DNA of 45,370 bases from a virus. Position 1 is the stretch's first letter, and each line of letters begins with the position of its first letter. This document shows, piece by piece, positions 1 to 45,370 of the stretch. The notes under the pieces were generated by a model. The model did not search any database. It saw only the letters and a list, made by a program, of their open reading frames with translations, and had not been told where the DNA came from. The position numbers and the translations under genes are program-made. Location of the stretch: IMG/VR virus record IMGVR_UViG_3300044641_010242, positions 1-45,370 of that record, one strand, 5' to 3'.

Positions 1-1
1 T

Positions 2-415
2 TTATGGGCGCGTTTACTTCGTGACATAGGAGTAACGGTAGAGGCATCGGACCTTCACCCACCGGAGGCAAACGAGTTTATTAATAAAAGAACTGGTGTT
101 GATGCGACCCATACGTGGACGGAGGTAATCCAGCGTGGTGGTGCAGAGCACGCCAAGGAGGGCAGTGGAAGTGACGCTCTCATGATGGTGTGGCCGTACA
201 TGGACGATGAGTGGACAACAGTGGACTGGCAAAAGGATGCTCTAGGGGGATTTGGCGGAGACAAGTTTATTCTTGTGGGAGAGGACGAGGGTGGTGCCAC
301 GGGCAGTACTGGCTTGTGGAGAAGCCTAAATAAGTATTGGCGTAGAGACGGAATGATAGACATACCCCGTTGGGAAGGCATACGCGACCGCATCTTCCTG
401 TTCCGTAGAAAGTGA
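2..415 (+). CDS. C-terminal part of a methyltransferase-like protein, cut by window start
   Basis: This reading frame is open from the first bases of the window and ends with TGA at 413-415, giving about 137 residues without a start codon, so the gene begins upstream. It contains a segment reading ALMMVWPYMDDEW followed by DKFILVGEDEGGATGST. That pattern, a hydrophobic strand with a W-P pair and then a V-G-E strand with a TG turn, resembles the C-terminal half of a class I SAM-methyltransferase-like fold. The SAM-binding motif I is not in view, so activity cannot be judged. The codon use is GC-rich compared with genes after 2 kb. The family call is tentative; the reading frame itself is convincing. 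Confidence 0.6.
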   Translation, partial: LWARLLRDIGVTVEASDLHPPEANEFINKRTGVDATHTWTEVIQRGGAEHAKEGSGSDALMMVWPYMDDEWTTVDWQKDALGGFGGDKFILVGEDEGGATGSTGLWRSLNKYWRRDGMIDIPRWEGIRDRIFLFRRK

Positions 416-481
416 GTGTAGCTCCTTTCGATATCTACAAACAGACGATATAATTAATTATTGATATAGAAAGGTACGACC

Positions 482-1282
482 ATGGAAAAAACCAAAGTTA
501 AAATTGCACCAGAGAACAGTTTTAAAATAGAACAATTTCCTAATATAAGCAAGATAAACAGTCATGTCGAGGGAGACACTACGGATTACGGCAGGCTATG
601 GAAGGACCTAAACGGGCAGCAAGCTCCAAACGAGCTGAATCACGGCAGTCTTTTCAATGGTACTGCGTTCTACAAGCCGTGGAGAATGGTGCGCATGATG
701 AAGCTGTGCAAGCTTATGGGCGGCAAAGAGTGGTTCCGTGGCAAGAGGACGCTTGAGCTGGGCTGTGGTCACGGTCACGTAAGCAGGATGCTGAAGGATT
801 GGGGTGCCGAGCCTCTGGCAACAGACGGCAGCGCGTGGTGCGTGGAGGCTACAAAATACTTCTGGCCAGACCTAGAGGTTAGACAGTTAGACCAGACGAC
901 CGATTACAACCTGGGCAAGTTTGACCTTGTTATCCACTGGGGGATATCGTACCATCTGCCTTCGGACGCATGGGAATACGATCTGATGCGTGCTGTAGAC
1001 CACGGAGGGATCGTAAGCTACGAGAGTGAGGTTGTAGACTCAGACGATCCGGGTTGCGTAAGGAGCAACACGGATGACGCGGGATTGGACAAGAGTCTTA
1101 CAGGCACAGGCACACACATCAGTGTTGGGGCGATAGAAGGGTGCCTAAGGACAATAGGAAAACCCTTTAAGCGTTACGACGACGCGGACCTGGATCTAGG
1201 TCAACAGCGGTATTCATGGGAAGCAAAGAACGAGGGCTTCTACCACTACACCCAGAGGCGATTCTGGATGATAGGTCCCTAA
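482..1282 (+). CDS. class I SAM-dependent methyltransferase
   Basis: The 266-residue protein carries a classic SAM-binding motif I, LELGCGHGHVSRML, at residues 91-104, followed by an acidic loop (ATDGS) and a later LVIHWGISYHL strand, the usual order for a Rossmann-fold methyltransferase. The substrate cannot be read from sequence. The start ATG is preceded by AAAGG about 7 nt upstream. It follows a second methyltransferase-like gene by 66 nt, so the two may act on the same substrate (inference). Row 781-840, inside this gene, is 38/60 G+C, far above the AT-rich rest of the window, which suggests a different origin or selective history. No truncation is seen. Confidence 0.8.
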   Translation: MEKTKVKIAPENSFKIEQFPNISKINSHVEGDTTDYGRLWKDLNGQQAPNELNHGSLFNGTAFYKPWRMVRMMKLCKLMGGKEWFRGKRTLELGCGHGHVSRMLKDWGAEPLATDGSAWCVEATKYFWPDLEVRQLDQTTDYNLGKFDLVIHWGISYHLPSDAWEYDLMRAVDHGGIVSYESEVVDSDDPGCVRSNTDDAGLDKSLTGTGTHISVGAIEGCLRTIGKPFKRYDDADLDLGQQRYSWEAKNEGFYHYTQRRFWMIGP

Positions 1283-1336
1283 GGGGAAAGAAAGATTTTT
1301 GGGGCAAGGGAAAGTCTCTTGCATGTTTGTTCTGTT

Positions 1337-1351
1337 CTGCCCGTAGGGCAG
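1337..1351. other. perfect 6-bp GC hairpin between genes
   Basis: CTGCCC-GTA-GGGCAG forms a perfect inverted repeat in the 141-nt gap between the methyltransferase and the ParB-like gene. No T-run follows, so it is not a typical intrinsic terminator. It could be an RNA-processing or mRNA stability element; the function is unknown. No tRNA-like cloverleaf was found in the gap. Confidence 0.35.
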
Positions 1352-1423
1352 TTGTATCCGGTAGAGGCACCCTCTAAGGCAGAAGAAGGTAACGGTACTG
1401 ACTACTTGTAATACCCTATAAGT

Positions 1424-1816
1424 ATGAACTGGTATAAAGAAGCATCAGAGGGAGAATGGCATCCGGTAGAGGACGGTAAATACCTTACCGAAGATCACAC
1501 ATGGCTTGTAAAGGACCTTATAAGGGCCGCAGAGAGCCTTCCCGTACACAGGATGAACGTGAATGAGCTTGTAGACATCAACAGGGGTACAGAGACAAAG
1601 GAAGGCAATTGGGGATCCCTGATAGACAACCCGTCAGAGGAGTTCCGCAAGCGCGTAGAGAGGGCAGACCGCAGCTATCCAATACTAGTAGACGTGGACG
1701 GATGGATCATTGACGGTTCTCACAGGCTGGCAGGTGCATATTGGGCAGGTGAAGAGACGGTCCCTGGCAAAGTCATGAGACCGGATGATTTTCCGGATCC
1801 ATTGGTTCGGGAGTAA
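1424..1816 (+). CDS. ParB-like/sulfiredoxin-fold domain protein with MNWYK tag
   Basis: The 130-residue protein has YPILVDVDGWIIDGSHRLAGA at about residues 85-105. The hydrophobic strand leading into DGSHRL is the hallmark of the ParB N-terminal/Srx-like nucleotide-binding fold, in which G-x-x-R-x-x-A contacts a nucleotide phosphate. Standalone phage versions of this domain are common; their role (nuclease, DNA binding, CTP/ATP use) is rarely known. The protein starts MNWYKEASEGEW, the first instance of a tag shared with several unrelated proteins here. No strong Shine-Dalgarno site is visible upstream. It sits at the end of the GC-richer block. Confidence 0.65.
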   Translation: MNWYKEASEGEWHPVEDGKYLTEDHTWLVKDLIRAAESLPVHRMNVNELVDINRGTETKEGNWGSLIDNPSEEFRKRVERADRSYPILVDVDGWIIDGSHRLAGAYWAGEETVPGKVMRPDDFPDPLVRE

Positions 1817-2018
1817 GGCCCCCCGAAGGGTGCCTGCGACACGACACGACATACGGTTAGATTTTGCCCCGAAAATTAATTGTTATAAAAATCAGGGGGA
1901 GACTCCCTAAAGAGGGCGGCGGAGAAGACTCCGCAAAAGGGGCGCTTGATGGTATTAATGGCATCTCATCTAGAGATAGCATGAAGGTAAAGAGTATTAT
2001 AATATATAATATTAAATT
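1817..2018. other. 202-nt intergenic region with a GC hairpin and AT-rich leader
   Basis: The gap contains a perfect hairpin GCGGAG-AAGA-CTCCGC at 1919-1934 and an imperfect one around 1894-1908. The composition then falls to nearly pure A/T before the next gene, where TATTATAATATATAATATT at about 1995-2013 includes a TATAAT that could be a -10 element. No well-spaced -35 box is evident. The GC-rich block of the window ends here. I see no gene or tRNA in it. Confidence 0.4.
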
Positions 2019-2441
2019 ATGAATTGGTATAAGAATGCAGGTAAATGGACAGAAGGAGACGGAGACTGCTTTAGTGCGGCAGTAAATCTTCTTTTAGTTA
2101 GAAATTTTCCTAAAGACCAGGGGGACCTACTTGTGCACGCTTTAGTACACGGACGTGGATCTGCCTCTGGACACCGATTCCCCCATGCATGGGTTGAGAC
2201 AAAGGACGGAATTGCCATGGATCATTCTGAAGGCAAAAGCATCGATATGCCAAAAGAAATTTACTATGCTCTTGGCAATATAAATCCAGAAGAGAAGGGT
2301 GCATATGAAACCTATACTCTTGCACAAGTGAGAAAAAAAGTAACTCAATACAAACACTATGGTCCTTGGGATCTAGATGTCCAACTGCAGGAAATACCAA
2401 AAGACTGGGATGAAGATGATGAAGAAGAGGATGAAGAATAA
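2019..2441 (+). CDS. putative papain-like/transglutaminase-like cysteine protein with MNWYK tag
   Basis: The 140-residue protein begins MNWYKNAGKWTEGDGDCFSA. Cys17 lies at the start of a predicted helix, His56 sits in FPHAWVE, and Asp68 is in AMDHS. This C...HAWVE...D order is the catalytic-triad layout of small cysteine peptidases and transglutaminase-like folds, so peptidase or amidase activity is possible but unproven. The C-terminus is a run of Asp and Glu (about the last 12 residues), giving a strongly acidic tail. It carries the same N-terminal tag as the gene at 1424. A substrate or partner cannot be inferred from neighbours. Confidence 0.6.
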   Translation: MNWYKNAGKWTEGDGDCFSAAVNLLLVRNFPKDQGDLLVHALVHGRGSASGHRFPHAWVETKDGIAMDHSEGKSIDMPKEIYYALGNINPEEKGAYETYTLAQVRKKVTQYKHYGPWDLDVQLQEIPKDWDEDDEEEDEE

Positions 2442-2465
2442 GTTTATTACATAGGGAGAAAATAC

Positions 2466-2624
2466 ATGCAATATAAATTATCAAAAGATCAATGGCTAGA
2501 AATAGGTAAAAAAGCAGGTTGGATTAAAGAAGCAAAAGGTTGCTGGGATGGATACAAGCAAATAGGAATGAAAAAGAAAAAAGGCAAAATGGTGCCAAAC
2601 TGCGTACCCGAAAACAAAAAATAA
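2466..2624 (+). CDS. 52-aa small protein with CWxGYKQIGMKKKxGKxVPNCVP motif
   Basis: This short frame (ATG 2466, TAA 2622-2624) encodes 52 residues. Residues 26-48 contain CWDGYKQIGMKKK and then KMVPNCVP, with two cysteines bracketing a lysine-rich turn. I recognise this motif from many phage proteins, often at the end of larger structural proteins, but know of no function. GGGAGAA upstream (2454-2460) is a plausible ribosome site. The conserved motif makes this a real gene despite its size. The cysteines and lysines might form a small metal- or nucleic-acid-binding turn, which is speculation. Confidence 0.72.
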   Translation: MQYKLSKDQWLEIGKKAGWIKEAKGCWDGYKQIGMKKKKGKMVPNCVPENKK

Positions 2625-2640
2625 ATATTGCAAAAATATC

Positions 2641-3540
2641 GTGAAACTCAAATTAAGAAAAGACAAAATACTTTGGGCTTTACCTACATATCCCGCAAAA
2701 TATCAATATGTACCAAAAATAATAGAAGCAGTTGAAAAAGAACCAACTGTAGATCTTGTTTTTGTTATAACAAGACAATCAGAAAAACAAGAATTAAAAA
2801 AACTTACAAATGGAAAATATAAAATACTAATAGTCGGTGACGATGTAGGTGAAGATCGACTTAAACATATAGAAAAAGTTAATGCGATAAGAAGCTACAA
2901 ACAGTACTGGGCACTTGACAAACTAAGAAAAAGTGGATACAGATGGGTTGTTATGTCGGAAGCCGAGGTAGAACCAGTTGATCTGTCTCTTATGTTAGAG
3001 GCATGTAATTCCCTTAGTAAAAATAAAGTACTGGCGGGATTCTCTGTTCATCTAACTGATGTATTCAGAAACATAAGTCATGCTTCTTTTAACATAATAT
3101 CAAATGGGAGGGAAGAAAAACTAGAATTGAAAAATAAATCGTCTTTAGAAAAGATGAGAATGAACAACATCATGATGAATACAAATATTTGGTTTAGTGA
3201 AATGTTAATATATGATATGTCGATTGTGCCTTCTTTTTTAAAAGCTTCTAAGTGGAACAATTGGGATTATATTAAACAAACACTTACCTGGTATACTTTT
3301 TGTTTTGTTTCATACTATTATTACCTTATGATTAACCACGGATATAGGATATGGGAATATAAACCAAAACCAATAAGAGATAACGTGATGCCCGGAGGAC
3401 TAGAGCATATGAATAGAAAAAATTGGGATTTATTGAATAAGAAAATTAGAATATATTGGATTCCATGGTGGATTTACAGAGAAGGGGACAAAGTTTGTCT
3501 TAAATTCCATCTTGATTGCAATCCTGGATTCCTCAAATAA
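2641..3540 (+). CDS. unrecognised protein, possibly GT-A-like glycosyltransferase (GTG start)
   Basis: The 299-residue protein starts with GTG. N-terminal strands (ILWALPTYPAKY, then VDLVFVITRQ and YKILIVGDD) and the strand RWVVMSEAEVEPVD near residue 105 follow the layout of GT-A glycosyltransferases, in which a D-x-D normally follows the fourth strand. Here the position holds S-E-A-E, so metal-dependent transfer is doubtful. The second half is rich in Trp and Tyr. It lies just upstream of a long sugar-modification region, which supports but does not prove a glycan role. No signal peptide or clear membrane segment is seen. Confidence 0.5.
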   Translation: MKLKLRKDKILWALPTYPAKYQYVPKIIEAVEKEPTVDLVFVITRQSEKQELKKLTNGKYKILIVGDDVGEDRLKHIEKVNAIRSYKQYWALDKLRKSGYRWVVMSEAEVEPVDLSLMLEACNSLSKNKVLAGFSVHLTDVFRNISHASFNIISNGREEKLELKNKSSLEKMRMNNIMMNTNIWFSEMLIYDMSIVPSFLKASKWNNWDYIKQTLTWYTFCFVSYYYYLMINHGYRIWEYKPKPIRDNVMPGGLEHMNRKNWDLLNKKIRIYWIPWWIYREGDKVCLKFHLDCNPGFLK

Positions 3541-3600
3541 AGATCTATTTAGCAATAGGATGATTGGCACTAAAAATGAAATTAATTTAGGAGTATATAT

Positions 3601-3858
3601 ATGGGATTAAAAAATCAACTAGGTTTTGAAAAAAATGGAAATAATTGGGAACTTAGCATTTCTGGAAGAGAAAAGGCCAGAGAAGCATCAATAAAAAGAA
3701 TAGAGCATTTTATTGAAGAGGCGGGTAAGGCACTTCAAGAAGCAGACGACACTAAATTGGAATTTAATAAAATATGGGGATTAAAAATAATCGAAAGTGC
3801 TTTCAACTATGGTTTTATTAATCAGAATGAAAAAAATGACTACAAAAACAGGCTATAA
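3601..3858 (+). CDS. hypothetical 85-aa protein
   Basis: I do not recognise this protein. It is mainly predicted helix: residues 20-50 (GREKAREASIKRIEHFIEEA) form an amphipathic, charged stretch that could be a coiled coil. TTAGGAG about 8 nt before the ATG is a good ribosome site, which supports the gene. It lies between the possible glycosyltransferase and another small unknown gene, all on the same strand. Confidence 0.6.
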   Translation: MGLKNQLGFEKNGNNWELSISGREKAREASIKRIEHFIEEAGKALQEADDTKLEFNKIWGLKIIESAFNYGFINQNEKNDYKNRL

Positions 3859-3893
3859 TAATTTGTAATCAAAAAAACAAAAGGAAAACAAGT

Positions 3894-4259
3894 GTGAAAT
3901 TTAATTTAAACGATTATAACAACAATAAAAATAGGCAAAAACCAAATCACCATATTAAGCATGCTTCAATAAGAAGATGGTCCGGTAGTTTTGAACATGA
4001 ATTTGATTTGGACATAAAAGATCCACCATGCAAATGTCAAGGTACAGCAGAAATAAACTATAGTGCTTATTATGACAGTGGCACATGGGAAGATCCGCCA
4101 GAATCAGAGGTGGAACTTAATGCTCATATCACTGAAATAAAATGCATAAAAGAAAACGGAAAAGAACAATTGACTGACGAAGAACTAATAAGAAAAGTAG
4201 AACAATACCTAGAAGAGGATGAAGAGTTACAGGAAAAGGCATTTAGTGAAAATAATTAG
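3894..4259 (+). CDS. hypothetical acidic 121-aa protein (GTG start)
   Basis: The start is GTG, with AAAGGAAAA about 8 nt upstream. The protein opens MKFNLNDYNNNKNRQKPNHH, basic and Asn-rich, and ends in a strongly acidic helix (EEDEELQEKAFSENN). A central block contains a CKCQG pair of cysteines and alternating polar/hydrophobic residues (TAEINYSAYYDSG) that suggest beta strands. No family was recognised. The acidic C-terminal helix (DEELIRKVEQYLEEDE) would suit protein-protein contact, but no function is inferred. Confidence 0.6.
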   Translation: MKFNLNDYNNNKNRQKPNHHIKHASIRRWSGSFEHEFDLDIKDPPCKCQGTAEINYSAYYDSGTWEDPPESEVELNAHITEIKCIKENGKEQLTDEELIRKVEQYLEEDEELQEKAFSENN

Positions 4260-4279
4260 TTTGATAAAATCAACAAATT

Positions 4280-5029
4280 ATGAAAAAACATAAATATAAA
4301 ACAGTATTTGTGAGTGATTGGCATCTTGGAAGCGATGGCTCCAAGAGTAAAGATATAGCAGAATGGCTAGATAGTATAGAGGCTGAGAAAATATATTTAG
4401 TTGGAGACATAATAGACTGGTGGAGATTAAAAAAAAGATGGAAATGGTCCGAAAATGATGCAAGACCAGTCGTAAAAATTTTAAAAGCTGCAAGAAAAGG
4501 AACAAAGGTGGTTTGGATTGCTGGTAATCACGATGAGTTTATGCGAGAAGTCAGCAAATTTGCAGACACTATAGCTGGAATTGAGATTGTACCACTAGAG
4601 ACTGTTCATGAATTTTCTAATGGTAAGAAATTTATGGTTACTCATGGTGACATGATTGATGCATCAGTAAGACTAACGCCATGGCTTGCAATGATAGGGA
4701 GCCACGCTTATGATAATCTTGTAGTAATATCAAGAATTGTTGATAGATTAAGAAAAATATTTGGCCTTAAGCCATGGTCCGCAAGTAAATTTGTAAAAAG
4801 CAGAGTTAAAAAAGCTGTAGATTGGATGACCGGATGGGAAAACTCAATAGCCATGATAGCAAAAAAAAGAGGATATGATGGGGTTATATGTGGCCATATA
4901 CACAATCCCGAGATAAGAATAATAGATGGAATTAGGTATATAAATTGTGGAGATTGGGTTGAGCATTCAACATGGGTGGCAGAAGAAGAAAATGGAGAAA
5001 TAAAAATATTTAATTGGAATAAAGAATGA
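4280..5029 (+). CDS. LpxH-like metallophosphoesterase (UDP-2,3-diacylglucosamine diphosphatase family)
   Basis: The 249-residue protein has the full calcineurin-like metal-binding set in order: D13 and H15 (SDWHLG), GDIID at 42-46, GNHDEF at 82-87, THGD at 121-124 and GHIH at 205-208. The arrangement SDWHLG...GDIIDWW...GNHD matches the LpxH/UDP-2,3-diacylglucosamine diphosphatase branch, whose bacterial members cleave a pyrophosphate in lipid A synthesis. In this phage the substrate is unknown. The stop codon overlaps the ATG of a GT4 glycosyltransferase (ATGA), so the pair is probably translationally coupled and acts on one glycan or glycolipid (inference). Confidence 0.85.
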   Translation: MKKHKYKTVFVSDWHLGSDGSKSKDIAEWLDSIEAEKIYLVGDIIDWWRLKKRWKWSENDARPVVKILKAARKGTKVVWIAGNHDEFMREVSKFADTIAGIEIVPLETVHEFSNGKKFMVTHGDMIDASVRLTPWLAMIGSHAYDNLVVISRIVDRLRKIFGLKPWSASKFVKSRVKKAVDWMTGWENSIAMIAKKRGYDGVICGHIHNPEIRIIDGIRYINCGDWVEHSTWVAEEENGEIKIFNWNKE

Positions 5030-6021
5030 AAATAGCCATAGTTTCAGATACATCAAATAGACAAATGAATGGAGTCGCAACAAGCGTAAGAGCCCTGTAT
5101 GAGGAATTAAGAGAAAAAGGCAAAAGGGTAATAGTTGTAGACGCTGATAAGGTTAAGGGAATAGACCTATCTAGATGGAGTCCAGAATTACATTTGGCAC
5201 ATCCAATAAGGGCAAAAGGCTATTGTTATAGAATGCTGGATAAATTTGGTCCAGATCATGTTCACGTTTCAACAGAAGGGCCAATGGGTCATTACGGACT
5301 TAAATGGGCAAATGAAAACGGAATAAGAAGTAGTTCCTGTTCTCATACAGACTGGGCAAAGGTGATGGAAAAAATTATTCCACTTGTGGGTAATTTACTT
5401 GGAAAATATATTCTATCTAGATCGGAAAGTGCCGATGTGCGTTTTTTCAGAAATGGAAAAGCTGCTTTTGCATGGGAAAGAAAGACGGGAAGAAATGCAC
5501 ATGTACTTAAAGGCGGAGTTGACAAATGCTTTAGGTATAGAAATTCTAATAGAAAAAATTGTTTATTATGGGCTGGAAGAATATCTAAAGATAAAAATCT
5601 TGAAGATATAAGAATGATTGCGGAAAATGGACACAGGGTTGTAATTGCAGGAGCTGGACCGATGGTTGGCTCTAACTTGCTGGCCCACAAAAATATAGAA
5701 TATCTTGGAAGGCTAAGTAAGTGGGCTCTTAGTGATTCAATGAATAAGTATAAAAGTTTTTTGTTCACAAGTAAAACAGACACTTTGGGACTGGTTTGCC
5801 TGGAATCTGCATGTTGTGGCATGCCAACAATTGCATATGAAAATGATGCCACATCTGAAAGCGTCATAAATGGCAAAACTGGATTTAAAGGAGATAACCT
5901 ACTTGAATTGCTGGAAATATCAAATAAAATAGATGAATCAGAATGTTTTGATTTTGCAATTAAGGAATGGGGATTTGGAGCGATGGCAAATTCATTCCTA
6001 AAAGGAATTCAAAAAAATTAA
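5026..6021 (+). CDS. GT4-family glycosyltransferase
   Basis: The 331-residue protein has the two-domain GT-B layout. The N-terminus MKIAIVSDTSNRQMNGVATS contains the donor/acceptor loop typical of GT4 enzymes that start IAIVTDxxxPxxNGV. The C-terminal half holds LLWAGRISKDKNLEDI (about residues 183-198), the hallmark GR-x-x-x-x-K-N strand-loop, and DTLGLVCLESACCGMPTIAY (about 255-274), the nucleotide-sugar-binding segment. Its closest-looking relatives by pattern are the alpha-mannosyltransferases and sulfoquinovosyl or glycolipid transferases. The gene overlaps the LpxH-like gene by 4 nt. The donor and acceptor cannot be predicted. Confidence 0.87.
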   Translation: MKIAIVSDTSNRQMNGVATSVRALYEELREKGKRVIVVDADKVKGIDLSRWSPELHLAHPIRAKGYCYRMLDKFGPDHVHVSTEGPMGHYGLKWANENGIRSSSCSHTDWAKVMEKIIPLVGNLLGKYILSRSESADVRFFRNGKAAFAWERKTGRNAHVLKGGVDKCFRYRNSNRKNCLLWAGRISKDKNLEDIRMIAENGHRVVIAGAGPMVGSNLLAHKNIEYLGRLSKWALSDSMNKYKSFLFTSKTDTLGLVCLESACCGMPTIAYENDATSESVINGKTGFKGDNLLELLEISNKIDESECFDFAIKEWGFGAMANSFLKGIQKN

Positions 6022-6061
6022 TATTAAAAGGTGCTCCACAAAACATTTGGAATTAATTAGT

Positions 6062-6769
6062 ATGAATTGGAAAAAAAGAGCACAATCTAGTGATAATTCA
6101 GAAGATGATCTAAAAGATGTTGTTGAAGAGCTCTTTGATAAAAGCGAAGATTCCACAAAGGACTATTTGCCTCCCATAAAAGGATATAGACCATCAGAAT
6201 TTTCTATACCAACTGCTGCGACTGAGCCAGAACACATTAAAACTCAAGAAAGAGAGAAGAAGGTAGCTCTTATAGAGTTAAGGGTATCAAAATATTACTC
6301 TCCCCACATATCAGAACATATTCATCATTGTATTGATAGTACAATAGATTCAATAGTAAAACTAAGTAAGGCATTTTATTTGGGAAGATTTGTCAAAGAC
6401 GAAATATTTGGCAAAGAAGAGACAAGAGATGAAATAGCAATTATTTCACACAGAATGCTAAGGGCAAAAATTGTTTATGAAATTTTGGATATGCTAGATA
6501 ATCAAAACAAATGGAATGACAGAGAAGTTAAAATAATTTCAAAAGCAAGGACTGAAGAACTGAAAAAAGTTTTTAAAGAAGAACAGATTGAACTATCAAA
6601 AATTATAGGAGGTATTTTTGAAAGGATTTCATCTAGAACAAAAAAGAAAAATGAATTACTTTCGATCCTAGAAATTATTAAACAAGAATTTATAAATAGT
6701 CTTATTCATAGAGATTTTAATCATAAAAGCATGGAAGATTTTCTGTATGAAAAAAGAAGTTTTAAATAA
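6062..6769 (+). CDS. hypothetical 235-aa helical protein with MNWKKRAQ tag
   Basis: The ATG at 6062 is preferred over an in-frame TTG at 6047 because it begins MNWKKRAQSSDNSED, matching the N-terminal tag on other proteins here. After an acidic linker (residues 10-35) the protein is nearly all predicted amphipathic helix. No enzyme motif is visible. Its end overlaps the following gene by 23 nt, suggesting coupled translation. The tag followed by a low-complexity acidic linker and a helical body would suit a structural or scaffold-associated protein, which is inference only. Confidence 0.65.
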   Translation: MNWKKRAQSSDNSEDDLKDVVEELFDKSEDSTKDYLPPIKGYRPSEFSIPTAATEPEHIKTQEREKKVALIELRVSKYYSPHISEHIHHCIDSTIDSIVKLSKAFYLGRFVKDEIFGKEETRDEIAIISHRMLRAKIVYEILDMLDNQNKWNDREVKIISKARTEELKKVFKEEQIELSKIIGGIFERISSRTKKKNELLSILEIIKQEFINSLIHRDFNHKSMEDFLYEKRSFK

Positions 6770-7493
6770 AATAAAAGTAGCAGTTTGCGTTTCTGGAAAA
6801 TTTAAAAGTGCAAGAGATCTAATAAAGTCTAATAACGATATCTTAAAAGATAAATTTTTGGGTGCCGATTTTTACTATGCTACATGGGATTATTACAAAG
6901 ATTGTTTTTATAAAATATTTCCAGATTACAATTGCTTTTATTTTAATGAGCCAAATATAGAGTACCATCCATATAAAGACATAAGCCCACAAAGCTATAT
7001 TTCTTCTCGTTTTAAAGAGTCGTTTAAATATATAAAAAGTAAAAAAGTTATAAATGGCATAGAGTGGTCTCGTCATCATACAAAGCAAATAATAATCCAT
7101 TCTTGGCTTGCAGATTTGATAAACGGCAAATATGACATTGTCATCAGAACAAGATTTGATGCTAGAATATGGAAAGATGCGGATTTTACACCTTATATTA
7201 ATGACTCCTATGCCAATCAAAGAGCAATCGGATTTGCAACAACAAGGCATGAAATGTTTGATGTGGTATACGAGTCAAACAAAACATCAGGGTGGCTACT
7301 TGATCAATTAATAATTTATCCTGCAGGCTTTATGAGTAAAAAAAATGTAGAAGCACTAAATGAAAAGAAAATACTTCATCCGGCAGAAATGGGATGGTAT
7401 CAAGTTTTAAGCATGCCTTATGAATCAAACCATAGGAATATACATGGGTGGGTAAATCATGATAGAAATATTCCAGAAAATTTCATCAAATAG
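6747..7493 (+). CDS. putative glycosyltransferase-like protein
   Basis: The 248-residue protein starts inside the end of the previous gene. A central segment, KYDIVIRTRFDARIW near residues 129-143, is a strand followed by R-x-R-x-D, a pattern seen in polysaccharide-synthesis proteins where the Asp may take the D-x-D role. The N-terminal strand IKVAVCVSGKFKSARD resembles the first strand of a GT-A domain. Placement between a GT4 enzyme and two GT-A-like proteins supports a glycan role. I cannot assign a family with confidence. No signal peptide or transmembrane segment is apparent. Confidence 0.55.
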   Translation: MKKEVLNKIKVAVCVSGKFKSARDLIKSNNDILKDKFLGADFYYATWDYYKDCFYKIFPDYNCFYFNEPNIEYHPYKDISPQSYISSRFKESFKYIKSKKVINGIEWSRHHTKQIIIHSWLADLINGKYDIVIRTRFDARIWKDADFTPYINDSYANQRAIGFATTRHEMFDVVYESNKTSGWLLDQLIIYPAGFMSKKNVEALNEKKILHPAEMGWYQVLSMPYESNHRNIHGWVNHDRNIPENFIK

Positions 7494-7501
7494 GACTAAA
7501 A

Positions 7502-8167
7502 ATGAAAAAAATTATAATGCAGCATTATACTGGTGATTTAAGTGATATCGCAAAGCTATCAATAGAAAATATAAGTGAGTATGCAAAAAAAATAGGAGCA
7601 GAATATAGGCTTATAACTGGAAATGTTTTTCATCCAAAATTGAGTGCGCCATGTCAAAAAATGCATATGCTTAATGAAAATTTTGATGAATATGATGTGG
7701 TGGTAATGATGGATACGGATATGTTTGTAACCAAAAAAAATAAATTAAGCATATTTAGTGATACTGATGGGGTCGGGATATGCACAAAAGACCAAAAAAG
7801 AGTTTTTAGTCTTTTCAAAAAAAGACATCCAAATCTTGCAGACTCAAGGTATCCTTACTTGGGAGGATGCATATGGAGAATGAGTGTTGACCTAAGAAGA
7901 ATGCTAAGAAAACACATAGTTGAAGATGAAATATTGCAATTTAATAAATCATTTGAAGACGAAGCAATATTCCATAGACTTACAGCAAGAGCCCAATTAA
8001 TACGCTGTAATATTTTAGAAGAAAAATGGGGATATGGAAATTTCTATCCTGACTTAAATGATCAGGCTATTATTCACATAAGACCAAAAGCATATTCAGA
8101 AAATAAACTTATCTATAGAACAAAAATGGAAAATTATATTGATATTAAGAACCAAGGAATAATATAA
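7502..8167 (+). CDS. GT-A-like glycosyltransferase with DTD motif
   Basis: The 221-residue protein has DVVVMMDTDMFV at about residues 65-76. A hydrophobic strand ending in D-T-D is the metal- and nucleotide-sugar-binding site of GT-A enzymes such as GT8-type transferases. Upstream lies EYAKKIGAEYRLITG, and VGICTKDQ follows the motif. The next gene has nearly the same layout (AEEIGAEYLFELN, DTD, VGICTEPY), so the two are paralogues arisen by duplication. The genes overlap by one base (TAATG). The specific sugar is not predictable. The protein is shorter than most GT8 enzymes. Confidence 0.7.
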   Translation: MKKIIMQHYTGDLSDIAKLSIENISEYAKKIGAEYRLITGNVFHPKLSAPCQKMHMLNENFDEYDVVVMMDTDMFVTKKNKLSIFSDTDGVGICTKDQKRVFSLFKKRHPNLADSRYPYLGGCIWRMSVDLRRMLRKHIVEDEILQFNKSFEDEAIFHRLTARAQLIRCNILEEKWGYGNFYPDLNDQAIIHIRPKAYSENKLIYRTKMENYIDIKNQGII

Positions 8168-8961
8168 TGAAAAATTTGATCTATCAATATTGGGATGGAG
8201 AGATAAATGATGGGGCTAAGTATTCTGCAAAATTAATGAAAGCATACGCAGAAGAAATAGGCGCAGAATACCTTTTTGAATTAAATCCAAAATTTAGAAC
8301 TGATCTTGGAAAATACTCTCCCCATTATGGGCAATTTAAAGTCGTATATGATAGTAAATTTAAAATATATGACAATATTCTTTTTGCAGATACTGATATA
8401 TTCCCAGTAGAAAAGTTGAACAAAAACATATTTTCAGATTTTGCATCAGAGGTTGGGATATGTACTGAGCCATATCAGCCAAAAGCTAGACTAAAAATGA
8501 AGGGAAGTATAAACTCAAATAACGATGAAAGATGGGCAAAAGCAATAGAAAAAAAATGGAATAAAAAAATGCCAAGATGTGAAGACGGTCTTTTAAAAGT
8601 ATATAATTCTGGTGTTGTTCTTTATTCTAAAAATGGAATAGAAAAAATGAAGAAGAAACTAGTTGATTTTAAAAAGTATGTAAATTATATAAAGTCTTGT
8701 GATTTGCCTGTTTTCTACACATGTGATCAACCATATTTGCATGCAATGCTTCAAATCTGTGAATTGGATTATCAAGAGATGGACAACGGATGGAATAGCT
8801 ATGTTCATTATATTTTAGATGAAAACGACAATAGAAAAATAAATGACACAAGAGACAAAGGTACTAAATTTGTCCACATTCAACTTAGAGGAGCAGATAA
8901 TTTTAATGAAGATATTTTATACAGAATAACAAATAAACCAGTTGAGGAATGGAAAATATGA
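8167..8961 (+). CDS. GT-A-like glycosyltransferase with DTD motif, paralogue of the upstream gene
   Basis: The 264-residue protein carries NILFADTDIFPVEKLN at about residues 70-85, the D-T-D strand of GT-A transferases. A second conserved feature is CDQPYLHAML late in the protein, resembling the D-Q-x-x-(L/F) helix that closes the acceptor site in GT8-like enzymes. The opening MKNLIYQYWDGEI and the IGAEY and VGICT segments match the gene at 7502, showing duplication. Its end overlaps the FkbM methyltransferase start by 13 nt. A cooperating transferase/methyltransferase set that builds and caps a glycan is a reasonable inference. Confidence 0.72.
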   Translation: MKNLIYQYWDGEINDGAKYSAKLMKAYAEEIGAEYLFELNPKFRTDLGKYSPHYGQFKVVYDSKFKIYDNILFADTDIFPVEKLNKNIFSDFASEVGICTEPYQPKARLKMKGSINSNNDERWAKAIEKKWNKKMPRCEDGLLKVYNSGVVLYSKNGIEKMKKKLVDFKKYVNYIKSCDLPVFYTCDQPYLHAMLQICELDYQEMDNGWNSYVHYILDENDNRKINDTRDKGTKFVHIQLRGADNFNEDILYRITNKPVEEWKI

Positions 8962-9608
8962 TTGATTGGAAAATACCAATTGGAGATTTGTTTTATTTAA
9001 AGTGTAAGAATGACGGCATACTGGAAAAAATGGGTCAGTTTGAATTTAGTGTAGCATCCAGGTTTATTAAAAATTTCAGAAATGTAATAGATATTGGTGC
9101 CCACATAGGAGAAACAGCATACAGATATTCAAAGTATTTTAAAAGAGTGCATGCTTTTGAACCAGTTTACGGATATGAGTTGAGGCAAAATATAGGAAAT
9201 ATTGAAAATATTGACATATATGATTTTGCGGTGTCTGATAAAGAAGAAGAAAAAATTATGATAAGAAGTAATAAAAATTCTGGTGCAACTGTAATAAAAA
9301 CAAAACAAAATTCTAAAGAACTTTCTTCATCAAGGTTTTCAAAAGAAAAAATTAACGTAAAATGTGTACCAATAGACAAATTTAAATTTAAGAATATAGA
9401 TTTTATAAAAATAGACACAGAAGGATATGTATTACCAGTAATTCAGGGTATGAAAAACACACTAAAAAATAGCAATTTTTTAGTGATGCAAATAGAGATG
9501 AATCACATGACTCATAACAAACAAGAATGTATAGATTATTTGAAAGATTTAAATTTCATTCAATTTGATAAAACAGATGTAGATTACTACTTTTCAAAAT
9601 CTACTTGA
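8949..9608 (+). CDS. FkbM-family SAM-dependent methyltransferase
   Basis: The 219-residue protein has RNVIDIGAHIGETAYRYSKY (residues 44-63) as SAM motif I, VHAFEPVYGYELR as motif II, VSDKEEEKIM, and then IDFIKIDTEGYVLPVIQGM with the D-x-E-G-x-E-like element characteristic of FkbM enzymes. These usually methylate sugar hydroxyls or other small molecules. The gene overlaps a GT-A-like gene, so a capping role on a glycan is plausible. ATG 8949 is used here; ATG 8958 is an alternative. Its end overlaps the convergent gene by 8 nt. Confidence 0.83.
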   Translation: MENMIDWKIPIGDLFYLKCKNDGILEKMGQFEFSVASRFIKNFRNVIDIGAHIGETAYRYSKYFKRVHAFEPVYGYELRQNIGNIENIDIYDFAVSDKEEEKIMIRSNKNSGATVIKTKQNSKELSSSRFSKEKINVKCVPIDKFKFKNIDFIKIDTEGYVLPVIQGMKNTLKNSNFLVMQIEMNHMTHNKQECIDYLKDLNFIQFDKTDVDYYFSKST

Positions 9609-10290
9609 GGATACTGCCAAGAGATAATACACATCTTTTTATTGCATCTTTTTTTTCTTCTTCTGAAAGTTCTACTCTTATTTTCTGTAAAAAAATCATA
9701 CCTTCTTCCCCCATTAATTCAAGTATAACATGTTCGTAAAAGTTTCTATAGGATCCAGAATACCCATCGTGGATTTTCTTTTCTTCTACCCCAGCTGCTT
9801 TTTCAAGAACACAAAGATCGCTCCACCATTGGTCTGTATCTTTTTTTGAAACAATACTACCATCAATTGTTTTTATTAAATTGCATTGATCTCTTGTGTT
9901 AGGATATATTATTTTTAGTCTTTCATATCTAGGTTTAAATTCTTCTTCTGGAATTATTCCATATATTCTGCAATTATATGGCCTATTTTCATGTATGGTG
10001 CATTTGTTTTCTTTTGATAAAAATATACATGGATTTTCTTGTAATTTAAAAACATATGACATTAGTGCCTTTTCAACAATTAAAAGAAAAGAATCTTTAC
10101 TCCAATTGTTTGTTATAAAATTCCATATTAATTTAAATTCAACCTTAAGAACGTTTGGCTGCTGTTTTGAACAACACCACGAGGCACATCCGCCTTCATT
10201 TTCCGGCTTCATTATCCAATCCATGCAACCTTTTGTTTCAGGTATTTTACTGTACAACAAAGATAATTCTTTAAATAATTTTTCACTCAT
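9601..10290 (-). CDS. YkgJ-type Cys-cluster (zinc/iron-chelating) protein
   Basis: The 229-residue protein has Cys22, CASWCC (residues 35-40), then PCIFLSKENKCTIHENRPYN and CRIYG with Cys88, Cys97 and Cys107, and a further DQC. The pattern C-x(8)-C-x-(I/V)-(H/Y)-x-x-R-P-x-x-C-R is the signature of the YkgJ/CxxCxxCC family, thought to bind zinc or an iron-sulfur cluster. The biochemical role of the family is poorly known; some members are oxygenase or protein-modification partners. It is transcribed against the FkbM gene and overlaps it by 8 nt at the 3' end. Confidence 0.8.
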   Translation of the reverse strand: MSEKLFKELSLLYSKIPETKGCMDWIMKPENEGGCASWCCSKQQPNVLKVEFKLIWNFITNNWSKDSFLLIVEKALMSYVFKLQENPCIFLSKENKCTIHENRPYNCRIYGIIPEEEFKPRYERLKIIYPNTRDQCNLIKTIDGSIVSKKDTDQWWSDLCVLEKAAGVEEKKIHDGYSGSYRNFYEHVILELMGEEGMIFLQKIRVELSEEEKKDAIKRCVLSLGSILK

Positions 10291-10409
10291 ATATAATATT
10301 CGACATTATTAATAAATATTCAATATGGAATCAAAACTATAGAAATGTTATAAAATAAAAATATATACAGTTTTATTGGCTAAACTTTTTTATCGATAAA
10401 TATATACAT
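10291..10409. promoter_or_regulatory. divergent intergenic region, likely two promoters
   Basis: This 119-nt AT-rich gap separates the minus-strand YkgJ-type gene from the plus-strand sulfotransferase-like gene, so promoters for both probably lie here. AATAAATATT-type strings occur at about 10311-10320 and 10397-10405 and resemble the T4-type late -10 TATAAATA, but such strings are common by chance at this base composition. No classic sigma-70 pair could be placed. Confidence 0.35.
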
Positions 10410-11096
10410 ATGTCTTGTCCTTCTGCTTTTATAGTATCTCAAGGAGGTTGTGGCTCTACCGTTTTTTTTGATCAGCTTGGCTATGGATCTAGATGTGAAA
10501 ATGTAAAAAATTGCACATGTGTTAAAAAGCACGTTTTAGCAAATTGTCTAAAAAATGTTACGTTTATAAAAAATACAAAAATATTATATATTTATGGCAA
10601 TCCATATGAACAGCTCTTATCTGTTGCAAGAAGAGGTTTCATACCTCACTTAATATATGAATATGAAAATTCAGACTATTCAAAATATGTAGACACGTTT
10701 AAAAAATCAGTTTTTTTAAAATGGCATGAATTTGTTAATCCAGGCACTAATGAAAGGCAATGTGTAGGAGTGGGTTTGGAAGAAATACTATCAAGATACC
10801 TAGAGGATAGAAATGCGTTTGTGGATTTCAGGCTTCACTATATGTCTTGGAAAAAAGTACCATTAAAAAATGTTTCAATAAGATTTCTAAAATATGATGA
10901 AATACTAAATTCAGGAAAAGAAAAAATCTGCTCTTGGTTTGATAGAGACTTTGATTTTAAATTAAAAAAAAGGAAAGTCAATTATGTGGATTTTAAAAAA
11001 AATCATCCGGAAATTTCTGAAAAAATAGAAGAAAAATACAAATCATGGTTTTCTTTGTATCAAAAAATACCATTGGTTGAAGATTTAATTTGGTAG
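10410..11096 (+). CDS. sulfotransferase-like P-loop protein
   Basis: The 228-residue protein starts MSCPSAFIVSQGGCGSTVFF. The strand followed by QGGCGSTVFFDQL corresponds to the 5'-phosphosulfate-binding loop of PAPS-dependent sulfotransferases (usually GxxGSTWL). Later elements also fit: KILYIYGNPYEQLLSVARR resembles the 3'-phosphate-binding strand-helix (often RDPxxxxxSxxRR), and SIRFLKYDEIL is the usual late strand (V-x-Y-E-D-L). If active it would sulfate a glycan or other acceptor using host PAPS. The location in the glycan-modifying region supports this. The canonical Arg of RDP is replaced (GNP), so activity is uncertain. Confidence 0.65.
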   Translation: MSCPSAFIVSQGGCGSTVFFDQLGYGSRCENVKNCTCVKKHVLANCLKNVTFIKNTKILYIYGNPYEQLLSVARRGFIPHLIYEYENSDYSKYVDTFKKSVFLKWHEFVNPGTNERQCVGVGLEEILSRYLEDRNAFVDFRLHYMSWKKVPLKNVSIRFLKYDEILNSGKEKICSWFDRDFDFKLKKRKVNYVDFKKNHPEISEKIEEKYKSWFSLYQKIPLVEDLIW

Positions 11097-11202
11097 TCAT
11101 ATTAAAAATAAATCTACTTAAGAATAAACAAGGAAAGGTTTGGTAGTAATTGCAGGGTAATAAATATCAAATGTACATATAATAAAAAAAGGAAATTTTA
11201 AA

Positions 11203-11718
11203 ATGAAAAATTGGTTTTTAAAATCAGCGGAATCTGGAGACGAAAAGTTCAAGTCATTTATTGCAAATGCTCAATTTAAGCCAACAAAAAAGAAATCTCT
11301 TAATTATAGTTTTTATAAAATAATTAATGGAGATGTGGGGAAAATGCCTGCTTTGAGCTATGGCGTAAACGATAAAGATCAAAATTCAATAACCACTATA
11401 ACTTCAGATGGCGAAACAGAGACTACAAATGTAGCCAAAAACGGAGACATTATAGTGTGTGGTCCGATGAACGAAAAATATGTAATAAAACAAGAAAAAT
11501 TTAAAAAGAATTATTCTGGAGAAATTGGTGGAGTTGTTTCTCCTGAGCAGTCTACTAGAATGGCTGCACAATATGATGGAGAAGAGGAGATATTCTTTAC
11601 TGCTCCTTGGGGAGAAAAAATGAGACTCAAACCAGGGGACTATGTAATAAAAATAGATGAAAAAGATGCATATAGAGTTGCAAAAAAAGAATTTGAATTA
11701 ACTTATAATGCTATTTAG
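11203..11718 (+). CDS. phage protein with two PGDY-type modules and MKNWF tag
   Basis: The 171-residue protein opens MKNWFLKSAESGDEKF, a variant of the recurring NW tag. It contains two copies of a small beta module: KNGDIIVCGPMNEKYVIKQE (then KFKKNY) near residues 83-110 and KPGDYVIKIDEKDAYRVAKK (then EFELTY) near 145-168. The pattern (P/N)GD-(Y/I)-(V/I)-...-Y-x-(I/V)-x-x-x-x-F-x-x-x-Y is one I recognise from many phage proteins, where it reads like PGDWxVTGxxGExYPxKPDxFxxTY. No function is established. AAAGGAAA precedes the ATG. Tandem copies in one short protein are noteworthy. Confidence 0.65.
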   Translation: MKNWFLKSAESGDEKFKSFIANAQFKPTKKKSLNYSFYKIINGDVGKMPALSYGVNDKDQNSITTITSDGETETTNVAKNGDIIVCGPMNEKYVIKQEKFKKNYSGEIGGVVSPEQSTRMAAQYDGEEEIFFTAPWGEKMRLKPGDYVIKIDEKDAYRVAKKEFELTYNAI

Positions 11719-11786
11719 ATAAAATAATATCATTATTGTTTTTAGCAGTATTGTTTGTATAAAATATATGGCATTAAAAAACTATT

Positions 11787-12407
11787 ATGTTTAATCTTCA
11801 AAAATTTTCATCAAATAAAATACCAGCAACAAAAGCACGTGTTTTAGTTGATAAGGTAAGAGAAAAATACGCGACCAGAATAATAAAAGATGGTAAAATA
11901 AACAAAAACATATATCTAGATTTAAATAAAAAAAATCTATATGTTATATCCGAAATTAATAATATGTTTAGCTCATCTGAATATAAAGAGCTAAACATAC
12001 TCAATTTTTTACTAAAGTCTTCGGTGCCAATTCAAAATATTCCAATTGGTCTAGTATCTGGATATTTATTTTATAATCCCATGACTGTTTTGGAAGCGAT
12101 AGGTAATGCATACTCTTATAAGAATTTTAGAAATCCAAATAATTTTAGTAATCCATTTCAATCAAATACTGAAACAAAAAATAAAAATGACTTTAAAAAT
12201 ATACTAGAATCTATTCCAGTAGAATGGATTAATTTTTCACTAAAGAGTACAAATGTGTCAGACATTATAAAAGTTATGTGCGAAATAAATTATGACTTTG
12301 CAAAAATAAATAAAGATGCGATTAAATCATTAAAATCAAATAAAAATATTGATGCTATGATTGGGATGTGTCCTAATCTAAAAACTTTTTTAGGCATCAA
12401 AAGATAG
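11787..12407 (+). CDS. hypothetical 206-aa protein
   Basis: Not recognised. It begins MFNLQKFSSNKIPATKARVL, is Lys- and Asn-rich (about the first 60 residues basic), has no membrane segment and is predicted mostly helical. The final MIGMCPNLKTFLGIKR is a hydrophobic end. It lies between a tagged protein and a minus-strand membrane protein. The long frame, sharing the A/T-rich codon use of its neighbours, supports it as a gene. Confidence 0.6.
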   Translation: MFNLQKFSSNKIPATKARVLVDKVREKYATRIIKDGKINKNIYLDLNKKNLYVISEINNMFSSSEYKELNILNFLLKSSVPIQNIPIGLVSGYLFYNPMTVLEAIGNAYSYKNFRNPNNFSNPFQSNTETKNKNDFKNILESIPVEWINFSLKSTNVSDIIKVMCEINYDFAKINKDAIKSLKSNKNIDAMIGMCPNLKTFLGIKR

Positions 12408-12458
12408 TTTTAAAAAACGGAGGTATAAAACACTCAATATGGTTTTGGAGTGAAGGGT

Positions 12459-12719
12459 TTATCTTCTTTTTCTTTTACTACATTCATGCTGTGGTATCAA
12501 GAAAATAGGAAAAAAAGATATTAACATAAATAGTACCATCCCCATAAAACTAGAAATCTGTTTTTCTAGCATTATAGTGTTTTCCATTATGCTAATAAAT
12601 ATTGATGATACAGGTAGAGCAGGAATCATAAAAACAGCACAACACAGCCATGGTATAAAATTATTGCAAGCAATCTTACTAAGATTTTCTAAAATGGTCT
12701 TTATTTTATTATAATTCAT
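12459..12719 (-). CDS. small two-helix membrane protein, holin-like in shape
   Basis: The 86-residue protein has two hydrophobic segments, FIPWLCCAVFMIPALPVSSI (about residues 22-41) and MGMVLFMLISFFPIFLI (about 59-75), separated by a short polar loop, and ends with a basic tail SKRKRR. A good ribosome site (CGGAGATAAT) sits just before the ATG on the minus strand. Two transmembrane helices with a basic C-terminus is the shape of class II holins, but no endolysin is adjacent, so this is only a possibility. Other small phage membrane proteins look alike. Confidence 0.62.
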   Translation of the reverse strand: MNYNKIKTILENLSKIACNNFIPWLCCAVFMIPALPVSSIFISIMENTIMLEKQISSFMGMVLFMLISFFPIFLIPQHECSKRKRR

Positions 12720-12795
12720 AATTATCTCCGTTATATATAATTATTATGTTAATATAAAAATAACCTTCTTAAAGTACGATATAAAACAATTGCTC

Positions 12796-13530
12796 ATGAA
12801 ATATCTAGTTTATACTGTATCTGATTTTAGCGACTATGCAGAAGCATGCATAAAATATCTCTATGATAGTATAATATACAATAATAATAGATCAAATTTT
12901 GATTTTTGTGTTGTTTCAAATAAAAATTTAAAATCTAATTTTGATATAATTTTTGATGAAAATGATAGCAACTATATAGGATGGTCAAAATATACAAAAA
13001 AACTCCCAGAAGGATACGATGGGTATCTTTATTTAGATAGTGATATATTATTTAATGAAAAAATTGAAAACATGTTTGGTGAGCATGACAATTCAGTTGT
13101 ATGCGAAAGTCACAGTATGTTGTCTCCATGGTTTATGTTTGCTCTGTGCACTGAAGAAGAAAAAAAAGAGATGTCAAAAATAAATGGGTTTAATGCTGGA
13201 ACTTTTTCATTTAAGAAAAAAGAAGTTTTGATGGATATTAATACTGTATGCGATAAAATAAAAAACAAAAATTTAAATACAATACAGCAGGCGTGCACAG
13301 AGCAAACATGCTTCAATTATTGGGTTTTTAATTGCCTTAAGAAAAAAATGATTTTTAATAATTTAACAAAAATGGTTCAGTTGCATGTTACTGAAAGACA
13401 ATACGAGAAAAGTATTTTTCATTTTTGCGGATTTACAGGTAACATGAAAGACAAATACGAAAGAATGGAAAAATTCATAGAAAGGTACGGTAAAAATGGA
13501 TCGAGACAAGATGATATCGTTGCTGCCTAA
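12796..13530 (+). CDS. GT-A-like glycosyltransferase with DSD motif
   Basis: The ATG at 12796 is taken as the start; an in-frame TTG at 12790 adds only two residues. The 244-residue protein has DGYLYLDSDILFNEKIENMF, with D-S-D at about residues 81-83, the metal site of GT-A transferases. The N-terminus MKYLVYTVSDFSDYAE and a later NGFNAGTFSFKKKEVL (the N-x-G-x-x-x-F element after the motif) match the GT8-like layout. It overlaps the methyltransferase at 13496 by 35 nt, so the pair are coupled. This is the fourth GT-A-like gene in the window. Confidence 0.75.
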   Translation: MKYLVYTVSDFSDYAEACIKYLYDSIIYNNNRSNFDFCVVSNKNLKSNFDIIFDENDSNYIGWSKYTKKLPEGYDGYLYLDSDILFNEKIENMFGEHDNSVVCESHSMLSPWFMFALCTEEEKKEMSKINGFNAGTFSFKKKEVLMDINTVCDKIKNKNLNTIQQACTEQTCFNYWVFNCLKKKMIFNNLTKMVQLHVTERQYEKSIFHFCGFTGNMKDKYERMEKFIERYGKNGSRQDDIVAA

Positions 13531-14035
13531 AAATTTAGTTTGGGTTGAACTTGGGGTTTTTGAGGGAGAGTTTTCAAAGAAAATATTTGAATTAACGCAA
13601 CCCAAGGAACTTCATCTTGTTGACATATTTCCAAAATCTATGGTTTCTGGAGACAAAGATGGTAAAAACAGAAAAACAATAGATTTAAGGAACATACCAA
13701 ATGAATTAAAAGAACATTTTAAGGGAAAAAGCGTTCATATACATAAGTGTACTACGACAGAATTTTTAGAGAAAGCAATTAAAAATTCTATTCATGTAGA
13801 TGCAATCTATATTGACGCAGACCATTCATATGGTGCTGTATCATCCGATTTAAAAAAAGGATTTCAGGTGCTGACAAAAGGAGGATATATATGTGGGCAC
13901 GACTACAATCCTCAAAAATTTCCAGGAGTAGTAAAAGCAGTTGATGAATTTTGTGCAAAAAGAAATTTAAAAATAGAAATGAAGACAGATGATTTATTAC
14001 CCTCTTATCTTATAAGGGTAGAAAAATCAAGCTGA
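13496..14035 (+). CDS. class I SAM methyltransferase (Methyltransf_24/TylF-like)
   Basis: The 179-residue protein has LVWVELGVFEGEFSKKIF (motif I, about residues 14-31), ELHLVDIFP (motif II) and HVDAIYIDADHSYGAVSSDL, whose I-D-A-D-H-S-Y (106-112) is the metal-binding signature of small catechol/sugar O-methyltransferases and the cephalosporin-hydroxylase-like Methyltransf_24 group. GGYICGHDY follows. It overlaps a GT-A-like gene, suggesting methylation of a sugar made or transferred by it (inference). ATG 13496 is used, preceded by AAAGGTACGG; ATG 13511 is an alternative. Confidence 0.82.
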   Translation: MDRDKMISLLPKNLVWVELGVFEGEFSKKIFELTQPKELHLVDIFPKSMVSGDKDGKNRKTIDLRNIPNELKEHFKGKSVHIHKCTTTEFLEKAIKNSIHVDAIYIDADHSYGAVSSDLKKGFQVLTKGGYICGHDYNPQKFPGVVKAVDEFCAKRNLKIEMKTDDLLPSYLIRVEKSS

Positions 14036-14038
14036 ATT

Positions 14039-14065
14039 AAAATATATTATTCATATATTTTTTTT
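14039..14065 (+). terminator. possible AT-only hairpin terminator between convergent genes
   Basis: AAAATATAT-TATTC-ATATATTTT is a perfect 9-bp inverted repeat followed by further T residues, placed at the junction of the plus-strand methyltransferase and the convergent minus-strand gene. The stem has no G or C, so it would be a weak terminator. Confidence 0.35.
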
Positions 14066-14752
14066 GTATTTTTGATTCATGTATGAATAGACTTCTAGTA
14101 TATCATCATGAGCTGTGGTTATATGCTCAAGCTCCCAACCTTCTATATTATCAGAATCTGATATTTTTTCTTTCATTTCTTCAAGCATAGGTATCATTTG
14201 ATGTATTTTTTCTTTCATCATACCCTGATTTTGATTAAAGCAATCGTCACTTGAAGAAGCTTTTTTTGTTGAAGAATTATGTTTCAATATATTCGTGGTA
14301 TCATAATAGTTTTTATCGTGTCTTTGCTTTATAAATTGCCTTAATGATTGAATTTGTTTGGGGTCAACAAAACCATTAACAATATTGTTAAAAATTTCTA
14401 TCATTTTACTATTAATTGAAACAAGCTCTCCACCAATATTATTTGGAAGATTGTTAATTGGCAAAGCAGAAAATATTCCTTTATTCATTTCTCCCACTGA
14501 AGTAATCATTGCTGCAATATTATTAGCTCCAGGAATACCGGAGGAAATAATAATTTTTTTAAGTTGGTTGGAATGGGCGTTAAGCATCTGAGCGCCCTGC
14601 TGACTATTAATCTGTTTTGGACTTTGTGTGCCCTGTGAATATTGAGGCATTCCTGTTGGAATAGATCCCATTCCTGGCATAACAGCTCCATTATAATTAG
14701 GAGCAACTGTACCAGTCATATTCTGCTGAGAATATTTAAACCAGTTGAGCAT
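14051..14752 (-). CDS. possible structural protein with MLNWFKYSQ tag and C-terminal helical motif
   Basis: The 233-residue protein starts MLNWFKYSQQN, a form of the NW tag. Residues 10-50 are low complexity (Gly, Met, Pro, Gln, Ser). A C-terminal segment, GWELEHITTAHDDILEVYSY, follows the pattern W-x-x-x-x-I-x-x-A-x-D-x-I-x-x-V-x-x-Y, a helical motif I recognise from the ends of many phage structural proteins (eWvesKItkAadYl). That makes a virion or assembly role likely, without proving it. The tag, linker and C-terminal motif arrangement is like other tagged proteins here. It is convergent with the methyltransferase at 13496. Confidence 0.65.
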   Translation of the reverse strand: MLNWFKYSQQNMTGTVAPNYNGAVMPGMGSIPTGMPQYSQGTQSPKQINSQQGAQMLNAHSNQLKKIIISSGIPGANNIAAMITSVGEMNKGIFSALPINNLPNNIGGELVSINSKMIEIFNNIVNGFVDPKQIQSLRQFIKQRHDKNYYDTTNILKHNSSTKKASSSDDCFNQNQGMMKEKIHQMIPMLEEMKEKISDSDNIEGWELEHITTAHDDILEVYSYMNQKYKKNI

Positions 14753-14796
14753 AGTATTATTATATAATGCTAAGTATAAAAAAAACCTCTAATTTA

Positions 14797-15138
14797 TTAT
14801 TCTGGATTAATCTTAAAATATAGGTCTTTTATTTTTGAATTAATATATTCGTTTTGAAAATCTGCATCTATTGCATCTTCTATCGCAGAAAAAAGCTCTT
14901 CTAATAGTGAGGATTGATTATTTATGGTATCGAATGTTTCATTAATAAAATTTTCCATTTGATCATAATTTTGTATATTACCCGAATTTATATTAAATGG
15001 ATAAATGTAGCTATTGGGACCATTTAGTCCATCTGGTATTTGCCATATTTGATCCCAATCTATACCCTCAATTTTATTTATTTTGTAACTATTTTCTTCG
15101 TTATTGTCTTCGTTATTGTCTTTGTTGTTGTCTTTCAT
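14797..15138 (-). CDS. hypothetical acidic protein with short Asn/Asp repeats
   Basis: The longest open frame extends to 15291 but would overlap the plus-strand gene whose strong ribosome site places its start at 15203, so the ATG at 15138 is preferred, giving about 113 residues. It then begins MKDNNKDNNEDNNEENSYKI, made by tandem 12-nt repeats (GACAATAACGAA type), which may be a linker. No clear Shine-Dalgarno site precedes this ATG, so the start is uncertain. The rest is acidic and helical. Not recognised. Confidence 0.5.
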   Translation of the reverse strand: MKDNNKDNNEDNNEENSYKINKIEGIDWDQIWQIPDGLNGPNSYIYPFNINSGNIQNYDQMENFINETFDTINNQSSLLEELFSAIEDAIDADFQNEYINSKIKDLYFKINPE

Positions 15139-15202
15139 GTATTGTATTTCGTCATAGGAATATATTTTTTTTTGTATAATAAATGGTATTAGGAGCCCAA
15201 TA

Positions 15203-16648
15203 ATGTCACACGAACTATATATGCCAATTTCTTGCTTATTAACACCAAAAATAGCAGAAGACGTAAACAAAAAACTTGAGTTAATATACAAATTCGCTCA
15301 AGAAAATATGATTTCTTTTAGCGAAGTACCCGAGTATCTTTCTGAAATATTAAAAAATAACAAATACGCTTCATCCGGTATGAAGGCAAGTCTTTCGGAA
15401 TTGCCAGATTTTATATTTAAACTAGCCGAATTAAAAAACGATTCTTATTTCATAAAGACAGCTCAAGAAGAAGGTGAAGAAAAAGAAATATCAGATGGAT
15501 CAGACTCTTGGACTAGAAGTTGGTGGGCAAATGTGCTTGGATTTATTCCAGGAGTTGGTGGAGTAATAAGTCTTGTAAATATATACAAATACAGTTACAG
15601 AGCATGTATGAACGAAGGGGCTTTAAGTTGGCCTTGTGCGGAATTTGTTTTTGATCTATTAGTGATAATACTTGATGTTACAACAATAGCAGGAATTGCT
15701 GGATCTTTGCCTACTGCTGGAACATCAGCTGCTGTATCAGTCACTTCAATTGCAGCTGGAACAGTAATAAGGGCAATGAAACCAGTTATAAAAGCAGTAA
15801 TGCTTGGAGAAAAAATCACCAGACCAATAAGGATGGTACTAAAAAGTCTTGGCAAAGGTTTTATTAGAATTTTAGAAATGGCAGGACTTAAGGCCTCTTC
15901 TGTTATTCAGTGGCTTAGAACAAAGCAAGCGTCTGCGGCTCCGGGAGTTTTAGTTCGAATATATAACAAATTAGAAAGAATGTTTATATCATTTAAAACA
16001 ATATCTTCCAATATTATAGCACGTTTGAAAATAGCAATAAAAGAAACAGATGAATTCATGGATCCTCTTGTGTCTCCAGTTGCAAAGGGGAAAGGAAGCA
16101 GAGCACTAAAGAAAAGATTTAAGGCAATAAAGGACGCTGGTCAGCTAAACGGGAGACAGATACTGCAATGGTGCTCTTATTTTAGAGAGGGGCAAGGCTG
16201 GGGCAAATACTACTTTAGTATTAATGCTTTAAGAGTGGGTGGGCTACTTAAAAGTACTCTAGAATCAGTAGCTAATTGGTTTATGTCAGAAGGAGCCCAG
16301 GACATAGAAAATCAAATTAGTGAGATAGAAAACGAAGTCAAAAACAATCCGAATGTACTGGTTGATGGAGATCAAATGAGAACGAAAATAAGATCAATTA
16401 TTGAGCAAAGTTCTCAAAAATTAGTTGCAAAATTGAGGTCTGAAGGAAAAAATGAAACAGAAATAGCTAAGACTAAGGAATTTTATGTCAAATACATGCT
16501 AGATATAATGGGTGGAACTGCTGTTTCTGAATATTCAGAAGAAACAAATGCAAATAGTGGAAATATGAATGAACTTTTGGACTCCACCTATGGCTATGGT
16601 GGAAGAACCTTTGAAAATATGTCCATGATACCACAAACATCTAACTAA
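15203..16648 (+). CDS. 481-aa protein with hydrophobic glycine-rich core, possible membrane-interacting virion protein
   Basis: AGGAG about 7 nt before the ATG supports this start. After a helical N-terminus (1-100), residues about 108-200 hold two long hydrophobic stretches: WWANVLGFIPGVGGVISLVN and then FVFDLLVIILDVTTIAGIAG running into a Thr/Ala/Gly-rich tail. The FIPGVG turn is like that before hydrophobic segments in pre-toxin and pore-forming proteins. The remainder (200-481) is basic then acidic helix. No enzyme motif is seen. A protein that inserts into or crosses a membrane, such as an ejected internal protein, would fit; this is inference. Confidence 0.6.
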   Translation: MSHELYMPISCLLTPKIAEDVNKKLELIYKFAQENMISFSEVPEYLSEILKNNKYASSGMKASLSELPDFIFKLAELKNDSYFIKTAQEEGEEKEISDGSDSWTRSWWANVLGFIPGVGGVISLVNIYKYSYRACMNEGALSWPCAEFVFDLLVIILDVTTIAGIAGSLPTAGTSAAVSVTSIAAGTVIRAMKPVIKAVMLGEKITRPIRMVLKSLGKGFIRILEMAGLKASSVIQWLRTKQASAAPGVLVRIYNKLERMFISFKTISSNIIARLKIAIKETDEFMDPLVSPVAKGKGSRALKKRFKAIKDAGQLNGRQILQWCSYFREGQGWGKYYFSINALRVGGLLKSTLESVANWFMSEGAQDIENQISEIENEVKNNPNVLVDGDQMRTKIRSIIEQSSQKLVAKLRSEGKNETEIAKTKEFYVKYMLDIMGGTAVSEYSEETNANSGNMNELLDSTYGYGGRTFENMSMIPQTSN

Positions 16649-16863
16649 TTGGACTTGTCACAGCCAAGTTGTGGATATTCTGTATAATCTGGAGGCGTGT
16701 CAAAGTTTTCTTTTGACACTATCTCCATGCCTGGTTTTTGATTGTCTATAAAAGATTGAATTCTTTCCCATGCTCTATATTGATTGTTGAAATTTCTCCA
16801 ACAGCCGGGGTTTCCATATATTTTATCAATTAAAATTTGTTGTAAATTGGGGAATTTGGACAT
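16645..16863 (-). CDS. hypothetical 72-aa protein
   Basis: Lies 5 nt downstream of the SNF2 gene on the same strand, so it is probably co-transcribed, and overlaps the convergent plus-strand gene by 4 nt. The sequence NPGCWRNFNNQYRAWERIQS is Trp- and aromatic-rich. Not recognised. The close packing and intact frame support it as a gene. Confidence 0.5.
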   Translation of the reverse strand: MSKFPNLQQILIDKIYGNPGCWRNFNNQYRAWERIQSFIDNQKPGMEIVSKENFDTPPDYTEYPQLGCDKSN

Positions 16864-16868
16864 TTTTG

Positions 16869-19850
16869 TTACCTAGATATTTTGTACCAGTTTATATTAA
16901 TATTACGACTTGCTTTTTTCATCTCTTTTCCTATTTGCTCTACCTTTTGTTCTAACTTTTCATCTATTTCTTCAAGTTTCGCCTGAAGTTCATTTTTCCT
17001 TTTGTCATTTTCTGTAATTTCAAATTTTCCTTCTGATATTCTTTCTATTTGTTCTTCATCTAATTTTTGTATTAGTTCCATTATTATGATTTTTTGCTTG
17101 ACTATTTCGTAAATATCCTCATCAGCTGTCCCTTTTGCTATCATGTAATATACATTTACATCGTCTTTGCTGTTAATTCTAAAAAATCTGCCTCGAGCTT
17201 GTTCATCTTTTGCTGGGCTCCAGTCATAATCATTAAATATAACATCTGTAAGTATATTGGGAAGATCTATTCCTGTTCCGCCAGCAGCTATATTTATTAC
17301 AATTGCGAAATATTCACTATTTTGAGACTTAAAATCCTGAATTATAATATCTCTTTCTGACTTTTCTTGATTACCTCTGATTTGAGCAACCTTTTTATTC
17401 ATTGGTGCTAATATTTTTGTAAGGCCATCAGTAATAATGTCAGCAGATTCATTAAAAGAAGTGAATATTGCAACTTTTTTGCCTTGATTTATGAAAAGTT
17501 TGGCAAATTCTAGTGTTTTGGGCGCCTTTGCAGAAGCAAGTTCAACCCTAATTGCGCTCTGCTCATTAAGGGAGCTTCTTCCCTTATATGAATTCATGCG
17601 TGCATTTATCTTGGCCACTAGAGCTACCTTGTCTAAATCAACATTTTTTTCTCCAACGGCAATATTAGGAAGATTTTCTTCCATCATTTTTTTAGTTCTT
17701 TGAATATATATTCTTTGAAGTATTAAAATCTGTCTTAACTTGTCTGCATTTGCAAATTTTTCAGATGGATTTTTTGTTTTAGGATCAAAATTTCCCTTAA
17801 ATTTACCATGATCAAGTTTTCCAAGAGGGTGATTTACAGCTCTTAATTGATTGTAAAGATCAACTGGCTTGTTGGCTATTATTGTTGCAGATAGCCCCCA
17901 CACATAAGGTATGTACTGAGTTATATCTTGACAATTAAATGTTGTTTTATTCTTTTTATGATCTCCGTTTGGATCTCTCGATGAGGGAGATCCGTTTTTT
18001 ATAGTATGGCATTCGTCAAGAATACACAGGACTATTTTGCCATCCATTGCCTGTTTTTTAAGGAAGTCAGTAACTTCTTTTGCCCTACTAGAAACAGAAA
18101 GATCATTATATGGAAGTACCTTCCACATGGCAGATACATTGTTGAATGAATTGGAAACTTCATTTTCCGGAAGCCCTATTATTTCTTTTATGTTTTTTGT
18201 GTACTGACTAACAACAGAAGGGAGAGTAAAAACAATACACTTTTTGTTAAACAAAGAACACACTTTCGGATCACTCAAATCCGCATCGAATGGTATATTA
18301 TTCTCTTTCATCAGCCTTAATTGAGCAGCCATTATTGACTGAACAGTTTTGCCGGTACCTGTTTCGTCACCAAGAAGCGCAGATGACCTTGAATATAGGA
18401 ACTGAATACCATGAACCTGGAGATCTTTTAGAGCGAACTGTTCTCCTGTTTTTGTTCTACTTATATTTGATTCAAATTTTTCAAGGACAGATCTGAATTG
18501 GTCTTTATTATCAAACCCATCAACACTTCCTTCTAGTCTTTCCTGTTTTATTACACCCCTAGAAACCAAAGAAGATATGACTCTCTTAAGTTCTGAAGCA
18601 TCAAAGCCCCTGCTTTCACAGCATTGTATAAATCTAGCATAATCGTTTAGTGAACCTCTGGTTGGCCTTTGATATTTGAACCTTCCATCAGCACTTTCGC
18701 TCATGTTAAGATATGTGTGTATGTCTGGATCTTTATTATTTATATCGCTGGTAGAATTTACAAAACAAAATCTTAGGGATTCGTTGAGGAATTTTCTAAA
18801 CTCTTCTGGTTGAGATCTGCTAAGATAAAAAATACTTACAAGCCAGTTATTGTTAGTTTCCGCCGATATGTCCTTGCAGGTTATTGCTATTCTTGAATTA
18901 CCATCTTCTGATATGGTGCTTGAAGAAGAGGCCTGATCAAATGGATTTCGGTCAAAACCAATTCTGTCAGATTGCTCTCCAAGTTGCTTTAGGGTTTCTT
19001 TGGATGGAGAATATAGAATCCAGCATTTTTTGTTTGCATCCCAGGATCTTCTAGACTTAACATTACGTATAACGTTGACCATTTCTGGATTGTACTCAAA
19101 ATATATTTCATAGTTATTACCATCTCTTACTATTTTTATTTTTTTCTTGTCAGTATTTTTGCTTTCAAATACACCTTCTCTTGTATCCGCAGGCTCATTG
19201 GGTATTGTTTGATTACTATTTGTAGTACTGGTATTTTCTATATTATAACCTAGTTCTTTTAACGAGCTAAATACAATACCCTCAACAAGTGGATGTATCT
19301 CAATAATATCAGGTTGGCTTCTTGGGTAAAATAGCTTCCAAGCTTGAATTTTATCACCTGAAAAATAGGGAGAAAAATCCTGTTTATGTTCAGGGGGAAG
19401 AGACATAATCTTTTCAGATATTTCTTTTATAATTTTTCTTATTTTAACTGGATCTAATAATGGTACTATATAGGAATTTCTTCCATAGTTTCCAGGTCCA
19501 ATTTTTCTAATAGATTTTGTTTTTGAAAGCTCATTAATATCTTTAAAATCTGGATTTGTTTCAGAAAACTGATCATTAATTTTACTTTCAATTTGATCTA
19601 AATTCTCATTTTTCAATTGAGTATTTTTGTATCTTTTCAAGATGTACAGTGTTGAATATATTTCATCCCAAGTTAGTGGGTCACTTAGCTGCATCCTATA
19701 TATTGACCTAAGAAGAGGATTGTCGTAGTCAAACTTGTTAAAACCAGCACTGTCATATGTTGTTGGAGCTCCTTTTCCAAACATATTTTTTACAATTTCT
19801 ATTATTTTAGAAACTTCTGCACTGCTGTGTTTTGATTTATTTATAGACAT
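16869..19850 (-). CDS. SNF2-family DNA helicase/translocase, C-terminus INWYK
   Basis: The 993-residue protein has a long N-terminal region (1-475) and SNF2-type helicase motifs: ALLGDETGTGKTVQSI (Walker A, 494-502), CILDECHTIKNG (DECH, 612-615), WGLSATIIAN (motif III, 653-656), VAIFTSFNESADII (about 793), and GGTGIDLPNILTDVIFNDYD then QARGRFFRI (motifs V and VI, 857-891). A segment at about 248-300 (IYFEYNPEMVNVIRNVKSRR, then W and W) resembles HARP/RPA-like annealing-helicase accessory domains. The C-terminus is a Lys/Glu coiled coil ending in INWYKISR. It would remodel protein-DNA complexes by ATP hydrolysis. The tag-like end is unusual. Confidence 0.9.
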   Translation of the reverse strand: MSINKSKHSSAEVSKIIEIVKNMFGKGAPTTYDSAGFNKFDYDNPLLRSIYRMQLSDPLTWDEIYSTLYILKRYKNTQLKNENLDQIESKINDQFSETNPDFKDINELSKTKSIRKIGPGNYGRNSYIVPLLDPVKIRKIIKEISEKIMSLPPEHKQDFSPYFSGDKIQAWKLFYPRSQPDIIEIHPLVEGIVFSSLKELGYNIENTSTTNSNQTIPNEPADTREGVFESKNTDKKKIKIVRDGNNYEIYFEYNPEMVNVIRNVKSRRSWDANKKCWILYSPSKETLKQLGEQSDRIGFDRNPFDQASSSSTISEDGNSRIAITCKDISAETNNNWLVSIFYLSRSQPEEFRKFLNESLRFCFVNSTSDINNKDPDIHTYLNMSESADGRFKYQRPTRGSLNDYARFIQCCESRGFDASELKRVISSLVSRGVIKQERLEGSVDGFDNKDQFRSVLEKFESNISRTKTGEQFALKDLQVHGIQFLYSRSSALLGDETGTGKTVQSIMAAQLRLMKENNIPFDADLSDPKVCSLFNKKCIVFTLPSVVSQYTKNIKEIIGLPENEVSNSFNNVSAMWKVLPYNDLSVSSRAKEVTDFLKKQAMDGKIVLCILDECHTIKNGSPSSRDPNGDHKKNKTTFNCQDITQYIPYVWGLSATIIANKPVDLYNQLRAVNHPLGKLDHGKFKGNFDPKTKNPSEKFANADKLRQILILQRIYIQRTKKMMEENLPNIAVGEKNVDLDKVALVAKINARMNSYKGRSSLNEQSAIRVELASAKAPKTLEFAKLFINQGKKVAIFTSFNESADIITDGLTKILAPMNKKVAQIRGNQEKSERDIIIQDFKSQNSEYFAIVINIAAGGTGIDLPNILTDVIFNDYDWSPAKDEQARGRFFRINSKDDVNVYYMIAKGTADEDIYEIVKQKIIIMELIQKLDEEQIERISEGKFEITENDKRKNELQAKLEEIDEKLEQKVEQIGKEMKKASRNININWYKISR

Positions 19851-19937
19851 TTTTAAAAAAAGTATTTAATTTTAATATACAGGTTTTTAAGAAAAATAAA
19901 GGAACTATCCTTTAGGAAAATCATCAACTTAAGTAAT

Positions 19938-20261
19938 ATGCAAAATTGTCATTTCTCTATTCATTACTCAATAGACACAGCAAAAGATCCAAATAATTTG
20001 GATGAGTTTTTTATAGACATTAAAATATCAAAAATTGACGTTTTACACGAAAATCACGCTGTTTTTTCCAAAAAAATAAGTATTGGACCATTTTTAAAAA
20101 TAGAACAAGCCTATGAAGAGGGTTCAATAGAAAATTTAATAAAAATAGCTATAGATAAATTTATGAAACCTGAAGAATCTATAGAAATAGTAAAATGCAA
20201 TATGGTTAAAACGATAAAAAATGGATTACACAAATATCTTCATGATGAAGGTCTATTATGA
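19938..20261 (+). CDS. hypothetical 107-aa protein coupled to the 814-aa protein
   Basis: Not recognised. The 107 residues show alternating charged and hydrophobic segments; the central part (EEGSIENLIKIAIDKFMKPE) is predicted helix. The stop overlaps the ATG of the 814-aa gene (ATGAGC), which points to translational coupling and a shared function. No Shine-Dalgarno site close to the ATG is obvious. Confidence 0.58.
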   Translation: MQNCHFSIHYSIDTAKDPNNLDEFFIDIKISKIDVLHENHAVFSKKISIGPFLKIEQAYEEGSIENLIKIAIDKFMKPEESIEIVKCNMVKTIKNGLHKYLHDEGLL

Positions 20262-22702
20262 GCTACATAACTGTAACAAAATCAAGTGAAACTTATGAAA
20301 TTGATGAGTCTTTTGTAGAAAAAGCAAAAGCATGGTTTTTGAGTAATGAAAAAAAACTTCCAAATGTTTTTGGAAAAATTACCATGGGAATATTTGTTGG
20401 TCATGACTCAAGAAGTTATGCGCAAAATATACAAAATGCTCAACAGAACCATGAATGTGATTACATTCGTTCAAAAATAGCAGGACTTAGAAGTCCAATG
20501 AACTCTTTAGGGTGTGATTATAAAATTGGAAATACAAATCCTTACTTTTTTGCTCCATTTGTGATAGAAGGCGGCGGTGCTGCATCTTTTGATCAATTAG
20601 ATCAGGGTTTATATAGTCTTTTATGTAATAGTGGAAATTTTAGAAGAGTTTCATCTGGAGATATACAAAGTCACATTCTTTATACTGTTCAAATTAATGA
20701 AAATATAGGAATGATATCATATAATAAACCCCCAAAAAGCAATACATTTAGATTTGAAGGAGTGCCTACAAACTTACCATTTATAGCGCAGGCAAATAGA
20801 AAGGAATGCATAAAAATGAAAAAAATTGCCATATCTGAAGATTTATACAGATCAACAGGTCCAGAAATAGCAGGTGGAGCTGAAAGAACAGATAAAAATC
20901 AAAGAACCGGAAAAGAAAAAACATTACACATTCCGGGAATTGCTATGCTTTTTAGCAAAACAATCAGGGATCTTCCTCAAAAAGTGATAAATCCAATACT
21001 CGATAGATTCAATGAAAAAATGAAAGAAGCAGGAATTACATCAGTTGAGGCTCTTGATATGCCCCTGATAGCTTTTCTTGGTAAAGACGATGTATGGAAT
21101 CTAGATGGAAGGGCAATTGTACCTCTAGAAATAGAAAAGAAGTCAAAAAAGGGCATTCAAGAGATAGAAATAACATATTTGGACCTTTCTACTATGCAAG
21201 TTGAAAAAAATGAAAGCCAAGAAATAAAAGATAGAGTTGAAAGAGTAATAATTGAACGTCAAGAAATGAAAAAATTAAGGATTAATGCTTTAATAAAGGA
21301 TAGAAATTCTTTCATAGAAAAATTGAAAACTTCTTTTGGAACTTCAGTTGGAGGATTTACTTCAATTATTTTCATGATGAATAAACTTGATTCTTTGTTG
21401 AATGCTAGAGCTTCTACGTTAAAAATGCAGATAGCATCAATGACAAAAAAATCAAAGAGTTTTGAACAAAATCCTTTGCTTATGCAAATGGAAGAGAAAT
21501 CTGAAGAGGAAATGTCAAAACCATTTGGAGAGTCTGCTTTTTATTCACATCCGGTGGACTACTTAAAGTCAATACTAAGAGACATGCATTATAAGGGCAA
21601 GCTAGAACAGATAATGCAAATGCTTGAAAGCGGAGAGCTTCAAAGAAAGTATAATCCAGAAAACGATCCAAGACTCAATGCTGTATTTACGGCTCTTATA
21701 GAATTCGGAAGACAATTAAGAGAAAGAAAAGAAGAAAAGAAAAGAAAAGAAGACGAGTCAAAACAGGAAAGACAAGAAAGATTTGACGTAGGGGCTTTGG
21801 AACTTCCGGTATTAAAAGAAATACAGAGGATAGAAGAAATGAATATTTCAGATATGCCAATTGAAACATCTGGTATATCTCCAGAATTGTATAAATCAGA
21901 AGGATCAAGAATGGTTGCGCCATCAAGAGCAATCGAATATATAAGAATAAATCTTAGAGAAGTAGAAATAACAAAAGATAGACTTGCTGGAATAAGAATG
22001 ATACTTTTAAGATTGAATGAAGACAAAAATATGAATGCACGATACTTTAGAACTCCTAATGGGCAAAGAGATATACAAAAGATAAAATCTTTGTTTACTC
22101 AGCTTTATGGATTTGTAACAAAATATGTAAATTCAATGTACAAAGACGGAAAATTAGACAAAGCAAAAATAGGATCTTCGGCAGATCCCATTGCAAATCT
22201 AAATATATCTGAATATCTTTTGCTTTTAAACACAAAAGTAGGAGAGTATATAAAATACATAAATGAAAACTATGAAAATAGAACTGCTTCAGGTTCATAC
22301 ACAACGAAATTTGCTCAGGATGCTGGAGCTTCTGCTCCTCCGCCTGCTCCTCCTGCTGCAGGAGGAATACCAGGTCTACCAGGCATGGGTGGTCCACCAG
22401 CAGGTTCAAAAGCAGGAGATATTAGAAGTCCTGATGAATCAAAAATAAATAATGAATATCATGACGATGAAGAAGAACTAGAAGAATTAAGAGATAGTTT
22501 TGATAGCGCATATAAGTCTGGTCATTCAATAGAGGATTCTGTAATACTTGCGATACAGGGATCTGGTTCCAGAAGAGCTCCTGGTCAAATAGATGTGGCA
22601 ATAGTACCAGATCCTGAATATCCAGATATGGAAGCTCCTTTTATTAGAGGAGTTTTTGGAGTTGATCTTGGACCAGTTCAAACAGAACAAGCGCAAAAAT
22701 AA
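20258..22702 (+). CDS. large 814-aa protein, probably virion or morphogenesis
   Basis: Not assigned to a family. The first 240 residues look globular (VGHDSRSYAQNIQNAQQNHE, then FFAPFVIEGGGAASFDQLDQ). Residues about 330-530 are long charged helices, including RERKEEKKRKEDESKQERQE, consistent with a coiled coil. Residues about 690-710 are a Pro/Ala/Gly linker (SAPPPAPPAAGGIPGLPGMG), followed by an acidic region and a short C-terminal domain. A globular head, coiled stalk and linker with a terminal domain fit a structural or scaffold protein. It is co-transcribed with the gene at 19938 and followed by the superoxide dismutase after 7 nt. Confidence 0.6.
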   Translation: MSYITVTKSSETYEIDESFVEKAKAWFLSNEKKLPNVFGKITMGIFVGHDSRSYAQNIQNAQQNHECDYIRSKIAGLRSPMNSLGCDYKIGNTNPYFFAPFVIEGGGAASFDQLDQGLYSLLCNSGNFRRVSSGDIQSHILYTVQINENIGMISYNKPPKSNTFRFEGVPTNLPFIAQANRKECIKMKKIAISEDLYRSTGPEIAGGAERTDKNQRTGKEKTLHIPGIAMLFSKTIRDLPQKVINPILDRFNEKMKEAGITSVEALDMPLIAFLGKDDVWNLDGRAIVPLEIEKKSKKGIQEIEITYLDLSTMQVEKNESQEIKDRVERVIIERQEMKKLRINALIKDRNSFIEKLKTSFGTSVGGFTSIIFMMNKLDSLLNARASTLKMQIASMTKKSKSFEQNPLLMQMEEKSEEEMSKPFGESAFYSHPVDYLKSILRDMHYKGKLEQIMQMLESGELQRKYNPENDPRLNAVFTALIEFGRQLRERKEEKKRKEDESKQERQERFDVGALELPVLKEIQRIEEMNISDMPIETSGISPELYKSEGSRMVAPSRAIEYIRINLREVEITKDRLAGIRMILLRLNEDKNMNARYFRTPNGQRDIQKIKSLFTQLYGFVTKYVNSMYKDGKLDKAKIGSSADPIANLNISEYLLLLNTKVGEYIKYINENYENRTASGSYTTKFAQDAGASAPPPAPPAAGGIPGLPGMGGPPAGSKAGDIRSPDESKINNEYHDDEEELEELRDSFDSAYKSGHSIEDSVILAIQGSGSRRAPGQIDVAIVPDPEYPDMEAPFIRGVFGVDLGPVQTEQAQK

Positions 22703-22709
22703 TAATAAA

Positions 22710-23348
22710 ATGTCAGAATATAGATTTGAATTTAAAAATATACCGCACGGTTTTAATGATTTAACTGATCTTTTTTCAGAAGATGCAGTGAAACTTCATC
22801 ATTTAAAACACGAATATGGATATTTTACTAAATTGCAAAGTCTAGTTGGAAAAAATGTCATATTTAAAAAAAGTTCACTTGAAGAAATTATTAGATATTT
22901 TAATCAGAATAAAAATGATGAGGAAAATATTGATATAAAAAACAATGCTTGCGGTTTATATAATCATCAAATATGGTGGAAAATGCTTACTCCAAAAAAT
23001 AAGTACAAAAAACCAAATTCAGACATTAAATCTATAATAGAAAAAAACTTTAATTCATTTGAGGAGTTCGAAGATAATTTCAAAAACTTGTCAAAGAATC
23101 TATTTGGTTCTGGATGGGTTTGGCTATTATGCAAAAATGGCAAATTATCTTTGGCTTCATGTCAAAATCAAAATAATCCAATTTCTGAAGGACTAGGATA
23201 TCCATTATTGGGAATAGATGTATGGGAGCATGCATTTTACGTAGACTATTTAAACAGAAAAAAAGATTATGTAAACAAATTTTTAAATTATGTTAATTGG
23301 GACGAAATAACAAATAGATATTTTGAATCAGAAAAAAGTGCTTTATGA
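22710..23348 (+). CDS. Fe/Mn-family superoxide dismutase
   Basis: The ATG at 22710 gives 212 residues, normal for the family; an upstream in-frame start at 22656 would overlap the previous gene. All four metal ligands are present: H30 in LHHLKHEY, H86 in GLYNHQIWW, and D170 and H174 in GIDVWEHAFY. The gateway tyrosine (Y38) and C-terminal helix NRKKDYVNKFLNYVNWDEI are also there. Gly82 in NNACGLYNH and Gln154 in NQNNPIS follow the manganese-type pattern (iron enzymes usually have Gln and Ala there), so a Mn-dependent or cambialistic enzyme is likely. It converts superoxide to peroxide and oxygen. It overlaps the next gene by 4 nt. Confidence 0.95.
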   Translation: MSEYRFEFKNIPHGFNDLTDLFSEDAVKLHHLKHEYGYFTKLQSLVGKNVIFKKSSLEEIIRYFNQNKNDEENIDIKNNACGLYNHQIWWKMLTPKNKYKKPNSDIKSIIEKNFNSFEEFEDNFKNLSKNLFGSGWVWLLCKNGKLSLASCQNQNNPISEGLGYPLLGIDVWEHAFYVDYLNRKKDYVNKFLNYVNWDEITNRYFESEKSAL

Positions 23349-23614
23349 ATTGGTACAAACAACAATTAAATAAAATTGCAGATGAATGTTTCTCAATAAA
23401 TATACCTTCAAGTGCAAGGATAAAAAAAGATATTGATTCAATCTTAGAAACTGAAATTTCTATCAAGGTTGCATCTAAAATAAGGGCAATTGTAAAAACT
23501 GCCTCAAATTCCAAAAAGAGAAAAGAAAAACACATATCTAAAATTGACGATTTTATCGATCCGTCAATAAAGGATCAAGTTAAAGGAATTGTAAGGTCTT
23601 ACCTTGGCCTTTAA
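23345..23614 (+). CDS. hypothetical 89-aa protein with MNWYK tag
   Basis: It begins MNWYKQQLNKIADECFSINI, one of the clearest copies of the recurrent tag. The rest is helical and basic (SNSKKRKEKHISKIDDF). The ATG overlaps the stop codon of the superoxide dismutase gene (ATGA), so the two are coupled and may work in the same compartment, with the tag directing this partner (speculative). It overlaps the convergent minus-strand gene by 4 nt. Not recognised otherwise. Confidence 0.65.
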   Translation: MNWYKQQLNKIADECFSINIPSSARIKKDIDSILETEISIKVASKIRAIVKTASNSKKRKEKHISKIDDFIDPSIKDQVKGIVRSYLGL

Positions 23615-24645
23615 AATATTTTTCTAAAAGAAACTCTTTTGGTGGAGCTATAAAAATAGTTAAGATCTGGAAGTCCAAGAAAATCACTAAGATTTCCGTC
23701 ATATGTACCATATGGAGGTGATTCAATTTGTGTAGCTGGCATATAAAAAGTTGGTTCAGGTATTACTATTTCAAACATGGACGTTTGGCCAGAAGAAACC
23801 TTCCAGTTTGCCTCTATACCGTAAGGCTCATCTCTATCGCAATCAGGATTAGCAACCTTATCACACTCAGTAACTCCTACAGTAATAAGCTCATCAAAGC
23901 CACCAAAACCCTCTGGAATATTCTGTATTGGGTACGATTTTCTAAATTGAAATATACGACTGTCTAGATCTTCTGATGCGCTATTCTTTACAATTAGATA
24001 AAAAGTTTTTGTTGATAACCTGGAGTCAATTTTTTCAAATGGCTTTACTCTTACGGCGACAGTCCAATTGGGATTTGGTGTTTCAAAATAAATTACACTT
24101 GTGTTAATGACATCATTAGGTATTATTATTGCAGAATCATAATTTTGTTCATTTGGATTGCCCCAAAAAAAACCTGTTTTTGGAAGTTTTAATACTGGCG
24201 GATTTTTTGAGTTATCAAAAAAGCCGTATCTATAGTAGTAGCCAGCTGCAGTAAGATCCATAAATTTAGATATTAAATATAGATTTATGGTGGTTTGATT
24301 TATAGCATCTGTTTCAGAAAATTCCAAATAAAAAGATGAATACCTGTCAATATCTAGATATAAATAATTTTCAAAATTTTCAAAACTTGGACTGTTAAAA
24401 TTTGGTATTTGTATCTCTTTGAAATTATAGCCTCTATAAAATTTTTTATTAATTACGGGGAGATTTAGATCTCCTCTTGAAAAATCTATACTAGTTTTTG
24501 ATCTTGATTTTGTTGATATTAGAGTGTCATTGCCAAGACCGTCATACATTCTTTCTTTTGGGAAAAGATCGTTTACATCTCTACCAAAATGTACTATATC
24601 TCCATAGATCTCATTTAATTTTTTTGAAGAAATATCTTTGCTCAT
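23611..24645 (-). CDS. fibre-like structural protein A, shares N-terminal module with next gene
   Basis: The 344-residue protein is rich in beta-type sequence and ends SSTKRVSFRKIF. Its N-terminus, IYGDIVHFGRDVNDLFPKER then MYDGLGNDTLISTKSRSKTS, follows the pattern D-(I/L)-(V/I)-H-x-G...YDG-x-G-x-x-L-x-(I/L)-S, which matches the start of the neighbouring gene and of many phage tail and neck fibre proteins that use it to dock. The central and C-terminal regions differ, as expected of paralogues with separate tips. A host-contacting or decoration function is inferred. It runs minus, 3 nt after the upstream minus-strand gene. Confidence 0.65.
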   Translation of the reverse strand: MSKDISSKKLNEIYGDIVHFGRDVNDLFPKERMYDGLGNDTLISTKSRSKTSIDFSRGDLNLPVINKKFYRGYNFKEIQIPNFNSPSFENFENYLYLDIDRYSSFYLEFSETDAINQTTINLYLISKFMDLTAAGYYYRYGFFDNSKNPPVLKLPKTGFFWGNPNEQNYDSAIIIPNDVINTSVIYFETPNPNWTVAVRVKPFEKIDSRLSTKTFYLIVKNSASEDLDSRIFQFRKSYPIQNIPEGFGGFDELITVGVTECDKVANPDCDRDEPYGIEANWKVSSGQTSMFEIVIPEPTFYMPATQIESPPYGTYDGNLSDFLGLPDLNYFYSSTKRVSFRKIF

Positions 24646-24648
24646 TTT

Positions 24649-25323
24649 TTAACCAGTAAGCATGCCTATATATTTAACATAACAATGTTTTAGATCTTTA
24701 CCATCAATAAAAGCATCTATTTTATATGTATGAATTGATGGGCTCTGTGGCCACATAAAATTATTTTGTACATCACTTGTGACTTTTATCTGATTGGTTG
24801 ATAGAAACAAAGGCAGAACTCTATAGCCACTTCCAGAATTCATAATCATTAAATTTGATTGATAATGCATAAATTCGTTTGTCTCAAAATTTGACAAAAA
24901 AGATGGTTCATATATAAAACTAATTTTAAGTTCGAGATATTCAACTCCATCAAATCCAAAAGACCATCTGCTTTCAGAATATGCATCGTATGGGTCTCCG
25001 TCTGGGACTATTTCAAAAGGGTCCGTAATGGACGGAATTACTATAAAATTTTCAGGAGAATTTATATTAAATGTAAAATTAGACCTGGGATACGAAGCAA
25101 TGTTGAACTTTTCATAAAATCCATTTATTACAGGGGATTGTATTGAACCTCCATTGCAATTAATGGAAACTTGATTTTTAGATATACTTAGCGGTAGTTC
25201 TTTGCCAGAACCATCGTACAATGGTGATAAATTATCTTTTACTCCTTGACCAGAATTTCCAGTGTGTATGAGGTCTTTATATGATTGGGATGGAGTCTGG
25301 TTAGATAGGCTTTTAGAGCTCAT
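24649..25323 (-). CDS. fibre-like structural protein B, paralogue of the neighbouring gene
   Basis: The 224-residue protein opens with SYKDLIHTGNSGQGVKDNLS then PLYDGSGKELPLSISKNQVS, the same docking-like module as in the gene at 23611. After this the sequence is beta-rich with a string of aromatic residues (RWSFGFDGVEYLELKISFIY). The SPVINGFYEKFNI segment aligns with LPVINKKFYRGYNF in the neighbour, confirming common ancestry. It overlaps the upstream gene at 25320 by 4 nt. A virion fibre or appendage role is likely by this pattern; no enzymatic motif is seen. Confidence 0.65.
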   Translation of the reverse strand: MSSKSLSNQTPSQSYKDLIHTGNSGQGVKDNLSPLYDGSGKELPLSISKNQVSINCNGGSIQSPVINGFYEKFNIASYPRSNFTFNINSPENFIVIPSITDPFEIVPDGDPYDAYSESRWSFGFDGVEYLELKISFIYEPSFLSNFETNEFMHYQSNLMIMNSGSGYRVLPLFLSTNQIKVTSDVQNNFMWPQSPSIHTYKIDAFIDGKDLKHCYVKYIGMLTG

Positions 25324-25691
25324 TTTATTGTTATTGTTATTTTATTTTGATTATTGTTTTTTTTAAAGTATACAACTTTTTCGTCAGCATCCCATATACA
25401 GTCGAAGCCAGACAGGCTAAAATTATTTATGTCTTTATGATTTTTATTTTTTAGACCAAGAAGATCTATTTTTTCTTTTACTAATTTTAAAAAATCTTCT
25501 TTTTTATTTGAATATAAAATATTAGATTTTTTTGGTATTACAATAGATTCATAGTTCCCACTTTCTTTTTTTAATTCCAGGGAACCGTAGTAAATGGGAT
25601 TTTTTTCGTTTTTGTGAATCGTATTCACGTAAACTATACTACCGGCTATATTAGGAATTCGCCTACCGAATAAATCTTTATTTTTATCCAT
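25320..25691 (-). CDS. hypothetical 123-aa protein, first gene of the fibre-like operon
   Basis: The protein begins MDKNKDLFGRRIPNIAGSIV and is Lys- and Asn-rich with predicted strands (GSIVYVNTIHKN, ESIVIPKKSNILYS, EKVVYFKKNNNQNKITITIK). Its end overlaps the start of the 224-aa fibre-like gene by 4 nt, so the three minus-strand genes form one operon. A small structural partner of the fibres is plausible. No family was recognised. AAAGAAAGTAG precedes the ATG on the minus strand, a weak ribosome site. Confidence 0.6.
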   Translation of the reverse strand: MDKNKDLFGRRIPNIAGSIVYVNTIHKNEKNPIYYGSLELKKESGNYESIVIPKKSNILYSNKKEDFLKLVKEKIDLLGLKNKNHKDINNFSLSGFDCIWDADEKVVYFKKNNNQNKITITIK

Positions 25692-25738
25692 GTAGCTACT
25701 TTCTTTTTAAACCGACAAAAACCTACTTGGAGAAAAAT

Positions 25739-26446
25739 ATGAATGATTATGAAAAAATAGATGTTCTTGATCATGGATTTGTAAGAGCAATTGAAATAAT
25801 GGGAACCGATCTTACGGTTGTAAATGCTGCCAGAGTTTCATTCCATAAGGAAAGTGAATGGGAGCATCCAGACAGTCACGTTCCTGCTAATATTCTTTCC
25901 GAAAAGGACAAAAAATTAATTAAGTATCTTGCAGTACATAAACACTGGACTCCATTCGCACATCCACAGATTATGTTGCACATTAAGGCTCCGGTGTCAA
26001 TTAGAACCCAGCTTTTTAAGCACAAGGTGGGTTTTGTTGAGAATGAAATTTCTCGTCGCTATGTAACCGAAGAACCAGAAATTTACATCCCAAAATGGCG
26101 TTCTAAACCAACGAATGGAGCAAAACAGGGGTCAGAAGACTTTATTGTCAGCGAAGACACGGTAGCTGCTGCTGAAGCTATGTATTTCGGGGTGGCTAGT
26201 GATGCTCTAAAGACCTACAACTGGCTAATAGAGGCTGGAGTAGCTCCTGAGCAGGCTCGTTTTGTGTTGCCACAGGGTACATACACCGAATGGTACTGGA
26301 CGGGGTCTCTGGCCGCGTATGCACGTGTTTACAAGCAAAGAATTGATCCCCATGCACAATGGGAAGTTAGGCAGTATGCAGAGGCAATAGGAAAGATAAT
26401 TGCTCCATATTTTGAAGTATCGTGGGAACAGTTGACAAGGTTTTAA
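25739..26446 (+). CDS. thyX: flavin-dependent thymidylate synthase ThyX
   Basis: GGAG (25729-25732) and ATG 25739 define the start; the in-frame TTG at 25727 would overlap the ribosome site. The 235-residue protein shows the ThyX signature region QLFKHKVGFVENEISRRYVT, where the usual R-H-R-x(7)-S has Lys for both Arg. AARVSFHKESEW near the N-terminus and LPQGTYTEWYWTGSLAAYAR near residue 185 match nucleotide- and FAD-binding segments. The enzyme makes dTMP from dUMP using methylene-tetrahydrofolate and FADH2, independent of ThyA. With the dUTPase and RNR genes downstream it completes a dTMP supply. The gene is far GC-richer than its neighbours. Confidence 0.94.
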   Translation: MNDYEKIDVLDHGFVRAIEIMGTDLTVVNAARVSFHKESEWEHPDSHVPANILSEKDKKLIKYLAVHKHWTPFAHPQIMLHIKAPVSIRTQLFKHKVGFVENEISRRYVTEEPEIYIPKWRSKPTNGAKQGSEDFIVSEDTVAAAEAMYFGVASDALKTYNWLIEAGVAPEQARFVLPQGTYTEWYWTGSLAAYARVYKQRIDPHAQWEVRQYAEAIGKIIAPYFEVSWEQLTRF

Positions 26447-26471
26447 TTATTGACTGTTTTAATTAATATAT

Positions 26472-26696
26472 GTGAAAGATTACTCAAGATACAATGTAAC
26501 ATATTTTGGAGATCTTGATGAAAAGGGATTCAGGATATCTTATATGTTATTAGAACATAAAATAATGCATGAATTTGTATTATATCCAGATGACGATATA
26601 GTAGTTATAAAAGGCTTTAAAGAAATTAAAGGATATGAAACAATATCTGAATGGTTAACTTCTTTTAGGTATATAATAGATTTGAATAGGAGGTAG
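26472..26696 (+). CDS. hypothetical 74-aa protein (GTG start)
   Basis: Starts with GTG and reads MKDYSRYNVTYFGDLDEKGF. It has predicted strand segments (HEFVLYPDDDIVVIKGFKEI) followed by a helix, like a small alpha-beta fold. It is adjacent to the DUF1360-like gene (1 nt between stop and next ATG), so they are co-transcribed. Not recognised. Confidence 0.55.
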   Translation: MKDYSRYNVTYFGDLDEKGFRISYMLLEHKIMHEFVLYPDDDIVVIKGFKEIKGYETISEWLTSFRYIIDLNRR

Positions 26697-26697
26697 A

Positions 26698-27006
26698 ATG
26701 TTTTGGATATCATTAGTGAGCGCATTCGGATTAGCCTTGCTTTTTACTGAAAAAAGAGAAGAATTTCCAGTATCATTTTTTCATACTATTTTTTTAAAAA
26801 TAATAAAAATATTTAGATATGAAAAACTTGAAAAAGTTGCCTTTTGTATTGTTTGTTTTTCTTTTTGGGCAGCATTAATAACTGATTGTTTTATATATTT
26901 TACTATTGATAAATCCTACTTTATGTGGCCATTAAGTGGTTTTGCAGCTTCTGGATTATCATGGTTTATTATAGACCTTCTAAACACACTAGATTCATCA
27001 GAATAA
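26698..27006 (+). CDS. DUF1360-like membrane protein with CxxCxxFW motif
   Basis: The 102-residue protein has three hydrophobic segments: MFWISLVSAFGLALLF at the N-terminus, VAFCIVCFSFWAALITDCFI at about 51-70 and MWPLSGFAASGLSWFIIDLL near the C-terminus. The C-x-x-C-x-x-F-W in the second segment, followed by a small-residue third helix, is the layout of the DUF1360 family found in Bacillus and many phages, where the two Cys precede the helix. Function of the family is unknown. AGGAGGTAGA precedes the ATG at a good distance. Confidence 0.68.
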   Translation: MFWISLVSAFGLALLFTEKREEFPVSFFHTIFLKIIKIFRYEKLEKVAFCIVCFSFWAALITDCFIYFTIDKSYFMWPLSGFAASGLSWFIIDLLNTLDSSE

Positions 27007-27053
27007 ATTATTCTGTGAATGAATGTCTGTATCATCTAATAAAAGAGGAAATT

Positions 27054-27860
27054 ATGAATAAAACAAAAACAGAACCAACAACAAAAATTAAATGGCAAAC
27101 CTTTCAGTCAATAAGAGATAAAAATGACTTTAAAGATCCAGAGTTTATAAGACTTAGAAATGAAATAGCTACTGAAAATTTTCATTTGGTAATCAAGCTT
27201 TCTGATTTGATGCATAGAAAACATCCAGAAGTTGACAAAGAAGACCTAAGAAGTTTTGCAAGTCTTGGTCTTCTTGATGCAATAATGAAATTTGATTCTG
27301 GCAAAGACATAAAGTTTGAAACATTTGCAACATATAGACTTTTTGGAAGCATGTATGATGAAATGAGGAAGGCAGATTGGTTGCCTCGTCTTACGAGACA
27401 AAGAATGATGAAGCTGGAAAGACTAAGAGAAAAATTTATTTCTGCCAATGGCATGAAACCAACCAGAGATGAGATAGTATCTTTGGCAGAACCAAAAGAT
27501 AAAGCAGATATAGAAAAGTTTTTAAACGAAAATGGAGAAGTGTGGATATATTCTATGAGCGGGAATACATCCAATAATGACGACAACGAGGTAAATTTTT
27601 ACCATGTTGATAAAAAAGCGGATCCAGAGTCAGATACTGTAAAGGTAGATTTCTTTAATAATTTTATTAGAAAAAATTTCAATGAAGATGAATCAAAGAT
27701 AATATGGCTTGTTTACTATGAAAACAGGACTCTAAAAGACACTGCAAACATACTTGGAATTGCGGAGAGTAGAATATGCCCAATTCATAGCAATATATTA
27801 AAGAAATTGCGTAAGCACTTTCAGGAAAGGCCATCTGATTTAGAAATATTCAAAATATAA
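27054..27860 (+). CDS. sigma-70-family RNA polymerase sigma factor
   Basis: AGAGGAAATT before ATG 27054 sets the start; a longer in-frame extension to 26925 overlaps the membrane-protein gene. The 268-residue protein has region 2 (EDLRSFASLGLLDAIMKFDS, then KFETFATYRLFGSMYDEMRK), region 3 (DWLPRLTRQRMMKLERLREK) and a C-terminal helix-turn-helix region 4 (ENRTLKDTANILGIAESRIC), the FliA/SigB-type organisation with LPR after region 2. It would redirect host RNA polymerase to phage promoters, probably late ones. It is the first of a set that ends with the HNH nuclease. Confidence 0.92.
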   Translation: MNKTKTEPTTKIKWQTFQSIRDKNDFKDPEFIRLRNEIATENFHLVIKLSDLMHRKHPEVDKEDLRSFASLGLLDAIMKFDSGKDIKFETFATYRLFGSMYDEMRKADWLPRLTRQRMMKLERLREKFISANGMKPTRDEIVSLAEPKDKADIEKFLNENGEVWIYSMSGNTSNNDDNEVNFYHVDKKADPESDTVKVDFFNNFIRKNFNEDESKIIWLVYYENRTLKDTANILGIAESRICPIHSNILKKLRKHFQERPSDLEIFKI

Positions 27861-27866
27861 ACTAAA

Positions 27867-28430
27867 ATGCAGATAGAAAAACATATAGTATTGATACTCA
27901 ATTGTAATTGGCATCCAGTTGGATTTTGCAATGTATTTCATGCTGTAACAAAAGTGTGCTCAGAAAGAGCACGCTTTCTTGATACTGAAAATTTTCAATT
28001 AATGGGAATAGATGAATGGTTTGAATATGAAAGATATTCAAGTACTATAAGCACAACAAGAGGGGCGTTCCCAGTTCCAGAAATAATAGTTTCTTGTTAT
28101 TATGGTAAGATACCAGCTTTTAAACCCTATCCAACAAAGAAAAACATTCTAAAAAGAGACAATTATGTGTGTCAATATACCGGCAAAAAATTGTCTTCAA
28201 AAGAAGCAACTATAGATCATGTGTTTCCAAAAAGCAGAGGTGGACAATTGAGCTGGGAAAATTGTGTTGCTGCCAGTTTTGAAATAAACAATATGAAGAG
28301 AAATAGAACTCCAGAAGAATTTGGAATTAATTTGCCAAAAATGCCATCAATGCCAAAATGGACAATATTTCATAATCTGCCATCAAATTTTTCTATGCCG
28401 GATAGTTGGAAAAATTTTATAAAGCAATAA
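27867..28430 (+). CDS. HNH endonuclease
   Basis: The 187-residue protein has the HNH core at about 92-150: NILKRDNYVCQYTGKKLSSK, ATIDHVFPKSRGGQLSWENC, and VAASFEINNMKRNRTPEE. D117/H118 (IDH), N132 and the final N-x-x-K helix match the family. Only C102 of the usual zinc-binding CxxC is present. The N-terminal 90 residues (LILNCNWHPVGFCNVFHAVT) are also typical of this phage/bacterial HNH group. It cuts DNA and may be a homing nuclease or act in genome processing. The gene begins 6 nt after the sigma factor stop. Confidence 0.9.
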   Translation: MQIEKHIVLILNCNWHPVGFCNVFHAVTKVCSERARFLDTENFQLMGIDEWFEYERYSSTISTTRGAFPVPEIIVSCYYGKIPAFKPYPTKKNILKRDNYVCQYTGKKLSSKEATIDHVFPKSRGGQLSWENCVAASFEINNMKRNRTPEEFGINLPKMPSMPKWTIFHNLPSNFSMPDSWKNFIKQ

Positions 28431-28432
28431 TT

Positions 28433-29113
28433 ATGAAATCTGGAATAGGATCTAGGAAAACTGGATCAAAAAAATGCTCATTTTTTAATGGAATTTTCCC
28501 AGGATTGCCATGTTTTATTGTTGGAAGTTCTCCATTTATAAATGACTTAAATTTACAAGCTATTGAAAATAATATATCCATATCTATAAATAGGTCTATG
28601 TTTAAATTTAATTCCCTTATAGGAATGTGGCAAGATATAAGCTTTTGGAAAACTGAAAAATCAATAATTCAGACAACAAAATGTTGGAAGGTATGTACAT
28701 CATATTCAGATCCAAATAATTGCTTTTATCATTTTTCTATAAAAGGTGGAGAATTTAAAAAAACAGAAGATTGCAGTGAGCTTTTTGGAAGCGGGAGTTC
28801 TGGTCCATTGGCGGTTCAATTCGCCGTTGCCATGGGATGCCATCCTGTTGTATGCGTTGGAATGGACTGTGAAATAAAAGATGGAAAAACAGATTTTTAT
28901 GGTGTAAATAAATTTTGGAGTTCCAATACCATAGAAAATTGCAAAAAAGGCGTAGAATGGATTAAAAAAGAATTTTCAGATGAAAAAGTTATTTTATGTG
29001 ATTCTATTAAAAAATATAATGAATATGTTGATAAATTTTGCGATATTTCAAAAAGAGACATATTGAATTCTATCATATTTGATGGTCTAAAAAGTTCAAA
29101 ACAAAGTCGATAA
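28433..29113 (+). CDS. DUF115/sialyltransferase-like protein
   Basis: ATG 28433, 2 nt after the HNH stop, is preferred over an in-frame TTG at 28406 that would overlap. The 226-residue protein has GLPCFIVGSSPFINDLNLQA near the N-terminus, resembling the nucleotide-sugar binding G-x-G/S-P-S-(L/I) turn, then ISISINRSM, then GSSGPLAVQFAVAMGCHPVV and CVGMDCE. This layout, with a strand-turn, an N-R pair and a G-x-D after the helix, is shared by DUF115 and Cst-type sialyltransferases. It may add a sugar acid to a glycan; the call is by pattern only. No transmembrane segment is seen. Confidence 0.6.
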   Translation: MKSGIGSRKTGSKKCSFFNGIFPGLPCFIVGSSPFINDLNLQAIENNISISINRSMFKFNSLIGMWQDISFWKTEKSIIQTTKCWKVCTSYSDPNNCFYHFSIKGGEFKKTEDCSELFGSGSSGPLAVQFAVAMGCHPVVCVGMDCEIKDGKTDFYGVNKFWSSNTIENCKKGVEWIKKEFSDEKVILCDSIKKYNEYVDKFCDISKRDILNSIIFDGLKSSKQSR

Positions 29114-29192
29114 TATCATACTAAAAGAAGGTAATTTATATAAAGGTTTGCCCTTTTAAAATAAGTAATTTGTTAGACTAAAAGGAGATAAC

Positions 29193-31715
29193 ATGTCTAT
29201 ATGCACAGAAAGAGAAAAAACAATGAACAACAATAAGACCTACACCTATCAGGAGGCTCTTGACGCAAGTATTAATTATTTTAATGGCGATGAATTGGCC
29301 GCAAAAGTATTTGTTGATAAATACGCGCTAAGAAATGAAAATATGGATCTTGTTGAATTGACACCAGATCACATGCATAAAAGAATTGCAAAAGAATTTG
29401 CAAGAATAGAAAAGAAAAAATTTAACTCGCCTTTGCCTGAAGATGAAATATATGATTTATTAAAGAATTTTGAAAGAATTGTGCCACAGGGGTCTCCTAT
29501 GTACGGCATTGGCAATAGATATCAATTTATATCACTTAGTAATTGCTATGTTGTTGAATCTCCGCTAGACGCATACGGGTCCATTATGGAGTCCGATGAA
29601 AATTTAGTTCAGATAAGTAAAAGAAGAGGTGGGGTTGGCATAGATATATCTCATTTGAGGCCAACAGGGGCTCCAACAAAAAATGCAGCAAGAACAAGTA
29701 CTGGTGTGGTTTCTTTTGCTGAAAGATATTCTAATTCAATAAGAGAAGTTGGTCAGGCGGGAAGAAGAGGGGCTCTAATGGTAACACTTAATGTGCATCA
29801 TCCAGATATACTTGAATTTGCTAAGGTAAAAAGAGATTTAACAAAAGTTACCGGTGCAAATATATCAATTAGACTAACAGACGAATTTTTAAACGCTGTT
29901 GACAACAATGAGGATTATGAGCAAAGATGGCCAGTTGATTCTTCATCTCCTTCAATATCAAGAAAAGTAAATGCAAGATCAATATGGAATATTATTGTTG
30001 AAAATGCTCACCATATGGCAGAACCAGGACTTTTATTTTGGGATAACATCATAAAAGAAAGCCCATCAGATTGTTACTCTGACTGTGGATACAAAACAAT
30101 AAGTACAAATCCATGTTCAGAGATACCCCTGTCTGCATTTGATAGCTGCAGACTAATGCTTCTTAATGCATTCGGGTATGTAGAAAGTCCATTTACAAAA
30201 AAAGCAAGGTTTAATTTTGAAAAATTCAATAAAGATGCTGAGATTTGTCAAAGATTAATGGATGATCTAGTTGATCTTGAAATAGAATGTATTGAAAGAA
30301 TTATAGAAAAAATATCATCTGATCCAGAACCAAAAGAAACAAAACATAGAGAAATTTCTCTTTGGAAAAAGATAAAAGATGCTGCACTAAATGGAAGAAG
30401 AACTGGCACAGGTGCGACAGCAATAGGAGACGCTCTTGCTGCACTTGGACTTCAATACACAAGTGAAGAGGGCATAAATATGACAGAAGAAATTTATAAA
30501 AATTTAAAACTGTCTGCCTATAGAAGTAGTGTAAAAATGGCAAAAGAAATAGGTTCATTCCCAGTGTGGGATTGGAATAAGGAAAAAGATAACCCATTTT
30601 TAAATCGTATAAAAGATGAAGATTCTGTTCTTTATAATGATATGAAAAAGCATGGCAGAAGGAATATAGCACTTTTAACTACTGCTCCAGCTGGATCTGT
30701 TTCAATATTAACTCAAACTTCTAGTGGAATTGAACCTCAATTTATGATTGATCCATATATAAGAAGAAAAAAGGGAAATCCAGGGGATGTTGGTTTTAGA
30801 TCTGATTTTGTTGATCAGAATGGCGATCATTGGATGGAATTTAAGGTATATCCACCTAAGGTAAAAATGTGGATGGGAATAACTGGAGAAACAGACCTGA
30901 AAAAGAGTCCATGGAGTGGATCTACTGCTCCAGAACTGGATTGGAGAAAGAGAGTTCATCTTCAGTCTGTTGCCCAAAAACATTTAGATCATGCAATCTC
31001 TAGTACTATTAATTTGCCTAATGATGTATCTGTTTCTTCTGTTGATGAAATATACAGAACTGCATGGAAAAGCGGTTGCAAGGGTATAACAATCTATAGA
31101 GATGGTTGTAGAACTGGAGTTCTTGTTTCTGAATCTAAGAAAAATACAGAAGATGAAATACTAATAACAAAAGCACCCAAAAGGCCCGAATCACTTCCAT
31201 GTGATGTTCATCACTGTATAGTAAAAGGTAAGCAGTATTTTGTAATTGTTGGAAAAATGAAAGAAAAACCATATGAAGTTTTTGCAAGCATGAATCATAC
31301 TTCTGATTCAAATAATGATCTTTTAATATCTAAAAGTTTTACATCTGGAACTCTCACTAAAGAATCTAGAGGTCATTACAGAGCTGACTTGAATGATTCA
31401 AATGAAAATTCAATGAAGATCAAAAAGATAGGAGATCGTCTTACTGAAGAAGAATCAGCTTTAACTAGAATAATATCCACAGCTCTAAGACACGGCGCCG
31501 ATGTTCAATTTATTGTTCATCAACTTGAGAAGGTAGAAGGCTCTATGCATGGATTTTCAAAAAGCATAGCGAGAGCTTTAAAGAAATATATACCGGATGG
31601 TGCAGAAGTAAGTGGGGAAACTTGCTCAAACTGCAAAACTCAAGACAAGTGCGCACTGGTTAGACAGGAAGGTTGTATAATGTGTAAGTCTTGTGGATGG
31701 TCAAAATGTGGATAA
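29193..31715 (+). CDS. nrdJ: class II (adenosylcobalamin-dependent) ribonucleoside reductase
   Basis: AAAGGAGATAAC (29181-29192) sets ATG 29193. The 840-residue protein has YQFISLSNCYVVESPL (Cys118), KRRGGVGIDISHLRPTGAPT, and STNPCSEIPLSAFDSCRL with Cys307, Glu309 and Cys318; the 11-residue spacing of Cys307/Cys318 matches NrdJ-type enzymes in which they act as radical and redox Cys. The C-terminus is a zinc-ribbon-like cluster, CSNCKTQDKC then CIMCKSCGWSKCG. It reduces nucleotides to deoxynucleotides with a B12 radical, independent of oxygen. The following dUTPase overlaps the pathway. Length is normal for the B12 family. Confidence 0.95.
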   Translation: MSICTEREKTMNNNKTYTYQEALDASINYFNGDELAAKVFVDKYALRNENMDLVELTPDHMHKRIAKEFARIEKKKFNSPLPEDEIYDLLKNFERIVPQGSPMYGIGNRYQFISLSNCYVVESPLDAYGSIMESDENLVQISKRRGGVGIDISHLRPTGAPTKNAARTSTGVVSFAERYSNSIREVGQAGRRGALMVTLNVHHPDILEFAKVKRDLTKVTGANISIRLTDEFLNAVDNNEDYEQRWPVDSSSPSISRKVNARSIWNIIVENAHHMAEPGLLFWDNIIKESPSDCYSDCGYKTISTNPCSEIPLSAFDSCRLMLLNAFGYVESPFTKKARFNFEKFNKDAEICQRLMDDLVDLEIECIERIIEKISSDPEPKETKHREISLWKKIKDAALNGRRTGTGATAIGDALAALGLQYTSEEGINMTEEIYKNLKLSAYRSSVKMAKEIGSFPVWDWNKEKDNPFLNRIKDEDSVLYNDMKKHGRRNIALLTTAPAGSVSILTQTSSGIEPQFMIDPYIRRKKGNPGDVGFRSDFVDQNGDHWMEFKVYPPKVKMWMGITGETDLKKSPWSGSTAPELDWRKRVHLQSVAQKHLDHAISSTINLPNDVSVSSVDEIYRTAWKSGCKGITIYRDGCRTGVLVSESKKNTEDEILITKAPKRPESLPCDVHHCIVKGKQYFVIVGKMKEKPYEVFASMNHTSDSNNDLLISKSFTSGTLTKESRGHYRADLNDSNENSMKIKKIGDRLTEEESALTRIISTALRHGADVQFIVHQLEKVEGSMHGFSKSIARALKKYIPDGAEVSGETCSNCKTQDKCALVRQEGCIMCKSCGWSKCG

Positions 31716-31724
31716 GGAGATATT

Positions 31725-32189
31725 ATGCATATGATAAAATATAAAAAAAGTCATGAAGATGCAAGATTGCCATTAAAGGCAAACGATAGTGATGCAGGTT
31801 TTGATTTATGGTCTGTAGATTATGGGGATGTATCTTACGACAAAGATGGTTTTATAAAATACATTGAATATGGAACTGGCCTACACATACAGCCAATGCC
31901 ATACACTTTTACAATGATATATCCAAGAAGTAGCATAAGAAATAAAGATCTATTATTGGCAAATAGTGTTGGGATAATTGATAATGGATACAGGGGTGAA
32001 TTAAAGATTGTTTTTAGACCAACAAAACAAGTGAAGGATAGAAACGAACTTTCTTTGTATTCTAAGGGTGAGAGGATAGCCCAAATAATCCCGTTCAGAT
32101 ACTCTAACGAATTTTATTTCGTAGAAACTACAGAGCTTAATGAGACGCATAGGGGCGAGGGAGGCTTTGGGTCAACTGGATCGACCTAA
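31725..32189 (+). CDS. dut: deoxyuridine triphosphatase (dUTPase)
   Basis: All five trimeric dUTPase motifs appear in order: DAGFDLWS (I), YPRSSI (II), GIIDNGYRGEL (III), GERIAQII (IV) and RGEGGFGSTG (V). The 154-residue length is standard. It hydrolyses dUTP to dUMP, supplying ThyX and keeping uracil out of DNA. It follows the reductase by 9 nt (ribosome site AAGGAG) and its stop overlaps the next ATG (TAATG), so reductase, dUTPase and the following gene are one transcription unit. Confidence 0.95.
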   Translation: MHMIKYKKSHEDARLPLKANDSDAGFDLWSVDYGDVSYDKDGFIKYIEYGTGLHIQPMPYTFTMIYPRSSIRNKDLLLANSVGIIDNGYRGELKIVFRPTKQVKDRNELSLYSKGERIAQIIPFRYSNEFYFVETTELNETHRGEGGFGSTGST

Positions 32190-34006
32190 TGCCTATAACG
32201 CCAGATAAAACACTAGTAATATATAATTCCGGGGATCCATCAAGTCTAGATTTCATGACTCAGTACATAAAGATTCGGAGGATACCTCCTGGAAATCTTT
32301 ATGGTATTGATACTCCGACGACTGATAGATACCAAACATACGAAGATTTTAAATATAATCTTCTAGATACTGTAAACAATCTTATAGATATTAATAATTA
32401 TACATGTGTTTTGCTTGGATATAGGATTCCGGCTGGATTTATATATAATCAAAGAGTATATTCTTGCTCTTCTGTAATTTCTGGTAGAAAAATACCATTT
32501 GATGGTATACCCAAAAGAAATACATCGTATACTGTAAGCAGTTTTGAAAAATTTGATTCATTACTTGAGCAAATACCTGTATGCTTTTCTCTCGATGTAA
32601 GAAATGCGATACAAATGAAAATACTTATTAATAAGATTAATTCAAATAAAACCGGCGTTATAATAAATGGAAGTTTTTATTTGGATAAATATCATACTTT
32701 GTCTAAATACCCAAATGATGAAATATATTTTGATGTAGCTGATTCTTTCGCAAATACCGCAAAAACAAAGTTTAATATTGATGTAAGAAAAACAGCGAAA
32801 AATAGAAATTCTAATATTGAACCATCTTTTTCTTTGCTTGTAAATGATTCTATATTTTGGGGATGGGGAGATTTAATTGCAAATGAAAGTTATTTCTCTA
32901 CTACGGCAACAAATAGAATTGTATTTATGTCTTATGACAATAGGTCTATGACATCACTAAGGACAGATGAACTAGATAATGCTTGTATGGCAGCAATAAA
33001 TAGAGGGTATGCATGTGTAGCAGGCAATTTAGGAGATTCTAGTTTTTTAGAAAACGAATTACATATAATAGATCCTTATGACCCTTATTCTATAAATACT
33101 TTAGAAAATCATGTTGTGCCAAATCCATATTCATTCATGGACGCTATTAATTCAGGCAGAACAGTAGGAGAAGCTTTTCTTTATAGCAAGCCGTATTTGC
33201 ATGATTCTTTTGTTGTCATAGGGGATCCTTTGTTGAATGCCAGTATAGAAAATTCTGTTGAACAAGAAAAAATAGGTGCGAAAGAATTATGGCTAGATGT
33301 AGAGTCAAATATGTCAAAATCTGCAGCATATATGATATCTGAGGGAAAATATTCATCTATTCTTCATGAAAGGAATTTAAGATCAAATGATCTAGATATG
33401 AAAATTGATTTAAGTAAAAGTTCTTATAATTTAAGCAATAGGTATTTTATTGAAAATAGAAAAAATACTTTTTCAGGGACATTTGACTTATTCCAGGGTT
33501 TCAGTCAGCAAATAAACATGCAGATTAACGCCATAGATGAAATAACATTTAGAGACTTTTTAAAAGCAAATAATTTGTACATATCAAGATCTATAATAAA
33601 AATGATGACCAATGGAGATGCAATGATAGTTGGCAACCAAATACCAAATCTAAAAAGTGAAAAAAATATATACATTGATTTATTCGTACAAGAAATGGAA
33701 GGAGACGCTGGATACATACATTTTGAAATTGATGGATCTTTGGATGAAGATTTTGATCAGATTATATTTAGTTTTAAGTCGTATGAGGATACGTCTTTTT
33801 GGAAATATGAAAAAACAAATGGATCTATGGATAATTTTGAACAAAGAGGTATATTTTCGGGTCTTGTAGGAAGAAGAGTTTCAGTATCAAGACCAGCAAC
33901 ATATCGATATAGTCTTTCTGGAGAAGAATTATACATAAGGTACAAGCAGATACTTAATTCATATTATGAATCAAATTATTTTTATGAGGTTATAATAATA
34001 CCATGA
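32189..34006 (+). CDS. TIGR03790/gingipain-like protein
   Basis: The 605-residue protein starts TPDKTLVIYNSGDPSSLDFM, then QYIKIRRIPPGNLYGID. The pattern VxxNSxxPxSxxxAxYYxxxRxIPxxN is typical of bacterial TIGR03790 proteins, and AINSGRTVGEAFLYSKPYLH then VVIGDPLL is their conserved end. This fold is related to gingipain-type C25 peptidases, but a catalytic Cys/His pair is not obvious here. After residue about 350 the protein becomes beta-rich, with no relative recognised, suggesting a fibre-like C-terminal half. It may be a virion enzyme or adhesin. It overlaps the next gene by 4 nt. Confidence 0.6.
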   Translation: MPITPDKTLVIYNSGDPSSLDFMTQYIKIRRIPPGNLYGIDTPTTDRYQTYEDFKYNLLDTVNNLIDINNYTCVLLGYRIPAGFIYNQRVYSCSSVISGRKIPFDGIPKRNTSYTVSSFEKFDSLLEQIPVCFSLDVRNAIQMKILINKINSNKTGVIINGSFYLDKYHTLSKYPNDEIYFDVADSFANTAKTKFNIDVRKTAKNRNSNIEPSFSLLVNDSIFWGWGDLIANESYFSTTATNRIVFMSYDNRSMTSLRTDELDNACMAAINRGYACVAGNLGDSSFLENELHIIDPYDPYSINTLENHVVPNPYSFMDAINSGRTVGEAFLYSKPYLHDSFVVIGDPLLNASIENSVEQEKIGAKELWLDVESNMSKSAAYMISEGKYSSILHERNLRSNDLDMKIDLSKSSYNLSNRYFIENRKNTFSGTFDLFQGFSQQINMQINAIDEITFRDFLKANNLYISRSIIKMMTNGDAMIVGNQIPNLKSEKNIYIDLFVQEMEGDAGYIHFEIDGSLDEDFDQIIFSFKSYEDTSFWKYEKTNGSMDNFEQRGIFSGLVGRRVSVSRPATYRYSLSGEELYIRYKQILNSYYESNYFYEVIIIP

Positions 34007-34497
34007 TATACTCAGGTGAATTCAGATTACATCTAGTGCTTCTTTCAAAAATACTAAAATATGATTATAAGTCTATGGTTTTACTAAATAAGACAATCAT
34101 TGACATAAACAATTCTAATATAAATTTTAATAGTAGTAAAGTTGTTATGTACAAAAAAAGTGTAGCTTCATCTGTGAGACAACTAGATAAAGATTCAAAT
34201 GCGGGAGATATTATAAAATTAAATTATTTAAGAGAACTATATGGACTTGTACAGGATCAATACGGTATTAGTATTGATAAATTTTTAGAAGAAAACTACA
34301 TTGAAATACCATTAAATCTAAAAGGAGTATCTGAGTACATAGGGGTTGCAACTTCAAGATATGGAGAAAAATGGTGCAGGTTTAAGGATATTGATAAGTC
34401 TATATCTGAATTAGATAATTCAAAATATTCTAATAAAAGGATGACTTGGAGTTTTTTAGGCGGCTTTAATAGCCCGTGGTCAGCAGATCTTAATTGA
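34003..34497 (+). CDS. hypothetical 164-aa protein
   Basis: The ATG overlaps the stop of the TIGR03790-like gene (ATGA), so it is in the same unit. The protein is mixed alpha-beta with a C-terminal aromatic-rich end (RMTWSFLGGFNSPWSADLN). The 3' end overlaps the convergent gene by 18 nt. Not recognised. A partner of the preceding protein is plausible from coupling alone. Confidence 0.55.
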   Translation: MIYSGEFRLHLVLLSKILKYDYKSMVLLNKTIIDINNSNINFNSSKVVMYKKSVASSVRQLDKDSNAGDIIKLNYLRELYGLVQDQYGISIDKFLEENYIEIPLNLKGVSEYIGVATSRYGEKWCRFKDIDKSISELDNSKYSNKRMTWSFLGGFNSPWSADLN

Positions 34498-34875
34498 AAC
34501 TAACTGATCCTTTAAATTATACCACAGATCAGGATCGCCTTTAAATTCTTTTATTCCAGATGATATTTTTGATACTGTTTTTACTAAATCTTTTACGGCA
34601 ACTGCATCTTTTATGGTATCTTTATCTTCAAGATCTGATATAGCTCTTCTTATTAAGCTTTTCATAAAAATATCATCTTTGTATACTTCTGAAATATAAG
34701 AATCTATTATTTTAAGTCTTTCGGAAACTTTGGATGACTTTATTATATAGGTAAGAAGTTTTTCTTGCATATCTTCATTTCTTTGAAGTATAAAATTACT
34801 CAAACCTATTGCTGATTCTGAGTTTTTCACAGACTGCATAAGCATATTCTGAAAATCTTTACTGTTTTCAATCAT
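34480..34875 (-). CDS. hypothetical 131-aa helical protein
   Basis: The ATG at 34875 overlaps the stop of the upstream minus-strand gene (ATGA) and is chosen over an in-frame extension to 34944. It begins MIENSKDFQNMLMQSVKNSE and is almost entirely predicted helix with many charged residues. Last of a three-gene minus-strand operon (36135 down to 34480). Not recognised. It could belong to a helical assembly with the neighbouring gene, based on coupling alone. Confidence 0.58.
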   Translation of the reverse strand: MIENSKDFQNMLMQSVKNSESAIGLSNFILQRNEDMQEKLLTYIIKSSKVSERLKIIDSYISEVYKDDIFMKSLIRRAISDLEDKDTIKDAVAVKDLVKTVSKISSGIKEFKGDPDLWYNLKDQLVSIKIC

Positions 34876-35606
34876 GGCACCATTCCATATAGATTTTGTA
34901 TTCTTTGTATTCCTGGTAAAAAGGGCCCATGTATATTTCCGCATTTTGCTTGTATATTTTTAATCCAATTTTCAGAAATAACTTGTGCTGATGGGATTGA
35001 CATATAGCGATATATTTTGCCTTTTGCCTGCAATTCTGTAATTGAAGATCTACAATGAGTCATTATTATTTTGGGGCCTTCTGTTAGAATTTTATCGACA
35101 GTCCAGTGAGTAGAAGGGTCTCTTACTGAAGCAAAATGTCTATTAAACATTTCTGCTGCATCCTGATCAGATATGATAACATTTGATCCTGTTGTGCCTG
35201 ATGTAAACTTTTTATAATATTCTATAAAAAATTTCATATATGGATCTGGCATAGATTCAAGATATATAGTTTTTGATTTACTTATATTGATTAGCGCTTT
35301 AATATCAAGAATAACTCTACTGTTTACTGATTTCATTGCACTTACAAGCTGATTTATATGTGAATTTTCTTCCCTTATTCTATTAAGTTGATCTTGCCCT
35401 ACGGAAGTTCCTTGAGTAATAATTGCTGTACCTTTTTGAGCAAGATCCGTAGCTAATCCAAGAAGTTTTGTTGTTGCTAATAATGTGGGATTTTCATTAA
35501 TTATATGACCAGCAGCACCACCAAACATAGAGGGTATTTTATCCCTGTATGAATTAACACTTGAATTAAACCAAGCTAGATCAAAACAATCCATATTATT
35601 TATCAA
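34872..35606 (-). CDS. hypothetical 244-aa protein
   Basis: Starts MINNMDCFDLAWFNSSVNSY. It has a hydrophobic segment near residue 40 (LLATTKLLGLATDLAQKGTA) that is only moderately apolar and is probably not a transmembrane helix. A cluster including KIIMTHCRSSITELQAKGKI is seen near the C-terminus. It overlaps the upstream gene by 11 nt and the downstream gene by 4 nt. No family recognised. Confidence 0.6.
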   Translation of the reverse strand: MINNMDCFDLAWFNSSVNSYRDKIPSMFGGAAGHIINENPTLLATTKLLGLATDLAQKGTAIITQGTSVGQDQLNRIREENSHINQLVSAMKSVNSRVILDIKALINISKSKTIYLESMPDPYMKFFIEYYKKFTSGTTGSNVIISDQDAAEMFNRHFASVRDPSTHWTVDKILTEGPKIIMTHCRSSITELQAKGKIYRYMSIPSAQVISENWIKNIQAKCGNIHGPFLPGIQRIQNLYGMVP

Positions 35607-36135
35607 CCTTTATTATTTGATAACATGAATTTTTAAGATTTTGAAATATTGAATTAAAAGAAGAATCATGTGATTTTAAAGTATTAAAAAAATCGCTATC
35701 TATTTTTTTAATTATATCTTTACAGATATTGACTTCATTCCATTTGGAATTTAATTGATTAATCTCAACAGAGATATCATATGGGCGACACTTTACTCCT
35801 TGTGTTTTTCTCATTTTTGGTAAATGAGATTCAGCACCTCTTGATGATCTATCTCTATTGCACTCATTAAGTAAAAGGGAAAACTTACCACATAAGAATC
35901 TAAGTTCCTGTTCTGTATAAGAAAGGGCAGATTTTTTTAAATCAAATATTATTAAATTTTGTTGCATAGAAAAATGCTTATCCTTAATAGACATAAGCAT
36001 ATCAGCGTGTAAAATGAATCTTTCATGTACGCACAATAGATCATTAATAAAATTATCGGTACATATTGTTTTTAAGGAATATGTACCAATTGATTTATTT
36101 ATAAAATCTTTTAAATTAAAAGCACATTTAATCAT
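35596..36135 (-). CDS. hypothetical 179-aa protein, first gene of a minus-strand operon
   Basis: Begins MIKCAFNLKDFINKSIGTYS and is predicted mostly helical, with a basic middle segment (RDRSSRGAESHLPKMRKTQG) containing six basic residues. It overlaps the next gene by 11 nt, indicating an operon of three. Not recognised. The divergent gap upstream would hold its promoter. Confidence 0.58.
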   Translation of the reverse strand: MIKCAFNLKDFINKSIGTYSLKTICTDNFINDLLCVHERFILHADMLMSIKDKHFSMQQNLIIFDLKKSALSYTEQELRFLCGKFSLLLNECNRDRSSRGAESHLPKMRKTQGVKCRPYDISVEINQLNSKWNEVNICKDIIKKIDSDFFNTLKSHDSSFNSIFQNLKNSCYQIIKVDK

Positions 36136-36241
36136 ATTTATATATAAAATTTAAAATTAAAAGATCCTTTTATATATAGTTGTATAAAAGGTATTATGAA
36201 TAATAATTGGTATTATTTATTAATATAAGGAAAATTTAAAA
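36136..36241. promoter_or_regulatory. divergent promoter region with a 10-codon mini-ORF
   Basis: The 106-nt gap is about 85% A/T. It should hold promoters for the minus-strand operon and the plus-strand gene at 36242. On the plus strand, ATG at 36196 opens a 10-codon frame, MNNNWYYLLI, ending at 36228, just before AAGGAAAA and the real start. This may be chance or a leader peptide. A TATATAAAAGGATC-type string on the minus strand could be part of a promoter; no well-spaced pair was found. Confidence 0.35.
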
Positions 36242-37132
36242 ATGATTAAAATATCACAATCAATACAAGACTATATTTCCCCAATAATTAATCAGATATC
36301 TAAATCTGAGCTTCAGCCTAATCAAAAAACAGAAATTATTAAGCTAATTGGCCAATATATATCTGGACAAATAAATCAGAGTGTATTTATGTCAAATCCA
36401 TCTGTTGTGGCGATGAGAACATATCCATCAATGAACTCAATAATGAAAGTTATACACGACTCAAGACAGCAATTTCTTCAGGAACAAAGAAATATTCAAC
36501 AAAGAGACGCAACAACGCAATCTGAATCACTGCAACTAGACAGAATAAATCAAGATAGAAGATCAAAGGGATTAAATGAATTCCAAACATTACAAGAAGC
36601 TCTATCCAATAGAGATAGCGAAAAAAAGCAGCATCAATCTGCTGTAAAAAATCTTTATAAATTAATAGCTATGGGAGACGGAGATGCAATATTGGAATCT
36701 GGAGTAACATATGCACAGGTTAAAGAAGCAATAGATAATATAATAAATAGATCTCCAAGTCCAAGGGGATTTGATGATTCAGGTCATCACGAGGAAGGTG
36801 TTTCAGAATATTTGAGAAGCATGTATGGAATAATTGACTCAAATGAAAAAGTTTATTCATTTTTTATGAATGCAATACTTTCATATCATTCAAGAAAAGA
36901 AAATATAAAAAACAGGCAAGATCAAGAAAGACAATCAAAAATTGATGAAGCTCATGCTAGAAGAAGAGAATCTATTGCAAGAAATAGAGAAATAAATGAA
37001 GACAGGGCAAGTCTTTCTCAATCTGAAAACAGAGCAAGAGACGCAAGACTTTCAAGAGTAAATCAGCAAGCACAGATAAATCAACAGAGAAGAAATCAAA
37101 ACTTTTCTACAAACAGACAAAATTTTTCTTAA
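36242..37132 (+). CDS. 296-aa Gln/Arg-rich coiled-coil protein
   Basis: AAGGAAAA about 7 nt before the ATG supports the start. The protein opens MIKISQSIQDYISPIINQIS and from residue 65 onward is dominated by Gln, Arg, Glu, Asn and Ser. Its C-terminal third (KNRQDQERQSKIDEAHARRR, then NRARDARLSRVNQQAQ) is a long charged helix likely to form a coiled coil. A Q/N-rich tail ends the protein. It is followed by the strong terminator at 37142. No motif indicates an enzyme; a structural or scaffold role is inference. Confidence 0.65.
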   Translation: MIKISQSIQDYISPIINQISKSELQPNQKTEIIKLIGQYISGQINQSVFMSNPSVVAMRTYPSMNSIMKVIHDSRQQFLQEQRNIQQRDATTQSESLQLDRINQDRRSKGLNEFQTLQEALSNRDSEKKQHQSAVKNLYKLIAMGDGDAILESGVTYAQVKEAIDNIINRSPSPRGFDDSGHHEEGVSEYLRSMYGIIDSNEKVYSFFMNAILSYHSRKENIKNRQDQERQSKIDEAHARRRESIARNREINEDRASLSQSENRARDARLSRVNQQAQINQQRRNQNFSTNRQNFS

Positions 37133-37141
37133 TCAATAAAT

Positions 37142-37180
37142 AAAAAAATAAGACGGTTTTAAAGGCCGTCTTATTTTTTT
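37142..37180. terminator. strong bidirectional intrinsic terminator
   Basis: AATAAGACGG (37147-37156) pairs perfectly with CCGTCTTATT (37166-37175) across a 9-nt loop, TTTTAAAGG. The flanking A-run (37142-37146) and T-run (37176-37180) extend the stem and supply a U-tract in both directions. It sits between the convergent genes ending at 37132 (plus) and 37196 (minus), as expected for a shared terminator. Confidence 0.9.
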
Positions 37181-37195
37181 ATTTGATATTAGATT

Positions 37196-38254
37196 TTAGA
37201 AACCTCTTGTTTTTTGCCTTTCAGCTAGTTCTTGAGGACTTAAAGAGTCATCAGTACCGGGTTCTGGCGGTCTTCTTAAGAGGTCGGGTACACCATCATT
37301 TTTAGCTGGAGCTGCTGCTGGAGCTGCTGCTGGGGCTGCTGCTGGGGCTGCTGCTGGAGCTGCTGCTGGAGCTGCTGCTTGGGCTGCTGCTGAAGATATG
37401 GACTTAGGAAGCTGAAGCTTAGCCATTAATGCTTGACCTTCCTGTGTCATAAGATCCATTTCAAACCATCCATATCCGTCTTTTATAACAGGGTTATAAA
37501 CATAGAAACCAATTTTACCTTCATTCTCATCAGATCCTCCATCAGATGCAAGATTTGTAAGTGTAGTTGGACCATATAAAACTACAGCAGGAGCTACTGC
37601 TGGTGTTGGTCCGTATGTTTCCTGCTCTCCTTGATCATTTTCAAAAACCTCTTGCTTTAATCTGAAATTTGCTGATGTAGCCCTATATGCTTCTGACATT
37701 TTTGCCTCAGCAGAAGTGGCTGTAATTGTTTTGCCACTATAGGCATATGGTAATATAAATTGCATCTCTTCTTCATTGGCAGGTTCTGTTACAGCAGCAC
37801 CACCTCTTCTTGGCGAAATTTGTGGAACATTAGATCCAACAAGAAGTGCTACCATGTAGTCTGCTTTTGCTGTTACCTCAAAAATACCACCACTTGGTAT
37901 TGGTCTTACAGTACCGACTTTACTTGCCTCTTGTTGTACTTGTGTTGGGGCTGTAGCTGAGGATCCACTCTGTGATGCAGGGGTAGATGAGGATCCACTC
38001 TGTGATGCAGGGGTAGATGAGGATCCACTCTGTGATGCAGGGGTAGATGAGGATCCACTCTGTGATGCAGGGGTGGCTGAGGATCCACCACCAGTAGAAG
38101 CACTCTGTGCAGCAGAACTTGCAGCGGCAGCAGGAGCCTGTGGAGCAGAAGGAGGTGTCTGTGCTGTTTTAAAATCAGCAAATCCGCCTACAAGGTTCTT
38201 TATTGCATCAGATTCATTGTGTAATTGAGCTTGTTTTTTAAGATTATATTTCAT
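37196..38254 (-). CDS. structural-type protein with two low-complexity linkers
   Basis: The 352-residue protein opens MKYNLKKQAQLHNESDAIKN. Residues about 58-101 are a 10-residue repeat (SSSTPASQSG) in four copies, and residues about 288-318 an Ala/Pro repeat (APAA). Between them lies a folded region (GGIFEVTAKADYMVALLVGS, then GYGWFEMDLMTQ), probably beta-rich. A central domain flanked by flexible linkers suits a head-decoration or fibre-associated protein; the N-terminal MKYNLKKQAQ is like other tagged starts. The GC-rich linker DNA differs from its surroundings because of the amino acids used. Both linkers could vary by slippage. Confidence 0.65.
   Translation of the reverse strand: MKYNLKKQAQLHNESDAIKNLVGGFADFKTAQTPPSAPQAPAAAASSAAQSASTGGGSSATPASQSGSSSTPASQSGSSSTPASQSGSSSTPASQSGSSATAPTQVQQEASKVGTVRPIPSGGIFEVTAKADYMVALLVGSNVPQISPRRGGAAVTEPANEEEMQFILPYAYSGKTITATSAEAKMSEAYRATSANFRLKQEVFENDQGEQETYGPTPAVAPAVVLYGPTTLTNLASDGGSDENEGKIGFYVYNPVIKDGYGWFEMDLMTQEGQALMAKLQLPKSISSAAAQAAAPAAAPAAAPAAAPAAAPAAAPAKNDGVPDLLRRPPEPGTDDSLSPQELAERQKTRGF
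37304..37392. repeat. 12-bp tandem repeat (Ala/Pro linker)
   Basis: About seven near-identical copies of a 12-bp unit (GCTGCTGCTGGA and the GGG variant on the plus strand) encode APAA repeats in the minus-strand gene. Near-identical units suggest recent slippage and probable length variation. Confidence 0.85.
37959..38078. repeat. 30-bp tandem repeat, four copies
   Basis: A 30-bp unit starting GAGGATCCACTCTGTGATGC recurs at 37959, 37989, 38019 and 38049 with almost no change, followed by a partial fifth copy. It encodes the 10-residue repeat SSSTPASQSG on the minus strand. It is a coding tandem repeat and not a CRISPR array: there are no spacers. Near-identity of units at the DNA level implies recent expansion. 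Confidence 0.93.
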
Positions 38255-38273
38255 TGTTATTCCTATTTATTAA

Positions 38274-38720
38274 TTAAAAATTGGGTACTCTTTGTGATCT
38301 TCCTTTAGAAGCTACTGGCTGACCTGCTTTTGCTGGTTTTTTTGTTACTTTGCCTTGACCAGGATCAAAAGATCCCATTTCTCCAACCGATGTTGCTTTT
38401 GCAGCTTTCATTTTATTTAGCAATTCAATGTTAAATTCTCTAACCTCCATTAAGTCTTCAATTGTAGCATTTATGTTAGCAGAATAGTCTGCATCAACAT
38501 ACTGGAATATATTTATTGTATTTTTTAAATACTGTACCCAGGGTCCTTCTCCCTCAAAATTATCACCATATACTAATTTCATATATTTTTCTGCAGCTTC
38601 TACACTAAGTTGTCTAAGAGCTGAATCATTGGTACTAAACCATCCCGCGTCTTCATACTCAGGCTCAGCTTGAGCTGTTTTGGTTTTCCATTCTCCATTT
38701 TCAATTACATATTTATCCAT
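38274..38720 (-). CDS. hypothetical 148-aa protein
   Basis: Begins MDKYVIENGEWKTKTAQAEP with an acidic N-terminal part, followed by a helical core (VEAAEKYMKLVYGDNFEGEG, then IEDLMEVREFNIELLNKMKA) and a basic tail (KGRSQRVPNF). AAAAGGAGAAAAAA on the minus strand just before the ATG is a good ribosome site. It is 12 nt after the stop of the gene at 38733, so these are co-transcribed. Not recognised; a structural role is possible from neighbours. Confidence 0.6.
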   Translation of the reverse strand: MDKYVIENGEWKTKTAQAEPEYEDAGWFSTNDSALRQLSVEAAEKYMKLVYGDNFEGEGPWVQYLKNTINIFQYVDADYSANINATIEDLMEVREFNIELLNKMKAAKATSVGEMGSFDPGQGKVTKKPAKAGQPVASKGRSQRVPNF

Positions 38721-38732
38721 TTTTTTCTCCTT

Positions 38733-39083
38733 TTATGGTAATTTTGTTCCTTTACGCCAAGCACGACAGCTCCAGTATCCAGCAGAAGTCCTATCCTTTT
38801 TAGAATCACAATTGTGACGAGCTAGAAAGCTTTTTTGTCTACTTGGTTTATTTCTCTTAATAGAGAGAGTTTTCTCGCCTTTTGCCTTGGCACTAGACCC
38901 ACCGTGTCCAAAATTTACCTTTTTAACTTTTTTTGTCTTAGGATTTATGACGTATACTTTAAATTTTTTAACGTCACCCTTCATTATTTTACCGATTGGA
39001 ACTTTTTTGCCCTGGTATTCGGCAGCTTCTTTAACTAAAGAAGGCTTTATTTGATTGTAAGAACTTGATACTAAATAAACCAT
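38733..39083 (-). CDS. basic phage protein with C-terminal SFxARHNC...YWSCRAW motif
   Basis: The 116-residue protein has a middle section, VKKFKVYVINPKTKKVKKVN then FGHGG, and a C-terminal motif SFLARHNCDSKKDRTSAGYW followed by SCRAW. The pattern (K/R)-S-F-x-A-R-H-N-C-x(8-12)-Y-W-S-C-(R/K)-x-W is one I recognise from many phage proteins, often at the end of structural or head-assembly proteins, with no proven activity. It is strongly basic. AGGAG stands before the ATG on the minus strand. The conserved motif makes this a real gene. Confidence 0.75.
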   Translation of the reverse strand: MVYLVSSSYNQIKPSLVKEAAEYQGKKVPIGKIMKGDVKKFKVYVINPKTKKVKKVNFGHGGSSAKAKGEKTLSIKRNKPSRQKSFLARHNCDSKKDRTSAGYWSCRAWRKGTKLP

Positions 39084-39132
39084 GTAAATTCTCCTGTAGG
39101 TACATTTTTACATGATTTTTATATTTTACCTT

Positions 39133-39792
39133 CTACATTCTTGAATAATCAATCATCCAATATATAGAAAATTCAAAAAAATGTTTTCTTTTTTCGCACG
39201 ATTTTACATACTTAAATCTTGGGTCATTATTTTTTTTAAATTCTTCAATAATTTCATTTGGTTCACGACCTGTTTCTAAATGTATTTTAAATAATTCTTC
39301 TGTCACAGGTTCTGTCTGTACTCCAGGTGGTGTCATTTTTGAAATCACAAGCAGATAGTCTATCTCTGGCTTGTCTGAAATGTCTATTTCTACACATTTC
39401 ATGGGAAGACTATTTTCATATTTAATTCCAAAAACATTACTTACAATAATAGACGCAAGATCTTTATTAAAAGTATTGCACAGAGTTTCTCCTAGTTGTT
39501 TTCTAAAATTGTCAAAATTTGTAATTGTATCCGGAGAAACGTAAGTATCATCTGAACTAAGGAAATCTATTATTTTTCTCAAATTGGGAGAGTCTGTAAC
39601 ATCAAACTTTATACAGGTATTCCAATTTTTTGAACACACCATCTTTCCTTCTTTAATAGAGAAGTCAACGGTATAACTTTCAGTGTTGTACTCAAGTTTC
39701 GATACTTCATTAATAATTTCTGTTCCTATTAATAGTTTATCTAAAGTCGAAAAAAAATCTAACTTATTATCTGAAGTGGATGTGTTTTTCAT
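39133..39792 (-). CDS. hypothetical 219-aa protein, divergent from the ATPase gene
   Basis: Its ATG (39792) overlaps the ATG of the divergent ATPase gene by 2 nt, so the two starts abut. The sequence is alpha-beta without recognised motif; it contains VTDSPNLRKIIDFLSSDDTY and ends KKRKHFFEF-like aromatic residues (HFFEFSIYWMIDYSRM). The divergent arrangement may mean joint regulation with the ATPase. Not recognised. Confidence 0.6.
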   Translation of the reverse strand: MKNTSTSDNKLDFFSTLDKLLIGTEIINEVSKLEYNTESYTVDFSIKEGKMVCSKNWNTCIKFDVTDSPNLRKIIDFLSSDDTYVSPDTITNFDNFRKQLGETLCNTFNKDLASIIVSNVFGIKYENSLPMKCVEIDISDKPEIDYLLVISKMTPPGVQTEPVTEELFKIHLETGREPNEIIEEFKKNNDPRFKYVKSCEKRKHFFEFSIYWMIDYSRM

Positions 39793-40660
39793 GATTTATC
39801 TCAAAAGTATTTATTTAGAAAATTTTTGTGGATACAAAAAGTTTTCTCTTGACTTCTTCGACCAAAACGAAAGGTTTAGACCATTTACTGTATTTTTTGG
39901 TCCAAATGGATTTGGTAAGTCTACTTTTTTACAGTCTGTAAGAATACTTTCTCATCCAAGTCAATTCTTTGGAAGAAATAACGATTTGTTTTTTAGAAAA
40001 CTAACATTTGATACAAATTATGATCCCACTTATTACAAGTACAGTAAAACAAAAAATAAACTAAAGATGGTTGGTACTTTCTTTTCTTCTGAAGATGGTA
40101 AAATTTATAAAACAGAAGTAAATGATTCTGTTGTATCAACAGAATTACCTCATTATAATTCGGATCAGGATGGTTGGTGTATTTTTACAGATGCAGATCA
40201 TCCAATAAATATGGGAAAATTCCAAATTAATTCTGATTGCTCTGAAAAATTTATTGAATTAGCTAATTCAACCTATAATCTTCCATGCAAATTGGATAAA
40301 TTTGTTTCTACTTTTGATATGGATACAGAAGTTTCTTTTTTTCTTGACTTTACAATCCAGAAGAATGATGTAACAGTTCATTATAAAAGAATGAGTGATG
40401 GAGAGAAGAAAATAGCAACATTATTACGTTCTCTTTGTGATAAAATCACTTTTACCAATCCCAAAATTTGTTTAATTGATAATATTGAAATGCATATCTA
40501 TTTCAAGAGACACCCAATTCTTGTTGATAAGCTTATTTCAGTTTTTCCAAATATTCAATTTATTACTACCTCTCATAGTCAGACTCTTATATCTCATGTA
40601 GGATCAGTATGTGGTAGCGATTCTACTGTTGATTTAGAAAAAGAGAAAGATAAGAATTGA
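39791..40660 (+). CDS. ABC-type/RecF-like ATPase with altered Walker B
   Basis: ATG 39791 gives 289 residues; an in-frame extension to 39683 overlaps the divergent gene and is rejected. It has YLKSIYLENFCGYKKF (RecF-like N-terminus), FFGPNGFGKSTFLQSV (Walker A, 37-44), MSDGEKKIATLL (signature motif, about 201-212), and KICLIDNIEMHIYFKRH (Walker B, about 226-240), where the usual D-E-P-E-x-H is D-N-I-E-x-H, then TTSHSQTLI. This is the AAA15/OLD-like ATPase layout. The catalytic Glu replaced by Asn suggests weak or altered ATP hydrolysis. No partner nuclease is adjacent. Confidence 0.8.
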   Translation: MIYLKSIYLENFCGYKKFSLDFFDQNERFRPFTVFFGPNGFGKSTFLQSVRILSHPSQFFGRNNDLFFRKLTFDTNYDPTYYKYSKTKNKLKMVGTFFSSEDGKIYKTEVNDSVVSTELPHYNSDQDGWCIFTDADHPINMGKFQINSDCSEKFIELANSTYNLPCKLDKFVSTFDMDTEVSFFLDFTIQKNDVTVHYKRMSDGEKKIATLLRSLCDKITFTNPKICLIDNIEMHIYFKRHPILVDKLISVFPNIQFITTSHSQTLISHVGSVCGSDSTVDLEKEKDKN

Positions 40661-41229
40661 TTTTCTTTTTTTCTTTTTAGTTGGCTCACTTCGTTCGCAT
40701 GTTGATGTCCCTTCGGTCCATCAAGCATAAAGAAAAATTTTTAATCGGTTTTTTCTTTATTCTTTTTTATCTGAAGGCGTAATATCGTCCCAGGAAAACG
40801 AACCGCCACTTTACTATAAGACTAGGACTTTTTCAAGTAAAGGACAAGCGCCCATCTATTCCTAGAATTGCTCATATTTTATATTGTATTGTTTTTGTTT
40901 TATTTTATAAATTAGTTTCTTCGGGGTTTTCGTTTTTTTAAATTTTGAGACATTTGCCCGAGCAGGCATGGATCTCTTTTGGTTAGAGATTCTCTCCATT
41001 ATGATGATCAGATCAGTTCCGGTTCTACCTTGACGACCTTTTCTCCACGTTCATAAACGTGCTACTAGGCATTTGAGACTTTTGTCCACGGGCAGTGCCA
41101 AGCGCCCAAAATAAACTTAGATGTTGAGTCTTTACCATGACTCGTAAAATCTCTTTCGACACAATTTTAAAAACAATAAAGTAACATTGTTTTACAGGTT
41201 TATAAGACAAATTAGAGAATAATTTAATT
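40661..41229. other. 570-nt gene-free region with several hairpins, possible structured RNA
   Basis: No convincing gene lies here. Besides the terminator-like hairpin at its start, I see hairpins TTGATG...CATCAA (about 40702-40724), ATCTCT...AGAGAT (about 40972-40989), CACGTT-CATA-AACGTG (about 41046-41061) and GAGTC...GACTC (about 41125-41142). Two similar strings, TTTGAGACATTTGCCC and TTTGAGACTTTTGTCC, lie about 126 nt apart. Parts are GC-richer than flanks. A minus-strand frame (41025-41210) is weak. A non-coding RNA, an origin or a decayed gene are all possible. Confidence 0.5.
40727..40769 (+). terminator. hairpin terminator after the ATPase gene
   Basis: ATAAAGAAAAA (40727-40737) pairs with TTTTTCTTTAT (40750-40760), an 11-bp AT-rich stem, followed by TCTTTTTTAT as a U-tract. 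It lies 67 nt after the ATPase stop. The stem has one G-C pair, so strength is moderate. Confidence 0.55.
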
Positions 41230-41442
41230 ATGCCACTAATAGGATTTTCTTCTGGGAAACCAGATCCATCAGCAATAAGGTTTTATCAACAAAGTACTGC
41301 TCCAACTAATGCAAAACTTGGAGACAGATGGTTAAATACAAATAACATGAATGAATTTATATATTTAAAGGTTTCAGACGATCCAGAAACATATCAGTGG
41401 TTTGATCTTTCTGGAGACTATCCTGGTGACAGTATATCTTAA
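41230..41442 (+). CDS. small fibre-associated protein with one GDRW module
   Basis: The 70-residue protein is nearly all one copy of a module: APTNAKLGDRWLNTNNMNEF, then IYLKVSDDPETYQWFDLSG. The same G-D-R-W-x-(N/D) and Y/W pattern occurs three more times in the next genes, so this is an isolated version. The module is common in phage fibre proteins and may pack as a small beta hairpin repeat. Start ATG is weakly supported by upstream AGAGAATAATT. It opens the plus-strand fibre operon. Confidence 0.7.
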   Translation: MPLIGFSSGKPDPSAIRFYQQSTAPTNAKLGDRWLNTNNMNEFIYLKVSDDPETYQWFDLSGDYPGDSIS

Positions 41443-41450
41443 GTAAAACC

Positions 41451-42221
41451 ATGGCAACACCTATTATATCATTTCCAAAGTCTCCTTCTAATAATCAAGA
41501 GATATCAATTGATGGACGCAAGTGGGTTTATAAATTAAGTATACCTGGATGGGTTTGTTCGCAAATAGGATCGGGTGGGGTAGTATTTATTGCTTCAGAA
41601 ACTGCACCATCTGTAAACCTTTATAAGGCAGGAGACAGATGGTTCAACACTTCTACAAGTATTGAATACGTTCTTATAAATGACGGAGATGACAAATATT
41701 GGGTTAATGTTTATACTACTCCGCATAATCATTCTATTTCAAATATAAATGGGTTGCAGACAATATTAAATTTAAAAACTCAGTTTTATTACAGGTCTAC
41801 TCCTCCATCAAATCCAAATGTCGGAGACAGATGGATGGATTCTTCTACTGGGGATGAATATATTTATGTTTATGACGGTAGTGGATACCAGTGGTTGCAG
41901 CCAACAGTAAATCCTTATTTTGGTTCAATAAAAGGTAACACTGTTTCTGTCACATCCTCTTCATATTCTATGATTTCAACTGATTATTATGTTGGCGTTG
42001 ATTATGCCGGTATAGTAACTATAACTCTTCCAGATAGTCCAGACAATGGTAAAATGGTTGTAATAAAAGATGAATCAGGTAATGCTGGTAGTATTTCTAG
42101 ATATATAACAGTTGTTCCATTTGATAATACTGATACAATTGACAATGATTCTTCTGCAATAATAAATATTAACAATGGTGGTGTCGATTTAATTTACAGA
42201 AATGGTTGGAGAATAATATGA
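41451..42221 (+). CDS. fibre protein with two GDRW modules and a beta-rich C-terminus
   Basis: The 256-residue protein opens IISFPKSPSNNQEISIDGRK with W, matching the FPxSPxxGQ opener of the collagen-like gene downstream. Then come two GDRW modules: ETAPSVNLYKAGDRWFNTST and then PPSNPNVGDRWMDSSTGDEY. From about residue 160 it is a beta-rich region (GVDYAGIVTITLPDSPDNGK), a repetitive-strand pattern usual in tail-fibre shafts or tips. Its stop overlaps the next ATG (ATGA). The group looks like an adhesive or structural fibre, with no enzymatic motif. Confidence 0.7.
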   Translation: MATPIISFPKSPSNNQEISIDGRKWVYKLSIPGWVCSQIGSGGVVFIASETAPSVNLYKAGDRWFNTSTSIEYVLINDGDDKYWVNVYTTPHNHSISNINGLQTILNLKTQFYYRSTPPSNPNVGDRWMDSSTGDEYIYVYDGSGYQWLQPTVNPYFGSIKGNTVSVTSSSYSMISTDYYVGVDYAGIVTITLPDSPDNGKMVVIKDESGNAGSISRYITVVPFDNTDTIDNDSSAIININNGGVDLIYRNGWRII

Positions 42222-43423
42222 GTTATTTATTTAATAATAGTATAAAGTATGACAGAAATGCAGTTGACGCATTTAATAGGCTAAAAGTTTCGTCTCCTTT
42301 TACTCTTTTTGAGTCTCAAAATATATATCAAGATAATGGAAAATTTGATACCAGTCTTGCCGGAGGTGCAGTTTCGCAATATCAATCGGATGATTCTGTC
42401 ATGTCACTTAATGTTTATGGCACAACTGGAGATCAGGTCATAAGGCAAAGCTATAGAAATTTTGCTTATCAGCCAGGTAAATCTCTTCTTGTTATAAGCT
42501 CATATGTTTTTTCACCTGCTATTTCTGGACTAAGGCAGAGAGTTGGTTATTTTGATTCTAATAATGGTGTGTACTTGCAACTAAACGATACTTCCCTTAG
42601 TATTGTACTTAGATCATATTCTTCTGGATCTCTGGTAGAGACATCAGTAAATTACAGTTCATGGAACGGTGATCCTTGTGACGGTACAGGAAAATCAGGA
42701 TTTGACATTGATACAACAAAAGCTAATATTTTTTGGGTTGATATTGAATGGCTTGGTGTTGGAAATGTTAGATGTGGATTTTTTCACGATGGTGAGCCTG
42801 TTCTTGCGCATACTTTCAAGAATATAAATTCTGTTTCTACAACCTATATGTCAACAGCATCTCTTCCAGTTCGTTATGAAATTTCTAATACTTCAAATAC
42901 CGGAACATCCTCTAGTATGCTTCAAATATGTTCAACTGTAATTTCCGAGGGTGGTTATGAAATTAATTCTTTTAGGTCTCATATAACAAGAGGTGGAACA
43001 AATGCAAGCTCTCAGACTCTTACAAGCGCTGGAACCTTTTATCCCACTGTAAGTATTAGGCTTAATTCTAATCGTATAAATTCAGTAGTTATTGCTTCTC
43101 AAATAGATATTTTGACTCTTAGTAGTGCCAGTGCAGAATGGAAATTGCTTCTAAATGCAACATTAAGTGGATCTAGTTTTGTCACTCATTCTAATCAACG
43201 AGTTGATTATGATATATCATCAACCAGTTTGTCTTCAGGAACTTCTTTGGCATCTGGTTTTGTATCCTCAAAGAGTTTAATTAGTTTTGGAGGTAGTGAA
43301 AGATGGTCTTACCAACTTGGCAAAACAATTTCCGGAACCTCTGACGTAATAACTCTTGCTGTATCCCCATTTAGCAATGGAGACAAAGTTTCAACTATGA
43401 TGTCATGGGAGGAGATATCTTAA
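42218..43423 (+). CDS. virion fibre or appendage protein
   Basis: The ATG at 42218 overlaps the previous stop (ATGA); an in-frame extension to 42206 is not needed. The 401-residue protein starts MSYLFNNSIKYDRNAVDAFN then RLKVSSPFTLFESQN. The pattern A-F-x-R-L-(R/K)-V-S-x-P-x-T-L-F-x-S-Q is one I recognise from phage virion proteins. Later DGEPVLAHTFKNIN and SLPVRYEISNTSN are beta-rich. It is likely a fibre or collar protein. It carries GGGAGGAG near its end, which serves as ribosome site for the next gene. Confidence 0.75.
   Translation: MSYLFNNSIKYDRNAVDAFNRLKVSSPFTLFESQNIYQDNGKFDTSLAGGAVSQYQSDDSVMSLNVYGTTGDQVIRQSYRNFAYQPGKSLLVISSYVFSPAISGLRQRVGYFDSNNGVYLQLNDTSLSIVLRSYSSGSLVETSVNYSSWNGDPCDGTGKSGFDIDTTKANIFWVDIEWLGVGNVRCGFFHDGEPVLAHTFKNINSVSTTYMSTASLPVRYEISNTSNTGTSSSMLQICSTVISEGGYEINSFRSHITRGGTNASSQTLTSAGTFYPTVSIRLNSNRINSVVIASQIDILTLSSASAEWKLLLNATLSGSSFVTHSNQRVDYDISSTSLSSGTSLASGFVSSKSLISFGGSERWSYQLGKTISGTSDVITLAVSPFSNGDKVSTMMSWEEIS
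43407..43414 (+). promoter_or_regulatory. strong ribosome binding site setting a TTG start
   Basis: GGGAGGAG lies within the last codons of the preceding gene, 9 nt before TTG at 43424, which follows the stop TAA at 43421-43423. There is no ATG in that frame that would keep the N-terminal FPxSP module, so TTG is taken as the start of the collagen-like gene. Confidence 0.75.

Positions 43424-45370
<1,947 letters not shown>

Follow-up and report, generated by a model that had tools for sequence, protein, structure and literature searches.

A predicted Mn-type superoxide dismutase under purifying selection in an uncultured, probably tailed phage

Phage-encoded superoxide dismutases (SODs) and the idea that they serve in ROS defense have been known from lake phages since 2019. 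In a set of over 2000 freshwater phage genomes, more than 10% were reported to carry genes for ROS defense, SODs among them (Kavagutti et al., 2019; PMC6802176). The authors proposed a "phage-mediated ROS defense" that would extend to surviving the oxidative burst inside protist phagosomes (PMC6802176). An Fe/Mn SOD was also named among the virus-borne genes of a Microcystis bloom (PMC12542629). The gene described here is likewise phage-encoded, with a proposed relief of oxidative stress during infection, although both texts list genes without naming the lineage studied here, and the likeness is one of text rather than of tabled sequences. The Cu,Zn SOD of Megavirus chilensis and the SOD homologue of lumpy skin disease virus are virus-borne as well, but both viruses infect eukaryotes and the Megavirus enzyme belongs to the unrelated Cu,Zn family (cited in PMC9405923). 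At the level of the enzyme, comparison is best made with the SodFM1 Mn-SODs of bacteria, such as B. subtilis SodA (2rcv) and that of Anabaena (1gv3). The SodFM1 subfamily, as defined in PMC10172142, is mostly Mn-preferring and dimeric, and a C-terminal Gln together with a Gly two residues before the Asp ligand are indicators of Mn preference whose presence predicts metal use without proving it (PMC10172142; PMC13008324).

The window analyzed here is the whole 45,370-nucleotide stretch of IMG/VR record IMGVR_UViG_3300044641_010242. An open frame at 22710..23348 on the plus strand encodes an Fe/Mn-family SOD of 212 aa with Mn-type (SodFM1-like) residues, as indicated by Pfam, structure match and alignment. 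Both domains of the Fe/Mn SOD family scored above their curated cut-offs (Sod_Fe_C at 2.1e-35, 121.3 bits against 20.9; Sod_Fe_N at 3e-11, 44.1 bits against 27), by which sequence measure the protein is a member of this family. The NCBI Mn-SOD model gave 148 bits and the Fe-SOD model 126 bits, both scores lying below the respective equivalog cut-offs. The B. subtilis MnSOD 2rcv was matched at 2.2e-45, far beyond chance, and the closest solved structures were the bacterial Mn-SODs 2rcv, 1gv3 and 6pro, at approximately 37% identity. The AlphaFold2 model has a confident SOD fold (pLDDT 90.9) and superposes on Mn-SOD crystal structures with TM values of 0.83-0.89 and an rmsd of about 2 Å.

When 30 bacterial and phage SODs were aligned, the metal ligands H30, H86, D170 and H174 and the gateway Y38 were invariant in all 30, as were H34, N85, W136, W138, Q154, W172, E173, Y177 and G82. 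A reading of the sequence alone, made before this analysis, had claimed a complete active site with Gly82 and Gln154 of the Mn type, and the alignment bears this out. Both SodFM1 markers, the water-coordinating C-terminal Gln (Q154) and the Gly at XD-2 (G168), are present. The protein thus shares with the bacterial SodFM1 enzymes the fold, the four metal ligands, the gateway Tyr, the C-terminal Gln and the Gly at XD-2, whereas it lies in a phage genome, is only 32-39% identical to any bacterial SOD found, and deviates at four otherwise near-invariant sites, namely C81 (for Gly), W89 (for Phe), N155 (for Asp) and F176 (for Tyr). N155 was found in one other phage SOD too, and C81, W89 and F176 could change the rate or metal use of the enzyme. 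The gene product is very probably an active SOD, predicted to be of the Mn type.

The sequence-only reading had also taken the gene to be phage-borne, which is upheld by a virion structural protein, a phage hallmark, encoded at 42221..43423 (plus strand; phrog_1645, 7.8e-102) and by a gene row kept in two viral contigs. Beside this hallmark lie genes for a tail-fibre-like protein (41451..42221, plus strand; weak PHROG tail matches, E 2e-4 to 6e-4) and for a collagen-like repeat protein (43424..45370, plus strand; repeats G-A-T / G-P-T), which runs past the window end and gives spurious ORFs on the opposite strand. The best named matches of a 116-aa window protein were in Pelagibacter and other aquatic phages. 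Two more IMG/VR contigs, G001 and G002 (94.7 and 146.7 kb), share the region with about 82% identity to the window in DNA, the values running from roughly 76 to 84%; their SOD is 87% identical to that of the window in amino acids and stands in an identical row of 107 aa, 814 aa, SOD and 89 aa. Because G001 and G002 are 99.97% identical over 84.9 kb, they represent one population, and conservation therefore rests on two lineages. An endolysin-like gene was present in G002. Searches of the window, G001 and G002, all three of which may be fragments, gave no gene for terminase, portal, gp23 or sheath. The phage is uncultured, probably tailed and probably large; that it is a giant phage we infer from the 146.7-kb fragment. 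Within that fragment, positions 57000-98000 (G002:C1; L007-L009) hold many small genes and differ in gene make-up from the AT-rich arms on either side, and the agreement of two metagenome records across this stretch makes a single-sample assembly accident unlikely.

The row containing the SOD gene begins with a 107-aa protein without assigned function (19938..20261, plus strand), whose gene overlaps by 4 nt that of an 814-aa protein directly upstream of the SOD (20258..22702, plus strand), also without assigned function. The latter is 79% identical in G001/G002 and had no match in Pfam and PHROG searches; its structure model was discarded as unusable (pLDDT 36). The SOD start lies 7 nt past the stop of the 814-aa gene, and the SOD stop shares the 4-nt overlap already seen in the sequence-only reading (ATGA at 23345-23348) with the last gene of the row, which encodes an 89-aa MNWYK-tagged protein (23345..23614, plus strand). 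N-terminal tags of the MNWYK/NWFK type are common to unrelated window proteins (1424, 2019, 14752 on the minus strand, and 23345) and occur in about a dozen further G002 proteins; the tag, which the SOD lacks, looks like a sorting or packaging signal. In a promoter scan, sites were no commoner than in shuffled sequence.

A 993-aa SNF2-type helicase, recognized by Pfam, is the divergent neighbor of the row (16869..19850, minus strand). On the other side follow, on the plus strand, a ThyX thymidylate synthase (25727..26446; phrog_85, 1e-61), a sigma-70-like factor (27054..27860; phrog_351, 2.7e-24) and NrdJ, a B12-type ribonucleotide reductase (29193..31715) whose nearest named matches include uncultured phages of 462 and 635 kb; an HNH nuclease, a dUTPase and proteins without assignment are also among the near neighbors. 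The gene had been placed in the middle of a structural/DNA module, a description whose structural part is not borne out; the recognizable virion genes lie about 18 kb off, at 41-45 kb. The huge phages LR745206 and LR756500 were considered as syntenic around NrdJ and rejected, because the matches comprised only NrdJ, dUTPase, an IMPDH-like protein and one methyltransferase. Sugar modification is suggested by several genes at 2641-13530 that resemble those for glycosyltransferases and FkbM methyltransferases.

Purifying selection acts on the SOD gene, for which comparison with the G002 orthologue gave dN 0.071, dS 0.612 and dN/dS 0.12 (neighbors, 0.03-0.18). With this ratio, and with phage genes on both sides in a viral contig, it classes as an auxiliary metabolic gene. 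Its GC3 of 0.18 resembles that of the immediate neighbors (0.17-0.23), in agreement with the equal codon use reported earlier. In a phylogeny of 104 SODs with no chosen SodFM2-5 references, the window SOD and its orthologue sit on a long stem branch (2.58 changes per column) without a supported bacterial sister, and this combination marks the gene as an old resident. The view that it was not captured very recently therefore stands, on branch length and GC3 alike. The best bacterial relative shows 39% identity among the matches listed, and a closer one may exist.

How common such genes are in phages depends on where one looks. That Fe/Mn SODs are unusual in phages, as had been supposed, is true of cultured phages, a search of 50,697 records of named phages having given 15 matches, all below 39% identity and most of them unannotated, but not of IMG/VR, where relatives are encoded on at least 583 contigs. 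The named-phage matches were rejected as true relatives because of their low identity and because the annotated uncultured contig that was examined has the gene content of a bacterium. This record, MW462191.1 (L012), is named "Bacteriophage sp." and reads as a bacterial chromosome fragment, with beta-lactamase, transporter and efflux genes around the SOD.

Among the best 80 of the at least 583 contigs, 74 share, whole or in part, one block in the order tail sheath, two proteins without assignment, SNF2 helicase, SOD protein, head-tail adaptor, small protein and DNA polymerase B (for example L091:2589-15021 and L071:3011-15743). These uncultured T4-type giant phages (L019-L097 except L055, L057, L060, L062 and L074; further loci of the clade are L186-L261) have contigs whose length reaches 297 kb or more. 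Where the contigs were searched and extend far enough, they encode gp23 (about 1e-62), terminase and a T4 portal (E-values down to about 1e-78). A eukaryotic giant virus was rejected as the owner of these contigs given the gp23, T4 portal, sheath and terminase, and an NCLDV capsid search of them, run without a positive control, gave no match. When contigs were instead sought by the adaptor, the SOD preceded it in 72 of the 75 with enough upstream sequence, a share which holds for close relatives of the SOD-bearing contigs from which the query was built. The SOD is almost standard equipment in this clade; the full-text literature covered, from a library that is not complete, yielded no paper that treats it as a core gene of these phages. 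Two further groups of giant phages also carry one, L057/L074 (358 and 316 kb, terminase-bearing) and L055/L060/L062.

Many clade contigs encode the SOD domain as part of a fusion, with additional pieces before or after it. Fusions at L032:9521-11671, L041:9527-10621, L071:9881-11419 and L088:9896-12532 have an N-terminal piece and/or long C-terminal stretches; the N-terminal piece carries an AHEWVHEWQ motif and appears metalloprotease-like by eye, and the C-terminal stretches had no Pfam match where scanned. The window resembles the clade in having an Fe/Mn SOD domain and a nearby SNF2 helicase of the same broad family. However, the clade SODs form a separate clade in the SOD tree, are often fused to extra domains and adjoin the head-tail adaptor, and apart from helicase and SOD no block gene is common to both, the sheath, adaptor Ad2 and PolB profiles being unmatched in the window and G002. 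A shared origin of the two groups of SODs was compatible with the AU test (p = 0.32) but gained no support from it.

The gene is best explained, in our judgment with good though not complete confidence, by a working Mn-preferring SodFM1-like SOD, long kept by an uncultured tailed phage, that dismutates superoxide in the infected cell. The enzyme would probably be translated together with its row (107 aa, 814 aa, SOD and 89 aa) during infection and could act as a dimer in the host cytoplasm, converting superoxide to H2O2 and O2. In this way the enzymes of the phage itself, like the infected cell, would keep working under oxidative stress, for which light-driven ROS, host metabolism and the grazer phagosome are proposed sources. 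Protection against oxidative bursts, as proposed for lake phages, had also been suggested in the sequence-only reading.

The SOD could serve the phage in a few other ways. First, SOD could be part of the lasting core of several giant phage lineages, incorporated in the particle or delivered along with it, instead of an auxiliary gene carried now and then; the window lineage would then be an independent case of this solution. To this view we give a small but real chance. Second, and slightly less likely, the window SOD itself could be packaged in the virion or neck and act at injection, where it would protect phage DNA or neutralize a burst met on entry. The position of the clade gene between SNF2 helicase and head-tail adaptor, close to the tail sheath, and its frequent fusion to further domains point in this direction, as do the NWYK tag on the product of the gene after the window SOD, common to many unrelated proteins of the same phage, and the packaging of SOD by eukaryotic giant viruses (reviewed in PMC9405923). 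However, gene position is no proof, the virion genes of the window are 18 kb off, and the window SOD has neither tag nor extra domain. Third, the fold could have been retained for a non-catalytic, structural or binding task, to which the four substitutions at near-invariant positions, the very long stem branch and the coupling to proteins without assigned function would conform; we consider this improbable, as none of the ligand, gateway and second-sphere residues has been lost and purifying selection acts on the gene. Finally, bacterial chromosome contamination or recent host capture, of which at least one named "phage" record with an SOD (MW462191) gives an example, is highly improbable and is refuted as far as present data go by the phrog_1645 virion gene, the synteny kept in G001/G002, the lack of a close bacterial relative (best 39% identity among the matches listed) and a base composition like that of the neighbors.

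In summary, what is surprising beyond the lake phages is the regularity with which an SOD occurs beside structural genes in one giant phage clade. Its place next to the head-tail adaptor in 72 of 75 clade contigs turns an entry in a gene list into a testable question, namely whether the enzyme helps in the cytoplasm or belongs to the particle. For a phage to retain a Mn-type SOD of its own over long evolutionary times implies that superoxide limits its replication.
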